Shown piece after piece: positions 1 to 64,000 of a DNA stretch of 64,000 nucleotides; position 1 is the first letter of the stretch, and each line of letters opens with the position of its first letter. A program made the position numbers and the translations under genes. Below the pieces are notes generated by a model. The model saw only the letters and a program-made list of their open reading frames with translations, did no database searches and was not told the DNA's origin. The DNA is from Leptotrichia sp. OH3620_COT-345. Its GTDB lineage: Bacteria > Fusobacteriota > Fusobacteriia > Fusobacteriales > Leptotrichiaceae. The stretch covers positions 1-64,000 of the forward strand of contig NZ_RQYW01000004.1 of the NCBI RefSeq assembly GCF_003932895.1, in the 5' to 3' direction.

Positions 1-81
1 TATTTCCAAATCTATTCCGTGTACCGCTTTAAATCCATTAGGATATTGCTTCTCCACTTTTTTCAATACTACTCCTGACAT
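1..81 (-). CDS. ABC transporter ATP-binding protein, sugar-importer (MalK/MsmX/UgpC) type; N-terminal fragment
   Basis: Only the first 27 codons lie in the window; the gene continues past the left edge. The visible peptide has the conserved opening of CUT1 sugar-importer ATPases: a V-L-K-x-V-x-K-x-Y-P-N-G stretch followed by A-V-x-G-I-D-L-E-I, which precedes Walker A in this family. The ATG at 79-81 follows a GGAGGA Shine-Dalgarno at a normal distance. It is the last gene of the minus-strand GAG locus, after the AraC-type regulator, and is the natural ATPase for the two permeases at 15.5-17.6 kb, which have none beside them. Walker motifs and the regulatory domain are not visible. Confidence 0.8.
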   Translation of the reverse strand, partial: MSGVVLKKVEKQYPNGFKAVHGIDLEI

Positions 82-152
82 ATCTGCTCCTCCTGAAATT
101 GTTATTTTTATGTTTTATTATGTTTATTATCTATTAAATCTGTCTAATACTT

Positions 153-2315
153 TTATATATCGCTGTCTATATTGAAGAAATATTTTCCCGGTGAAACTCC
201 TTCGTATTTTCTAAACGTTCTTATAAATGTATTTGAGCTGTTATACCCCACCATTTCAGCAAGTTCCTTTATTTTATATTCTTTATTTTTCATAATCTCC
301 TTTGCTTTTTTTATCCTGTAAAGTGACAAATAATTCTTAAAATTATCTCCCATTATTTTTTTAAACAAAATACTCGCATATTTGAAAGAATACCCGAGAT
401 AATCAGCTAAATTTTCAAGTGATATATCTTTCATATAATTTAACAGCAAATATTTTTCTATTGAATTTTTTATAGTTTTTATATCTATTTCAGAATTTTC
501 CTTTATAAAATTACAAAGTTCCGTCACTATTTCTTCAAAAGTATTCTTTAATTCCTTTACATCAGATATTTTAAGTATTCCTGTGATATCTGCATTTTTA
601 TTTATTTCTCCCATATTCATTTCATTGAGTTGTATTAATATCCTGTTTAAAGTATTATATAGTAATCCTGAAAACTCTCTTATAGATTTTTTATCCGTCA
701 ATTTCTGCTCTATATCATTTCCAAAAATTTCCTGTATCACTTTTTTCACTTCACTTACATTTGCTCCTAAAGTCTTAGATATAAGTTTTGCTTCCAGCTG
801 AATAGGATAATAATATTTATTTAAGTGGTTATCATTCACAATATCTTGAAAAATAACTTTATATTGTTTGTATATATATTTATAATCCATTATTTTTTTA
901 GCAATTCTGTATGCCGCAGGCAGTTCTTTCAGATCTCTGTACCTGTCAGTAACCGCCGCTACAAAATAAAGGGAAAAATTCCTTTCAATATGAAAAATTA
1001 AATTAGTCAAAATTTCTTCCATTTCTTCTCTAGGAAAATTTTCAATTATAATAGCAATACTTTTGAAATCGATATCTACAACTTCAAATATTGCTTCATT
1101 CATAAAATATTTCATAACAAATTCTTTTGATATTCTAAAATTATCATACATATTTTTAATAGAATCTACATCATATATTTCCATTAGGATTATTCTATAT
1201 TCCTTTTCCCACAAAAACTTTCCGATATCCTGACCGTTCGGAATACCTAACAGAGAATCTTTCAATTTTTTCCTTTTTTGAATTTCGCTTAATTCTTTTA
1301 CTCTACCTGTCAACTCCACGTTAGTAGTACTCAATTCATCAATTTTAGTTTTGATGTAAGTTATTTCAGCCGTTTCTTTTTCATTCCCATAACCCATTTT
1401 CTGTGCCAATTCTTTTATGGGGCTAATTATAAGATTTATTATAATTGCTATTATCAAATATAACAACAGGAACTGGATTATTCCTTTTCCCGCTTCCATT
1501 ACTATAATACGGATAATATTTATTTCAGGCTGATAATAATAAAGTTCAATATCAAATTCCGGCAAATAGAATATATGCAGATTTCTTCCGTTTACTTTTA
1601 TACTTTCCTTAAAAGATGAACTATTTTTATGCATCTCACTTATTTTCTTTACAATGTCTGAATTTATCTTTATATTTTCTAAATCAGATAAATTTAAAAT
1701 ACTGTCCAATTTCATATACCAGTTTTTTCTGTCTCCTACTTCATAAAAGAAACTTTTTTTATCAAGTTTTATTATCCAGTAACTTTTATTAAGATTCAGA
1801 TAACTTTTATCATTTATAAAAATATTAATATAATTTCCGTCATCGCTTATACTTCTTATTTTTTCTTCAATATTGCCGAAAAACTTGTTATTTTTATAAA
1901 AAGTTTTTTTATCGATAATTCCTGTCGAAGTCATATAATAATTAAGTTTATTTGTGGAAAAATTAATCAGATAACCTATGCTTCCGTATATGTTATTACC
2001 CGTTGTTATCTTTTTATGCAAAATTGATTTAAGATACTGATACTCGACATCATTTTCATTTTTTAAAATATACTCATTGAACTTATCATCAAACTTTAGA
2101 GTATATAATGTGGACATTATAAACTGAGTCTTCTTACTTATACTGAAAAAAGCACTTAAGGCCTTTGCCTTTTCATTTTTATTTATTTCCTTTATTTTAC
2201 TTCTGATATTAAACAGCAACATTATAAATAATAAGCATCCCAATATCATTAATGTTATATTATTTATTTTTTTAGAGCGTATAATATACAACTCAGGTAT
2301 AGTTTTTAATTTCAT
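153..2315 (-). CDS. Membrane-anchored AraC-family transcriptional regulator with extracytoplasmic sensor domain
   Basis: The 720-residue protein has a hydrophobic segment near residues 18-36, about 240 residues of probable extracytoplasmic sensor, a second membrane segment near 279-299, a cytoplasmic middle region, and a C-terminal AraC double helix-turn-helix over the last ~100 residues (motifs L-E-N-L-A-D-Y-L-G-Y-S and I-K-E-L-A-E-M-V-G-Y followed by F-I-R-T-F-R-K-Y-E-G-V-S-P-G). One-component regulators of this build often control polysaccharide ABC operons. Its position between the glucuronyl hydrolase and the ATPase gene suggests it senses a periplasmic GAG fragment; the ligand is inferred. 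The longest ORF starts at a GTG (2327), but that GTG forms part of GTGGAG, whose GGAG is ideally placed for the ATG at 2313-2315, so the ATG is preferred. Confidence 0.88.
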   Translation of the reverse strand: MKLKTIPELYIIRSKKINNITLMILGCLLFIMLLFNIRSKIKEINKNEKAKALSAFFSISKKTQFIMSTLYTLKFDDKFNEYILKNENDVEYQYLKSILHKKITTGNNIYGSIGYLINFSTNKLNYYMTSTGIIDKKTFYKNNKFFGNIEEKIRSISDDGNYINIFINDKSYLNLNKSYWIIKLDKKSFFYEVGDRKNWYMKLDSILNLSDLENIKINSDIVKKISEMHKNSSSFKESIKVNGRNLHIFYLPEFDIELYYYQPEINIIRIIVMEAGKGIIQFLLLYLIIAIIINLIISPIKELAQKMGYGNEKETAEITYIKTKIDELSTTNVELTGRVKELSEIQKRKKLKDSLLGIPNGQDIGKFLWEKEYRIILMEIYDVDSIKNMYDNFRISKEFVMKYFMNEAIFEVVDIDFKSIAIIIENFPREEMEEILTNLIFHIERNFSLYFVAAVTDRYRDLKELPAAYRIAKKIMDYKYIYKQYKVIFQDIVNDNHLNKYYYPIQLEAKLISKTLGANVSEVKKVIQEIFGNDIEQKLTDKKSIREFSGLLYNTLNRILIQLNEMNMGEINKNADITGILKISDVKELKNTFEEIVTELCNFIKENSEIDIKTIKNSIEKYLLLNYMKDISLENLADYLGYSFKYASILFKKIMGDNFKNYLSLYRIKKAKEIMKNKEYKIKELAEMVGYNSSNTFIRTFRKYEGVSPGKYFFNIDSDI

Positions 2316-2356
2316 AATATTCTCCACAATATTATCTCTTTTTTACAATTACTATA

Positions 2357-2365
2357 AGTATACCA
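2357..2365 (-). promoter_or_regulatory. Candidate extended -10 promoter for the AraC-type regulator
   Basis: On the minus strand TGGTATACT (TGn plus TATACT) stands about 42 bases before the regulator ATG. There is no good -35, as expected for an extended -10 promoter. It would let the regulator be made independently of the upstream glucuronyl hydrolase gene. Confidence 0.4.
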
Positions 2366-2400
2366 CAATTTTTACAAAATTCTTGATATTTAACAATTTT

Positions 2401-3591
2401 TTACCAGTAAATTTTAAAGTCCGGTTTCAGAAATCTTACTAAGGCCTCCATGTAAAAATAATCTCCCCATATACAGCATTCATTTACCCCCATTCTATGC
2501 GGTTTGCTGTAAACAGCTTCTTTTAACAGTCCATTTGATTCTTTCATATTTTTTGTTGTATATTTTTCTATGAGTGATTTCATTATATCTTTTGCTGCAT
2601 TCATATATATTTTCTTATTTTCATCATTGTTATTGAGATTTTCAGACATTTCCAGTATTCCACATACTGCTATTGCGGCTGCCGATGTATCCTTCTCCTC
2701 TCCTGAAGTATCGTCAAAAGAAAGATCCCAATAACATACACTGTCTTCAGGTAGCTTATTTAAGAAATAGTTTGTCACTTTCTTATATAATTCCACAAAT
2801 TTCTTGTTTTTTAAATATCTATATGCCAATGGAAATCCGTACATCCCCCATGCCTGTCCTCTCGCCCATGTGGAATTGTCAGAATTTCCTTGAGCCGTAC
2901 TTCCTTTAAGAGGATTTCCCGTTTCTTTATCAAAATAATATGTATGAAAAGTGGATCCGTCTTCTCTTACTACTGTTCGGGAAGCCGTATTTATATGTTT
3001 TTCACCTATTTCCCTATACTTTTTGTCTCCTGTAACTTCACTTGCCCAGAATAATAAAGGTATATTCAAATTACAGTCTATTATCAGCCTGTAATTATCA
3101 GGGCTATCAAGTTCTCCCCATGCCTGAATAAACTCCCCTTTTCCCCTAAATCTGGTTATGAGATGTTCTGCCGCCATTATTCCTGTTATTTTTGCCTCTT
3201 CACATGTCGTCGTCTTATACTGTGCCACAGCGGAAGGTATGTATAAAAAACCCAAATCATGATGATCTACAGCATTTTTGGCTATTATTCTTTCTTTATA
3301 ACCTCTCAGTTGAAATTCGGCTATTTTCCTATATTTCTCGTCTTTTGTTATTTCATAGGCAAGCCAAAGTATCCCTGTCCAAAAGCCGCTTGTCCAGTCA
3401 TCCCATTCTCCTCCGTTCAGTATTCCCGGATAAATCCCGTTTACACTTGAAGGTCTCGGAAATGTATTTATAAATATTTCCGTATTTCTGTCAATTTTAC
3501 TTAATGCATTATGTAATCCCTGATATAATAATTCTTTTGATAATTCTACATCTTCTGAATATTTTTTTATTGTTTCTTCATTTAATTTCAT
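2401..3591 (-). CDS. ugl: Unsaturated glucuronyl hydrolase, glycoside hydrolase family 88
   Basis: A cytoplasmic enzyme of 396 aa with no signal peptide. GH88 enzymes hydrate the 4,5-unsaturated uronate at the non-reducing end of lyase products, releasing the amino sugar and an unsaturated uronate that becomes 5-keto-4-deoxyuronate. Family signatures visible: D-D-W-T-S-G-F-W-T-G (64-73), D-H-H-D-L-G-F (109-115), I-D-C-N-L-N (171-176) and an S-T-W-A-R-G-Q-A-W-G-x-Y-G stretch. D112 and D172 match by motif the two important aspartates of Bacillus UGL (Asp88, Asp149). An SD (GGAG) precedes the ATG. It follows the sulfatase gene and is the expected next step after import and desulfation. Fine specificity (chondroitin, hyaluronan or heparin disaccharides) cannot be read here. 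Confidence 0.93.
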   Translation of the reverse strand: MKLNEETIKKYSEDVELSKELLYQGLHNALSKIDRNTEIFINTFPRPSSVNGIYPGILNGGEWDDWTSGFWTGILWLAYEITKDEKYRKIAEFQLRGYKERIIAKNAVDHHDLGFLYIPSAVAQYKTTTCEEAKITGIMAAEHLITRFRGKGEFIQAWGELDSPDNYRLIIDCNLNIPLLFWASEVTGDKKYREIGEKHINTASRTVVREDGSTFHTYYFDKETGNPLKGSTAQGNSDNSTWARGQAWGMYGFPLAYRYLKNKKFVELYKKVTNYFLNKLPEDSVCYWDLSFDDTSGEEKDTSAAAIAVCGILEMSENLNNNDENKKIYMNAAKDIMKSLIEKYTTKNMKESNGLLKEAVYSKPHRMGVNECCIWGDYFYMEALVRFLKPDFKIYW

Positions 3592-3731
3592 TACTTCACT
3601 CCTGTCTGTTCATATATTTTTTATTTTTATAATAAAACTTATTTAAAACTATTCTTACTTATCAGATGAAATAATTGTTATATTTTTATTTTTGTTAGGT
3701 TTTTAAACCTGTTTACAATATATTTTTAAAG

Positions 3732-5159
3732 TTAAAATTCAAATTTATCTCTGTGTTTCTCAGCCCAACTTTTCAGCATCTTCTCCAGTCTATCTGATAT
3801 TTCGTTTTCAGAACTCTCATTTAATTTCAAAGGATTAAGCTGATATTCGTCATTTATATTATCATATAAAAATCTTTCCGTTACTTGTCCCGGATTGTAT
3901 CCTTTATTTACTACATAAGTATGGGTTTTAGTTTTTACAGCTCTCCATCCGTATTTTTTATTATCTTCATTTATCCTTTCAAATTTCTCTATTGCGGATA
4001 TTTGTCCCGGATATGAGGAAATAAAAGCTTTACTTTCTTCTCCGTTACTACTTCTGTTTACTTTCATTACACTGTCTTTCAAATTACTTCCTTCTACAGT
4101 ATCCGGAATTTCTATACTCATTAATGATAAAACTGTTGGCATTATATCAGGGCTACTTATTACTGTATCCGTTTTTCCTATTAAATATGTGCTCCCGTAC
4201 TTTATTAAAAATGGAACTCCTATGGCTTCTTCATACCATACATGTTTGCTCCACAAACCATGTGCACAAAGCATTTCACCATGATCGGCAGTTAAAATTA
4301 TTATTGTATTTTCATATAAATCTCTTTCTTTCAAATAATTTATAATTCTTCCGAAGTTTTCATCTATCCCTGTTATTGCTCCGTAATACTTTTTCATAAC
4401 ATCTTGATATTCTTCTTTTGTAAAATTCAATTTTTCTTTCATACTTTCCGTATGATCGGTGACATTTTCCAATTTTACATTAGGATTTACTTTTAAATTC
4501 TTATTTTCATACATTTTCACATATTTTTCAGGAACAAGATCAAGAGGTGTATGTGGAGGATTCCATGAAACAAATAAGGAAAAAGGAATATCTTTTTCTT
4601 TACATTTTTCCAGAAATTCTATTGCTTTATCCGTTTCGTGTTCCACAGACCATTTATCTATTTCTATCATTTTCTCACTATTGCTCCAATAATGAGGTTT
4701 CATATGATTATCATATGCTCCATATGAATACCAGTAATCTATGCCATGACGTCTTTTCCCCGGTGGAGTATAAGCATCCCAGTCTTTTGCACCGGATAAA
4801 GGAGCTTCATCTCTATTCATTTCAGGACTATCTAAATGCCATTTTCCTATATATCCTGTGTAATAACCGTTTTTCTTTAAAATATCCGTTATAGTAACTG
4901 CATCTTCTTTCAGTTTTACATCCTCAAGGCCTATCTTACAGTTTGTCCATACTCCATGTGTTATCGGGTATGTTCCCGTCAAAATACTTGCTCTGCTTGG
5001 AGAACAAAGAGGGCAGCCACTTACAGCATTTTCAAACACAAGAGCCTCTTCAGAAAACATATCCATATTCGGGGTAATGACGTTTTCTTTTTTCATAAAT
5101 CCCACTGAATTTCTTCTCCACTGGTCTGCAAATAAAAATAATAAATTAGGTTTTTTCAT
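3732..5159 (-). CDS. Cysteine-type sulfatase, probably acting on imported GAG fragments in the cytoplasm
   Basis: An alkaline-phosphatase-superfamily sulfatase of 475 aa from the preferred start. The C-S-P-S-R-A-S-x-L-T-G motif carries the cysteine (C52) that is converted to formylglycine. The N-terminal N-L-L-F-L-F-A-D-Q-W segment gives a metal site, and T-A-D-H-G-E-M-L and K-H-V-W-Y-E-E supply later metal and sulfate-site residues. No signal peptide is visible, so activity is probably cytoplasmic after ABC import. A formylglycine maturase is required and is not in the window; in an anaerobe it would be an anSME radical-SAM enzyme. The longest ORF starts at a TTG (5201) inside a palindrome; the ATG at 5157-5159 has a GGAAGG SD 9 bases upstream. 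Which sulfate position is cut is unknown. Confidence 0.9.
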   Translation of the reverse strand: MKKPNLLFLFADQWRRNSVGFMKKENVITPNMDMFSEEALVFENAVSGCPLCSPSRASILTGTYPITHGVWTNCKIGLEDVKLKEDAVTITDILKKNGYYTGYIGKWHLDSPEMNRDEAPLSGAKDWDAYTPPGKRRHGIDYWYSYGAYDNHMKPHYWSNSEKMIEIDKWSVEHETDKAIEFLEKCKEKDIPFSLFVSWNPPHTPLDLVPEKYVKMYENKNLKVNPNVKLENVTDHTESMKEKLNFTKEEYQDVMKKYYGAITGIDENFGRIINYLKERDLYENTIIILTADHGEMLCAHGLWSKHVWYEEAIGVPFLIKYGSTYLIGKTDTVISSPDIMPTVLSLMSIEIPDTVEGSNLKDSVMKVNRSSNGEESKAFISSYPGQISAIEKFERINEDNKKYGWRAVKTKTHTYVVNKGYNPGQVTERFLYDNINDEYQLNPLKLNESSENEISDRLEKMLKSWAEKHRDKFEF

Positions 5160-5198
5160 GTTCAGTTTCCTTCCGTAAAAACTCATTGCTATATTATC

Positions 5199-5580
5199 CA
5201 AACTTTTTTAAAAAAGTTTGACAAAAAATTTCCAACTCAACTTTCTTTTCGTGAGGGCTCATCGCCGCCCTCACACTCCAACTACCGGCTACAAAATTTT
5301 TTCGTAAAATTTTGAATGCAGGAGTTTTTACCCATATTTTAATTTTAACTTTTTACTATTATTACAATCTAACTACACTTTCACCTAAAATCATTTCTAC
5401 AATTTTAAGCCCCTTTCAACATTTAAATTTTACTGCGTGAAAAATGCAGGGAGTGAGCGTCGTAAAAACATCCTTTTTTGTTTTTATAACGAACGGGCAT
5501 TTTTGAGCTTTAGTAAAATTTGTGTTGAATTGTTTTTTTGCTAAGCTTTTTTTCCAAAAAAAGCATGAAAAAAGTCTTTT
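5199..5580. repeat. Dispersed intergenic repeat, copy A
   Basis: The 380-bp gap between the sulfatase and the first binding-protein gene. Roughly 5295-5545 aligns by eye with 32090-32335 in the same orientation; shared words include TTTAAATTTTAC, a TGAAAAAT core, GTAAAAA...TCCTTTTTTGTTTTTA (copy B: TCTTTTTTTGTTTTTA) and GGGCATTTTTG versus GAGTATTTTTG. It is bounded by a 22-bp A/T palindrome (5199-5220) and a GCTTTTTTT-CC-AAAAAAAGC hairpin (5545-5564). No intact reading frame is present. GC-rich words such as GTGAGGGC are unlike the surrounding spacer DNA. The origin is unknown. Confidence 0.6.
5251..5274. other. GC-rich stem-loop inside the repeat
   Basis: GTGAGGGC and GCCCTCAC form a perfect 8-bp stem around an 8-base loop (TCATCGCC). 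No T-run follows directly, so it is not a standard terminator. It lies in the transcribed spacer between binding-protein and sulfatase genes and could stabilize or process the mRNA. Confidence 0.55.
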
Positions 5581-5585
5581 GATCG

Positions 5586-7154
5586 TTATTTTTTCATAAA
5601 TCTTTTATATGCACTTTCCTGAATTTTTTCGGCCTTTACCAATCCTATATCATTCAGTCTTTTGACATACATATCCCAGTCTTTCTCTACATCGGATACC
5701 CCCATTATCCATTTTTGAGACATTTCTTCCACATAAGAATTTAACTGAGTATTTATCTTAATAAATTCTTTTGATTCTTCCTTAGTATATTTCAATATAG
5801 GCATTAATTCATGTACATAATTATTTTTCAGGTAAAAATCTATGGCATCAACAGCTTCTTTTACATACCACTGTTTTTCATATTCAGAATCCTGGGGCAT
5901 TCCGAGTCTGAATTGAGCTCCGGATTCTCTTATTACTGCCAGAGGTGTCTTTCCTTCAGAATTTTTCATTATTTTATCAGTAAATACAGCTTTTCCGTCT
6001 ACTACAGTGTAATCATCTCCTTCAATACCGAAATTCCATAGTCTTCTTCCTTCAGAAGAATACCAAAAGTCAAAATATTTAATAGCTTCTATCGCATTTT
6101 TGGATTTTGAGCTTATTCCCCATCCTCCTAAATATGTTGTTCTTGCTTGATATGTCTTATTGTCTCCGTTAAAAACAGGAGGAGCTATTATCCCAAAATT
6201 AAATCCGGGTATTGTTTTTTCCAATTTCCCGTTATAAGAACTTGTACTTCCGAACCAATCTACAGTAAATCCGCCTAAATTATTGGAAAGCATATAATCT
6301 CTTGCGGAAATTCCTCTTGTAAAGATTTCTTTATCTATAAGTCCTTCTTTGTACCATTTTGCAAGTTGTTTCATAGCCTCTTTATATTCCCCCTGTGCAG
6401 GTCCGAATTTTACCATCTCATTACTGTCATACCAGAAAGCTCTCGCTTTAAAAATATCAGATAGAGGCTGTAAAACCTTTGCTACAGTATCTCCTCTACT
6501 GAATATCGGCACTTCATCTTTTTTACCGTTTCCATTTGGATCTTTTTCTGCAAAAGCCGCGAGAACATTATGAAGTTCTTCGACTGTTTTAGGCTCTTGC
6601 AGTCCTAATTTCTGTATCCAGTCTTTTCTTATATAGTATCCTGTTGACGGCATAAAATTAAAGTAATCATAGTAATTAGGTATCATATAAATATGTCCAT
6701 CAGCCGCAATTGCATCCTGCTTATATCTCGGATTTTCCTCCCAGAATTTTTTTATATTCGGAGCATATTTATCTATGAGTTCCTCCAACGGAATAAGTCC
6801 TCCGTCTATTCCCAGACCTTCAAGATCTTCAGTAAATTCGTAAGCAACTATATCAGGAAGTTCCCCTGAAGATACAAGAAGGTTATATGCTTCTTTCTGG
6901 TCTGTCTGATTTTGAGAAGCTACATTTTTCAGTTTAATGTTAGTCATCTCAGCCGCTTTTTTATAAACGGGAAGTTCAGGATCCAGAGCTTTCCCCAGAT
7001 GAATTGCAAAAACAGTCAGTTCCTTAGGTTTCTCCGATATAAGGTAACCCTCGAGTTTCTTATCTTCTCCTTTAATTTCCGTTTTTTCTTTCGGCTTTCC
7101 GCAAGCACTCAATAAAACTGTCATGATTATTAATGTATAAACAACCTTTTTCAT
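5586..7154 (-). CDS. ABC transporter solute-binding lipoprotein for GAG oligosaccharides, copy 1
   Basis: A 522-aa lipoprotein: a lysine-positive N-terminus, hydrophobic stretch and lipobox L-S-A-C with the lipidated Cys at 18. The mature part resembles the large CUT1 binding proteins related to AlgQ and to the Streptobacillus GAG-disaccharide binding protein, including the EF-hand-like calcium loop D-P-N-G-N-G-K-K-D-E. A GAGAGGA Shine-Dalgarno precedes the ATG. It follows the lyase gene on the same strand (about 60 bp apart). It is a clear paralog of the protein at 13951-15513, with long identical blocks such as K-W-Y-K-E-G-L-I-D-K-E-I-F-T-R-G. Two binding proteins may give the importer two specificities. 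Ligand identity is inferred from context. Confidence 0.92.
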   Translation of the reverse strand: MKKVVYTLIIMTVLLSACGKPKEKTEIKGEDKKLEGYLISEKPKELTVFAIHLGKALDPELPVYKKAAEMTNIKLKNVASQNQTDQKEAYNLLVSSGELPDIVAYEFTEDLEGLGIDGGLIPLEELIDKYAPNIKKFWEENPRYKQDAIAADGHIYMIPNYYDYFNFMPSTGYYIRKDWIQKLGLQEPKTVEELHNVLAAFAEKDPNGNGKKDEVPIFSRGDTVAKVLQPLSDIFKARAFWYDSNEMVKFGPAQGEYKEAMKQLAKWYKEGLIDKEIFTRGISARDYMLSNNLGGFTVDWFGSTSSYNGKLEKTIPGFNFGIIAPPVFNGDNKTYQARTTYLGGWGISSKSKNAIEAIKYFDFWYSSEGRRLWNFGIEGDDYTVVDGKAVFTDKIMKNSEGKTPLAVIRESGAQFRLGMPQDSEYEKQWYVKEAVDAIDFYLKNNYVHELMPILKYTKEESKEFIKINTQLNSYVEEMSQKWIMGVSDVEKDWDMYVKRLNDIGLVKAEKIQESAYKRFMKK

Positions 7155-7215
7155 TTTATATCATTCCTCTCTTCTTTATTCATTTATTTCAGATACTCCG
7201 TATTTCTCTCTGCTT

Positions 7216-17601: not shown

Positions 17602-17694
17602 TTTTCCTCCTTAAACATAATTAGTTAAGTTTGATTTATAAATTATGTGAGTTTATTATCTAAATTTTTTTAATTTATATTAATAAATCCGCCT

Positions 17695-17752
17695 AAAGTC
17701 GGATCCTTTATTTATTGAAATATCTATCATTCGCATATCTCGGACCGACTTT
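17695..17752. other. Long-armed inverted repeat between kduI and the permease genes
   Basis: AAAGTCGG-A-TCC (17695-17706) pairs with GGA-CCGACTTT (17742-17752), leaving one bulged base and a ~35-base A/T-rich loop. No T-run follows on the transcribed strand. It may be an mRNA-stability or processing element, or a regulatory leader. Confidence 0.45.
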
Positions 17753-17829
17753 AAGATCGTTTTTCCATGTATAAGTAACCGTAATTATCAGAAATATAAA
17801 TTTTTTTAATTTTTCTAATTTTATTAAGT

Positions 17830-18666
17830 TTATTTCAATTCTGACATTTTTACAGCATCCATATCGTTAAATTCCTGATTTTCTCCCGCCATTCCCCATA
17901 TGAATGTATAACTGCTCGTTCCCGCTCCTGAATGTATAGACCATGAAGGTGAAATTACACCCTGTTCATTTTTTACTACAAGGTGCCGTGTTTCCTCAGG
18001 TTCTCCCATAAAATGGAATACTCTTGTATCTTCTGTCATATTAAAATAGAAATATACTTCCATTCTTCTTTCATGAGTATGACAAGGCATCGTATTCCAT
18101 ACATTTCCCGGCTCAAGTACAGTCATTCCCATTAAAAGTTGGCATGACTGACATACAGCAGGATGTACAAACTGATATATCGTTCTTGAATTTGAATTTT
18201 CCAGACTTCCCAACTTTACAGGCTTTGCTTTTTCTATATCTATTTTCACATCAGGATACTTTTTGTGTGCGGGAGCTGAATTTATATAATATTTTGCAGG
18301 ATTTTCAGAATCGTCGGATATAAATTTTAACTCTCTCGTTTCCATTCCTATATACAATCCGTCACGTGAATTCATTACATATTCTATTCCATCAGCTATT
18401 ATTTTTCCTTTTCCTCCTACATTTATAACCCCAAGTTCTCTCCTCTCAAGGAAATATTCTGTTCCTAATTCTTTTGTTATTCCCAGTTCTACAGTTTTAT
18501 TCACAGGCATTATCCCCCCTGCTATAATTCTGTCCACATGAGAGTAAGTAAGGGTCACTTCGTTTGCTACAAATATTGTTTCTATTAAATAATTCTCCCT
18601 TAATTTCTCTGTTATATAATGTTTTGAATCTTCCGGATGATTTGCATATCTTGTGTCTATCTTCAT
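17830..18666 (-). CDS. kduI: 4-deoxy-L-threo-5-hexosulose-uronate ketol-isomerase
   Basis: A cytoplasmic isomerase (278 aa, full length) that converts 5-keto-4-deoxyuronate, formed from the product of the glucuronyl hydrolase, to 2,5-diketo-3-deoxygluconate. The cupin metal ligands are visible as C-H-T-H-E-R-R-M-E-V (H196, H198, E203) and I-H-S-G-A-G (H245), the same numbering as E. coli KduI. AGGAGG precedes the ATG. It lies 74 bp downstream of kduD, which performs the next step, so the two are probably co-transcribed from the promoter ahead of kduD. Confidence 0.96.
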   Translation of the reverse strand: MKIDTRYANHPEDSKHYITEKLRENYLIETIFVANEVTLTYSHVDRIIAGGIMPVNKTVELGITKELGTEYFLERRELGVINVGGKGKIIADGIEYVMNSRDGLYIGMETRELKFISDDSENPAKYYINSAPAHKKYPDVKIDIEKAKPVKLGSLENSNSRTIYQFVHPAVCQSCQLLMGMTVLEPGNVWNTMPCHTHERRMEVYFYFNMTEDTRVFHFMGEPEETRHLVVKNEQGVISPSWSIHSGAGTSSYTFIWGMAGENQEFNDMDAVKMSELK

Positions 18667-18740
18667 TTTTCGTCTTTCCTCCTATTATTTTTTTATTCTA
18701 TTCTAAATTTATTTTATATAATTTTTATACAATCTGTGAT

Positions 18741-19511
18741 TTATCTTGACAGCCATGCACCATCTACTGTCAAGGTATGTCCATTTACATAATCTGAAGC
18801 CTTACTTGCTAAAAATATCACGGCTCCCATTAAATCAGACGGCTCTCCCCATCTTCCCGCAGGTATTCTTCCAAGTATTTCTTTATTTCTCTGTTCATCT
18901 TTTCTTATCGGTTCGGTATTTTCAGTTTTTATATATCCCGGAGCTATGGCATTTATCTGTATGTTCTTATCAGCAAGTTCATTAGCAAATGCCCTTGTCA
19001 ATCCTACAACTCCGTGTTTACTTACAGTATAGGGAGGAACAAACTTTCCTCCCTGAAAAGATAACATCGAAGCTATATTTATTATCTTTCCGCTTCCCTG
19101 ACTTACCATTATTTTTGCTGTTTCTCTTCCAAGATGATACACAACATTTAAGTTTATATCCATTACTGCATACCAATCTTCATCTTCATATTCAAGTAAA
19201 GGAGCTCTTCTTATAGTTCCTGCATTATTTACAAGAATATCTATTTTACCGAATTTCCTCATACATGTTTCTATTATTTCCTGTCTGCATTTGGCAACAG
19301 TTAAATCTCCTGTTACAAATTCAACTCTCCTTCCTGTTTTTTCAATAATTTTTTTTATTTCTTCACAATTTTTATCATAAGCTGATATTACCAAGTCTGC
19401 TCCTGCTTTTGCCAGAGCTTCGGAATATGCGGCTCCTATCCCTGTGTTCCCTCCGGTTACTATGGCAACTTTATTTTCCAGAGAGAAATATGTTTTTAAA
19501 AATTCATTCAT
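18741..19511 (-). CDS. kduD: 2-keto-3-deoxygluconate dehydrogenase / 2,5-diketo-3-deoxygluconate reductase (SDR)
   Basis: A short-chain dehydrogenase of 256 aa that reduces 2,5-diketo-3-deoxygluconate to KDG with NAD(P)H. It shows T-G-G-N-T-G-I-G (19-26), N-N-A-G (95-98) and the catalytic set S148, Y161 and K165 (Y-T-V-S-K). SDR assignments are often loose, but adjacency to kduI and the P-F/Y-x-V-S-K-H-G-V-V-G-L context make KduD the best call. GGAGG precedes the ATG. It is the first gene of the GAG locus in transcription order; its product feeds kdgK and eda at 24-25.7 kb. Confidence 0.93.
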   Translation of the reverse strand: MNEFLKTYFSLENKVAIVTGGNTGIGAAYSEALAKAGADLVISAYDKNCEEIKKIIEKTGRRVEFVTGDLTVAKCRQEIIETCMRKFGKIDILVNNAGTIRRAPLLEYEDEDWYAVMDINLNVVYHLGRETAKIMVSQGSGKIINIASMLSFQGGKFVPPYTVSKHGVVGLTRAFANELADKNIQINAIAPGYIKTENTEPIRKDEQRNKEILGRIPAGRWGEPSDLMGAVIFLASKASDYVNGHTLTVDGAWLSR

Positions 19512-19553
19512 CTTTTACCTCCATTTTTTAAATTTCACTTATTCTATAGTTGA

Positions 19554-19581
19554 AGTATATCCTGACTATTTAATTTGTAAA
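19554..19581 (-). promoter_or_regulatory. Candidate sigma-70 promoter for kduD-kduI
   Basis: On the minus strand TTTACA, a 16-base spacer and TATACT stand about 42 bases upstream of the kduD ATG. It would start the GAG locus transcript. No clear operator palindrome was found beside it. Confidence 0.5.
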
Positions 19582-20123
19582 TCCTCAATTTTATATATAC
19601 ATTTTTCTATTTCTGATGTCTAACTCTTATTTTTCAATATATATAATGTATTTTCTTAAAAAATTCGAAACATTTTTTCGTCTATTTTCATTTTAGAATT
19701 TTATCTTTTTATACTTTATTTAATGTTTTTACAGTACAGTTTATATAATTATTTTTTATTTATCTAACTATTTTATTTCCTTAAATTATAAAAATTATTT
19801 ATTTTGTTTCAGAATCTATTAAGCCTTCTTATTCTATATACAATATTATTTTTAATACCTTGTATTTTAATTTAACTATATTTATCCTGTAATTTTTTCA
19901 TCCAAAATATATTCATATTTCTATATCCTTTTTTCCACAAGTCCTTTTATCAGACTTTATAAAATAGAAATATAAAATTATTATCTGATTTGAAATCCCC
20001 AAAAATAAGGTCTAATCATTCAAAACCGATAAAATTAATCAAATTTAAAAAAACTATATGAAGAAATATCGTTTTTCAATATTCATATATAGCTATATCC
20101 ACATTTTATTATTTAAAAAAATA
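19582..20123. other. Divergent intergenic region without a gene
   Basis: Very A/T-rich spacer between the kduD promoter and the acyltransferase-fusion promoter. The only structure noted is a 12-bp palindrome ATATAGCTATAT at 20087-20098, about 30 bases before the extended -10 of the rightward gene. No ORF with an SD and no RNA gene was recognized. Confidence 0.6.
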
Positions 20124-20132
20124 TGATATAAT
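20124..20132 (+). promoter_or_regulatory. Extended -10 promoter for the acyl-activating fusion gene
   Basis: TGATATAAT matches TGn-TATAAT. It lies 34 bases before the ATG at 20167, which has AAGGAG at 20156-20161. No strong -35 is seen. Confidence 0.55.
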
Positions 20133-20166
20133 TAAAATAAAAAAATATATAATATAAGGAGTATTT

Positions 20167-22650
20167 ATGTTTCTAAAAAAGACAGAAAGACTGGCGTTAG
20201 TTGATTTTGAAAACAGGCATATAAATTATACAGAACTGATACAGAATGTCAGGTATTATTCAGAAAATATAATTGAATTGGAAGCTGGAAAATTTGCAAT
20301 GATTCTAATGGAAAATCGTACTGAATGGATATACAGTTTTTTTGCAATATGGGATAAGAAATCCGCCCCTATCACAATAGATTCAGCCAGTAATCCCAAA
20401 GAAATTTTATATGTTCTTGAAGATTCAAATCCTGAATTGATTATCTGTTCCGACGAAACTGAAAAAAATGTATTGGAAGCCGTTTCAAAATACAATTTAA
20501 AAGATAGAATAAAAATAATAAATGTTGACAAAAATGCTATTAAAAATGAAAAACTTGAAATTATAAAAAACAGCGATTTTGAATTGAAAAATCCTGATAA
20601 CGAAGATGTAGCAGTAATGCTTTATACATCAGGAACCACAGGACAGCCTAAAGGAGTAATGCTCACATATAAAAATCTGAATTCTGAAATGGATGGAATA
20701 TTTGCAAAAAATATATTTACGTGTGAAGATCAGATACTGGCTCTACTACCATTTCATCATATTCTTCCCTTAACGGCAACAGTACTCCTTATGTTAAGAG
20801 AACAGACATCCATCATATTTGTAGAAAAAATAGCAAGTAAGGAAATCTTGGAAACACTGAGTAGAAATAGAGTAACCGCTCTCATCGGAGTGCCTAGAGT
20901 CTTTAAACTTTTTTATGACGGAATAAAACAGCAAATAGATGCTAAATTTATTACAAGACTTATATACAAAATTATGAGTAAAACAAAATCTATGAAACTT
21001 AAAAGAAAAGTATTCAAAAAAGTTCATGATAAATTTGGTGGACATCTTGATTTTATAGTTTCAGGGGGAGCTAAACTGGATCCTGAAATAGCTGAATTTT
21101 ACGAGACTTTAGGAATATACTCTCTTGAAGGATATGGTCTAACTGAAACTTCACCTGTAATAGCTGTAAATACCCAAAAAGAAAGAAAAATAGGAACTGT
21201 AGGAAAAAAACTGGAAAATATAGAAGTAAAACTGGTAGAAGAAGAATTATGGGTAAAAGGGCCCATAGTTATGAAAGGATACTACAACAAACCTGACAAG
21301 ACAGCTGAAGTAATGACGGATGACGGATGGTTTAAAACGGGTGATCTTGCTTCAATTGATGAAGAGGGATACATTACAATACGTGGTAGAAAAAACAGTA
21401 TGATTGTCCTTTCAAACGGAAAAAACATTGATCCTGAAACAATTGAAAACAAAGTTATATCAAAAAGCAATTATTTAATAAAGGAAATAGGTGTATTCGG
21501 TCATAATGACAAAATTTCCGCAATTATCGTACCTGAACTTTTGGAATTCAGAAAAAAAGGAATTACAAATATAAATGCTTATATTAAAAACATAATAGAA
21601 GACTATAACCTGACGGTTCATAATTATGAAAAAATACTTGACTATAAACTTTATGAAGAAGAATTGCCAAAAACAAGAGTAGGAAAAATCAGAAGATTCA
21701 TGCTCCCTAATTTATACGAAAAAAAGACTACGGAAAAGAAAAAAGTTGAAGAACCTGATACTGAAACATACAAAATATTAAAAGCTTATGTGAAAAAATT
21801 GAAAGGAGTAGAGCCTCTCCCTGAAGAAAATCTTGAGTTGGAAATAGGTATGGACTCATTGGATGTTGTCGAAATGTTTGCATATATAGAAAACAGTTTT
21901 GGAATTACTCTGAATGAAGAACAGTTTTCAGAAATGCCGAATTTAAAAACATTATCTGAATATATAAATGAGAAAGCGACTAAAATGGAAGATGCCGAAG
22001 TCGACTGGAAAAAAATCATTGAAAAAGCTCCACAAATCGAAGAAAGAAACAGATGGGTTACTAAAGTTCTTAGACCTTTATTAGACTTGATTTTAAAAAT
22101 ATATTTCAGATTGAAAAGGGTAAACAGAGATAAAATTACAAGCAGACAACAGATATTTGTATCAAACCATCAAAGTTTTATTGACTCTCTTGTACTTGGA
22201 AGTCTATTACCTCATAAGATACTTTATAACACAATGTTTTTAGCCATAGACTGGTATTTCAAAAAAGGAATTATGAAACTTCTTGTAACTAATGGAAATG
22301 TTGTTTTGATTGATATAAATAAAAATATAAAGAAAAGTGTGGAAGAAATAGCAGCTCATATAAAAGCAGGAAAAAATGTCCTTATATTCCCTGAAGGAGC
22401 AAGAACAAAAGACGGTAAAGTTGGAAAATTTAAAAAAGTATTTGCAATAATAGCAAAAGAACTTGATGTGGATATACAATGTTTAGGTATAAAAGGAGCT
22501 TACGAAGCTTATTCAAGATATATGAAGTTCCCTAAACCTAAGAAAATTGAAGTGGCCGCATTGGAAAGGTTTAAACCTGAAGGTACGTATGAGGAAATAG
22601 TTGAAAAAGCTGAAAATATAATACGTGAATACGTAGAAAATAATAAATAA
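20167..22650 (+). CDS. Three-domain fusion: AMP-forming acyl-activating enzyme, acyl carrier protein, PlsC-type acyltransferase
   Basis: An 827-aa protein. Residues ~1-515 are an acyl-AMP/acyl-ACP synthetase with P-loop Y-T-S-G-T-T-G-Q-P-K-G (153-163), G-Y-G-L-T-E-T-S-P and G-W-F-K-T-G-D-L. Residues ~530-610 are an acyl carrier domain with the phosphopantetheine serine S564 in G-M-D-S-L-D. Residues ~635-827 are a glycerolipid acyltransferase with N-H-Q-S-F-I-D (HX4D, H668 and D673) and F-P-E-G-A-R-T (741-747). The likely role is to activate a fatty acid, load it on the built-in ACP and transfer it to lysophospholipid or another acceptor, as Aas does with separate ACP. It is a monocistron between the two uronate regions and ends before a terminator-like inverted repeat. 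The physiological acceptor is unknown. Confidence 0.88.
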   Translation: MFLKKTERLALVDFENRHINYTELIQNVRYYSENIIELEAGKFAMILMENRTEWIYSFFAIWDKKSAPITIDSASNPKEILYVLEDSNPELIICSDETEKNVLEAVSKYNLKDRIKIINVDKNAIKNEKLEIIKNSDFELKNPDNEDVAVMLYTSGTTGQPKGVMLTYKNLNSEMDGIFAKNIFTCEDQILALLPFHHILPLTATVLLMLREQTSIIFVEKIASKEILETLSRNRVTALIGVPRVFKLFYDGIKQQIDAKFITRLIYKIMSKTKSMKLKRKVFKKVHDKFGGHLDFIVSGGAKLDPEIAEFYETLGIYSLEGYGLTETSPVIAVNTQKERKIGTVGKKLENIEVKLVEEELWVKGPIVMKGYYNKPDKTAEVMTDDGWFKTGDLASIDEEGYITIRGRKNSMIVLSNGKNIDPETIENKVISKSNYLIKEIGVFGHNDKISAIIVPELLEFRKKGITNINAYIKNIIEDYNLTVHNYEKILDYKLYEEELPKTRVGKIRRFMLPNLYEKKTTEKKKVEEPDTETYKILKAYVKKLKGVEPLPEENLELEIGMDSLDVVEMFAYIENSFGITLNEEQFSEMPNLKTLSEYINEKATKMEDAEVDWKKIIEKAPQIEERNRWVTKVLRPLLDLILKIYFRLKRVNRDKITSRQQIFVSNHQSFIDSLVLGSLLPHKILYNTMFLAIDWYFKKGIMKLLVTNGNVVLIDINKNIKKSVEEIAAHIKAGKNVLIFPEGARTKDGKVGKFKKVFAIIAKELDVDIQCLGIKGAYEAYSRYMKFPKPKKIEVAALERFKPEGTYEEIVEKAENIIREYVENNK

Positions 22651-22720
22651 ATTTAAATTTCATAATACAAATAAAATTTAATTAAAAATTAACTTGAATT
22701 TTCCGAAAAAATTTTATAAA

Positions 22721-22772
22721 ATGATTAGGTGCTTAGGAGAAATTAATTATTAATAAATCAGCACCTAATCAT
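22721..22772 (+). terminator. 12-bp perfect inverted repeat, probable terminator after the fusion gene
   Basis: ATGATTAGGTGC (22721-22732) and GCACCTAATCAT (22761-22772) are exact reverse complements around a 28-base loop. A-rich and T-rich runs flank it but no clean U-tract follows. It separates the fusion gene from the tRNA promoter. The CACCTAA/TTAGGTG arms recur in the hairpin at 50283-50324. Confidence 0.5.
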
Positions 22773-22791
22773 AAAATTTTAAAAAAAGTCC

Positions 22792-22820
22792 TTGACAAAT
22801 TTGTAGAAAAAATATATAAT
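22792..22820 (+). promoter_or_regulatory. Consensus promoter of the tRNA operon
   Basis: TTGACA, exactly 17 bases, TATAAT: a full sigma-70 consensus. Its -10 ends 28 bases before the first tRNA, as expected for a strong stable-RNA promoter. Confidence 0.88.
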
Positions 22821-22848
22821 CTACTTTGTCAGTGTGATTGAGGATTAT

Positions 22849-22936
22849 GCCTTGGTGGCGAAATCGGTAGACGCACAGGACTTAAAATCCTGTGGTAATT
22901 ATTACCGTGCCGGTTCAAGTCCGGCCCGAGGCACCA
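22849..22936 (+). tRNA. tRNA-Leu (anticodon TAA)
   Basis: Acceptor GCCTTGG pairs with CCGAGGC (one G-T pair). The anticodon loop CTTAAAA sits on stem CAGGA/TCCTG, there is a long class II variable arm, and ACCA is encoded. It is the first gene of the operon. Confidence 0.95.
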
Positions 22937-22967
22937 CTTGATTTTTAAAAATTGCAATCATAACTAT

Positions 22968-23043
22968 GCGGGAGTAACTCAGTTGGTAGAGTGTCAGCCT
23001 TCCAAGCTGAATGTCGCGAGTTCGACCCTCGTCTCCCGCTCCA
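22968..23043 (+). tRNA. tRNA-Gly (anticodon TCC)
   Basis: Acceptor GCGGGAG/CTCCCGC, anticodon loop CTTCCAA, T-loop TTCGACC, discriminator T and encoded CCA. Confidence 0.95.
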
Positions 23044-23047
23044 TTAT

Positions 23048-23123
23048 GAGCCATTAGCTCAGTCGGTAGAGCACATGACTTTTAATCATGGTGTCACTGG
23101 TTCGATTCCAGTATGGCTCACCA
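23048..23123 (+). tRNA. tRNA-Lys (anticodon TTT)
   Basis: Acceptor GAGCCAT/ATGGCTC, anticodon loop CTTTTAA on CATGA/TCATG, T-loop TTCGATT and encoded ACCA. Confidence 0.95.
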
Positions 23124-23146
23124 TTTACAACATAATATTATGGTGT

Positions 23147-23223
<77 letters not shown>

Positions 23224-23227
23224 TTAA

Positions 23228-23304
23228 GGATCCATAGCTCAGCTGGTTAGAGCACTCGGCTCATAACCGAGTGGTCGCTGGTTCAAGTCCAGCTGGATCC
23301 ACCA
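23228..23304 (+). tRNA. tRNA with CAT anticodon: probable tRNA-Ile2 (lysidine-modified), otherwise elongator Met
   Basis: Acceptor GGATCCA/TGGATCC, anticodon loop CTCATAA on CTCGG/CCGAG, encoded ACCA. It lacks the three G-C pairs in the anticodon stem of initiator tRNA. The T-arm GGTCGCTGGTTCAAGTCC is the one I recall for E. coli tRNA-Ile2, and GGCTCATAACC is also found in Bacillus Ile2, so Ile2 (TilS substrate, reading AUA) is favoured over elongator Met. Confidence 0.9.
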
Positions 23305-23308
23305 TTAT

Positions 23309-23383
23309 GCGCCCTTCGTCTAGTGGTTAGGACATCGGGTTTTCATCCCGGCAACAGGAGTTCGATCCTCCTAGGGCGTACCA
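23309..23383 (+). tRNA. tRNA-Glu (anticodon TTC)
   Basis: Acceptor GCGCCCT/AGGGCGT with one G-T pair, anticodon loop TTTTCAT on CGGG/CCCG, encoded ACCA. A terminator-like hairpin follows within 8 bases. Confidence 0.95.
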
Positions 23384-23390
23384 CTGTTAC

Positions 23391-23420
23391 TACCATAATT
23401 AAAAGTTGTGGTATTTTTTT
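23391..23420 (+). terminator. Internal terminator or attenuator between tRNA-Glu and tRNA-Phe
   Basis: TACCATAATT and AGTTGTGGTA form a 10-bp stem with two G-T pairs and a 3-base loop, followed by TTTTTTT. It would make tRNA-Phe expression depend on read-through, or act in 3' processing. Confidence 0.65.
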
Positions 23421-23434
23421 TGAAGATAATTTAT

Positions 23435-23510
23435 GCCCAGATAGCTCAGTCGGTAGAGCAAGGGACTGAAAATCCCTGTGTCCGTGGTTCGATTCCGCGT
23501 CTGGGCACCA
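23435..23510 (+). tRNA. tRNA-Phe (anticodon GAA)
   Basis: Acceptor GCCCAGA/TCTGGGC, anticodon loop CTGAAAA on GGGA/TCCC, T-loop TTCGATT, encoded ACCA. It is the last tRNA of the cluster. Confidence 0.95.
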
Positions 23511-23537
23511 TCAAATAAACTAAAAACTTACATATAT

Positions 23538-23572
23538 GTGCAATCCTATAAAATCAAGGATTGCACTTTTTT
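23538..23572 (+). terminator. Rho-independent terminator of the tRNA operon
   Basis: GTGCAATCCT (23538-23547) pairs perfectly with AGGATTGCAC (23557-23566) around 9 bases, followed by TTTTTTCTTTT. Confidence 0.85.
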
Positions 23573-23895
23573 CTTTTATTTACAGTATTTTAAAAGTAAC
23601 TGTAATTTATTTATATTCAAATAAATTTACTATTATTTAAATATATTTGATAACATACTAACAATTTAATAATGATTTAATATTAATGTTTAAATATTAA
23701 TAAATTAAATCTCAATGTCAAGAGCAAAGTCGAAAAATTTCGTACTCATAAGATATTCTTTTTATTAATTTTATTTTGTTATTTTTGCCTTTTATAAATT
23801 TATTATTTACATTATATTTTATATATTCTTTATTTTTTTTAATATTAAGTTAAAAACCTAAAAATTTTTACTTCTAACAAAAAAATTTAAAAATA
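23573..23895. other. Intergenic spacer with no recognizable feature
   Basis: Extremely A/T-rich DNA between the tRNA terminator and the kdgK terminator. I see no ORF with an SD, no RNA gene and no strong repeat. Confidence 0.6.
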
Positions 23896-23979
23896 AAAAA
23901 ATGATATACCTTTTAAATAACTGTACATACCCGATTATAAATATAATTACTTGAAATTTCAAAAAGTACATCATTTTTT
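23896..23979 (-). terminator. Terminator-like inverted repeat downstream of kdgK
   Basis: A 19-base arm (23896-23914) pairs with 23961-23979 with two mismatches. On the minus strand the second arm ends in ATTTTTTTATTTTTAA, as expected at the end of the kdgK operon. The loop is long (46 bases). Confidence 0.5.
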
Positions 23980-24003
23980 GTTATTATTATTTTTAATATC
24001 CCC

Positions 24004-25023
24004 TTATCTTATTACATCATATGAATCAGTATTTATAATTTTTAAAATATCTTCTTTTTTAAACTCCGACACATCTCCATATATCGTATGTTTCAACACT
24101 CCCGAACCTATTCCGAAGTTTATCATTTCTTCCATTTGGTTCCCTGATAAATATGAATATATTACACCTGAAGTAAAAGCATCTCCCGTTCCCACTCTGT
24201 CCTTTATTTCCACTATATATTCTTTTCCTTTTACAATATTTTCCCCGTTCGTTATTATTCCCGAATAAATATTCCTGTTCGAACTTAACGGTTTCCTTAT
24301 TGAAGAAATTATATATTTAAAATTATATATTTTATATACTTTTTTATATAATTTTTGATAATATTCTTTATAAGTCTCCGTATCATTATATAAATTATGT
24401 TCTATCCCGAAAATTTTAACAAAATCCAAATAACTTGCAAATAATACATCTACATTATTTATAATTTCTTTGTACCTTCTTGAAGCCTCTTCCAAAGAAA
24501 TCAGTTTTGACCTGTAATTACAGTCAAATACAACTTCTTTTTTCAGTTTTTTTGCTATTTTTATCATTCTTTTTGACAGTTCAAATGATTTTTCACTTAC
24601 TGACAATGTTATACCACTTAAAAACAGTACATCATACTTTGATAATATTTTTTCCATTTTTTCATCAGTCATTTCCATTTCGGAAAATGCCGAATATCTT
24701 CTATCATATGTTACTACTGACGGTCGTAATGAATATCCGTTTTCAAGAAAATATATTCCTATTCTTTCTCCGCCTATCTCTATATCATCAGTATCCACAC
24801 CGTATTGCTTCAAGTATTTTATACCTTTATGACCTAAGGCATTATCAGGTACTTTAGTTATATATCCCGACTTTATTCCAAAATTTGATAATGCTATGGA
24901 AATATTAAGCTCAGCTCCTCCATAAAATATTTCAAATACATCCGTATTTGACTGAATTATCATTTTATGCTCCTGTGGAGATAATCTGAGTAATATTTCT
25001 CCAAATGATAAAACTTTTTTCAT
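24004..25023 (-). CDS. kdgK: 2-keto-3-deoxygluconate kinase (PfkB family)
   Basis: A 339-aa ribokinase-type sugar kinase that phosphorylates KDG to KDPG. It begins with F-G-E-I-L-L-R-L-S-P, has the Y-G-G-A-E-L-N-I-S-I-A-L substrate segment, and ends with the PfkB signature D-R-V-G-T-G-D-A-F-T-S-G, where the second Asp is the catalytic base. Its AAAGGAAG ribosome-binding site lies at the very end of eda (4-bp gap), so translation is coupled. With eda it completes the shared lower pathway for both the GAG-derived 4-deoxyuronates and the hexuronates. Confidence 0.94.
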   Translation of the reverse strand: MKKVLSFGEILLRLSPQEHKMIIQSNTDVFEIFYGGAELNISIALSNFGIKSGYITKVPDNALGHKGIKYLKQYGVDTDDIEIGGERIGIYFLENGYSLRPSVVTYDRRYSAFSEMEMTDEKMEKILSKYDVLFLSGITLSVSEKSFELSKRMIKIAKKLKKEVVFDCNYRSKLISLEEASRRYKEIINNVDVLFASYLDFVKIFGIEHNLYNDTETYKEYYQKLYKKVYKIYNFKYIISSIRKPLSSNRNIYSGIITNGENIVKGKEYIVEIKDRVGTGDAFTSGVIYSYLSGNQMEEMINFGIGSGVLKHTIYGDVSEFKKEDILKIINTDSYDVIR

Positions 25024-25027
25024 AATT

Positions 25028-25651
25028 CTAAACTTCCTTTATTTTTAATAAATATTCTTCTGCTGTTTTAACTATATCTTCTTTAGTTCCCTTTACAAGA
25101 TTTCCTCCTATGCCTACTGCCAAAGCACCTGCTTTCAGCCACTCATTTATATTTTCCGTATTCACTCCTCCGGTTACCATAAAGTTTACTTTAGGAATAG
25201 GAGCTTTTAATGATTTTATATAGCTGAAATCAAAATTATTTCCCGGAAACAGTTTAATCAAATCACATCCTGCCTCCAATGCCTGAATTACCTCATTTAC
25301 AGTTTGGCAACCCGGAATATATGGGATTTGGTATCTATTACATAATATAGCGACTTCTTTACTGAAATTCGGTCCCACAATAAATTTTGCTCCTGCAGAT
25401 ATAGCTGTTTTTGCAGTTTCAGAATCAAGTACTGTTCCCGCACCTACAATTATATCACTATCTTCAGAAAAATGTGATATTATTTTTGAAGCAACTTTTA
25501 TCGTATAAGTAACTTCCATAGTTTTTATTCCACCCTCTTTACAGGCTTCAACTACTGAAATAACTTCACTTTCAGAATCTCCCCTGATTACAGCTACTAT
25601 TTTTTCATTTACAAGTTTTTCCAAAGTTGTATATTTTTTAAATATATCCAT
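25028..25651 (-). CDS. eda: KDPG/KHG aldolase
   Basis: A 207-aa class I aldolase that splits 2-keto-3-deoxy-6-phosphogluconate into pyruvate and glyceraldehyde 3-phosphate. The active site is visible: V-I-R-G (R23), K-T-M-E-V-T (E46), and the Schiff-base lysine K133 in L-I-K-L-F-P-G, matching E. coli Eda E45 and K133. AGGAGG lies 10 bases before the ATG. It is preceded by uxaC (20-bp gap). Confidence 0.95.
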   Translation of the reverse strand: MDIFKKYTTLEKLVNEKIVAVIRGDSESEVISVVEACKEGGIKTMEVTYTIKVASKIISHFSEDSDIIVGAGTVLDSETAKTAISAGAKFIVGPNFSKEVAILCNRYQIPYIPGCQTVNEVIQALEAGCDLIKLFPGNNFDFSYIKSLKAPIPKVNFMVTGGVNTENINEWLKAGALAVGIGGNLVKGTKEDIVKTAEEYLLKIKEV

Positions 25652-25671
25652 TTTTTCAAATCCTCCTAAAA

Positions 25672-27066
25672 TTAAAATCCGAAATATTCTTTTGCATTGT
25701 TATAACATATATCTTTTACTATTTCCCCTACAAAACCAATATCGTCAGGATATTGTCCGCTTTCTATAAGATTTCCCAGTTTATTACACAATATTCTTCT
25801 AAAATATTCATGTCTCGGGAAAGATAAAAGACTTCTTGAATCTGTAAGCATTCCTATAAATCTGGATAGCATACCTATCTGTGCCAGAGATTCCATCTGC
25901 TTTTCCATTCCGTCTTTTTGATCGTTGAACCACCAACCTGTTCCAAACTGTATTTTCCCGGGAGTTTTTCCATCCTGAAAATTTCCTGCCATGGAAGACA
26001 TTACATCATTATCTTTGGCATTGACATTATACAATATTGTTTTAGGCAGCTTATCTATTTTATCAAGGGAATCAAGGAATTTCGACAAATCATAGGCGAT
26101 ATTCAAGTCATTTATTGAATCATATCCCGCATCAGGACCCAATTTTTCAAATCCTCTTGTAGAATTATTTCTTAAAGGACCTATATGTAGCTGCATTACA
26201 AGGTTTCTTTTATTATACTCTTTTCCCAAAATATTTAAAAGATTTCCTTTATATTTTCTAAGCTCTTCTTTGGAAAGCTTTTCTCCATTAAGCCCTTTTA
26301 TAAAAATCTCTTCAACTTCACTTTCAAAAGCATCAGCATAAAGCATTTCATCAAGTCCGTGATCCGTGACTTTACATCCCGCTTCACAGAAATAATCCAA
26401 CCTTTCAATTAACGCATTTTTTAGTAAAGAATAACTTTCCAGTTTATAACCGACTATTTTGCCTAAATCATTTATATACGAAGCAAATCCGTCTTTTTCA
26501 ATATGAAGTGCTTTGTCAGGTCTGTAAGACGGAAGGACTTTCACTTCAAATTCATCTTTGAGAGCTTTATGATAAGCTAAATCATCTTTAGGATCATCTG
26601 TTGTACATAATACATGAACATTACTTTTTCTTATGAGATTTCTTGCACTGAAATCATCTTTTTTCAAAAGTTCGTTACATCTTTGAAATATAAAGTCTGC
26701 ACTTTTCGGAGATAAAATTTCTTCTATTCCGAATATTCGTCTCAATTCGAGGTGTGTCCAGTGAAATATAGGATTCCCCAAAGTATAGGGAACTGTTTTT
26801 GCCCATTTATCAAACTTTTCTTTCGGACTTTTATTTCCTGTTATATATTCTTCAGTAACTCCATTTACTCTCAGCATCCTCCATTTATAATGGTCAAATG
26901 CTAGCCATGCTTCAGTTATACTCGAAAATTTCTTATCTTCATATATTTCTTTGACACTAAGGTGATTATGATAATCTATTATAGGTATATTTTCAGCATA
27001 TTCATGGTAAAGTCTTTTAGCTGTTTCAGTTTCCAGTAAAAAATCATTATCTAAAAATTTTTTCAT
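25672..27066 (-). CDS. uxaC: Glucuronate/galacturonate isomerase
   Basis: A 464-aa amidohydrolase-superfamily enzyme of usual length that converts D-glucuronate to D-fructuronate (and galacturonate to tagaturonate). The metal motif I-D-Y-H-N-H-L (H33, H35) near the N-terminus, the W-x-H-L-E-L-R-R-I-F-G-I segment and L-L-S-F-P-R-H-E-Y-F-R-R near the C-terminus are family signatures. The SD (AGAAG) is weak. Together with uxuB and uxuA it gives a full glucuronate-to-KDG route, so saturated glucuronate from GAGs or other glycans can also be used. Confidence 0.95.
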   Translation of the reverse strand: MKKFLDNDFLLETETAKRLYHEYAENIPIIDYHNHLSVKEIYEDKKFSSITEAWLAFDHYKWRMLRVNGVTEEYITGNKSPKEKFDKWAKTVPYTLGNPIFHWTHLELRRIFGIEEILSPKSADFIFQRCNELLKKDDFSARNLIRKSNVHVLCTTDDPKDDLAYHKALKDEFEVKVLPSYRPDKALHIEKDGFASYINDLGKIVGYKLESYSLLKNALIERLDYFCEAGCKVTDHGLDEMLYADAFESEVEEIFIKGLNGEKLSKEELRKYKGNLLNILGKEYNKRNLVMQLHIGPLRNNSTRGFEKLGPDAGYDSINDLNIAYDLSKFLDSLDKIDKLPKTILYNVNAKDNDVMSSMAGNFQDGKTPGKIQFGTGWWFNDQKDGMEKQMESLAQIGMLSRFIGMLTDSRSLLSFPRHEYFRRILCNKLGNLIESGQYPDDIGFVGEIVKDICYNNAKEYFGF

Positions 27067-27116
27067 TTTTTATCACTTCTTTCGATATTGGGTATATTTT
27101 TTATTTTCTACTTTTT

Positions 27117-27977
27117 TTAAAACATATTTTCATACCCCATTTTTTTCAAATTTCGGGCTGAAAGTTCAAGAGACACAAAAGGGTCAATTCCATATGTATC
27201 ATCTTGTTCTACAAATAAATATTCTGTTCCTGCTTTTACTGCTTCTGTTATTATTTCGGAAAAATCCAAAGTTCCCTCTCCAACTTCGGCAAATTGTATA
27301 CTTCCTACAAAAGCACTCATAAATTCTTCAACTTTTCCCTCTTTTAGATAATCCAATGCTTTTGTATTAAACTTTCCTACTTTGTAATCTTTTAAATGTA
27401 CAAGAGCTGCTTTTCCTTCATATTTCTTCAATATATCCGTAGGATTCAGCCCTCCTCTGTAAATCCAGTGTACATCCAATTCAAATCCTATTTTATCAGC
27501 ACTTTCTCTTATAATATCCAAGATAAATTTCCCTTCATATTTCTCAAATTCTATATGGTGATTATGATAATAAAGTTTTATACCGTATTCAAGAAGCTTT
27601 CCGGCAATTTTATTCATTTTAAAACTGAATTCCTTTATTTTTTCTATATTTCCCATACAGTGAAAAGGTAATATTCCTATTCTTAAATAATTACAATCTA
27701 ATGTTTTGCAATCATTGACTATTTTATCAAAATTATCGGTAAGATTTTCCTGATTCAATCCCTGTACTCCCTCTAGTGCCGCACTCATTGCCGCTATTTT
27801 TATGTTAAAATCTTCCGAAGCTCTTTTTATTTCTCTAATATTTTCTTTAGTCATAGGAATTTGAGATAATTCAATATAGGAATAACCCAGTTCTGAAACT
27901 TTCTTCATTGTTTCATAAGCTCCGAGCTCCTTAAATTTTTCTTTAATCGTCATTGCCTGTACACCTATTTTAGTCAT
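27117..27977 (-). CDS. Sugar isomerase/epimerase-like TIM-barrel protein (AP endonuclease 2 fold), copy 1
   Basis: A 286-aa cytoplasmic protein of the xylose-isomerase-like TIM-barrel family. Family features: E-L-S-Q-I at strand 2, Y-H-N-H-H-I-E-F-E (about 139-147), F-E-L-D-V-H-W-I (about 171-178), L-V-H-L-K-D and F-V-E-Q-D-D, which supply the usual Glu/Asp/His metal ligands. AGGAGG precedes the ATG. Members include 3-keto-sugar epimerases such as E. coli YcjR, IolE-type dehydratases and keto-glycoside lyases. Its direct neighbours are two Gfo/Idh/MocA dehydrogenases, the partner type in those pathways. No substrate can be named. Confidence 0.85.
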   Translation of the reverse strand: MTKIGVQAMTIKEKFKELGAYETMKKVSELGYSYIELSQIPMTKENIREIKRASEDFNIKIAAMSAALEGVQGLNQENLTDNFDKIVNDCKTLDCNYLRIGILPFHCMGNIEKIKEFSFKMNKIAGKLLEYGIKLYYHNHHIEFEKYEGKFILDIIRESADKIGFELDVHWIYRGGLNPTDILKKYEGKAALVHLKDYKVGKFNTKALDYLKEGKVEEFMSAFVGSIQFAEVGEGTLDFSEIITEAVKAGTEYLFVEQDDTYGIDPFVSLELSARNLKKMGYENMF

Positions 27978-27989
27978 AAATATAACCTC

Positions 27990-28985
27990 CTACTTTATTA
28001 TCTTTCCTGAAGATTTTTTTATCATTTCTATCATTTTCATTGACGGAACAGCATCTTTTACATGAATATAGTCATCACTTCCTGTTTCAAGACATTTATA
28101 AAATTTTTGTATTAATTTTTCGTGACTTGCTCCATAATAAAACTTTGTTCCTTCAAGTTTATCATCTTCAGCTAATATTTTTTTATATCCATTTTTTTCA
28201 GAAATTGTAAGAATACTGTCTTTTATTGTAAATTTTGCCTTTTCAGTTATTACTTGAAGCTCGACACTTGAATTTTCCGAATATGTTACTGTAGCAAAAT
28301 AAATTCCTTCTATTCCGTTTTCAAATTTTATTTTTGCCAGTGCCGTATCTTCTATTTCAAATTCACTGTCATGATCCTCTAGATTTACTGTTACACCCTT
28401 TATATTTTTAATTTTTCCTCCTATAAGCTGCATTAAATCTAAAGTATGAATAGTCTGATTTATCATAACTCCGCCTCCCGAATACTCCATCTTTTTCCTC
28501 CATGGCTTTAAATTATAATATTCATCAGTTCTGTTCCATGTGACAATGCCTTTTATTCCTTTGACTTTTCCGTAACTTCCCGATTTTATAAATTCCATCA
28601 TTTTTTCAAATGTTCTATTCAATCTATTTTGTAAACATACGCATATTTTTATATGAGGATTTTTTTCTTCTATTTCTAAAAGTTTATTTGTCTGGAAGAC
28701 ATCTATTCCCACAGGCTTTTCAAGAAATACATTAATTTCCTTTTCGATCGCTTCTTTAGCTACTTTATAATGTAAATAATGGGGTAAACAGATATGTACA
28801 CAGTCAGGATTTTCTTTTTCGAGCATTTCTCTATAATCACTGTAAAACTTATAGTCGGGATATTTTCTTTTCAATGTTCCGTCAATATCACACATTGCCG
28901 AAATTCTTATATTTCCAAGTTTTTTCAGTGCATTAATATGTATGCTTGAAATATCTCCCAACCCGATAACACAGACTTTTTTCAT
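27990..28985 (-). CDS. Gfo/Idh/MocA-family NAD(P)-dependent oxidoreductase, copy 1
   Basis: A 331-aa oxidoreductase: an N-terminal Rossmann fold with V-I-G-L-G-D-I (6-12), the family F-L-E-K-P-V-G motif (about residues 90-96, with the catalytic Lys), and a C-terminal alpha/beta substrate domain containing N-Q-T-I-H-T-L-D-L-M, where His and Asp are typical of the active site. AAGGAG precedes the ATG, 12 bp from the TIM-barrel gene downstream. Likely substrates are sugars, sugar acids or glycosides oxidized at one hydroxyl. Confidence 0.87.
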   Translation of the reverse strand: MKKVCVIGLGDISSIHINALKKLGNIRISAMCDIDGTLKRKYPDYKFYSDYREMLEKENPDCVHICLPHYLHYKVAKEAIEKEINVFLEKPVGIDVFQTNKLLEIEEKNPHIKICVCLQNRLNRTFEKMMEFIKSGSYGKVKGIKGIVTWNRTDEYYNLKPWRKKMEYSGGGVMINQTIHTLDLMQLIGGKIKNIKGVTVNLEDHDSEFEIEDTALAKIKFENGIEGIYFATVTYSENSSVELQVITEKAKFTIKDSILTISEKNGYKKILAEDDKLEGTKFYYGASHEKLIQKFYKCLETGSDDYIHVKDAVPSMKMIEMIKKSSGKIIK

Positions 28986-29009
28986 AAAATTTCTCCTTAC
29001 ATATATTTT

Positions 29010-30176
29010 TTACTGCTTCTCTTCGTATTTTCCCTCTTTTCTTATCCTGTTATTAAGTAAATCGAGATATTCCCTTTCATTCAGCTCATAATTCACTTCT
29101 TTTCCCAGCCAAGCTGATAAATGCATAGCATTTGCAAGTCTTACTCCGTTAATTCCTTCTCTGCCTGCTGCCAGTAAGGGATCTCCGTTTAAAATATGAG
29201 CTGCAAAATTTTCAAGAACATTTATATGCTGCTCTCCGTGACGAGAATCAAATTCTAATACTTCTTCATCATACATTTCCTCAGGATCTAGCTGTCCTTT
29301 GAAAAGCTTTATCACATCTTCCATACTCATATCGTTACTTAGAATTTCTTCATCTTTTTTAAGAGTTTTTATTGTCAGCTTTTTACTGTTCTCTACTATA
29401 ATTTTTCCTTTATCTCCTAAAATTTCAAAATAATCCGTTCCCAAAATATCATGAGTACATGTTATAAAACTTCCTGTCACTCCATTTCCAAAGTCTACGA
29501 GGGCATTTACTTCATCTTCCACGACTATATCCCTTTTAAACCCAAATGCCATTTTTGCAAAAACTTTTTTAGGTTTTCCACATATCCATTGCCATAAATC
29601 CAATTGATGAGGTGCCTGATTTACAAGTACTCCTCCTCCTTCACCACCCCATGTAGCTCTCCATTCAGACTGGTTATAATATCCTTGAGGACGCCACCAT
29701 GTAGTAATTATCCAGACTGTTCTTCTCATATTTCCTATGACTTTATTATCCATCAGTTCTTTTACTTTTCTATATAAAGGATTTGTTCTCTGATTGAAAA
29801 ATATGGCGAAAGTTACGTCAGGATGTTCCTCTGAAACTTTAATAAGTCTTTTTACATCTTTAGTATACACTCCTGCAGGTTTTTCTCCTAACAGATGTAT
29901 GCCTCTTTTTATAGCTTCTATACCCATTTCACAATGAAAATAATGAGGAACCGTAGTTACTATGGCATCTACAAGACCACTGTCAAGCATGTCTTTATAA
30001 TTTTTAAAAAACTTTATATCAGGAAAACTTTCCTTTACTTTTTTTTCTTTTTCAATATCTATATCACATACTGCAGTCAGTTTAAGATTTTCGGAAAGTT
30101 TTTTTTCTTTAAAGAAACTTGCATACAATCCTCCTTCGGCTCCATAGCCTATTATTCCTAATCTGATTTTTTTCAT
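29010..30176 (-). CDS. Gfo/Idh/MocA-family NAD(P)-dependent oxidoreductase, copy 2
   Basis: A 388-aa oxidoreductase with a Rossmann start G-I-I-G-Y-G-A-E-G, L-G-E-K-P-A-G and N-Q-A-P-H-Q-L-D-L-W, followed by a longer C-terminal domain than copy 1. The T-T-W-W-R-P-Q-G-Y-Y segment before the active site recalls enzymes acting on glycosides or bulky sugars. It is not a recent duplicate of copy 1, so the two probably oxidize different substrates or act in opposite directions. GGGAG precedes the ATG; the gene starts 3 bp after the TIM-barrel copy 2 stop. Confidence 0.87.
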   Translation of the reverse strand: MKKIRLGIIGYGAEGGLYASFFKEKKLSENLKLTAVCDIDIEKEKKVKESFPDIKFFKNYKDMLDSGLVDAIVTTVPHYFHCEMGIEAIKRGIHLLGEKPAGVYTKDVKRLIKVSEEHPDVTFAIFFNQRTNPLYRKVKELMDNKVIGNMRRTVWIITTWWRPQGYYNQSEWRATWGGEGGGVLVNQAPHQLDLWQWICGKPKKVFAKMAFGFKRDIVVEDEVNALVDFGNGVTGSFITCTHDILGTDYFEILGDKGKIIVENSKKLTIKTLKKDEEILSNDMSMEDVIKLFKGQLDPEEMYDEEVLEFDSRHGEQHINVLENFAAHILNGDPLLAAGREGINGVRLANAMHLSAWLGKEVNYELNEREYLDLLNNRIRKEGKYEEKQ

Positions 30177-30179
30177 ATA

Positions 30180-31070
30180 TTAATCAACTCCCAATTCATT
30201 TAATATTTTTATTAATGCTCTGTATTGTAATATGTACCCTTCTTCTCCCGTCAATTTTTTTTCATTTTTTATAATTTCATCGATATTTCCCAATTCGAGA
30301 TTTTTCAATCCCTCAAATTGGGCAAGATGAGGTTCAAGGGTTAAAAACCCCTTATAACTTCTTTTTAAAATAATATCAGATAAAATTTCCTTTATTTTCC
30401 CCTCTCCCGTTCCACAGACTACATTTTGGCCGTCTTCATAATTTGCATCTTTTATATGAATATACACAATATCGTCTTTTAAAAGTTCATATGCTTTTAA
30501 TGTATCTTCTCCACACTGAATAAAATTTGCAAAGTCAAATGCTATTTTAAAACTTGGGGAATTTACTTCAATTATTATTTCTTTACATCTTTGAAAAGTA
30601 TCTCCATAAATATCTTTTTCATTTTCATGAATAAGTATTATTCCTTCATTTTCAGCTATTTGTGCAAATTTTTTCAACTTTTTAATAACGTTTTCCTTGT
30701 ATTTTTTATGCTCCCCGTTTTTTATGTAAAAACTGAAAATTCTTATATATTCCGTCTTTGTCAGTTTAGCTATACGGCAAAGTTCTTTAAGTATTTTCAG
30801 CTGATTTTCATAACTTCTCTCATCATCAATAAATATTTTTCCTATAGGCGAACCTAAAGACGATACTTTTATGTTGTTTTTTTTCAGTTTTGGAAATATT
30901 TTTTCCTTAAATTCTTCAAATGAATATTCTCCTATATTTTTTCCGTCTATATTTCTGAGAGAAATATAGCTCATACTATTTTCCTTTACAACTTTTATTT
31001 GTTTATCAAGTTCAGCTGAAATTTCATCAGAAAATCCCGATATAAATATTTCGCTGTTAATTTTTTTCAT
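30180..31070 (-). CDS. Sugar isomerase/epimerase-like TIM-barrel protein, copy 2
   Basis: A 296-aa protein from the preferred start. Visible family segments are I-L-I-H-E-N-E, I-A-F-D-F-A-N-F, Y-I-H-I-K-D-A and F-L-T-L-E-P-H, supplying the Glu-Asp-His-Glu metal set. The longest ORF begins at 31106 and would overlap uxuB by 32 bp; the ATG at 31068-31070 follows GGGAG at a normal distance and removes the overlap. It is clearly different in sequence from copy 1. Between uxuB and a Gfo/Idh gene in one operon, it probably acts on a keto-sugar or keto-acid made by the dehydrogenases. Confidence 0.82.
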   Translation of the reverse strand: MKKINSEIFISGFSDEISAELDKQIKVVKENSMSYISLRNIDGKNIGEYSFEEFKEKIFPKLKKNNIKVSSLGSPIGKIFIDDERSYENQLKILKELCRIAKLTKTEYIRIFSFYIKNGEHKKYKENVIKKLKKFAQIAENEGIILIHENEKDIYGDTFQRCKEIIIEVNSPSFKIAFDFANFIQCGEDTLKAYELLKDDIVYIHIKDANYEDGQNVVCGTGEGKIKEILSDIILKRSYKGFLTLEPHLAQFEGLKNLELGNIDEIIKNEKKLTGEEGYILQYRALIKILNELGVD

Positions 31071-31074
31071 TTTA

Positions 31075-31920
31075 TCACACTCCCGAATATGCTGAAAATC
31101 CTCCATCTACAGGTATTATAACTCCATTTACGAAACTTGCCGCTTCTTCATTTATAAGAAAAAATAATACACCGAGTAATTCCTCTTCTTTTCCGAATCT
31201 TTTCATAGGAGTATTTCTTAAAATTTTTTCGGCTCTTTCTTTAGGTGTCCCATCGTCATTAAATAAAAGTTTTTCATTTTGTTTACTTACAAAAAATCCC
31301 GGTGCTATAGCATTACATCTTATTCCTACATTGCTGAAATGAACTGCAAGCCATTGTGTAAAATTGCTGATGGCAGCTTTAGCTCCGCTATATGCAGGAA
31401 TTTTTGTGAGAGGTGTATAAGCATTCATACTTGAAATATTTACTATATTTGCACCTTTTCTGCCTATCATATCCTGAGCGAAAACCTGTACGGGAAGCAA
31501 TGTTCCCATATAATTCAGATTAAATACAAATTCCACTCCCTCTTTGTCCAAATCAAAAAATGTTTTCACTTTACCTGAATCTTCAGGTTTAAATATTTCG
31601 TTATCGGTTGTAGCTTTAGGATTGTTACCTCCTGCTCCGTTTATTAAAATATCACATTTTCCAAGTTCATTATTTATTTTTTCTCTCACTTTTTCTATAC
31701 TTTCTTTATTCAGTACATCACATTTATAACCTTCGGCAACACCTTTTTCACTTTTTATTTCTTCTGCATATTTTTTGACAATCTCTTCATTTATGTCAAG
31801 AAGAGCAACTTTTGCTCCTGTTTTTGAAAGGGCTTTGGCAAACATACTGCATAAAACTCCCCCTGCTCCTGTTATTACTATTACTTTGTCTTTCATATTC
31901 ATTTCAAAAGGTATTTTCAT
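31075..31920 (-). CDS. uxuB: D-mannonate oxidoreductase / fructuronate reductase, SDR type
   Basis: A 281-aa short-chain dehydrogenase that reduces D-fructuronate to D-mannonate. It shows T-G-A-G-G-V-L (18-24), N-G-A-G-G-N-N (94-100), Y177 and K181 in Y-S-G-A-K, and the long insert (D-L-D-K-E-G-V-E) usual in the Bacillus/Thermotoga-type enzyme. This family is not the same as the long-chain E. coli UxuB. Its position beside uxaC and uxuA supports the call. The SD (AAGGAAG) is unusually far from the ATG. The spacer upstream of it is repeat copy B. Confidence 0.88.
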   Translation of the reverse strand: MKIPFEMNMKDKVIVITGAGGVLCSMFAKALSKTGAKVALLDINEEIVKKYAEEIKSEKGVAEGYKCDVLNKESIEKVREKINNELGKCDILINGAGGNNPKATTDNEIFKPEDSGKVKTFFDLDKEGVEFVFNLNYMGTLLPVQVFAQDMIGRKGANIVNISSMNAYTPLTKIPAYSGAKAAISNFTQWLAVHFSNVGIRCNAIAPGFFVSKQNEKLLFNDDGTPKERAEKILRNTPMKRFGKEEELLGVLFFLINEEAASFVNGVIIPVDGGFSAYSGV

Positions 31921-32363
31921 ATAGATATTTCACTTCCTTTATATTTTTTCTGTGAAACCTCATTTCCACCTTCACATTTTTGATATTAACGTAAAAATTC
32001 TTAATCTTAAAAATATTTATTATATTCAAGAAACAGTAAACTTTCTTTACTGAAACAACTTCTTTTTCCAACAACATAATTTATATTTTTTTTATAAAAT
32101 TTTGAATGTCGAAAATTTTATTTGTATTTCAAGTTTATACTTTTATTATTATTACAGCTTAATTATATTTTTAATTAAAGCTGTTTCTTTCATTTTTCTT
32201 TAATCTTCAATATTTAAATTTTACAGCCTGAAAAATATTTAAAGTAAACATTGTAAAAATATCTTTTTTTGTTTTTACAACAAATGAGTATTTTTGCATA
32301 ACTATAAAATTTGAGTTCAATTATTTTTTGGCTCAACTTTTTTTACTGAAAAGAAAGAGTTCT
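31921..32363. repeat. Intergenic spacer containing repeat copy B
   Basis: The 443-bp gap between uxuA and uxuB. From about 32090 to 32335 it matches 5295-5545 (copy A) in the same orientation with many substitutions, mostly G/C to A/T, so this looks like the older, decayed copy. No gene is visible. The region may also hold a promoter for uxuB and downstream genes, but none stands out. Confidence 0.55.
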
Positions 32364-33398
32364 TTAAAATTTTTTCAATGTTTCCCAGATGCCGGTCATA
32401 TACATTGCACCTAATGCTCTGTCATACAGTCCATATCCCGGTTTTCCTATTTCTCCCCATATCATTCTTCCATGATCGGGTCTTATATATCCGTTAAATC
32501 CAGTTTCATAGTATGCTTTCAATATTTCCGCTACATCAAGGCTTCCATACGGAGAATAATGGGCACTTTCTTCAAAGCTGCCGTCTTCAAGTATTTTTAC
32601 ATTTCTTATATGTGCAAAATGTATTCTTCCCATACTACTGTATTTTTTCACCATCTTCACAAAATCATTTTTTCTGCTACATCCTAAACTTCCGCTACAT
32701 AAAGTTAATCCATTGTGGGAATCATCATATAACTTTAAAAATCTATCCAGACTTTCTTCATCTTTTATTATTCTCGGTATTCCGAATATCGACCAAGGCG
32801 GATCATCTGGATGTATGCCCATGTCTATATCACATTCTATAGCTACAGGAATAATTTTCTCAAGAAAATATTTTAAATTATCCCAAAGCCCCTCTTCTCC
32901 GAGTTTTTTATAAGCTTCTATTAGTTCTTTCATTTCTTCAGAAGTATAAGATGAATCCCAACCCGGTAATTCAAGCTTTGTAGGATCAAGTTTATCTATA
33001 TGTTCCTTATAATAAACTAAGGCATTTGAACCATCAGCAAGTTCTTTATCCAACTGACTTCTTGTCCAGTCAAAGACAGGCATAAAATTGTAACATATTA
33101 CTTTTACTCCTGCTTTTGAAAGTCTTCTTATATTCTCTTTATAATTTTCAATATAAGTTTTATAATTACCTCTTCTCAGTTTTATGTCTTCATGTACAGG
33201 AACACTTTCAATTACTTCCATTTTCATTCCGTGCTTTTCTATTTCCTTTTTCAAATCAAGAATGTCTTTTTCAGGCCACACTTCTCCCGGCGGTACACTG
33301 TAAACTGCAGTAACTATTCCATACATATTAGGTATCTGACGAATTTTTTCAAGAGTTACTAGATCGTCTTTTCCATACCATCTGAAAGTCATTTTCAT
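32364..33398 (-). CDS. uxuA: Mannonate dehydratase
   Basis: A 344-aa enzyme that dehydrates D-mannonate to KDG. Conserved UxuA segments are visible: M-T-F-R-W-Y-G (3-9), M-G-I-H-P-D-D-P-P-W, L-C-S-G-S-L-G-C, I-H-F-A-H-I-R-N-V and R-P-D-H-G-R, which provide the His/Cys/Asp metal ligands. GGGAGG precedes the ATG. It follows the GH3 gene (39-bp gap) and completes the glucuronate branch into KDG. Confidence 0.95.
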   Translation of the reverse strand: MKMTFRWYGKDDLVTLEKIRQIPNMYGIVTAVYSVPPGEVWPEKDILDLKKEIEKHGMKMEVIESVPVHEDIKLRRGNYKTYIENYKENIRRLSKAGVKVICYNFMPVFDWTRSQLDKELADGSNALVYYKEHIDKLDPTKLELPGWDSSYTSEEMKELIEAYKKLGEEGLWDNLKYFLEKIIPVAIECDIDMGIHPDDPPWSIFGIPRIIKDEESLDRFLKLYDDSHNGLTLCSGSLGCSRKNDFVKMVKKYSSMGRIHFAHIRNVKILEDGSFEESAHYSPYGSLDVAEILKAYYETGFNGYIRPDHGRMIWGEIGKPGYGLYDRALGAMYMTGIWETLKKF

Positions 33399-33437
33399 AA
33401 AATTTCCTCCCTGTCATTTTCATATTATAAATTACTT

Positions 33438-35144
33438 TTATCTTTTAGTTTCCCACTTATTACACCATACATTTTCATTATATTTCCCTTTAAAATCCGA
33501 TTTTCCTGTAATCTTTTCTATGGTCTGCTTTATTATTTCCCTTGTATTGTTGTAAGCATTTATATATGTTTTTACCATAGGTACATCTGTCAGATGGGTA
33601 GTATAATTTAATGATACAAACACTGTAGGTACTTCCCATACGAACCAGGGAATTTCATTTGACATGGCACACGACCATCTTATACGATAATTATTTTCCA
33701 CAGCATAACCTCTTATATCGGAAAATACAAATGCTGCATCATATTTTTTCCTGTATTCTTCTATTTTTCCTTTTTCTCTTATTCCTCTTTCATTGAGTTC
33801 CACTTCAAATCCAGCTTTTTCAAGTTCTTCTATTATTACTGAAGCTGTTGTATTTTTTTCAGCCTTATAAACACTTTTTTCCTCATTTGTCAGGACATAA
33901 AGCTTTATCCTTTTATGTGTTTCAGGATTAATAGGCAATTCTCCCAGTGTATTTTTGACAAGAGTTATCCCTAAATCCGCTGCCTCAGCAGCCATTTTTT
34001 TATGTTCTTCACAGCCTATTATACTTAAATTTTCTTTTTTAGGCAGTAGATCATTATTTTTCTTTTTTTCATGAAGTCCGATAGCGGCTTTAAGTCCCAA
34101 AATTCTTCTAAGAGCATCGATAAGTCTTTCTTCTGTTATAATCCCGCTTTTATATCCGTCCATCATATATTTAAAATCTTCATCCATATCATTAAAAAAT
34201 AGAAACATATCACAACCTGCCTGTATTGCTCTTGGAACATAATCTTTTCTTCTCATTGCGGCTGTCATTCCAAGCATATGTGATGCATCGGTAATTACGA
34301 GACCGTTAAAATTCAATTGCTTTTTCAATAGTTCCGTTATAAGTTCAGGAGCTAAAGTAGCAGGCATAATTTCTTCATACTTTATTTCAGGAACAAGTTT
34401 TTTTGAGTATTCAGGAAGTGCTATATGTCCTGCCATAATTGCCATTATTCCATCATCAATCATTGTTTTATAGACTTTCCCGAAAGTCTTGTCCCATTCA
34501 TCTATCGATAATTCATTTACTCCAAGTACAAGGTGCTGGTCTCTTTCCTCGGTACCATCTCCCGGAAAATGTTTGATTGTGGAGACTATATTACTTTGTC
34601 TTAATCCTTTTACATAACTTCTTATATGTTTCAGGACTGTATCTGCATTTGTACCGTAAGATCTGGTGTTTACTATAGTGTTTCTCCAATTCATTACAAT
34701 ATCCGAACATGGATCAAAATTCCAGTTACAGCCGATTGCAGTAGCTTCCTTTCCGCTTACAAGTCCTGCGTTATAGGAAACCTGTTCTGAATCTGTTGCT
34801 TCACACTGGGCTGCTGTTGCAATATATGTACCGTCTTTACATGCTCCATCGCCTCCATTGTCACAGTTACAAGCAATAAACATAGGAATTTTACTGTTCT
34901 TTTGCAATTTTTCGGAAAAACCGAATACATCTTCAGAGTTTGCCGCATGATATCTTGCTCCTCCCAAGTGATACCTGCCTAGTTTTTCTTTTATATTTTC
35001 TTCATTGAAATCAAAAAACAACTGAAAAAATAACTGTCCGATTTTTTCTTCATCAGTCATATTCTTTATAGTTTCTTCTACCCATTCAATATCTTTATCA
35101 GACAGATAATAAGGTTTTTCTTTTAAGTTAACTTTTTCAGACAT
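33438..35144 (-). CDS. Glycoside hydrolase family 3 beta-N-acetylhexosaminidase-like enzyme (NagZ type)
   Basis: A 568-aa cytoplasmic enzyme (no signal peptide). The GH3 barrel carries K-H-F-P-G (191-195), the D-x-H dyad D202-Q-H204 typical of NagZ-type enzymes, and the nucleophile D286 in V-I-T-D-A-S. A C-terminal alpha/beta domain follows. NagZ-type GH3 enzymes remove beta-linked GlcNAc, some by phosphorolysis. Next to uxuA it may release hexosamine from imported oligosaccharides such as saturated GAG fragments or peptidoglycan pieces. AAGGAGG precedes the ATG. The exact substrate is unknown. Confidence 0.88.
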   Translation of the reverse strand: MSEKVNLKEKPYYLSDKDIEWVEETIKNMTDEEKIGQLFFQLFFDFNEENIKEKLGRYHLGGARYHAANSEDVFGFSEKLQKNSKIPMFIACNCDNGGDGACKDGTYIATAAQCEATDSEQVSYNAGLVSGKEATAIGCNWNFDPCSDIVMNWRNTIVNTRSYGTNADTVLKHIRSYVKGLRQSNIVSTIKHFPGDGTEERDQHLVLGVNELSIDEWDKTFGKVYKTMIDDGIMAIMAGHIALPEYSKKLVPEIKYEEIMPATLAPELITELLKKQLNFNGLVITDASHMLGMTAAMRRKDYVPRAIQAGCDMFLFFNDMDEDFKYMMDGYKSGIITEERLIDALRRILGLKAAIGLHEKKKNNDLLPKKENLSIIGCEEHKKMAAEAADLGITLVKNTLGELPINPETHKRIKLYVLTNEEKSVYKAEKNTTASVIIEELEKAGFEVELNERGIREKGKIEEYRKKYDAAFVFSDIRGYAVENNYRIRWSCAMSNEIPWFVWEVPTVFVSLNYTTHLTDVPMVKTYINAYNNTREIIKQTIEKITGKSDFKGKYNENVWCNKWETKR

Positions 35145-35172
35145 TATTTCCTCCTTAAATATTTTTTCATAT

Positions 35173-35967
35173 TTATTTTCTCTCTAAATTTCTTTTAAAT
35201 CTGTCTATCAGTTCATTCTGATATTCTCCTCTATACTCATGCTTCAGAAATTTGTCCTTGGCTTTCTTTATAAGCTCTATCCACATTTCTTCTTCCTTTC
35301 CGGATATAATAGGATAAAACAGTACATTATTCTTCTGTGCAGCTTCCAAATCTCCGGGAGAATCCCCTATCATAAGTATTTTTTTATTTTCGTATCCATA
35401 TTTTCTTATTTTTTCAAGACAGTCACTTTTTGTACCGTCTTCTTGGGAAAAAACTGTATCGGTATATTTCAGTATATTATGTCTTGACCATTCGCTTATA
35501 ATTGCTTCCCTATTAGCTGAAGAAACTATTACAATATCTGATACCGAACTGATATTTTCCAACGCTTCCTTTACACCTCTGAAAGGTCTGTCCGTTTTTT
35601 CCAGTTCCTTTATTCCCAAATTCACATTTCTACTCCAATTAAGAAGCTTTTTCAACTGTTCTCCTTTTTTTGATTCTTTTTTTGTTTTTTCCAATTTCTT
35701 TATTTCCTTTTCCAGAGATATGTTTGACAGTTCGTCGGTATTATTTATCCAATTTTCTATCATATCAATGTCTCCAACCTCTTCCCCTGTTTCTTTCATT
35801 TTTTTAAAAGCCGCGAAAAATCCTTTAAATCTATTAATTCCCCTTGTTTCTGAATATAAATTTACATCATTCCATATTTTCATAAATTTATTTTTATTCT
35901 TTATCTTCCACTCTTCTATAAGTAACGGACCGAAATACTTTTTATGTTTTACATCCATGGTGTCCAT
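35173..35967 (-). CDS. HAD-superfamily hydrolase; reading frame lacks a proper start because of an A9 tract
   Basis: The open part encodes 264 aa with HAD motif II (V-I-V-S-S-A-N), motif III lysine (G-T-K-S-D) and motif IV (I-G-D-S-P-G-D), a beta-phosphoglucomutase/phosphatase-like layout with a helical cap. Read upstream of the internal ATG, the same frame gives Y-I-V-C-I-D-S-D-G-C-A, the nucleophile motif I, so the real protein must start earlier. The only plausible ATG (36021-36023) is out of frame, separated by nine As (plus-strand T run 36005-36013); one extra A would join it. It is the first gene before GH3 and uxuA. It may be a sugar-phosphate phosphatase. Confidence 0.75.
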   Translation of the reverse strand: MDTMDVKHKKYFGPLLIEEWKIKNKNKFMKIWNDVNLYSETRGINRFKGFFAAFKKMKETGEEVGDIDMIENWINNTDELSNISLEKEIKKLEKTKKESKKGEQLKKLLNWSRNVNLGIKELEKTDRPFRGVKEALENISSVSDIVIVSSANREAIISEWSRHNILKYTDTVFSQEDGTKSDCLEKIRKYGYENKKILMIGDSPGDLEAAQKNNVLFYPIISGKEEEMWIELIKKAKDKFLKHEYRGEYQNELIDRFKRNLERK

Positions 35968-36023
35968 TGCACAACCGTCCGAATCAATGCAAACTATGTA
36001 TTCCTTTTTTTTTCAAACTTCAT
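35968..36023 (-). other. 5' part of the HAD gene, out of frame across an A9 homopolymer
   Basis: ATG (36021-36023), AAG TTT G, then A9, then in the downstream frame K-E-Y-I-V-C-I-D-S-D-G. The downstream frame meets a TGA at 36013-36015. Ten or seven As would fuse them. Possible causes: sequencing error, real frameshift, phase variation, or transcriptional slippage. Confidence 0.7.
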
Positions 36024-36098
36024 CTTCTTACAAATTCACCTCTCTTTTATAAATCATAAATTATTTTACTTGTTTCTTACATAAGATAAAAATTAAAA

Positions 36099-36113
36099 TT
36101 CCGTATTATGGAA
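36099..36113. promoter_or_regulatory. Candidate operator 1 (TTCCATAATACGGAA on the minus strand)
   Basis: A near-palindrome of 15 bases, 13/15 identical to the site at 36243-36257, located about +21 to +35 from the predicted start of the HAD-GH3-uxuA transcript. It could bind the IclR regulator encoded nearby. Confidence 0.5.
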
Positions 36114-36140
36114 AATAATTTCAAAATACTTTACATTTTT

Positions 36141-36168
36141 ATTATACCTTCTTTTTTTTAAAATGCAA
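36141..36168 (-). promoter_or_regulatory. Candidate promoter for the HAD-GH3-uxuA transcript
   Basis: On the minus strand: TTGCAT, 16 bases, TATAAT. It lies about 120 bases before the HAD ATG, back to back with the transporter promoter. Confidence 0.6.
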
Positions 36169-36186
36169 ATTTTTATTTTTAATCTA

Positions 36187-36214
36187 TTGACAATTTTGAT
36201 TTTTGTATTATAAT
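36187..36214 (+). promoter_or_regulatory. Promoter for the GPH transporter gene
   Basis: TTGACA, 16 bases, TATAAT. The predicted transcript start near 36221 leaves a ~64-base leader that contains candidate operator 2 and an AGGAGG SD at 36272-36277. Confidence 0.7.
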
Positions 36215-36242
36215 TTTAACATAAGATAATAATGGAATATAA

Positions 36243-36257
36243 TTTCATAATATGGAA
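36243..36257. promoter_or_regulatory. Candidate operator 2 (TTTCATAATATGGAA on the plus strand)
   Basis: Nearly the same 15-base palindrome as operator 1, at about +22 to +36 of the transporter transcript. A protein bound there would block elongation, as repressors do. Confidence 0.5.
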
Positions 36258-36284
36258 TAAAAATTATTTTTAGGAGGAAAATTT

Positions 36285-37736
36285 ATGAAAAATGAAAATA
36301 TTGTTTACAATCGAGCTAAATTATGGCAAATTGGATTATTTTCACTCAATAATACTGCTACAAATATCTTTCTTGCACTTATGTTTTATGTAGGATATTA
36401 TGCTACCGGATTTGTTGGACTTGCTACCGTTCTTATATCCAATATTCTTACTTCAATGAGAATATTTGACGGTATTACAGATCCTTTAATAGGTTACTTG
36501 ATTGATAGGACTGAAGGAAAATTAGGAAAATTCAGACCGTATATAGTTACCGGTTATATTATTATGGTCATTTCCACTATCCTTTTATTCAAAGTTACCC
36601 ATACATTACCTGAAAATATAAGATTACTTTTCTTCCTTATTATTTACGCAATCTACATAATCGGATATACATGTCAGACTGCAGTTACTAAAGCCGGACA
36701 AGCTTGTATTACCAATGATCCGAAACAGCGTCCTTTATTCGGTGCTTTTGACGGTACTTTTACTTTATTATTATTTTCATGTTTTCTACCTGTTTATGTA
36801 AACGGATATTTGCTGCCGAAATATGGAAATGAATTTTCTTTATTGCTGTTTAATGAGCTGCTGTTTACTTTTATAGCTATAAGCGGTGTTCTTACAATCT
36901 TATCTTTTATCGGAATTTATCAGAAAGATCGTAAAGAATTTTTCGGACTGGGAGAAAAAAATGCCAAACTCGGATTTTCTGATTATATAGATATTATAAT
37001 TCATAACAGAGCTATTCAAATGCTTATAATTGCAGCTTCTACTGACAAAATAGCTTCCTCTACGGCAAGTAATGCCGCTGTAGGAATTATGATATACGGT
37101 ATTATTATGGGAGATAATACGCTACAGGCAAAATTGGGGCTGATTACAATTATTCCCGCTTTCCTTTTATTGCAATTTTTTGTCCAGTATGCAAGAAAAC
37201 TGGGAATAAAAAAGGGGCTTGTTGTTACAGCTTGGGGGTCAATGATTTCTTTTTCTCTGATTTTCTTCCTTTTAAAGTTCGGGGATCCTACTAAAATAAG
37301 ATTAAGCAACTTGTTCAGTTTTGAAACTTTAGGATTTATAATTTTATGGTGTATCGGAAGGGGAATTTCAGGAGCAGGAGGGGGACTTACTATAAATGCT
37401 ATTGCCGATTGTGCCGATTATGAAACATATAGAACAGGAAAATATATACCGGGAATGATGGGAACTCTTTTCTCTTTCGTAGATAAACTTATTTCTTCAA
37501 TGGCAACTACAATAGTAGGACTGGTAGTTGCAGGAATAGGTTATACAAAAGGGTTTCCAAAAATTGGAGATCCTAATACTCCTCAAATGTTTTATGCTGC
37601 TACTTTCCTATTCTTAGGAATGCCTGTATTAGGATGGATTGCTTCAATTATTGCATTAAAATTTTATCCTTTAAGTGCAGAAAAAATGGAAGAAATTCAG
37701 GTCCATATAAGTTCACTGAAAAACTCTTCGCAATAA
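36285..37736 (+). CDS. Glycoside-pentoside-hexuronide (GPH) family sugar:cation symporter
   Basis: A 483-aa membrane protein with about 12 hydrophobic segments. The GPH/MelB-type loop R-I-F-D-G-I-T-D-P-L-I-G-Y-L-I-D-R-T between helices 2 and 3, then G-K-x-G-K-F-R-P-Y-I, is clearly present (about residues 58-86). Members import uronides, beta-glucuronides and related glycosides with Na+ or H+. An AGGAGG SD precedes the ATG. Divergent from the HAD-GH3-uxuA genes and followed by an IclR regulator, it probably imports the hexuronate or glycoside that this second cluster degrades, separate from the ABC system for GAG oligosaccharides. Confidence 0.9.
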   Translation: MKNENIVYNRAKLWQIGLFSLNNTATNIFLALMFYVGYYATGFVGLATVLISNILTSMRIFDGITDPLIGYLIDRTEGKLGKFRPYIVTGYIIMVISTILLFKVTHTLPENIRLLFFLIIYAIYIIGYTCQTAVTKAGQACITNDPKQRPLFGAFDGTFTLLLFSCFLPVYVNGYLLPKYGNEFSLLLFNELLFTFIAISGVLTILSFIGIYQKDRKEFFGLGEKNAKLGFSDYIDIIIHNRAIQMLIIAASTDKIASSTASNAAVGIMIYGIIMGDNTLQAKLGLITIIPAFLLLQFFVQYARKLGIKKGLVVTAWGSMISFSLIFFLLKFGDPTKIRLSNLFSFETLGFIILWCIGRGISGAGGGLTINAIADCADYETYRTGKYIPGMMGTLFSFVDKLISSMATTIVGLVVAGIGYTKGFPKIGDPNTPQMFYAATFLFLGMPVLGWIASIIALKFYPLSAEKMEEIQVHISSLKNSSQ

Positions 37737-37860
37737 TTTTTAAATATTTTCCATATTTGAAAACCGTCTTTATAAAAAACATCAATGTTTCAGGTTGAAA
37801 TTTAAAACAGATTTTAAAATTTTATTTTATAATATTAAAACGGTTTTCTTCATATGGGAA

Positions 37861-37889
37861 TTGTCTTTTTTATAAAATTAGTATATAAT
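37861..37889 (+). promoter_or_regulatory. Candidate promoter for the IclR regulator gene
   Basis: TTGTCT, 17 bases, TATAAT; the -10 ends 33 bases before the preferred ATG at 37923. A diverged half of the 36.1-36.2 kb operator (TTCCATATTTGAAAA) lies at 37749-37763. Confidence 0.5.
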
Positions 37890-37922
37890 TAATTGAATAA
37901 TAATATACGAGGAGATTTACTT

Positions 37923-38672
37923 ATGAACCTTCAACCGAGCGTACAGTCTTTAGACAGGGCACTGAATATTCTTGAAATCCTTTCCGTTAATGAAGTTTTG
38001 ACTCTTTCAGATATTACCGAATATTCAGGACTCACAAAACCAACAGTTCATCGTTTACTGGCAACTTTAATAAAAAACGGATATGTGGAAAAAATTAATT
38101 CAGGAGAATATAGAACTACTTTAAAACTTTTTAAACTGGGAAGTCAAAGAATTCAGAAAATTGATTTTATGAATATCACTCGAAGCTTTGCAAGCCAACT
38201 TTCACTGGATACAAACGAAACTGTCCATATCGTCATTCAAGATGATACCGAAGTTTTATACATAGATAAATTTGAAGCTGAAAATGCTCTTTTTAAAACA
38301 GCTTCAAAAATAGGAAAAACCGCTCCCCTCTATTCTACAGCTGTAGGCAAGGTATTACTTGCCTCATATAATAACTTTGATATTCACAATATGTGGAATA
38401 ATTTTAAATTGAAAAAATTTACTGAAAATACTATAGTTGATTTAAATGAATTTATGAAAGAAATTGAAAAAATACGAACAAACGGTTATGCTATTGATAA
38501 TGAAGAAAACGAATACGGAACTTACTGTATAGGCGCAGCTTTTTACAACTATTCTAAAAAACCCGTAGGAGCGATAAGCCTGTCAACTTCAGCCGCAAAT
38601 CCGAAAAAAGATGAATATATAAATAAAGTACTCATATGTGCAAACAGGATTTCAGGAATGCTTGGTTATTAA
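37923..38672 (+). CDS. IclR-family transcriptional regulator (KdgR-like)
   Basis: A 249-aa regulator from the preferred start. N-terminal winged helix: S-V-Q-S-L-D-R-A-L-N-I-L-E-I-L, L-S-D-I-T-E-Y-S-G-L-T-K-P-T-V-H-R-L-L (recognition helix, about 30-48) and G-Y-V-E-K. The C-terminal effector domain has G-K-T-A-P-L-Y-S-T-A-V-G-K and D-N-E-E-N-E-Y-G-T-Y-C-I-G-A. IclR regulators beside uronate genes (KdgR, for example) respond to KDG or a related acid, which fits here. The longest ORF begins at a TTG (37893), but GAGGAG sits 7 bases before the ATG at 37923. The gene ends at a strong terminator. Confidence 0.9.
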   Translation: MNLQPSVQSLDRALNILEILSVNEVLTLSDITEYSGLTKPTVHRLLATLIKNGYVEKINSGEYRTTLKLFKLGSQRIQKIDFMNITRSFASQLSLDTNETVHIVIQDDTEVLYIDKFEAENALFKTASKIGKTAPLYSTAVGKVLLASYNNFDIHNMWNNFKLKKFTENTIVDLNEFMKEIEKIRTNGYAIDNEENEYGTYCIGAAFYNYSKKPVGAISLSTSAANPKKDEYINKVLICANRISGMLGY

Positions 38673-38680
38673 TTTTTTGG

Positions 38681-38706
38681 GAACTGTCTTTTGACAGTTC
38701 TTTTTA
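38681..38706 (+). terminator. Rho-independent terminator after the IclR gene
   Basis: GAACTGTC and GACAGTTC form a perfect 8-bp stem with a 4-base loop, followed by TTTTTAATTTTTT. It starts 9 bases after the stop codon. Confidence 0.88.
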
Positions 38707-38799
38707 ATTTTTTAGAAACGTAACTGCATTATCAGAAACGAATAAAATCAACTTCAGTATCGAAAAATTTAAATTATTGTCTTTAGTTACTTTACAAAA

Positions 38800-39200
38800 A
38801 GTAAAAATATACTGTATTTCTTTAATAATACACCAGCTCAGCTGAATAAAAAAATTGAGAGTAAATTAATACCATATTTTTCATAAACATTTTAGATTAG
38901 AATTCTAAAATTTAAAATTGTAAAAAATATATCAAAAATTAAAAAACATTTATTGATATTAAGCGAAAAAAATATTATTGCTAAATCATATAAAAAATTT
39001 AAAAGATATAAGCATCTATTCTTATGTAATCCTTTAATAAATAGTGACAAAGAAATTAAAATAATAAATACCGCTTCAATATGAAGTATTAAAATTAAAC
39101 AAAACAATCCTTTTATTACCGGTTCTTATTACCGTAATATTGACGTATTGTAATTGGAAGAAGTAAATGAAGATATTGAATGCCTGCTTAAAAACTAAAT
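38800..39200 (+). pseudogene. Possible remains of a decayed gene
   Basis: Several short plus-strand open stretches read like protein rather than random A/T DNA: N-N-T-P-A-Q-L-N-K-K-I-E-S-K-L (about 38828-38872), a run ending N-P-L-I-N-S-D-K-E-I-K-I (38900-39080), N-N-P-F-I-T-G-S-Y-Y-R-N-I-D-V (near 39105-39150) and V-N-E-D-I-E-C-L-L-K-N (39167-39199). They are broken by stops and frame changes, and no start or SD fits. I do not recognize the family. Confidence 0.25.
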
Positions 39201-39221
39201 ATCATACTTTTAATATAAAAA

Positions 39222-39260
39222 AGGAGCTTGTTTCATTTTCCAAGTTACGAAACAGCTCCT
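39222..39260 (-). terminator. Terminator downstream of the 136-aa gene
   Basis: On the minus strand AGGAGCTGTTTC pairs with GAAACAAGCTCCT (one bulge), followed by TTTTTTATATT. It lies 20 bases after the stop codon at 39281. Confidence 0.75.
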
Positions 39261-39280
39261 ATTAAATTTTATACTGATAT

Positions 39281-39691
39281 TTACAGTTTTTTATAAATAT
39301 CTATTTTCTCAATAATTTTTTCTAATAATTCTTCAAAAGCAAAGTCAAATTTTCTTTCTTGAGAATAAAATATTACAAAACATAAATTAGTTTTAAATTC
39401 TTCGATCCGGTTATTTATACTAATTTTTCCGTAGTTTATCCGTTTACGGGTTTTCAGTATCTTTGCCTTATTTTTGATTTCTCCGTTTTTAATAGGATAA
39501 ACGGCAAATTTCAAACATCCCAAATCAATTGTAATAATATCATCTCCATGTTTTTCACACTTTTTCTTTTCTTCTATGTTCTCCTTTCCCTCATAAATGA
39601 TACTTTCTGCATGTTCTCTAATTTCCATGAAACTTTCTGCATGTTCTAGAAAATAGATTTCTTCATCCAATTCTAAATTTCTTTCTATCAT
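39281..39691 (-). CDS. Unrecognized 136-aa protein
   Basis: I do not recognize a family. The protein is charged, with an N-terminal Glu-rich part (residues 1-45) and a C-terminal beta/alpha mix ending in a predicted helix (F-E-E-L-L-E-K-I-I-E-K-I). A 30-bp in-frame direct repeat (16 identical bases at 39602-39617 and 39632-39647) gives H-A-E-S-F and H-A-E-S-I ten residues apart. GGGGGAAG precedes the ATG, and a terminator follows the stop, so it is likely expressed. It is downstream of the 470-aa gene on the same strand (89-bp gap) and may form an operon with it. No signal peptide or membrane segment. Confidence 0.65.
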   Translation of the reverse strand: MIERNLELDEEIYFLEHAESFMEIREHAESIIYEGKENIEEKKKCEKHGDDIITIDLGCLKFAVYPIKNGEIKNKAKILKTRKRINYGKISINNRIEEFKTNLCFVIFYSQERKFDFAFEELLEKIIEKIDIYKKL

Positions 39692-39780
39692 TTTTCTTCC
39701 CCCTGTTAATATTATTTTTTAATATTCTCCTTTCTCTTATTACTCTATTTACTATATATAGTCTATAGTTTATAAGCTGA

Positions 39781-41193
39781 TTATTTTTTCATATTTCGAT
39801 ATTCTGTCATCATTTCCCGAACTTCTGACAATTGTCTTTCAAAATCTACTCTTCTTTTTAACTTTCCCTTTTTCTTTCCGGATTTATCTTCATCATTAAA
39901 CCTAAAAAAATAAATCGGAATTTTTGAATAATTTTTTATTAAATTCTGAATTTCACCTGATGATATTATAAATATCTGTTCATAATTCTTAGTTTCATCA
40001 TTATTAATTTTCTCCGATAAATTTTCTACATTTGAATATTCAATTATATTTACAAGTTTCAGTATGTCTTTTATATTTCTTTCATATTTCACCATTTTAC
40101 TATATTCTACATCAAGCACAAGTAATGTTTTCGGTTTTTCTGAATTTTTATATTCTCTACTTTTTTCAGTTTCCTCAGCAATCTGATAAACATACTCTTC
40201 TGTCAGATTATTTCCTGTCACAACTTCATCATAAGATTTTTCTTTCAATTCGTTTACTTTCACATTAAAATTTTCTTTTTCTTTTTTCAAAAGAAATTTG
40301 TATAATTTTAACCTGAAATACGAATAAATTCTTACATTTTCATTTTTTGAAATCTCATCAAGTGTTTCTGACAATAATTTATAATCACTGCTTTCTTTAA
40401 GTTTTACACTTTTTGAAGTTATTCTTTTCTTCATATTTTCTTTTTTATTATTCAAATTCAAAATAAAATAAACAAAAAAGTCATATTTTTCATTTATAGT
40501 AAAGAGTTTTCCATATTTTCTAAAAAAAGTCTGTAACTTTTTAAATATAAATCTTATATCTTTAATTTTAAGTTCTTCCTTAATTATTTCAGACATTATT
40601 TTCTCAGGATTGGTTTCGTAAATATTATGTTCATCCATCTCTTCATACTTCATATATTCATAAAAATATGCTTTTTCAAATCTTTTTATTAAAATATTTT
40701 TTAAATATTTTCTACGTAACAGCTCAAAATTTTTAATTTTTCTCCTTATAATTTCCAAAGGATTTTTTGTTTCCCTATACTCGCTATAATCTATACTCAA
40801 TTCTTCCAATACGGATTTTAAATCTATTCTCACATATTTTTTTGAACTTTCTTTAAGTTGAAATCTCAAGGTAAATTTTGTCATGTTGAAATGTCTGTTG
40901 CTTAACAATAAAAATAAATATATTATTTCTTTTCTTATGCTATTTTTAAATTTTACAGCTTCTCCTATCTGAAAATTCTTTTTACTCAGATCATTATTGA
41001 AAAATATATACCCTTTTTTATCAATTAACGGATTTAATCCTTCCCAGTCAAGTATATCATTTATTTTCTTAATGACATCAGATAATCCTGATTTTGTTAA
41101 GTTATAGCTGCTCATTATCATTTCTTTATTAACAATTTTAAAATTTGTAATCTCCCATAAGATATCTATTTCATTATAACCAATGCTAAGCAA
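39781..41193 (-). CDS. Unrecognized ~470-aa protein, possibly a Mga/BglG-like regulator
   Basis: The N-terminal ~75 residues can be read as a helix-turn-helix region (S-Y-N-L-T-K-S-G-L-S-D-V-I-K-K-I-N-D-I-L), the middle is a long Lys/Glu-rich helical part (S-S-R-F-like segments, K-Y-D-F-F-V-Y-F-I-L-N-L), and residues ~375-435 look like a small alpha/beta domain (T-L-L-V-L-D-V-E-Y...Q-I-F-I-I-S) similar in outline to the EIIB-like domain of Mga/PRD regulators. This is fold-level guesswork. The longest ORF starts at a GTG (41202) that is inside the SD AGGTG; the TTG at 41191-41193 has the better spacing. No membrane segment or signal peptide. Confidence 0.55.
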   Translation of the reverse strand: MLSIGYNEIDILWEITNFKIVNKEMIMSSYNLTKSGLSDVIKKINDILDWEGLNPLIDKKGYIFFNNDLSKKNFQIGEAVKFKNSIRKEIIYLFLLLSNRHFNMTKFTLRFQLKESSKKYVRIDLKSVLEELSIDYSEYRETKNPLEIIRRKIKNFELLRRKYLKNILIKRFEKAYFYEYMKYEEMDEHNIYETNPEKIMSEIIKEELKIKDIRFIFKKLQTFFRKYGKLFTINEKYDFFVYFILNLNNKKENMKKRITSKSVKLKESSDYKLLSETLDEISKNENVRIYSYFRLKLYKFLLKKEKENFNVKVNELKEKSYDEVVTGNNLTEEYVYQIAEETEKSREYKNSEKPKTLLVLDVEYSKMVKYERNIKDILKLVNIIEYSNVENLSEKINNDETKNYEQIFIISSGEIQNLIKNYSKIPIYFFRFNDEDKSGKKKGKLKRRVDFERQLSEVREMMTEYRNMKK

Positions 41194-41202
41194 AATTTTC
41201 AC

Positions 41203-41818
41203 CTCGTAATTTGATATTATTCTTATACTAAATAATATCAGTTACGAAACTTAATTTTCAGTTGCCTACTTTTCTATATTTAAAATTTTCATATTCCTTT
41301 AAATCAAACAACTTTCACTTTCAATTAACTTAAAATAAAATTAATACAGCTATTTAAGATTGATGACATTTACTATTCGGATATTATCGTATGTCCTCAG
41401 ATCAAATATATATTTTAATGATATATTTGGAAATATCACTTTACTTTTCAGGAAAATATTATCTTATGAATTTAAAATACGGTAAAACTATTTTAAAATT
41501 TATAATATATTTATTATAAAAAATTATAAAACTGATTACTGCTTATTTTGTGATATTGTATTGTTTTTACCGATACAATAAAGTAAACTACGAAAATTGA
41601 ATTTTTTTATAATATCATCTTATAATTTGAAGAAAGTATATAAACTCATAAATATATATTTTATTATCCTATAAAATCAATAAAAATTGTAATTTATAAT
41701 TTTATAAAACATACATTATTTATAGTTTATAAATTATTTTTATTTGTAACCAATTTATTTTTCTTTAACTTTAAAGTAATTTCATTATATTTGAAAATTT
41801 CAACTCTCTTGCAACTAA
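41203..41818. other. Long A/T-rich spacer with no recognized gene
   Basis: About 615 bases between the unknown gene and gltX. It holds a 9-bp A/T stem-loop CAAATATAT/ATATATTTG (41403-41429) and no ORF with an SD. Part of it probably serves as the promoter region of the unknown gene. Confidence 0.5.
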
Positions 41819-41842
41819 AAAATCGGAACTAAGTCCGATTTT
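41819..41842 (-). terminator. Bidirectional-type terminator after gltX
   Basis: AAAATCGGA and TCCGATTTT form a 9-bp stem with a 6-base loop. The minus-strand copy runs into TTTTTTAG 16 bases after the gltX stop. Confidence 0.8.
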
Positions 41843-41857
41843 CTAAAATATTTTATA

Positions 41858-43363
41858 TTATTTTTTCAAGATATTTTCAATTCTTTCCAAAGTTCTTTTT
41901 TTACCGATTATAGCAATTACAGTATATAAATCAGCACCTCTTGCTTTTCCTGTAATTACTGCTCTTAACGGCATCAATACAGTTGCAGGCCCCTCTCCTA
42001 TTTCTTCCTGTAATTCATTAAGAAGCTGTCTTGCTTCTTCTTCAGTAATATTTTCATCAAATTTATTCAGTTTTTCCTTAAATAACTTTATAGATTTCTT
42101 TCCTGTTTCTGTCTCCAGAGATGATAGAAGCTTTTCAACAGATTTTCTTTCTTTCTTATTCATTCCCTCTTCAACTGACGGTAATTCAAATTTATCCTCA
42201 AAATATATCGAGGCTATTTCCGGAAGTTCTTTCAATGTATGAGCTCCTTCTCTGGAAATTTCAATTATTCTTTTTAATTTCCCGTATTCTTCTTCAGATA
42301 AATTTTCATCTTTATAATATCCCGCTTTTATAAAGTAAGGAAGAGAAAGTTTAGTGAGTTCATCAATATCTTTTATTCTCATATGTTGATTATTCACCCA
42401 ACCAAGTTTTACAAGATCAAATACGGGACCTCCAAGTGAAATCTTATCAAATGAAAAATTTTCTATCATTTCATCAAGAGAAAATATTTCTTTATCTCCT
42501 CCAAAACTCCATCCCATAAGTGCAAGAAAATTTAACAACCCTTCTTTTAAATATCCTTCTTCTATATAATAATTCAGAGAAACAGGATTTTTTCTTTTAG
42601 AAATTTTAGTTTTATCCGCATTTCTAAGTAACGGCATATGATACCACTTAGGTTCATCCCAACCGAACGCTTTATAAAGCTGAATATGTTTAGGTGTTGA
42701 TGCTATCCATTCTTCCGCTCTTATTACGTGAGTTATTCCCATTAAATGATCATCTACTATATTTGCCAAATGATATGTGGGAAATCCGTCGGATTTTAAA
42801 AGTACCTGATCATCTATCTTACTATTTTCAAATATTATATCTCCTCTTAATCCGTCATTTACTACAGTTTCTCCTTCATAAGGCATTTTAAGCCTTATTA
42901 CGTAAGGTTCCCCTGCCGCAAGTTTTGCTTCCACTTCTTCCTTTGAAAGATTTCTGCAACGTCCGTCATATCCCGGAGCCTGTTTCATCGCTATCTGTCT
43001 TTCTCTTAATTTCTGAAGCCTTTCAGGAGTACAAAAACAATAATACGCTTCCCCTTTTTCTACTAATTTTTCTGCATATTCCTTATATATTGAAAATCTT
43101 TCTGACTGCCTGTAAGGACCGCTGTTTCCTCCGACATCGGGACCTTCATCATAATTCAGCCCTAACCATTTCATCGCATCAAATATTTGTTGCTCTGAAT
43201 CTTCGGAAAACCTTGTCCTGTCAGTATCCTCTATTCTTAATAGAAAATCTCCGTTATTATGCTTGGCAAATACATAGTTGAATAATCCTATATATGCTGT
43301 TCCCACATGAGGATCCCCTGTAGGAGAAGGTGCGATTCTAACTCTGATTCTTTTTTCTGACAT
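41858..43363 (-). CDS. gltX: Glutamyl-tRNA synthetase
   Basis: A class I aminoacyl-tRNA synthetase of 501 aa from the preferred start; charges tRNA-Glu (one such tRNA is encoded at 23309). The HIGH-type motif P-S-P-T-G-D-P-H-V-G-T-A lies at the N-terminus and the KMSKS variant K-I-S-K-R is present near residue 250, together with the D-R-T-R motif of GlxRS enzymes. The longest ORF starts at 43378, but its ATG is part of ATGGAG, whose GGAG is 9 bases before the ATG at 43361-43363, and no SD precedes the first ATG. Confidence 0.95.
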   Translation of the reverse strand: MSEKRIRVRIAPSPTGDPHVGTAYIGLFNYVFAKHNNGDFLLRIEDTDRTRFSEDSEQQIFDAMKWLGLNYDEGPDVGGNSGPYRQSERFSIYKEYAEKLVEKGEAYYCFCTPERLQKLRERQIAMKQAPGYDGRCRNLSKEEVEAKLAAGEPYVIRLKMPYEGETVVNDGLRGDIIFENSKIDDQVLLKSDGFPTYHLANIVDDHLMGITHVIRAEEWIASTPKHIQLYKAFGWDEPKWYHMPLLRNADKTKISKRKNPVSLNYYIEEGYLKEGLLNFLALMGWSFGGDKEIFSLDEMIENFSFDKISLGGPVFDLVKLGWVNNQHMRIKDIDELTKLSLPYFIKAGYYKDENLSEEEYGKLKRIIEISREGAHTLKELPEIASIYFEDKFELPSVEEGMNKKERKSVEKLLSSLETETGKKSIKLFKEKLNKFDENITEEEARQLLNELQEEIGEGPATVLMPLRAVITGKARGADLYTVIAIIGKKRTLERIENILKK

Positions 43364-43452
43364 ATCTTTTTTCTCCATTCATTTATTACTTTTTAGTTTT
43401 TATATTATATAATACTTTTTATATTCCCGCAACTATATTATTTGCATAGTTT

Positions 43453-43962
43453 TTATAATTTTCTTTCCATAACAGTAACCGTATATTTTTCCTGAGAAAC
43501 TTCCTTTACAGTATAAAATCCGTTTTTCATCCAAAATTTTTCAGCTTTTTTATTTTCTTTTATACAGCCTAAACGGATATAACCATATTTTTTCCTTTTC
43601 AAAAATTTGGAAATTTCATTTACAATTTCCGTTCCTGCTCCTTTTCTTTGACATTCTCGGGATATTATCAGCAGACCTATAAAAAATGTATCTTTATCAG
43701 GATATTCGGCTATAAGATCCAAAAGTGCCTTCAGTTTTCCCTCTTTATAAAATCCTATGACATATTTGTCTTTTATTTCTTTATCCAAAGGCAGGTTTGT
43801 TAATATTTCTTTTGAATTTTCAACACTCGATTCCGTTTTGCAGTATTTATGATATTCCGTATTTTCCTTGCTGAGTTCATAAATATCCTGAATATCTTCT
43901 TCAGCCAACCGTCTTATTTTATATTCCAAAGACAGTCTTCTAAATAAAATACTTGTATTCAT
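43453..43962 (-). CDS. GNAT-family N-acetyltransferase
   Basis: A 169-aa acetyltransferase of the RimI/GNAT fold. The acetyl-CoA site motif is R-E-C-Q-R-K-G-A-G-T-E-I (about 109-120), and the C-terminal K-A-E-K-F-W-M-K-N-G-F segment is typical. AGGAG precedes the ATG. It sits between gltX and a second GNAT gene on the same strand. The substrate (peptide, antibiotic, polyamine) cannot be told. Confidence 0.85.
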   Translation of the reverse strand: MNTSILFRRLSLEYKIRRLAEEDIQDIYELSKENTEYHKYCKTESSVENSKEILTNLPLDKEIKDKYVIGFYKEGKLKALLDLIAEYPDKDTFFIGLLIISRECQRKGAGTEIVNEISKFLKRKKYGYIRLGCIKENKKAEKFWMKNGFYTVKEVSQEKYTVTVMERKL

Positions 43963-44049
43963 AACGGCTTCTCCTCTAAAACTGCCATTACTGTCATTAT
44001 TTCGAGAAGCAGAATAATATGTCCCGCAATTTTAAAAACGGGCATTTTA

Positions 44050-44511
44050 TTAAAATCTCTGTTTTTCATCAGAATCTACTCTTTTCTGTTTCCTAGTTTT
44101 CTTTTTCATAAAATATCTTTTATGATTTTCAGGACAGTCCTCCAATATTCCGAATACTTCATATCCGTATTTTTCATAAAAATCCTTTGCCTGAAAGTCA
44201 AATGTATCCAGATGTATTAAATGTACATTATTTTTTTCGGCATAGTCTTCAGTTTCTTTCAGAAGTTTTTTTCCTATACCTTTGCCTCTGTACTTTTCCG
44301 AAACCCAGAGTGTATCTATGTAAATGCAGTTCCAACAGTACATATGTGCAACAATTCCTCCTATTATTCCGCCTTTTTCATCTGTTACTTTTCTACTTAA
44401 ATCAATAAAATTTTCTTTCTGTTTTCCTGATACTTGAGACAAATTATACTCAACTAATCTGTCGATTATATACTCTTTGTCTTTTTCACTGCAAACTTCA
44501 ATATTGTACAT
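44050..44511 (-). CDS. GNAT-family N-acetyltransferase
   Basis: A 153-aa acetyltransferase with V-S-E-K-Y-R-G-K-G-I-G-K-K-L-L (acetyl-CoA site, about 72-86) and A-K-D-F-Y-E-K-Y-G-Y-E-V-F-G, the usual GNAT ending, followed by a Lys/Arg-rich tail. AGGAGG lies before the ATG. It is 29 bp downstream of polC's stop and not related closely to the GNAT at 43453. Substrate unknown. Confidence 0.85.
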   Translation of the reverse strand: MYNIEVCSEKDKEYIIDRLVEYNLSQVSGKQKENFIDLSRKVTDEKGGIIGGIVAHMYCWNCIYIDTLWVSEKYRGKGIGKKLLKETEDYAEKNNVHLIHLDTFDFQAKDFYEKYGYEVFGILEDCPENHKRYFMKKKTRKQKRVDSDEKQRF

Positions 44512-44540
44512 TTGTCAATCCTCCTGACTTTCCGAAGAAC

Positions 44541-47500
44541 TTAAAATAATGTCTGCTGATTAGTTGCCGACAATTCAGGAATACAGCTATGTACTTTAAG
44601 AAGTTCCATAACTGTTTTATTTAATTTGGTTCTTTTTACAAGGTCTTCTATTGATAAAAATTCTCCTTTTTTTCTTTCTTCTATTACATTCAGTGCAACA
44701 GCTTCTCCCAATCCGTCCATTGCCACAAGAGGAAGTCTTATTTTACCGTCTTCTATTTTAAATGCTTTAGCTTCGGACTTGTAAATATCCAACTGGAGAA
44801 GCTCTACACCCCTATAATGCATTTCTATTAAAATTTCATATAAAAATAGCTCCTGCTTTTCCTTTGCATTCAAGTTACCTTTCCTATCCAGTTCTTTTTT
44901 CGCTTCTTTCAATTTATCCACCGATTTAAACATAGCAGTCATTTTAAAATCATCTACTTTTCTGTTTAAAAAGGCAGTATAAAATTCCAGCGGGTGATGT
45001 ACTTTAAAATAAGCTATTCTCACAGCCATCATAACATAAGCTACGGCATGCCCTTTAGGAAACATATATTTTATTTTTTCACACGAATCTATATACCACT
45101 GTTTTACACGATGTTGTTTCATTATATCCGAATATTCTTTCCATTTTTCTGGATTTCTCGTAGGCTGACCTTTTCTTACAAATTCCATTATATTAAATGC
45201 AAGAGATTTATCAAGGCCGTTGTCAATGAGGTAATTCATAATGTCATCACGCACCGTTATTATTTCACTAAGTGTTGCAGTTCCATTTCTTACATACTCC
45301 TGAGCATTATTCAACCATACATCCGTTCCATGAGACAATCCCGATATTCTTACAAGTTCTGCAAATGTAGTCGGTTTAGTATCTACAAGCATCTGTTTTA
45401 CAAAAGATGTACCGAATTCCGGTATTCCTGATGATCCCACAGGAGAACCTATCTGCTCGGGAGTTACTCCCAATGCTTCAGTTCCACTGAACAGACTCAT
45501 TACTTTCTCATCGTCAAGAGGTATGGAATATATATCTATTCCGGTTAAATCCTGAAGTATTCTGAGGGTTGTCGGATCGTCATGTCCAAGTATATCAAGC
45601 TTTACAAGTTGTTCATCCATTACATGATAATCAAAGTGTGTCGTTTTCGATTCTGAATTCATATCATTTGCAGGTCTTTGAATAGGACAGAAATCATATA
45701 TGGATTTATCTTTAGGTACAACTATCATTCCGCCCGGGTGTTGACCTGTAGTTTTCCTTGCGCCTTCACAACCTTTAGCTATTCTCATTACTTCAGATTT
45801 TCTTTTACTTATTTCCGGTGTTCCTTCTACTTCTTCAAAATATTTCTTAACATATCCGAAAGCATTCTTTTCAGCAAGTGTGGCAATTGTTCCTGCTCTG
45901 AAAACATTATCCGAACCGAACAGCTCTTCAGTATATTTATGTATTTCTCCCTGATATTCCCCTGAAAAGTTCAAATCTATATCAGGAACTTTATCTCCGT
46001 CAAATCCCATAAATACTTCAAAAGGTATGGCATGTCCATCTTTTATATATTGAGTACCGCATTTAGGGCAGATTTTATCAGGTAAATCCGCTCCACTCCC
46101 TTCAGTATCTGTAAATTCACTATGTTTACATTCAGGACATCTGTAATGAGGATAAAGACCGTTTACTTCAGTTATTCCCATTAAATATGCCACGATAGAT
46201 GACCCTACCGACCCCCTCGAACCTACAAGATAGCCATTATCAAGAGACTTTTTCACAAGCTTTTGAGCTATAAGGTAAAGTACTGCAAATCCGTTTCCTA
46301 TAATGGAATTAAGTTCCTTTTCTATTCTCTCGTTAAGAAAGTCGGGGAGTTCTTCTCCGTAAAGTTCATGGACTTTATCATATGTCATTTTTCTTACTTC
46401 TTCTTCAGCTCCTTCAATTTTCGGAGGATAGAAACCTTTAGGAATAGGTCTTACATTTTCTATCATATCACTAATTTTATTTGTGTTTTCCACTACCACT
46501 TCATAAGCTTCTTCTTTTCCAAGATAGGAAAATTCTTCAAGCATTTCATCTGTAGTTTTGAAATAAAGTTTTTTATCATAGGAAAATACCCGTCGTCCCA
46601 TTCCACTTCCTAAAACAAGGACACTACGGTTTATGGCTTCTCTTTCTTCAAGATAATGTACATCTCCTGTAGCTACTACTATTTTTTCAAGCTTTTTCCC
46701 TAAATCATAAAAATACTTGTTCATTTCAGTAACTATCTTTCCACTTTCAATTTCTGAAAAACTGTCTCCCTCCAAATCCACGTAATTGGAAAGAGGTTGT
46801 ATTTCAATATAGTCATAAAATTTAGCTCTTTCTTCTATTTCTTCTTTTTCTGTCCCTCGTAAATAAAGGTTCACAAGTTCTCCACTGTTTCCGAATACTG
46901 CAGATGCGGAACTTGCAAGTAAAAGATTTTCCCTTACTTCGCTTAATACGGTTTTAGGTATTCTCGGTTTTTTATTTCCAAAAAATTCTATATGGCTACA
47001 TGATATCAGTTCATAAAGTGCTCTTAATCCATCCTGATTTTTTACAAGTATAATAGTATTAAGTGTATCGGCATTCTGAATATTTGTCTGAAGTTCCTTA
47101 TTTATTTCACTTAATTTTAAAACGCCTCTGCTAAGTACCATATTTAAAAACTTCTGGAATATTTCCGCTGTAGCTTTAGCATCATCTACAGCTCTATGGT
47201 GATTATCCAGAATTACATTAAAGTAATTGGCAATATATTTAAGCCCGAATCTTTTCTGATCGGGAAGCAATATTCTTGCCCAATGAAGTGTATCTATGAC
47301 ACTTGGTGAATATTCCAATCCGAATTTTTTTGCTTTCTGATTAATAAATCCCACATCAAATTTTGCATTATGGGCTACAACTGTAGTCTCTTTACAGAAT
47401 TCAAGAAATTCAGGCAACACTTTTTCAATTTTTTCAGCATCTTTCACCATTCCATTTGTTATATTTGTTAATGCGGTAATTTCTTCGGGAATATCCATTT

Positions 47501-48857
47501 CAGGATTTATAAATGCCGAAAACTCATCAATTATTTCTTTCCCTTTTAATTTAATAGCTCCGATTTCTATTATTTTATCTTTATAAGGGTCAAGACCTGT
47601 AGTTTCTATATCAAATACTACATACATTTCTTCTTCTATAAGCTTTTCCGACGGTTTTGTTATCATTTCCTGTTCATCATCTACCACATAAGCTTCCACT
47701 CCAAAAATTATTTTAAAATCATCGGTTGACTCTTTATAAGCAAAAGGAAATGAATGGACTACTCCGAAATCTGTAACCGCTACCGCACTATGTCCAAATT
47801 CCTTTGCTCTTTTTGCCAATTCCTTTGCAGAAACTACACCGCTCATTTCGCTCATATTTGTATGAGCATGAAGTTCGATTCTTTTTCTCTCGGCACTGTC
47901 TTTTCTTTTAACTACTTTCGGTTCAATTTTATCAACTTTTTTTGTATTAATATAAAATTCTCCCGTAAATCTGTCCTGTTCAAATATTCCATTTACTTTT
48001 ACCCAATCATTCAGACTTATTTTTAAATCCTCATTAGGTTTCCCGAATATTCTACATCCTATAGAATCTGTATAATCTGTAATTAAAAAGTCATACTTTA
48101 TATTTCCGTTTTTTGTTTCGGATATATTTATATCAAATATATGTCCTTCAAGAGCAACAGCTTCTCCTGAATTTAAACTTTCCAATATATTAAATTCACT
48201 TGCTTTTCTGTCTTCCACTTTTCGTCTGAATCCGTTATAAGCTGAATTTCCTCTATTTCCCTTCCATTGTTCCTTTACTTCTTCCCTTTCAGGCTCGACT
48301 TTAGGAAGCTCTTCAGCTTTTACAGCTCTTTCCAAGTGTTCCTTCTTTTCATTTACTTTTTTGTGTAACTCTTCAAAATCTCCATCTGTAAATTCTATGT
48401 TGAATTTTTTATTTGTTATATTTTTTATACGTTCAGACAGGTCTTTCAATATTTCGGTTTTTCTTCCCTCTTCTATCATATATTCCGACGGAAGTTTTAT
48501 AAATACATCATTTTCAAAGCTCTCCACATCATAACTGGCAAAAATATACTGGTGTCTTACACTTTCGGATTTATAATTGTCTATTATAAATCTTATAAAT
48601 TTACTTACATCTTTTTCTACAATTTCAGGCTTTATACTTATTTTTATTTTCAACCCAAGATCATTTCCAAAATTTTTATGTAAAAGTTTTCTTAAATCTT
48701 TTAATTCTTGAGTTGCATCATAATGAGCAATATTGACATAAATTTCCATTTCTTTTTTTTGTGAAAACAAATTAATATGTTCTATCTCAAAATTTTTAAT
48801 ATCATATTTTTCCGTAAATTTCTTGTCGGGTCTTAATTTTAAATATTTTGTCGCCAT
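44541..48857 (-). CDS. polC: DNA polymerase III alpha subunit, PolC type
   Basis: The 1438-aa replicative polymerase of the Gram-positive type, full length. Order: N-terminal domain (1-200), OB domain (~220-315), PHP domain started at H-A-H-T-N-M-S (~331), with the inserted DnaQ-like 3'-5' exonuclease V-F-D-I-E-T-T-G-L-D-P (~413) through H-N-A-K-F-D and H-R-A-V-D-D-A; zinc-binding C-P-E-C...C-P-K-C (~915-950); catalytic P-D-I-D-L-N-F-S-G (~965); S-H-G-T-D-V-W in the fingers. AAAGGAAAG precedes the ATG. PolC with lipid A genes nearby is a feature of Fusobacteriota. Confidence 0.97.
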   Translation of the reverse strand: MATKYLKLRPDKKFTEKYDIKNFEIEHINLFSQKKEMEIYVNIAHYDATQELKDLRKLLHKNFGNDLGLKIKISIKPEIVEKDVSKFIRFIIDNYKSESVRHQYIFASYDVESFENDVFIKLPSEYMIEEGRKTEILKDLSERIKNITNKKFNIEFTDGDFEELHKKVNEKKEHLERAVKAEELPKVEPEREEVKEQWKGNRGNSAYNGFRRKVEDRKASEFNILESLNSGEAVALEGHIFDINISETKNGNIKYDFLITDYTDSIGCRIFGKPNEDLKISLNDWVKVNGIFEQDRFTGEFYINTKKVDKIEPKVVKRKDSAERKRIELHAHTNMSEMSGVVSAKELAKRAKEFGHSAVAVTDFGVVHSFPFAYKESTDDFKIIFGVEAYVVDDEQEMITKPSEKLIEEEMYVVFDIETTGLDPYKDKIIEIGAIKLKGKEIIDEFSAFINPEMDIPEEITALTNITNGMVKDAEKIEKVLPEFLEFCKETTVVAHNAKFDVGFINQKAKKFGLEYSPSVIDTLHWARILLPDQKRFGLKYIANYFNVILDNHHRAVDDAKATAEIFQKFLNMVLSRGVLKLSEINKELQTNIQNADTLNTIILVKNQDGLRALYELISCSHIEFFGNKKPRIPKTVLSEVRENLLLASSASAVFGNSGELVNLYLRGTEKEEIEERAKFYDYIEIQPLSNYVDLEGDSFSEIESGKIVTEMNKYFYDLGKKLEKIVVATGDVHYLEEREAINRSVLVLGSGMGRRVFSYDKKLYFKTTDEMLEEFSYLGKEEAYEVVVENTNKISDMIENVRPIPKGFYPPKIEGAEEEVRKMTYDKVHELYGEELPDFLNERIEKELNSIIGNGFAVLYLIAQKLVKKSLDNGYLVGSRGSVGSSIVAYLMGITEVNGLYPHYRCPECKHSEFTDTEGSGADLPDKICPKCGTQYIKDGHAIPFEVFMGFDGDKVPDIDLNFSGEYQGEIHKYTEELFGSDNVFRAGTIATLAEKNAFGYVKKYFEEVEGTPEISKRKSEVMRIAKGCEGARKTTGQHPGGMIVVPKDKSIYDFCPIQRPANDMNSESKTTHFDYHVMDEQLVKLDILGHDDPTTLRILQDLTGIDIYSIPLDDEKVMSLFSGTEALGVTPEQIGSPVGSSGIPEFGTSFVKQMLVDTKPTTFAELVRISGLSHGTDVWLNNAQEYVRNGTATLSEIITVRDDIMNYLIDNGLDKSLAFNIMEFVRKGQPTRNPEKWKEYSDIMKQHRVKQWYIDSCEKIKYMFPKGHAVAYVMMAVRIAYFKVHHPLEFYTAFLNRKVDDFKMTAMFKSVDKLKEAKKELDRKGNLNAKEKQELFLYEILIEMHYRGVELLQLDIYKSEAKAFKIEDGKIRLPLVAMDGLGEAVALNVIEERKKGEFLSIEDLVKRTKLNKTVMELLKVHSCIPELSATNQQTLF

Positions 48858-49185
48858 TTTATCTTTCCTTTACTTTTATTATTTTTGATATTTTGTATAT
48901 AGTAAAACTTCCTGAAGCCTAAATATAATATTAAAAACTGTTTTAGAAGTTTTCTTTCATTCTTAACTGAAAAAATAAATACTTTAACACAATTTTTAAA
49001 ACGGTCCGGTATACCGGTTCTTTCTTATTTCAATCAATCTAACTATAAATTTTCTATTTACAATTTATATATTTTTTGCTCTTATGATAATTATAACAAA
49101 AATAATAGATATAATTCAATTTATTTTACATTATAACAGAAAAAATAATATTATTTTTTAAAATATTTTTCTTTTTCAAAAAATA
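48858..49185. other. Divergent spacer between polC and yebC, with a GC-rich palindrome
   Basis: The only striking element is CCGGTATACCGG, a perfect 12-bp palindrome at 49006-49017, in otherwise A/T DNA. No gene is visible. Confidence 0.55.
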
Positions 49186-49194
49186 TGCTATAAT
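49186..49194 (+). promoter_or_regulatory. Extended -10 promoter of yebC
   Basis: TGCTATAAT (TGn-TATAAT), 28 bases before the preferred ATG; no strong -35. Confidence 0.55.
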
Positions 49195-49222
49195 CTTTCA
49201 TATATTTTGAATGGAGGATTTT

Positions 49223-49942
49223 ATGGGAAGACACGGTACAATAGCAGGGCGTAAGGAAGCACAGGACAGAAAAAGAGCAGCATCCTTTACTAAATTTGTC
49301 AGACTTATCACAGTTGCGGCGAGAAACGGAGCTGACCCCGAATATAATGTAGCTTTAAAGCATGCCATTGAAAAAGCGAAAGCTATAAATATGCCTAATG
49401 ACAATATTATGAGAGCGGTAAAAAAAGGTTCAGGAACTGACGGTTCTACAGCATATGAATCGTTAAACTATGAAGGTTACGGACCGGGAGGAGTCGCTAT
49501 AATTGTAGAAGGTCTTACAGATAACAAAAACCGTACTGTTTCATCAATAAAAACCGCTTTTGACAGAAACGGAGGAAATCTCGGTGTTTCAGGCTGCGTT
49601 TCCTATATGTTTGAAAGAAAAGGTGTAATTATAATAGAAAAAACTGATAAAAATGTAGAAGATGAAATAATGGATATTGCCCTTGAAGCAGACATGGAAG
49701 ATATGCAGACTTATGATGACAGTTTTTATATTACAACTTCCACAGACAGTTTTGATTCGGTTTCTTCAGCTTTGAGAAATGCAGGATATGAACTGATAGA
49801 AGCGGATATTGAATATGTTCCGTCAATAGAAGTGGAAACTCTTTCTGAAATCGATCATGAAAAACTGAAAAAGCTTATAGATGTTCTTGAAAATGACGAT
49901 GATGTACAGAAAGTTCATCATAATTATGCAGGAGAATTTTAA
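49223..49942 (+). CDS. yebC: YebC/PmpR/TACO1-family protein
   Basis: A 239-aa cytosolic protein. Members act in gene regulation or in translation of difficult sequences such as polyproline stretches. Family signatures: G-R-H-G-T-I-A-G-R-K near the N-terminus, A-K-A-I-N-M-P-N-D-N-I-M-R-A-V-K-K-G, G-Y-G-P-G-G-V-A-I-I-V-E and N-G-G-N-L-G-V-S-G-C-V-S-Y-M-F. The ORF could start at 49211, but that ATG is within ATGGAGG, which is an ideal SD for the ATG at 49223, and the protein family begins M-G-R. A single-gene transcript divergent from polC. Confidence 0.93.
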   Translation: MGRHGTIAGRKEAQDRKRAASFTKFVRLITVAARNGADPEYNVALKHAIEKAKAINMPNDNIMRAVKKGSGTDGSTAYESLNYEGYGPGGVAIIVEGLTDNKNRTVSSIKTAFDRNGGNLGVSGCVSYMFERKGVIIIEKTDKNVEDEIMDIALEADMEDMQTYDDSFYITTSTDSFDSVSSALRNAGYELIEADIEYVPSIEVETLSEIDHEKLKKLIDVLENDDDVQKVHHNYAGEF

Positions 49943-50282
49943 ATCCAATAACAAGAGCTGGATGAAAAAAAATTTGATAATCTTAAAGAATTCTGAGTTG
50001 TATTAACTTTTTTAAGTTATCCGATTTTTTCATGTCCATTATCGGCATTAATCCTACATTATCAAGTAATATTAATAAAAAATTAAAAAATAGAAAATAT
50101 AATACCGGAAATGATAGATGATTTTCAAAATAAACAATAAAAATAACAAACTCCAATAAATAAAGTATGAAGTTAAAAAACTTTAAAATACTTTACTTAT
50201 TTTTATAGAATTTCAAAAATATATTTTTTAAAGATTAAATAAAACAAATTGATTATAATTTAATAAAATATTTAAAATTAAA
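49943..50282. other. Spacer between yebC and fbp without a recognized gene
   Basis: A/T-rich DNA; short plus-strand open stretches but no SD-linked ORF. The convergent terminator lies at its right end. Confidence 0.5.
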
Positions 50283-50324
50283 AACACCTAACAAAGTTTT
50301 TCTTGATTACTTATATTAGGTGTT
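50283..50324. terminator. Convergent terminator between yebC and fbp
   Basis: AACACCTAA (50283-50291) and TTAGGTGTT (50316-50324) are perfect complements. The minus-strand copy is followed by TTTTAATTTT, the plus-strand by GTATTTTATTT, so it can end both fbp and yebC transcripts. Confidence 0.7.
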
Positions 50325-50370
50325 GTATTTTATTTAAAAATTCAATTATAAAACAATTTTTACTTTAAAA

Positions 50371-52308
50371 TTATTCTCCTGTCTGTTTTATTATCCCGGC
50401 ACGGTATGCAATAAGCAATTTTTTCAATTCACTTATCTGATTTTGTATTTCGTATCCTATATCCGTATCTTTAACTTTTATAATTTCCTTCATTTCACGG
50501 AATACAATAGTTGAAGATAAAATATCCGCACCTTCCTTTATTGCTTTTTCCTTAGATTCAAAGGGAGCAAGAGATATTATTTTTATTCCGTATGAATTGT
50601 ATATCATCGTATAACCGGCTATGCCTGTTGTTTTTCTGTAAGCTTTCGAGAATCCTCCGTCTATCATAAATAATTTTCCATTAGCTTTAACAGGTACTTC
50701 TCCTTCTTTAACTTTTACAGGAACGTGACCGTTAATAATATGTGAATTCTCAGGATCCAATCCAAATTCTGATAAAATCATTTTACATACTTTTTCATCA
50801 TTAATAAAAGTATAGTATGGATTTTTATTTTCTTTATGAGTTTTTTTATTATCAATAAAATATCTTTCAAACGTTTTCATGATATCTTTTCCAAATAAAG
50901 GAGAATTTCCATTACACCATAAATACCAAATAAAATCTCTATTACTCTTGTCTCTTTGATTGTTTTCCTTATTAAAAAATTCTTCTCTTATTATACTTTC
51001 AATTTTATCAAGATATGATTTTCCTTTATATAATTTACCTTTTATTTTTACTTCGGTCAGTTTTCCCTCCTTATCCATAGGTATACATCCATGATATAAA
51101 AGATTGGAATTATATTTTAAGTACATTGAACCTTTATTAAGAAGAAAATTTAAATGTCTCTGTAATTTTTCACTGTTCATAAAAGAATCTTTCAGTTTTT
51201 TCATTACTTCTCTTTCTTCTTCTGTAAGCTCAAAAGGATCAGCAGGATTTACAGTCGGAAAATTAGTATCGTTTAATGGATATTCTTTCCCTTCAATAAT
51301 AACTGTTCCTTTTTCGTATTGTATCATTTTCAAAAGTTCTCTGTCTTTCATTTCAAAGTCGGGATTTCTTTCGGAACACTTTCCTTCTATTTTAAATTGA
51401 ATAATGGTAATTGCCTTATGAATCTGAGTTACAAGACTTTCACCTGAATTATCATTTGTCTTAAAACTTACACATTCGTCATTTCCATAATTTTTCATCG
51501 AAAAAGTAGCAAGAGGAAGTAGATTTATTCCGTAAGCTTCTTCAAGAATATCATTGTTATTGTATCTTGAACATATTCTGACAACATTTGCAATACAGGC
51601 TTCATTCCCCATTCCCGCTCCAATCCATAACAGGTCGTGATTCCCCCACTGAATATCTACATTATGATATTCCAGAAGACAATCCATAATAAGATGAGGA
51701 GCGGGACCTCTGTCATATATATCACCAACAATATGTAATCTGTCTACTGCCAGTCTCTGTATTAATATACTTACAGCTTCAATAAATTCCTTTGCATAAT
51801 TTATTGATATAATTGTGTCTATTATTGCATTAATATAATCTTTTTTATTTTCTTCATCTTTTCGTTCGTATAACAACTCCTGAATAATATATTCAAAATT
51901 TTTCGGTATTGTTTTTCTTACTTTCGATCTGGAATATTTTGTAGAAAGTTTTTTGCATACTTCTATTAGCTGGAATATAACCTTTTTTGCCCATTCATCA
52001 ATATCTCCGTATTTTTCTTCAATGAGATTATATTTGGACTTGGGGTAATAAATTAGTGTAGCCAACTCTTTTTTTTCACTTTCGGTTAAAGTTCCCCCGA
52101 AAATTTCTTCAATTTCTTCTCTAATATTTCCTGAAGCATTTCTAAGAACATGATTAAATGCCTCATATTCTCCATGAATATCCGAAAGAAAATGTTCCGT
52201 TCCTTTAGGTAAATTCAATATAGCCTCTAAATTAATAATTTCTGTGGAAGTTTCTGCAATATTCCGAAAACTTTTGGAAAGCAGTTTTAGATATTTTAAT
52301 TCCGACAT
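50371..52308 (-). CDS. fbp: Fructose-1,6-bisphosphatase, class III (Firmicutes type)
   Basis: A 645-aa gluconeogenic phosphatase of the calcineurin-like metallophosphatase fold. The metal motifs G-D-I-Y-D-R-G (about 194-200) and W-G-N-H-D-L-L-W (about 219-226), plus L-S-D-I-H-G-E-Y-E-A-F near the N-terminus and N-G-H-V-P-V in the second half, are visible. The length matches the family (~640-670). It fits a sugar-acid-fermenting lifestyle where triose phosphate must be converted to hexose. It is preceded by a terminator that separates it from dnaN. Confidence 0.95.
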   Translation of the reverse strand: MSELKYLKLLSKSFRNIAETSTEIINLEAILNLPKGTEHFLSDIHGEYEAFNHVLRNASGNIREEIEEIFGGTLTESEKKELATLIYYPKSKYNLIEEKYGDIDEWAKKVIFQLIEVCKKLSTKYSRSKVRKTIPKNFEYIIQELLYERKDEENKKDYINAIIDTIISINYAKEFIEAVSILIQRLAVDRLHIVGDIYDRGPAPHLIMDCLLEYHNVDIQWGNHDLLWIGAGMGNEACIANVVRICSRYNNNDILEEAYGINLLPLATFSMKNYGNDECVSFKTNDNSGESLVTQIHKAITIIQFKIEGKCSERNPDFEMKDRELLKMIQYEKGTVIIEGKEYPLNDTNFPTVNPADPFELTEEEREVMKKLKDSFMNSEKLQRHLNFLLNKGSMYLKYNSNLLYHGCIPMDKEGKLTEVKIKGKLYKGKSYLDKIESIIREEFFNKENNQRDKSNRDFIWYLWCNGNSPLFGKDIMKTFERYFIDNKKTHKENKNPYYTFINDEKVCKMILSEFGLDPENSHIINGHVPVKVKEGEVPVKANGKLFMIDGGFSKAYRKTTGIAGYTMIYNSYGIKIISLAPFESKEKAIKEGADILSSTIVFREMKEIIKVKDTDIGYEIQNQISELKKLLIAYRAGIIKQTGE

Positions 52309-52336
52309 TTTTCCTCCATAAAATTTATATATAAAA

Positions 52337-52381
52337 AGGTTACCCCCCTATAGAATTAAAAATTCATTAGTGAGATAACCT
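52337..52381 (-). terminator. Terminator of the dnaN transcript
   Basis: On the minus strand AGGTTA pairs with TAACCT, followed by TTTTTATAT, with a nested GAATTTTTAATTC hairpin inside the loop. It is 4 bases from the dnaN stop. Confidence 0.55.
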
Positions 52382-52385
52382 ATTT

Positions 52386-53513
52386 TTATCCTTCTCTTAA
52401 AGCCAACGGCATTGTAAAGTAAAGGGATTTATCACTTTCTTCATCTTTTACAAGTACGGAACTTTTCGAGTTCATCAACTTAAGTTCCGTTACTTTTCCG
52501 TCAAGGATAGAAATATAATCCAGTAAAAACTTGACATTCAGCGAAATTTTTAAATCTTCTCCTTCCTGAATAGTTGCAAGTTCTTCCTTTATTTTTGCAT
52601 TTTCATTTATTCCCGTCAATATAAGCTTATTATTTTCAAAATTAAAAATACCTCCGTTTTTTGCATCTTTATTATCTCTTACAAATATAAGAGTTCTTTT
52701 TAGGACTGATAAAAAATCCTTTGTATTGAGCAGTATTTTTTTATCATGTTGAGCGCTTTTCAATATTGACTTGTAATCAGGGAACTGAAGCTCAATAACT
52801 CTTGTAAGAATCTCTACATTGGAAAATTTCAAAAATACTTTCGTTCCGTCAGATTTAAAAATTATGCTTTCTTCATCTATAAGACGCATTATTCTTATTA
52901 AACCGTCTATTGTCTTTAAAGGAATGCTTACACTCAGACCTTCTTTATTTCTTTCATTTTCTTCAAGTTCTTCTTCAATATATGTAAGCCTGTAAGTATC
53001 TGATGAAACAAGCTTCAATTTATTTTCCTCAATCTCAAGTCTTATACAGTTCACGGCAAGATTTTCAGGATCAGTCGAAGCTGAAATTTTTACATTTTCT
53101 ATATAATTTAATAATTTATTTTTGTTAAATGTGTATTCTACTCCCAAATCAATTTTTGTCTGAACGGGGAAATTTTCTGCATCATATATTGAAAATTCAG
53201 TATTTGTACTGTCCGTTTTTATAATTAATTTCCCCTGTTCTTCCATTAATTCAATTTTTTCATCTAAAATTTGCTTTAAAAATTCTTCGATTAATTTATG
53301 TTTTATTACAATTTTTCCTTCAGAAGCTATATCTCCTGATATTTCAGTATTTATGGATAATTCCAAATCTGTACCCTTTAAAATGATTTTATTTTCTTTC
53401 GCTTCTATATATATTCCTGAAAGAACTTCTCTTATTTTATTTTCTGTCACAGCATTTTCAACTATTTGTATCGCTTTCAGCAGCTCTTTTCTGTCAACTT
53501 TTACATTAAGCAT
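52386..53513 (-). CDS. dnaN: DNA polymerase III beta subunit (sliding clamp)
   Basis: A 375-aa ring-forming clamp of three repeated domains: residues ~1-120, 125-250 and 255-375. Seen are the start V-D-R-K-E-L-L-K-A-I-Q-I-V, the second-domain F-P-D-Y-K-S-I-L clamp segment and the C-terminal Y-F-T-M-P-L-A-L-R-E, a variant of the usual M-P-M-R-L ending. It tethers PolC (44541-48857) to DNA. It is next to a sigma-factor gene rather than dnaA, so this is not the origin-linked dnaA-dnaN arrangement of many bacteria. Confidence 0.93.
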   Translation of the reverse strand: MLNVKVDRKELLKAIQIVENAVTENKIREVLSGIYIEAKENKIILKGTDLELSINTEISGDIASEGKIVIKHKLIEEFLKQILDEKIELMEEQGKLIIKTDSTNTEFSIYDAENFPVQTKIDLGVEYTFNKNKLLNYIENVKISASTDPENLAVNCIRLEIEENKLKLVSSDTYRLTYIEEELEENERNKEGLSVSIPLKTIDGLIRIMRLIDEESIIFKSDGTKVFLKFSNVEILTRVIELQFPDYKSILKSAQHDKKILLNTKDFLSVLKRTLIFVRDNKDAKNGGIFNFENNKLILTGINENAKIKEELATIQEGEDLKISLNVKFLLDYISILDGKVTELKLMNSKSSVLVKDEESDKSLYFTMPLALREG

Positions 53514-53546
53514 TTTTTTCTCCTTTACTTTATTAGTTCTGTATCT

Positions 53547-54368
53547 TTAAAATATTTCTTTATATTCTTTAAAATGATTTTTTAATTTAGTTATCGCTTT
53601 TTTTTCAATTTGTCTGACTCTTTCCCTGGTAATATTGAGCTCAGCTCCGATTTCTTTCAATGTATGTATCTTATTGTTATAAAGACCGTATCTCAACTCC
53701 AATATTTCTTTTTCCCTATCTGTAAGGATATTTTCAAGAAGTTCTCTCATTTCTGATAACTGATCTTCTTTTATTATTTTTTCTTCTACATCATCAGTAT
53801 GACCGACAATATCCTCCAAATATATATTATCACCTATTGTTTCATTCAATGACATAACATCCTGAAATTCATTTAAAAGAAGAATAACTTTACTTTCTTT
53901 TAAATCCACTTTATCTGCTATATATTCAGTTGAAGGGGATTCTCCAAATTTTGCCGTATACTCGGTAATAACTCTGTTTACTTTTGCCAGCTGTTCATAT
54001 TTATACGATGGAATTCTTATATCTCTTCCGGTATTTATAATAGCCTTTTTTATGGACTGTTTTATCCACCATACTGCATATGTACTGAATCTGTGACCTT
54101 TTTCATAATCAAACTTGTTTATCGCTTTTATTAGCCCGATATTCCCCTCACTTATCAAATCAATTAGAGGTAAGCCATTACCTAAAGATTTTTTAGCTGT
54201 ACTTATGACTAATCTTAAATTTGATAATATTAAAAGCTGTCTTGCCTGTTCATCATTTTCTTCTCTAATTCTTCTTAATAATTCATATTCTTCTTCTTTA
54301 GACAACAAATTAAATTTTTGAATGTCACTCAAGTATAAAGAAATTAAATTTAAATTGTTTTCTTCCAT
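53547..54368 (-). CDS. Sigma-70-family RNA polymerase sigma factor (group 2-like)
   Basis: A 273-aa sigma factor with no region 1.1: region 1.2 (Y-L-S-D-I), regions 2.1-2.4 (D-L-I-S-E-G-N-I-G-L-I-K-A-I; F-S-T-Y-A-V-W-W-I-K-Q-S-I), region 3 and region 4.2 (E-I-G-A-E-L-N-I-T-R-E-R-V-R-Q-I-E). The length suits an RpoS/RpoH-like or trimmed RpoD protein; which promoters it reads cannot be told. The longest ORF starts at a GTG (54389), but GGAGAG lies just before the ATG at 54366-54368. It is 33 bp upstream of dnaN on the same strand. Confidence 0.9.
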   Translation of the reverse strand: MEENNLNLISLYLSDIQKFNLLSKEEEYELLRRIREENDEQARQLLILSNLRLVISTAKKSLGNGLPLIDLISEGNIGLIKAINKFDYEKGHRFSTYAVWWIKQSIKKAIINTGRDIRIPSYKYEQLAKVNRVITEYTAKFGESPSTEYIADKVDLKESKVILLLNEFQDVMSLNETIGDNIYLEDIVGHTDDVEEKIIKEDQLSEMRELLENILTDREKEILELRYGLYNNKIHTLKEIGAELNITRERVRQIEKKAITKLKNHFKEYKEIF

Positions 54369-54414
54369 ATATCTCTCCATATAGTGCACTTTTTATTTAT
54401 GTACTGATAATAAC

Positions 54415-55434
54415 TTAAATAAACTCAGATCTTAGATCTCTGCTCATAAAAGTGGACGCCAGCTCTGAAACGGGCTTTTCATTGTAAATAACTTCATAAA
54501 GTACAGAAAAAATAGGAGCCTTTATATTTTTTTCCTTTATTATGGAATTAAGAGCCTTTATCGTCTCGGCTCCTTCAGAAACCATTTTCATATTTGCTAC
54601 TATATCCGATATTTTCTTTCCTTTACCCAGTTCTTCTCCTACAAATCTGTTTCTGCTGTGTTTGCTTGTACACGTCACAATAATATCACCAAGTCCTGAA
54701 AGACCCATAAAAGTTTTCGGATCGGCATTGTAGTATTTTCCAAATTCAAGTATTTCATTTAACCCCCTTGTAAGAAGTGCAGCTTTTGTATTATCTCCAT
54801 AACCCATACCGTCTGCTATTCCCGCTGCTATTGCCAAACAGTTTTTCAATGCCCCTCCGAGTTCAGCTCCTACAAGATCAGTACCTGTATAGACTCTTAA
54901 ATATGAGGTACTGAAAATATTCTGTATTTCCAATGCGGACTTTTCATTTTCCGATACCGATAAAATTGCCGAAGGCAGCTTTTGAGCCACTTCTTCTGCA
55001 TGAGTAGGACCTGCCAGTAATACATAATTGTATTCTTTTCCATCCAATTCTTCTGCGACTACTTCGGAAATTCTTTTATTTGTTGAAACTTCCATACCTT
55101 TTGCAACATTTACTATTATTATATTATAATCCAGACAATTTTTCAATCTTTTTAATATATCTCTTAAAAATTGAGTGGGAGTTGCCAGTAAAAGAACATC
55201 TATCTTACTGTATTTTTCAGTATTTTTTAACACTTCACAGTAATCATCAGCTATAATAAGCTTTTCAGGAAGCTTTATTCCGGGCAGTAACAATTTATTT
55301 TCTCCTGTTTCTCTCATTACATTTCTTATTTCTTCATTATATTCCCATAAATACACTTTATTCCCGTTTTCAGACAGCAACCTTGAAAGGCAAGTTCCCC
55401 AGCTTCCTCCACCTATGACAAGAATATTTTTCAT
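54415..55434 (-). CDS. gpsA: NAD(P)H-dependent glycerol-3-phosphate dehydrogenase
   Basis: A 339-aa enzyme that makes sn-glycerol 3-phosphate for phospholipids. It has G-G-G-S-W-G-T-C-L (7-15), the A-G-P-T-H-A-E-E-V segment and the catalytic-lysine region A-L-K-N-C-L-A-I-A-A-G. Next to plsY, whose product uses glycerol 3-phosphate: a lipid-start pair. Confidence 0.95.
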   Translation of the reverse strand: MKNILVIGGGSWGTCLSRLLSENGNKVYLWEYNEEIRNVMRETGENKLLLPGIKLPEKLIIADDYCEVLKNTEKYSKIDVLLLATPTQFLRDILKRLKNCLDYNIIIVNVAKGMEVSTNKRISEVVAEELDGKEYNYVLLAGPTHAEEVAQKLPSAILSVSENEKSALEIQNIFSTSYLRVYTGTDLVGAELGGALKNCLAIAAGIADGMGYGDNTKAALLTRGLNEILEFGKYYNADPKTFMGLSGLGDIIVTCTSKHSRNRFVGEELGKGKKISDIVANMKMVSEGAETIKALNSIIKEKNIKAPIFSVLYEVIYNEKPVSELASTFMSRDLRSEFI

Positions 55435-55467
55435 AATTCACCAACTTTCCGCAAAGTTCCGCTATTT

Positions 55468-56088
55468 TTATTTTTTATTTATCGTAAATTTCGATTCAGT
55501 TCCGTTTCTTATTCTTTCTATATTGCTTCGATGTTTCATTACTATAAGGATAGCTATTCCCAATCCAAAGACGGTAATAGGAATATTTCTATAAAAAGCA
55601 TATATAAAGATAGGTAAAGATGATGCTCCTATTATTGATGAAAGAGATACATATCTTGAAATTCCGAATACTGTAAAAAATACGACTGCTGTTAATAATA
55701 AAGCTACAGGAGCTAAAACTGTAAAAACACCCACTGTTGTAGCAACCGCTTTTCCTCCTTTAAATTTCATAAATATTGAAAAACTGTGTCCTATAATTGC
55801 GGCTATTCCTACAGCAATCGCATCTGTATTTGAAATACCCGTAAGATTTTCAAGTGTATCAGCATGAGCTAACAATGCAACTCCTGTAGGCAAAGCTCCT
55901 TTACATATATCAAGGATTAATGTCAATATTCCCAACTTTGCACCTAATACCCTTGCCGCATTTGTAGAGCCTGTATTCCTGCTCCCATGCTCTCTTACAT
56001 CTATTCCTTTAAAAACCTTTCCTATCCAGAGAGCATTGGGAATACTACCCAAAAAATATGCCGTTATCCCTAATAAAAATGTATTCAT
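55468..56088 (-). CDS. plsY: Glycerol-3-phosphate acyltransferase PlsY
   Basis: A 206-aa inner-membrane protein with about five hydrophobic segments. Signature loops are G-S-I-P-N-A-L, R-E-H-G-S-R-N-T-G-S-T-N-A-A-R (about 33-47) and G-H-S-F-S-I-F-M-K-F-K-G-G-K-A-V-A-T (about 104-121), which bind acyl phosphate and glycerol phosphate. It acylates position 1 of glycerol 3-phosphate. It needs PlsX, which is not in the window. Confidence 0.95.
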   Translation of the reverse strand: MNTFLLGITAYFLGSIPNALWIGKVFKGIDVREHGSRNTGSTNAARVLGAKLGILTLILDICKGALPTGVALLAHADTLENLTGISNTDAIAVGIAAIIGHSFSIFMKFKGGKAVATTVGVFTVLAPVALLLTAVVFFTVFGISRYVSLSSIIGASSLPIFIYAFYRNIPITVFGLGIAILIVMKHRSNIERIRNGTESKFTINKK

Positions 56089-56163
56089 CTTTATAACCTT
56101 TCCTTTCCGTAAATTCCAGTCAAATAGTTTAAAATTTATTCGGTTTTTTTACTGTACTTTCAT

Positions 56164-57591
56164 TTAATTATCTTCTGAAATGTCTGATTTACTTCTTTCA
56201 TTTTCTTTTATTATCAGCTTTCTTAATTCTCTAAATAAAAATATCATCAGAACTATTGCAAATAACAAATCTGTGAACGGTTGGGCATACCATACTCCAT
56301 CCAGTTTCCATACATGTGAAAAGATTATAACTACAAGAAGAAATATTACAACCTGTCTTAAAAGATTCAAAGTTACTGAATATCTCGGTCTGCCTGTTGC
56401 CTGAAAGTAGTTGGGCAGTATAATTCCTAATGAAGCCGGAATTATAAGGGAAAAATAAATTCTAAGTGCTTTTACTCCCTCTTTCAATCCCTCTTTTGTA
56501 CTTTTTTCATTGAAAAAAAGTATGAGCTTTTTTGGAAAAAGCATTATTATTACCCAAAATACAAAAGAAAGAAGAAGTCCTGAAAAAATTCCGGTCAAAA
56601 GTGATTTTCTTACTCTTCTGTAATTTTCTGCTCCATAGTTGAATCCTATTATAGGTTGAATCGCCTGTGCAGCTGAATATACAGTCATAGTCATTATCGG
56701 AAGATAAGAATTTATAATTGTCATAACTGCTACTCCGTAAGTTCCTCCGTTAGTTTCAACTATTTTATTTGTTATAAGTCCTACCCCCGAACTTGCAAGC
56801 TGCAATAAAAACGGAGACATTCCTATTACAAAAATATCTTTTACTATATTCGGAGAAAGCTTCAGATTTTTAAATTTTAATCTTAATGATATAATATCCT
56901 CCAATTCATATCCGAATAAATTTATTTTAAAGGGAAGTTTCCCCGCTATTATAAAGTACATTACAAATAATGCAGATATTATATTTCCTATTAGCGTGGC
57001 ATAAGCGGTTCCTTCTATTCCCGTTTTCATTATCATTATTGCTACATAATCAAGTATAATATTGATTACAGCTCCTAAAATCATTGAAAACATAGCTACT
57101 CTCGGGGCTCCTGCCGCACTAAGCATATTCGTAAATCCATAAGAAAAAAATAACGGAAATATTGCATAAAGTATTATTTCCAGATATGTTCTTGCATAGG
57201 GAAGCGTCTCACTGTTTGCTCCTGAATATATGAGTATTTCGTCAAGGTTTATTTTCAAAAGTATAAACAAGATAAGTCCGAGTATTGCAAAAGTTGTTAA
57301 AGCATTCCCCAGTATTTTTTCAGCATCTTCTTCTTTTCTCTGTCCTAACCTTATTGAAACTATTGTTCCGCTTCCTACCCCTACAAGCATAGCAAAAGCT
57401 ATAAATATCATAACAATATAAAAAGACACTCCCGCTCCTGCCAAAGCCTGCTCATTTATTTTTCCTACAAAAAACCTGTCTACTATATTATAAAGCACAA
57501 TTACAATTGAACCTATAAAAGTCGGTACAAAATATTTTATAAATAGCTTAAAAATAGAACTATTTAATAATTCTTCCCGTTTCTTTTCCAT
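56164..57591 (-). CDS. MATE-family multidrug/cation efflux transporter
   Basis: A 475-aa membrane protein with about 12 hydrophobic helices and two similar halves. Conserved MATE parts: I-V-D-R-F-F-V-G near helix 1-2, G-V-G-S-G-T-I-V-S-I-R-L-G-Q, and G-F-N-Y-G-A in the second half. It exports drugs or cationic metabolites using Na+ or H+. It lies 24 bp after lpxB on the same strand; a functional link with lipid A is not implied. Confidence 0.92.
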   Translation of the reverse strand: MEKKREELLNSSIFKLFIKYFVPTFIGSIVIVLYNIVDRFFVGKINEQALAGAGVSFYIVMIFIAFAMLVGVGSGTIVSIRLGQRKEEDAEKILGNALTTFAILGLILFILLKINLDEILIYSGANSETLPYARTYLEIILYAIFPLFFSYGFTNMLSAAGAPRVAMFSMILGAVINIILDYVAIMIMKTGIEGTAYATLIGNIISALFVMYFIIAGKLPFKINLFGYELEDIISLRLKFKNLKLSPNIVKDIFVIGMSPFLLQLASSGVGLITNKIVETNGGTYGVAVMTIINSYLPIMTMTVYSAAQAIQPIIGFNYGAENYRRVRKSLLTGIFSGLLLSFVFWVIIMLFPKKLILFFNEKSTKEGLKEGVKALRIYFSLIIPASLGIILPNYFQATGRPRYSVTLNLLRQVVIFLLVVIIFSHVWKLDGVWYAQPFTDLLFAIVLMIFLFRELRKLIIKENERSKSDISEDN

Positions 57592-57615
57592 AAATATTTT
57601 TATCCTTTTTTGTTT

Positions 57616-58758
57616 TTAATTTTTTATAATGTTTTGATTATTAATTTTTTTTATTAAATAATCGGTTATTTTGTCCAAAACTCCTTTTCCACCAAGTTTT
57701 TCCCTTTCTTTTTTTAGCTCTTCCACTATGTTTTCTTTTTCTTTTTCCATTTTTTCACATTGTCTATGTAATTTTTCCGAACTGAAATTTTCCTGAAGAA
57801 GTTCAGGATATATTTCCTTTCCGGCATTCAGATTCGTTAATGAGATATATTTTATATTTACTATTTTTCTTGCAATAAAAGCATTTATCGGAGATGTCTT
57901 ATAAACAGTTATTACAGGTAATCCCATAAGAGACAGTTCAAAAGTTACCGTTCCCGATGTAGCAATTGCATATTTAAATTTATTTCTTAATTCCTGTATT
58001 GAATCAAAACTTATTTTCAAATTATTCATTTCATTCAAATTTATATTAAGTTTTTTTTCTATGTTTTCTATATAATTCAAATGTGATTTATCTGCAAGCT
58101 TCATTATAAATTTTTCATTTTTCATTTTTCCACTTTTAATCAATTCCGCTATAACAGGTATAAACTTTTCTATTTCCTGCTTACGACTTCCCGGCAACAA
58201 AAGTATGTCCGTTCCTAATTTATCGGAAAATTCATACTTATCTGTCAATGGATTTCCGAAATATTTCACATTTAACCCTGATTCCTTTTCTATTCCGTCA
58301 AAATATTTCTTTTCAAAAGGAAAAATGACAATTACTTCATCAAATTCTTTCACAATTCTTATTCTTTTTTTACCCCATGCCCATATTTTCGGAGGAATAT
58401 AATATACCGTTTTTATAAAAGGCAGATTTTTTTTAAGTAATTTAAAAAATCTTAAATTAAATCCTCCAAAATCTACAAATATTACTGTATCAATATTGTT
58501 ACTTTTTATATAATGAATATATTCCGATGCTTTCTGCTTAAAATACTTATACTTTTTCAACGCTTCCACAAACCCCATTATATCATTATCTTTTATATGA
58601 GTTACTTTATTTGCTCCCGCATTTATGGATTTATCACCTACCACTCCATAAAATTCAATATTAGAAGCTTTTTTTCTTATTTCTTCTATAATATAAGATA
58701 AATGAAGATCTCCCGACATTTCACCACACGATACGAACACTCTTTTTATATCATTCAT
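57616..58758 (-). CDS. lpxB: Lipid-A-disaccharide synthase
   Basis: A 380-aa GT19 glycosyltransferase that joins UDP-2,3-diacyl-GlcN and lipid X into the lipid A disaccharide. Typical segments are S-C-G-E-M-S-G-D-L-H (start), V-D-F-G-G-F-N-L-R, Y-I-P-P-K-I-W-A-W, L-L-P-G-S-R-K-Q-E-I and S-G-T-V-T-F-E-L. It overlaps the end of lpxI by 8 bp, so translation is coupled. Confidence 0.95.
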   Translation of the reverse strand: MNDIKRVFVSCGEMSGDLHLSYIIEEIRKKASNIEFYGVVGDKSINAGANKVTHIKDNDIMGFVEALKKYKYFKQKASEYIHYIKSNNIDTVIFVDFGGFNLRFFKLLKKNLPFIKTVYYIPPKIWAWGKKRIRIVKEFDEVIVIFPFEKKYFDGIEKESGLNVKYFGNPLTDKYEFSDKLGTDILLLPGSRKQEIEKFIPVIAELIKSGKMKNEKFIMKLADKSHLNYIENIEKKLNINLNEMNNLKISFDSIQELRNKFKYAIATSGTVTFELSLMGLPVITVYKTSPINAFIARKIVNIKYISLTNLNAGKEIYPELLQENFSSEKLHRQCEKMEKEKENIVEELKKEREKLGGKGVLDKITDYLIKKINNQNIIKN

Positions 58759-59557
58759 ACTTTATTCCCTTTATAAAAATTTTATTTTTATTTGCATAGT
58801 CAATAACCTGCTTCTGATCTATAAAAAGCATTTTATTCGCTTCGATAATTATTCCTTTTGCTTTTATTTCCACTACTTTTTTTATTGTTTCCAGTCCTAT
58901 TGTTGGAATATCTATCCTATAATCCTGATTTTTTCTCGCCATTTTAACAACTATACAGTTTTTACCTGCAAATTCTCCTGCACGTAATATTGTTTTATCA
59001 GTTCCTTCTATCCCCTCAAGAGCAACTACCGACTCATCTTTTGCTACGACTGTCTGCCCTGCATCTATGTCCGTGAGCACTTTTGCGGCTTCTATTCCTA
59101 TTTTTACAGTTTTTTGATCATTTGCCGTAGGAAATATTTTTGTATAGTTAATCTCTTTCACTATGTAATCATCTAAAAGATAATTTTGAGGTAAGACCGT
59201 TATATTTTCAGATTCTATATAATTTATAACAGCTTTTAGTATATTCTTGTCTTTTTTATTTTTAGCTGAAAGCAAAATTTTTGTCGCTGTAAAATCAAAT
59301 TTCAAATTTGAAAAAATGAGATTTTTTTCAACTTTTCCAAGCATAACAATATGGGAAAGTCCGTTTTTCTTAAAATAAGAAATTATCTTCCCCGGTTGTG
59401 CTACACTATATTTTATTGAATTTTCATATAATTTTATACTTTCTTCCACACTATCGAATAAATAGACGGAAAATACTTCCATTCCTTTTTTTTGGCATTG
59501 CCTTAAAAATAATTCAGGCAGTTTCCCATTTCCGGCTATTAAGCCTACCTTATTCAT
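58751..59557 (-). CDS. lpxI: UDP-2,3-diacylglucosamine pyrophosphatase LpxI
   Basis: A 268-aa protein (LpxI/DUF1009 family) that hydrolyses UDP-2,3-diacylglucosamine to lipid X. Visible signatures: L-I-A-G-N-G-K-L-P at the N-terminus, G-K-V-E-K-N-L in the middle, and A-L-E-G-I-E-G-T-D-K-T-I in the C-terminal domain with the conserved acidic site. It replaces LpxH in this organism. Its ATG overlaps the lpxA stop (TAATG). Confidence 0.94.
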   Translation of the reverse strand: MNKVGLIAGNGKLPELFLRQCQKKGMEVFSVYLFDSVEESIKLYENSIKYSVAQPGKIISYFKKNGLSHIVMLGKVEKNLIFSNLKFDFTATKILLSAKNKKDKNILKAVINYIESENITVLPQNYLLDDYIVKEINYTKIFPTANDQKTVKIGIEAAKVLTDIDAGQTVVAKDESVVALEGIEGTDKTILRAGEFAGKNCIVVKMARKNQDYRIDIPTIGLETIKKVVEIKAKGIIIEANKMLFIDQKQVIDYANKNKIFIKGIKYE

Positions 59558-60342
59558 TATCTTGTAATTCCTCTTTTACTTTTTCTTATAAATTCGACTA
59601 CTTTCATTGCCTCATCAAAATCTTTATAATCTCTCTCAAGTATTTGTAGAGCTTCTTCCAATTTCAACTTTTTCTTAAATATAATTTTATATATCTCTCT
59701 CAAAGTTTTTATCTGCTCTTCTGAAAACCCTCTTCTTTGAAGTCCTACAATATTTATATATACGGCTCTCGCTTTATTCCCTTCTGACAGCATGTAAGGG
59801 ACTACATCCTGAGTTACTGCCGAACAACCTCCTATCATGGCATGCCTTCCTACTCTTGTAAACTGATGAACAGCTGTCAATCCTCCAACAACCGCATAAT
59901 CCTCCACTTCAACATGACCTGCAAATGTTGCTGCGTTAGCAAGAACACAGTTATCTCCTATGATACAATCATGAGCAATATGTACATATGCCATTATAAG
60001 ACAGTTATTTCCGATTCGCGTTTCATATTTATCATCGGTCCCCCTGTGAATAGTTACAAATTCTCTTATTTTATTATTATTTCCTATGACTACTTTTGTT
60101 TTTTCCCCTTTAAATTTTAAATCCTGAGGAACTTTTCCTATTGATGCGAAAGAAAATATGTAATTATTCTCTCCTATTATTGTTTCCCCGTCTATTACAA
60201 CATGGGATTCCACTGTTGTACCGTTTCCTATTACCACTTCGGGACCTATAACCGAATAGGGACCGACCGTTACATTCTCTCCGAGCTTAGCTTCCTCAGC
60301 TATTATTGCCGTAGGATGTATATTGTTCGTACTCATAATCAT
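59557..60342 (-). CDS. lpxA: UDP-N-acetylglucosamine O-acyltransferase
   Basis: A 261-aa left-handed beta-helix acyltransferase, the first step of lipid A synthesis. Hexapeptide repeats run from ~10 to 190. The active-site set H-I-A-H-D-C (H121, H124), A-G-H (H143) and V-H-Q (H159) matches the spacing of E. coli H122, H125, H144 and H160. Two start ATGs (60342 and 60336) are served by the same AGGAGAGG; the second begins M-S-T-N-N-I-H-P-T-A and looks like the family start, so the true start may be 6 bases later. It lies 26 bp after fabZ. Confidence 0.95.
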   Translation of the reverse strand: MIMSTNNIHPTAIIAEEAKLGENVTVGPYSVIGPEVVIGNGTTVESHVVIDGETIIGENNYIFSFASIGKVPQDLKFKGEKTKVVIGNNNKIREFVTIHRGTDDKYETRIGNNCLIMAYVHIAHDCIIGDNCVLANAATFAGHVEVEDYAVVGGLTAVHQFTRVGRHAMIGGCSAVTQDVVPYMLSEGNKARAVYINIVGLQRRGFSEEQIKTLREIYKIIFKKKLKLEEALQILERDYKDFDEAMKVVEFIRKSKRGITR

Positions 60343-60368
60343 ACCTCTCCTATAATTTTATTATTCAA

Positions 60369-60794
60369 TTACAGTTCCTGTATTGCAAACATTAAATCTG
60401 CTTCACTTACAACTGCTCCGTCAACAGTACATTTCCCTTTGGCAACTATTACATTTCTTTTTACTTTTATTTTTTCCACTTCAATTCTTAATTGATCTCC
60501 CGGCACAACCGCCTTTCTAAATTTACATTTATCTATTGACATAAATAACGGTATTTTCCCCGGTTCAAGCATAAGCAGTCCTACTGCTTGCGCCATTGCT
60601 TCCACTTGTAAAACTCCGGGCATTACAGGTTTTCCCGGAAAATGTCCGTTAAAAAATTCCTCATTCATTGTTACATTTTTTATTGCTACCAATGTTTCAG
60701 TTCCATTCTTTTCAATCACTCTGTCTACTAACAGGAACGGATATCTGTGAGGTAGTATTTTCATAATATCTTCTATATTCATTACTGGTTCCAT
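60369..60794 (-). CDS. fabZ: 3-hydroxyacyl-ACP dehydratase FabZ
   Basis: A 141-aa hot-dog-fold enzyme of fatty acid elongation. The catalytic pair is H51 in N-G-H-F-P-G and E65 in V-L-Q-V-E-A-M-A-Q. It stands in the usual lpxC-fabZ-lpxA order, linking the supply of 3-hydroxyacyl chains for lipid A and phospholipid. The start is unclear: the ATG at 60794 has its only good SD (AAGGAG, 60824-60829) 29 bases upstream beyond a palindrome, and the in-frame ATG at 60782 overlaps the stop of a 12-codon upstream ORF (TAATG). Confidence 0.95.
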   Translation of the reverse strand: MEPVMNIEDIMKILPHRYPFLLVDRVIEKNGTETLVAIKNVTMNEEFFNGHFPGKPVMPGVLQVEAMAQAVGLLMLEPGKIPLFMSIDKCKFRKAVVPGDQLRIEVEKIKVKRNVIVAKGKCTVDGAVVSEADLMFAIQEL

Positions 60795-60820
60795 TTTTTG
60801 TAATATGGTAAAATTACCAT
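60782..60820 (-). CDS. Possible 12-codon leader ORF upstream of fabZ
   Basis: ATG GTA ATT TTA ... AAC CAG TAA encodes M-V-I-L-P-Y-Y-K-K-W-N-Q. It begins 3 bases after AAGGAG and ends in TAATG, sharing a base with the internal fabZ ATG. It could couple translation to fabZ. It also overlaps the palindrome and the first codons of the longer fabZ start, so only experiment can decide. Confidence 0.35.
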   Translation of the reverse strand: MVILPYYKKWNQ

Positions 60821-60823
60821 ATT
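60802..60823. promoter_or_regulatory. 22-bp palindrome between the fabZ SD and start codon
   Basis: AATATGGTAA and TTACCATATT are perfect complements around two bases. The palindrome touches the AAGGAG SD on one side and ends 7 bases before the fabZ ATG on the other. As an RNA hairpin it would bring SD and ATG to normal spacing; as DNA it would be an operator. Confidence 0.6.
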
Positions 60824-60829
60824 CTCCTT

Positions 60830-61135
60830 TCTTTTATATTTAATATTTTATTTATTTTTATGTTATATAATTTCTTAAAACTTTGTATTTCCTAATGTTT
60901 TTGTTAAAATATTTTATAGTTTTTCTATTTTTTTCTATTTTTGTTACTTTTATATATAAAGTGATAAAACCATTTTTTACAGTTAGCTTTTTTTGTATTT
61001 TGTAAAATTTTTTTATCATAAATATTTTCAAAGTATCAAATTTCTCTCCATATTATATTTAATTTTTCAATAAATTACAAATTAATTTTATTTATTTTTT
61101 AAAATCCCGATATCAATTTTTATTTTTATTCAGAT
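60830..61135. other. Spacer between lpxC and fabZ, probable promoter region
   Basis: About 300 bases of A/T-rich DNA with no ORF. Several TATAAT-like words on the minus strand (for example TATATAAC near 60862) could promote fabZ-lpxA-lpxI-lpxB. A 14-bp palindrome CTTTTATATATAAAG lies near 60950. Confidence 0.4.
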
Positions 61136-61990
61136 TTACTTTGAAAAAATTTTATATTCTTCGGCTATAAGTTCCGTCAACTTGGCATTTATATAGTGTC
61201 CTGCCTTAACTGCAATTATGTGACCTTTTACAGGTATACCCAATACATAAAGATCTCCGATAATATCTAAAATTTTATGTCTCACAAATTCATCAGAATA
61301 TCTGAGTCCTTCAGGATTTAAAGGACCATTTTTTCCGACAACTACAGCATTTTCAAGACTTCCCCCTAAAGCCAAATTGTTTTTTTTCAAAAAATCTATT
61401 TCATAGTCAAAGGCAAAAGTTCTCGATTTCGATATTTTTTCAATATAATCATCAATATTTACATCTATTTCAAAATACTGGGATTTTAAAAAGCTGTGAT
61501 TGAAATCTATTGTATAAGATATTTTAAATCCGTCATAGGGCAATGCTAAAACATATTTTCCATTTTTTTCATCTTTAAAAATAACCGGCTTTTTTATCAC
61601 AATGGGCTCAATTTCACTTTCAAATTCCTTTATTCCCGCTTCCTGCAGCTTTTCCATAAACTGTATGGAACTTCCATCTAATATAGGTAATTCATTTCCG
61701 CTTATTTCCGCTGTTATATCAGTTATCCCCGAAACTGAAAGAGAAGACAGAAAATGTTCTATTGTATGTACTTTGATATCATCATGATTTTTTATGTTTG
61801 TTCCTCGTTCTAAGTCAAATAAATTTTTATAACTTACTTTTATAATGTTGTCTTTATCTGTAATATCCGCTCTTTTAAAAATAATACCTTGATTTTCTAT
61901 CCCGGGTTTTAAAATTAGTTTTATTTTTTCTCCTTTATGAAGTCCGATACCATTTATTTCAACTTCATTTTTTATCGTTTTCCTTTTCAC
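61136..61990 (-). CDS. lpxC: UDP-3-O-acyl-N-acetylglucosamine deacetylase
   Basis: A 284-aa zinc hydrolase, the committed step of lipid A synthesis. Zinc ligands H79 (T-I-E-H-F), H238 and D242 (R-H-K-I-L-D) and the catalytic H265 (K-A-G-H-Y) are all at the same residue numbers as in E. coli LpxC. Length is typical. It lies 36 bp after the helicase gene on the same strand and precedes the fabZ promoter region. Confidence 0.97.
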   Translation of the reverse strand: MKRKTIKNEVEINGIGLHKGEKIKLILKPGIENQGIIFKRADITDKDNIIKVSYKNLFDLERGTNIKNHDDIKVHTIEHFLSSLSVSGITDITAEISGNELPILDGSSIQFMEKLQEAGIKEFESEIEPIVIKKPVIFKDEKNGKYVLALPYDGFKISYTIDFNHSFLKSQYFEIDVNIDDYIEKISKSRTFAFDYEIDFLKKNNLALGGSLENAVVVGKNGPLNPEGLRYSDEFVRHKILDIIGDLYVLGIPVKGHIIAVKAGHYINAKLTELIAEEYKIFSK

Positions 61991-62026
61991 TGAATTACCT
62001 CCGGTATTTTAAATTTAAAAATTTTT

Positions 62027-64000
62027 CTATTCACTTTTTAAAATTTTTTCTGCAAGTATTAATGCTATTTTCTTTTCTCCCACAGGAAAATCAATAATTA
62101 GGCTTTTGGAGTCAATACTTTTTATTTTCCCTTTTCCGAATTTAATATGTATTACTTTGTCCCCCACTTTGTATTTCAAGTCATGTCTGTGTTTCAACTC
62201 AGGAGTTCTTACGGATTTTATTGAAAAAGGATTGAAATTTTCTATTTTTGTTTTCTTCTTACCGTCTACAACTGTCATTTTTTCCATTTTCTTAGTAAAT
62301 TTTGCAAATTTTTCAGAAAGGTATTCCAAATTATCCTGTTTCATTTCATAAATAAACCTCGACGGTTTTATCATAAAGTTCATCTGTCCCCATACCATTC
62401 TTTCGGATACATGAGAAATGAAAAGTTCTTTTTTCGCTCTCGTTACCGCCACATAACAAAGCCTTCTTTCTTCTTCAATATCCTCTTCAGGTGTTTCAAA
62501 ATTACATGACGGAAAAAGTCCGTCTTCCATTCCTGCAATAAATACATAATCAAATTCAAGACCTTTTGAACTGTGTACAGTCATAAGTTTTACAAAATTT
62601 TCCTCATTTTCCATTTCATCAGTAGATGTACTGAGAGATACCATATCCAGATATTCATTTAACGAAAGTCCTTCATTCCGCTTTTGAGCTTCAGTTATAC
62701 TATTTAAAAGCTCTTCGATATTTTTTACCCTGTCTTCTTTGTTATCTTCTATCGAGTCAATGTACTTAGTTTTTGACAAAACTTCATCAAATACTTCTTT
62801 TACAGATAATTCATCCAGACTTTCATAAATTCCCTGCATCATATTATAGAAATTTGTAAGAGTTTCTTTCACGCCTGCTCTTATTCCCGCTATTTCATCT
62901 GTAAACTTAAGGGCATCCAACATTGAAAGTCCCTTTTCTTCTGCAAGAGACCCTATCTTTTCCAAAGTTTTATCCCCTATGGAACGTTTAGGAATATTTA
63001 TAATTCTTAAGAAATTATGGTTATCATTCTTATTGTTCAAAAGACTTAAATATGCTAAAATATCTTTAATTTCTTTTCTCTGGAAAAATTGCATTCCGCC
63101 ATAAATTTTATATGGAATATTTGCTCCGAGAAGTTTTTCTTCAAGAACTCTTGACTGGGCATTGGTTCTGTATAAAATTGTCATATCTTTATAAAAACAC
63201 CCTCCTGAAGATTTTGACTTTATGTTTTCGACTATATAGTCAGCTTCATTGTAGACATTTTCCGCATTGAATATTTTGATTTTTTCTCCCTGTTCACCGT
63301 CAGTCCAAAGTTTTTTCCCTTTGGAACTTTTATTATTTTTTATAATTTCATTGGCCACATCAAGTATTCTTTTTGTAGATCTGTAATTTCTTTCAAGTTT
63401 TACTACAAAAGCATCGGAATAATCTCTTTCAAAATTCAATATATTATTTATATTTGCTCCTCTGAAAGCATATATACTCTGATCTTCATCTCCTACTACA
63501 CAAATATTCTTATATTTTGAAGCAATCATATTTATTATTTGATACTGAATATCATTAGTATCCTGATATTCATCTACAACTATGTACCTGTATCTGTCCT
63601 GGACTTTTTCAAGAACGTAAGGATCTTCCAACAGTTTTCTGGCATTCAAAAGTAAATCCGAAAAATCCATTGCATTATTTGCCTTTAAAATTTGGTTATA
63701 CTTTACATATATGTCATAAAATATTTTATTGGCAGGTAATTTTATGTCTATTTCATCTTCCAGTTCCGCTGTTCCTATCCCCTGTTCTTTCAGTTTACTT
63801 ATTCTGTTGGCAATTCTACCTGATGCAAAGTCGTCATCTTTTATATCCATTTCTCTTTTTATTTTAGTAATTATCGTTTTCTGATCATCTATATCATATA
63901 TATTGAAATTTCTTCCATAACCTATTCTTTCAGAATAAGTTTTCAGCAGTCTTACTGAAAATGAATGAAATGTCGATACTACAAGGTTATACGAATCGGC
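62027..64000 (-). CDS. UvrD/PcrA-type ATP-dependent DNA helicase, N-terminus beyond the window
   Basis: The frame stays open to the right edge, giving 657 residues in the window. The 50 residues before the first in-window ATG (63850) include V-V-S-T-F-H-S-F-S-V-R-L-L (motif Ib region), so that ATG is internal and the true start, with Walker A, is outside. Visible: V-V-D-E-Y-Q-D-T-N (motif II), V-V-G-D-E-D-Q-S-I-Y-A-F-R-G-A (III), L-E-R-N-Y-R-S-T (IV), L-M-T-V-H-S-S-K-G-L-E-F (V) and V-A-V-T-R-A-K (VI). The C-terminal Tudor-like K-V-G-D-K-V-I-H-x-K-F-G-K-G is typical of PcrA, which binds RNA polymerase. Confidence 0.94.
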   Translation of the reverse strand, partial: ADSYNLVVSTFHSFSVRLLKTYSERIGYGRNFNIYDIDDQKTIITKIKREMDIKDDDFASGRIANRISKLKEQGIGTAELEDEIDIKLPANKIFYDIYVKYNQILKANNAMDFSDLLLNARKLLEDPYVLEKVQDRYRYIVVDEYQDTNDIQYQIINMIASKYKNICVVGDEDQSIYAFRGANINNILNFERDYSDAFVVKLERNYRSTKRILDVANEIIKNNKSSKGKKLWTDGEQGEKIKIFNAENVYNEADYIVENIKSKSSGGCFYKDMTILYRTNAQSRVLEEKLLGANIPYKIYGGMQFFQRKEIKDILAYLSLLNNKNDNHNFLRIINIPKRSIGDKTLEKIGSLAEEKGLSMLDALKFTDEIAGIRAGVKETLTNFYNMMQGIYESLDELSVKEVFDEVLSKTKYIDSIEDNKEDRVKNIEELLNSITEAQKRNEGLSLNEYLDMVSLSTSTDEMENEENFVKLMTVHSSKGLEFDYVFIAGMEDGLFPSCNFETPEEDIEEERRLCYVAVTRAKKELFISHVSERMVWGQMNFMIKPSRFIYEMKQDNLEYLSEKFAKFTKKMEKMTVVDGKKKTKIENFNPFSIKSVRTPELKHRHDLKYKVGDKVIHIKFGKGKIKSIDSKSLIIDFPVGEKKIALILAEKILKSE

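Follow-up and report, generated by a model that had tools for sequence, protein, structure and literature searches.

A 64,000-nucleotide stretch of DNA from Leptotrichia sp. OH3620_COT-345 (contig NZ_RQYW01000004.1, hereafter the window) carries four genes, TIM1, Gfo1, Gfo2 and TIM2, embedded in an otherwise complete operon for the conversion of glucuronate to KDPG. These genes probably form a cassette of C3 oxidation, elimination, hydration and reduction, in which glucuronides would be cleaved by a predicted non-hydrolytic route and the glucuronate handed to UxaC. The cassette is most likely a widespread small enzyme set that frees glucuronic acid without an ordinary glucuronidase. It is a fresh example of recently described chemistry, and this chemistry, which Nasseri et al. 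are said to have set out in 2024, is itself already known. It is also covered by Bitter 2023.

Organization of the Gene Cluster

The four ORFs are real and intact, and all lie on the minus strand between uxuB and uxaC. The preliminary description of four packed genes at this position is borne out in ORFs, protein families and gaps, the latter being 4 bp (uxuB-TIM1), 3 bp (TIM1-Gfo1), 24 bp (Gfo1-Gfo2), 12 bp (Gfo2-TIM2) and 50 bp (TIM2-uxaC). The start of TIM1 was taken at 31070; the longest ORF, from 31106, would overlap uxuB.

The genes of the Ashwell pathway are all found in this one cluster, as had been noted from the sequence, and their family scores agree with that assignment. They are, all on the minus strand, uxaC for glucuronate isomerase (25672-27066; NF002794, 630 bits, cut-off 387), which would receive the released glucuronate; the gene of an SDR-type D-mannonate oxidoreductase in the role of uxuB (31075-31920; NF006132, 449 bits, cut-off 281); uxuA for mannonate dehydratase (32364-33398; NF003027, 483 bits, cut-off 191); eda for KDPG aldolase (25028-25651; NF005119, 266 bits, cut-off 238); and the gene of a PfkB-family kinase (24004-25023; PF00294, 116 bits), to which the kdgK role is given by family and context only, i.e., its position beside eda. 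A 443-bp AT-rich gap parts uxuA from uxuB and could mean that the cassette is transcribed from a promoter of its own.

Two accessory genes on the same strand encode a phosphorylase-like GH3 enzyme (33438-35144; 430 bits over its full length to the BglX/BglP phosphorylase 5VQD), whose RDQH at positions 201-204 fits the His/Asp dyad type, and a HAD-family hydrolase (35173-35967; PF13419, 51 bits). Divergent from them on the plus strand is the gene of a GPH-family symporter (36285-37736; TIGR00792, 151 bits, below the cut-off of 231), a probable glucuronide importer, which adjoins that of a KdgR-like regulator of the IclR family (37893-38672, plus strand; NF011671 KdgR, 169 bits, below the cut-off of 275).

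The Predicted Oxidation and Elimination Steps

Gfo1 (29010-30176, minus strand; PF01408, 62 bits, plus PF22725/PF02894) matches PDB entry 8TDI over its full length with 437 bits and 52% identity, and at this orthologue-level similarity it is, by sequence, a near-orthologue of a named glucuronide-3-dehydrogenase. The activity of 8TDI rests on the molecule name given by its depositors (P2B11 Glucuronide-3-dehydrogenase), and its source study we take to be Nasseri et al. 2024. In Gfo1 the EKP at 98-100 and the N186-Q187-xx-H190 motif are invariant, the EKP and GGGVLVNQAPHQLD motifs are found in both Gfo1 and 8TDI, and a long branch places 8TDI among the same Bacillota rows of the Gfo1 tree. Gfo1 sits in a full Ashwell operon together with Gfo2, TIM1 and TIM2. 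This homology points to a C3 glycoside dehydrogenase in the cassette, and with high confidence we predict that Gfo1 is a glucuronide 3-dehydrogenase responsible for the C3 oxidation step.

For TIM2 (27117-27977, minus strand; PF01261, 56 bits), the best profile match was AtOGE (8BVK, 5.5e-28), followed by the AL1/BT1 lyases, and the top Foldseek matches were AL1, BT1 and AtOGE. The active site of AtOGE has the metal ligands His132, Asp163, His189 and Glu233 and the catalytic His134 (PMC10628242). The ligands H132/D163/H189/E233 correspond to H138/D168/H194/E257 of TIM2 and H134 to H140, and all five TIM2 residues were invariant among 44 orthologues. From sequence and structure comparison, the active site of TIM2 is thus of the AtOGE lyase type, and profile, fold and active-site residues together point by homology to a metal-dependent 3-keto-glycoside eliminase. 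Although the 3-keto-beta-glucoside 1,2-lyases AtOGE (8BVK), AL1 (8TCD/8TCR) and BT1 (8TCT) are its closest relatives in profile and fold, TIM2 shares only about 20-24% identity with them, and whereas these known enzymes act on 3-keto-glucosides, TIM2 presumably acts on 3-keto-glucuronides. It is very likely a 3-keto-glucuronide 1,2-lyase (beta-eliminase).

The Proposed Reduction and Hydration Steps

Gfo2 (27990-28985, minus strand; PF01408, 70 bits, plus PF22725/PF02894) shares about 31-33% identity with Gfo1. Its closest profiles are those of 3Q2I/3Q2K (223/212 bits), followed by 8TDI (185 bits). We take 3Q2I/3Q2K to be WlbA-like UDP-GlcNAcA 3-dehydrogenases, with which Gfo2 has the NQxxH motif in common; its K90, N176, Q177 and H180 were invariant in 30 orthologues. 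WlbA acts on a nucleotide sugar in biosynthesis, whereas Gfo2 lies within a catabolic operon. On balance we favor Gfo2 as a putative 3-keto-glucuronate reductase, where the direction of this redox step, like that of Gfo1 and like the identity of the substrate, is one that we infer.

The least certain step is that of TIM1 (30180-31070, minus strand; PF01261, 85 bits), a xylose-isomerase-like TIM barrel with an AF2 model of pLDDT 90.7. Its Foldseek neighbors included, among the 50 matches listed, Art22, AsbF, IolE and, at rank 12, AtHYD (8RO4), the solved 2-hydroxy-3-keto-glucal hydratase, as well as YcjR at ranks 31 and 33 and many ketose epimerases; 1,2-lyases were absent from these 50 matches. 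Sequence comparison with solved structures gave just distant matches to Art22, AsbF and epimerases. The fold of TIM1 therefore also resembles those of proteins with other functions, and with its nearest solved relatives mixed in function, homology leaves its role unfixed. We regard TIM1 tentatively, and with less conviction than in the case of Gfo2, as a candidate for the hydration of the unsaturated 3-keto intermediate.

In the proposed route, a glucuronide, possibly brought in by the GPH symporter, would be oxidized by Gfo1 at C3 of its glucuronosyl ring. TIM2, as a divalent-metal eliminase, would then use His140 to take the C2 proton, and the aglycone would be expelled to leave a 2-hydroxy-3-keto-glucal-type uronate. 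TIM1 would re-add water to give 3-keto-glucuronate, a hydration that TIM2 might itself carry out where TIM1 is absent. Gfo2 would convert 3-keto-glucuronate to glucuronate with regeneration of the oxidized cofactor, and UxaC, the mannonate oxidoreductase, UxuA, KdgK and Eda would break down the glucuronate.

Conservation of the Cassette and the Exchange of TIM1 with Gfo3

Within 10 kb of Gfo1 in 80 genomes, tblastn found TIM2 in 75, Gfo2 in 68, uxaC in 54 and TIM1 in 52; presence was scored by tblastn and not from ORFs because the ORF caller was unreliable in high-GC Actinomycetota loci. A uxaC, uxuA, uxuB-like or GH2 beta-glucuronidase-like gene was present in 63 of the 80 loci. The set recurs beside uxaC across Bacillota and Actinomycetota, while uxaC, uxuA, uxuB, TIM1 and TIM2 were found in none of 20 Gfo loci taken as controls from related genomes. 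This recurrence is more than chance, and the linkage with uxa/uxu genes, whose absence from related genomes would have told against the preliminary description, is conserved. GH3 genes were near the cassette in 24 of the 80 loci and GPH genes in 25, and in two relatives the genes of a GPH symporter and a beta-glucuronidase come after the TIM1-Gfo1-Gfo2-TIM2 block. The HAD hydrolase is kept beside GH3 in Trichococcus, and loci L027-L031 have the same neighbors. Searches with single-sequence patterns found no relatives on viral contigs.

TIM1 and Gfo3, another Gfo-type gene with 2P2S and 3U3X as its nearest solved structures, are mutually exclusive: both together occurred in 0 of the 80 loci, and Gfo3 is usually found in loci without TIM1. 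This mutual exclusivity is apparently a new lead. The swap offers a direct handle on which enzyme performs the hydration, and since Gfo3 is usually there where TIM1 is missing, the pathway seems to require this step. A possible, though rather doubtful, extension is that the cassette marks a dedicated oxidative glucuronidase pathway built firmly into the breakdown of glucuronate in three or more phyla. One of its steps would then have two unrelated alternatives, TIM1 or the uncharacterized Gfo3, and Gfo3 would need to catalyze the same, possibly non-redox, reaction, e.g., 3-keto-glucuronal hydration.

The same cleavage could also proceed with a different use of the second pair, such that elimination and hydration both fall to TIM2, Gfo1 is reversible, and TIM1 with Gfo2 makes up a branch for specificity or salvage that deals with, e.g., another anomer, galacturonides or a wrongly formed keto intermediate. 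That TIM1 was not in range in 28 of the 80 loci, that Gfo2 was missing in 12 and that TIM1 is interchangeable with Gfo3 would fit such a branch; the usual presence of Gfo3 where TIM1 is missing argues against it, as does the unbroken, identically ordered run of the four genes in the window and 13 other loci. We consider this arrangement unlikely.

Comparison with Known Systems

The glucoside operon of Agrobacterium encodes the four enzymes GlycDH, AtOGE, AtHYD and a Gfo reductase, and the levoglucosan and puerarin operons are analogous to it, each combining two oxidoreductases with two TIM barrels for oxidation, elimination, hydration and reduction (PMC10628242). The cassette has the same composition and the same four proposed steps. 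It differs from the Agrobacterium operon in being uronide-directed, as predicted, and joined to uronate catabolism, and in its first enzyme, which is a Gfo dehydrogenase instead of the flavoenzyme GlycDH; TIM1 and AtHYD have the fold alone in common. With four-step operons already described, the earlier statement that known pathways do not explain these genes is outdated, and the two Gfo/TIM-barrel pairs proposed at that time are better viewed, as in these operons (PMC10628242), as one set of oxidase, eliminase, hydratase and reductase.

The cassette also resembles the E. coli YcjQ/YcjR/YcjS set, a Gfo/TIM barrel/Gfo combination annotated as 3-dehydrogenases and a 4-epimerase. By analogy, C3 oxidation of a glycoside or free sugar acid, epimerization by a TIM barrel and reduction would allow an unusual hexuronate stereoisomer to enter as glucuronate with no bond cleaved, and YcjR and the ketose epimerases in the Foldseek list of TIM1 are in line with this. 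However, the best sequence and fold relatives of TIM2 are lyases whose catalytic His it conserves, and Gfo1 is a near-orthologue of the glucuronide dehydrogenase and not of YcjS, to which Gfo1 and Gfo2 have 21% and 23% identity, respectively; in the GGGxxxNQxxH motif, YcjS has D in place of the N of Gfo1 and Gfo2. Both TIM barrels resemble YcjR weakly (hhalign probability of 62% for TIM1 and 23% for TIM2) and have closer relatives, which disfavors a YcjR-specific TIM barrel, and the co-occurrence of GH2, GH3 and GPH genes indicates glycosides. Epimerization is therefore improbable. The core idea of the preliminary description, that an oxidize-eliminate-reduce module delivers glycosides to the uronate pathway, is well supported, and of its two chemistries elimination clearly has the stronger backing over epimerization. 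Inositol catabolism by an IolE-like dehydratase and IolG-like dehydrogenases, earlier named as a finding that would overturn the proposal, can be rejected as extremely improbable: IolE (TIM2) and IolG (both Gfo proteins) are the nearest named equivalogs, but the scores are far below the cut-offs (42 vs. 290 for TIM2; 97-99 vs. 355 for Gfo1 and Gfo2), the operon is without any iol gene, and the linkage with uxaC extends across two phyla.

Host Context and Implications

Animals excrete drugs and hormones as glucuronides, and a main component of glycosaminoglycans is glucuronate, whose release by microbes is usually sought via beta-glucuronidase genes. The host genome, which is 99.6% complete, gave no match to GH2, so the proposed route could take the place of a classical beta-glucuronidase. 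A PL8/sulfatase/GH88 locus is nearby, and a host without detectable GH2 beta-glucuronidase yet with such a locus is apparently a new lead. The host genome was also searched for GH79, a search in which the control genomes gave no match. GH4 enzymes, encoded at other sites of the genome, are further candidates for activity on uronides.

Several relatives have a beta-glucuronidase within the same operon as the cassette, so splitting ordinary beta-glucuronides does not by itself call for the cassette there; the cassette may act on alpha-, S-, C- or other resistant glucuronides. Given that the host combines no detectable GH2 with a seemingly complete oxidative route, surveys based only on GH2 would miss this route and genomes like that of the host.

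Organization and conserved linkage of the cassette

The preliminary description had placed four unexplained genes between uxaC and uxuB, and all four were confirmed as intact, closely spaced open reading frames on the minus strand: TIM1, encoding a xylose-isomerase-like TIM barrel (30180–31070), Gfo1 and Gfo2, encoding Gfo/Idh/MocA-family proteins (29010–30176 and 27990–28985), and TIM2, encoding another TIM barrel (27117–27977). This cassette is flanked, also on the minus strand, by uxuB for an SDR-type mannonate oxidoreductase (31075–31920) and, on the other side, by uxaC (25672–27066). The genes are transcribed in the order HAD hydrolase, GH3, uxuA, SDR-type mannonate oxidoreductase, cassette, uxaC, eda and kdgK, with an AT-rich gap of 443 bp between uxuA and uxuB. 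On the plus strand, and thus divergent from this operon, lie genes for a GPH symporter and a KdgR-like IclR regulator. The HAD/GPH intergenic region (36141–36243) contains a perfect sigma-70-type match, TTGACA-16-TATAAT (36187–36214, +), and a weaker one (36169–36141, −).

One more genome of the genus shares the order TIM1-Gfo1-Gfo2-TIM2, together with uxaC, eda, kdgK, uxuB and uxuA. Two genomes from another family share it as well, and there the four genes precede a GPH symporter and a beta-glucuronidase (NF007538, 778 bits vs. a cut-off of 544). Neighborhoods of ~10 kb were surveyed around Gfo1 in the best 80 of 577 genomes found (56–67% identity to Gfo1), which are not a random sample and are mostly Bacillota and Actinomycetota, with one Spirochaetota. 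Near Gfo1 in these 80 loci were TIM2 (75), Gfo2 (68), uxaC (54), TIM1 (52), GPH (25), GH3 (24), a uxuB-like SDR (21) and a GH2 glucuronidase-like gene (10), and the exact four-gene arrangement was found in 13. In 20 control loci, which surround different Gfo genes in related genomes, uxaC, uxuA, uxuB, TIM1 and TIM2 were all absent. The linkage to the uronate pathway, as judged by uxaC, is conserved, whereas its absence was to count against the preliminary description's reading.

The closest operon by gene content is that of Trichococcus (IclR, eda, uxaC, uxuA, uxuB, HAD, GH3, AraC-type regulator, Gfo1, Gfo2, TIM2 and Gfo3, an additional Gfo-family gene). Its Gfo1 is the sister group to the Gfo1 of the window (quick tree, SH-aLRT 100), pointing to horizontal exchange with Bacillota. 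The Gfo1 and operon of MUZD01000001.1, recorded as Sedimentibacter sp. SX930, also fall within Trichococcus, and this organism name is probably wrong.

Predicted functions of the cassette proteins

The closest solved protein to Gfo1 is 8TDI (437 bits, full length, 52% identity), while the second-closest reaches only ~100 bits. The two share GGGVLVNQAPHQLD, and 8TDI was named "P2B11 Glucuronide-3-dehydrogenase" by its depositors, so the substrates of Gfo1 are likely glucuronides. Among solved entries, the Gfo2 profile (30 members) matched 3Q2I best (223 bits), ahead of 3Q2K (212 bits) and 8TDI (185 bits). 3Q2I and 3Q2K, described as dehydrogenase/oxidoreductase and nothing more specific, are presumably WlbA enzymes; WlbA oxidizes UDP-GlcNAcA at C3. 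An N-Q-x-x-H motif is common to Gfo1, Gfo2, 8TDI and 3Q2I/3Q2K, whereas E. coli YcjS has D in place of N. Gfo2 is a putative reductase of 3-keto-glucuronate.

Among solved structures, the TIM2 profile matched 8BVK best (5.5e-28), which is the O-glycoside beta-eliminase AtOGE, and the 8TCD/8TCS/8TCT group next. The AF2 model of TIM2 (pLDDT 95.6) matched the folds of AtOGE and of AL1 and BT1, which are described as 3-keto-beta-glucopyranoside-1,2-lyases. In AtOGE, the metal is bound by His132, Asp163, His189 and, weakly, Glu233, and the Ala variant of the catalytic His134 has no activity (PMC10628242). These residues align with H138, D168, H194, E257 and H140 of TIM2, respectively, which do not vary among 44 orthologs.

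The closest folds to the TIM1 model (pLDDT 90.7) were Art22, AsbF and IolE-type proteins, with AtHYD, a solved 2-hydroxy-3-keto-glucal hydratase, at rank 12 and no 1,2-lyase among the 50 matches listed. The ranking for TIM2 was the opposite, with lyases on top and AtHYD at rank 41. Because of this contrast, and because the four-step oxidation/elimination/hydration/reduction scheme requires a hydratase (PMC10628242), our best guess, and no more, is that TIM1 is a putative hydratase.

The cassette is predicted to work like this known route. Two of the route's defining enzymes, the C3 dehydrogenase and the eliminase, have counterparts in it by homology (Gfo1 and TIM2), and TIM1 and Gfo2 are candidates for the other two. 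What sets the cassette apart from the Agrobacterium operon is the uronide dehydrogenase and the link to uronate catabolism. A key 2024 paper may already describe glucuronides.

In 13 Bacillota loci (L033:15625–21124, L032, L058, L098 and others), the cassette is paired with a nickel-pincer isomerase (LarA superfamily, NPN group 22), together with uxaC (10/13), gntK (9/13) and gnd (9/13); uxuA was found in 0/13. This fits a bypass from mannonate via gluconate to 6-phosphogluconate, and other LarA groups are known to have such an epimerase activity (PMC7583248).

Exchange of TIM1 and Gfo3

Gfo3 (e.g., L027:13114–14217) occurs in 20 of the 80 best loci. TIM1 only was found in 52, Gfo3 only in 20, both in none and neither in eight (Fisher p ~9e-13, uncorrected for relatedness of loci). 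The Gfo1 tree has seven changes of TIM1/Gfo3 state, and its starred branches require the Gfo3 label to change at least four times. A TIM1 homolog (E 1e-20) was absent from 19 of the 20 genomes with Gfo3 cassettes, the other having one 29% match, and four of 22 TIM1 genomes had a Gfo3 gene elsewhere. The nearest solved structures to Gfo3, 2P2S and 3U3X, are named merely as oxidoreductases. The simplest reading is that TIM1 and Gfo3 serve the same need in the cassette, and this exchange is the part of our findings least covered by the literature found.

In a relative genus of mostly larger genomes, three that carry Gfo1, Gfo2 and Gfo3 (3.2–4.5 Mb) keep them with uxuA, uxuB, eda and kdgK (Gfo3 at L022:12028–13101, L023:12162–13235 and L024:5190–6263); neither TIM1 nor TIM2 orthologs were found within the neighborhood range.

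Probable glycosaminoglycan context in the host

The region 2401–19511 of the window is likely a glycosaminoglycan-use locus, with GH88 (2401–3591), a sulfatase (3732–5201), a 522-aa protein that matches no Pfam or NCBIfam family (5586–7154), a hyaluronate-lyase-like PL8 lyase (7216–9585), an ABC sugar transporter (13951–17601), KduI and KduD (17830–19511) and a 1442-aa autotransporter-like protein. Searches of the host genome (99.6% complete) found no match to GH2 or GH67 and two intact matches to GH4. One GH4 match (G000 C5:18380–18923; L110, L111), split across two frames with internal stops, is probably a pseudogene or an assembly error. The GH3 enzyme of the window is phosphorylase-like and may take the hexosamine side, while the substrates of the cassette in this host may be saturated glucuronosyl ends or other glucuronides.
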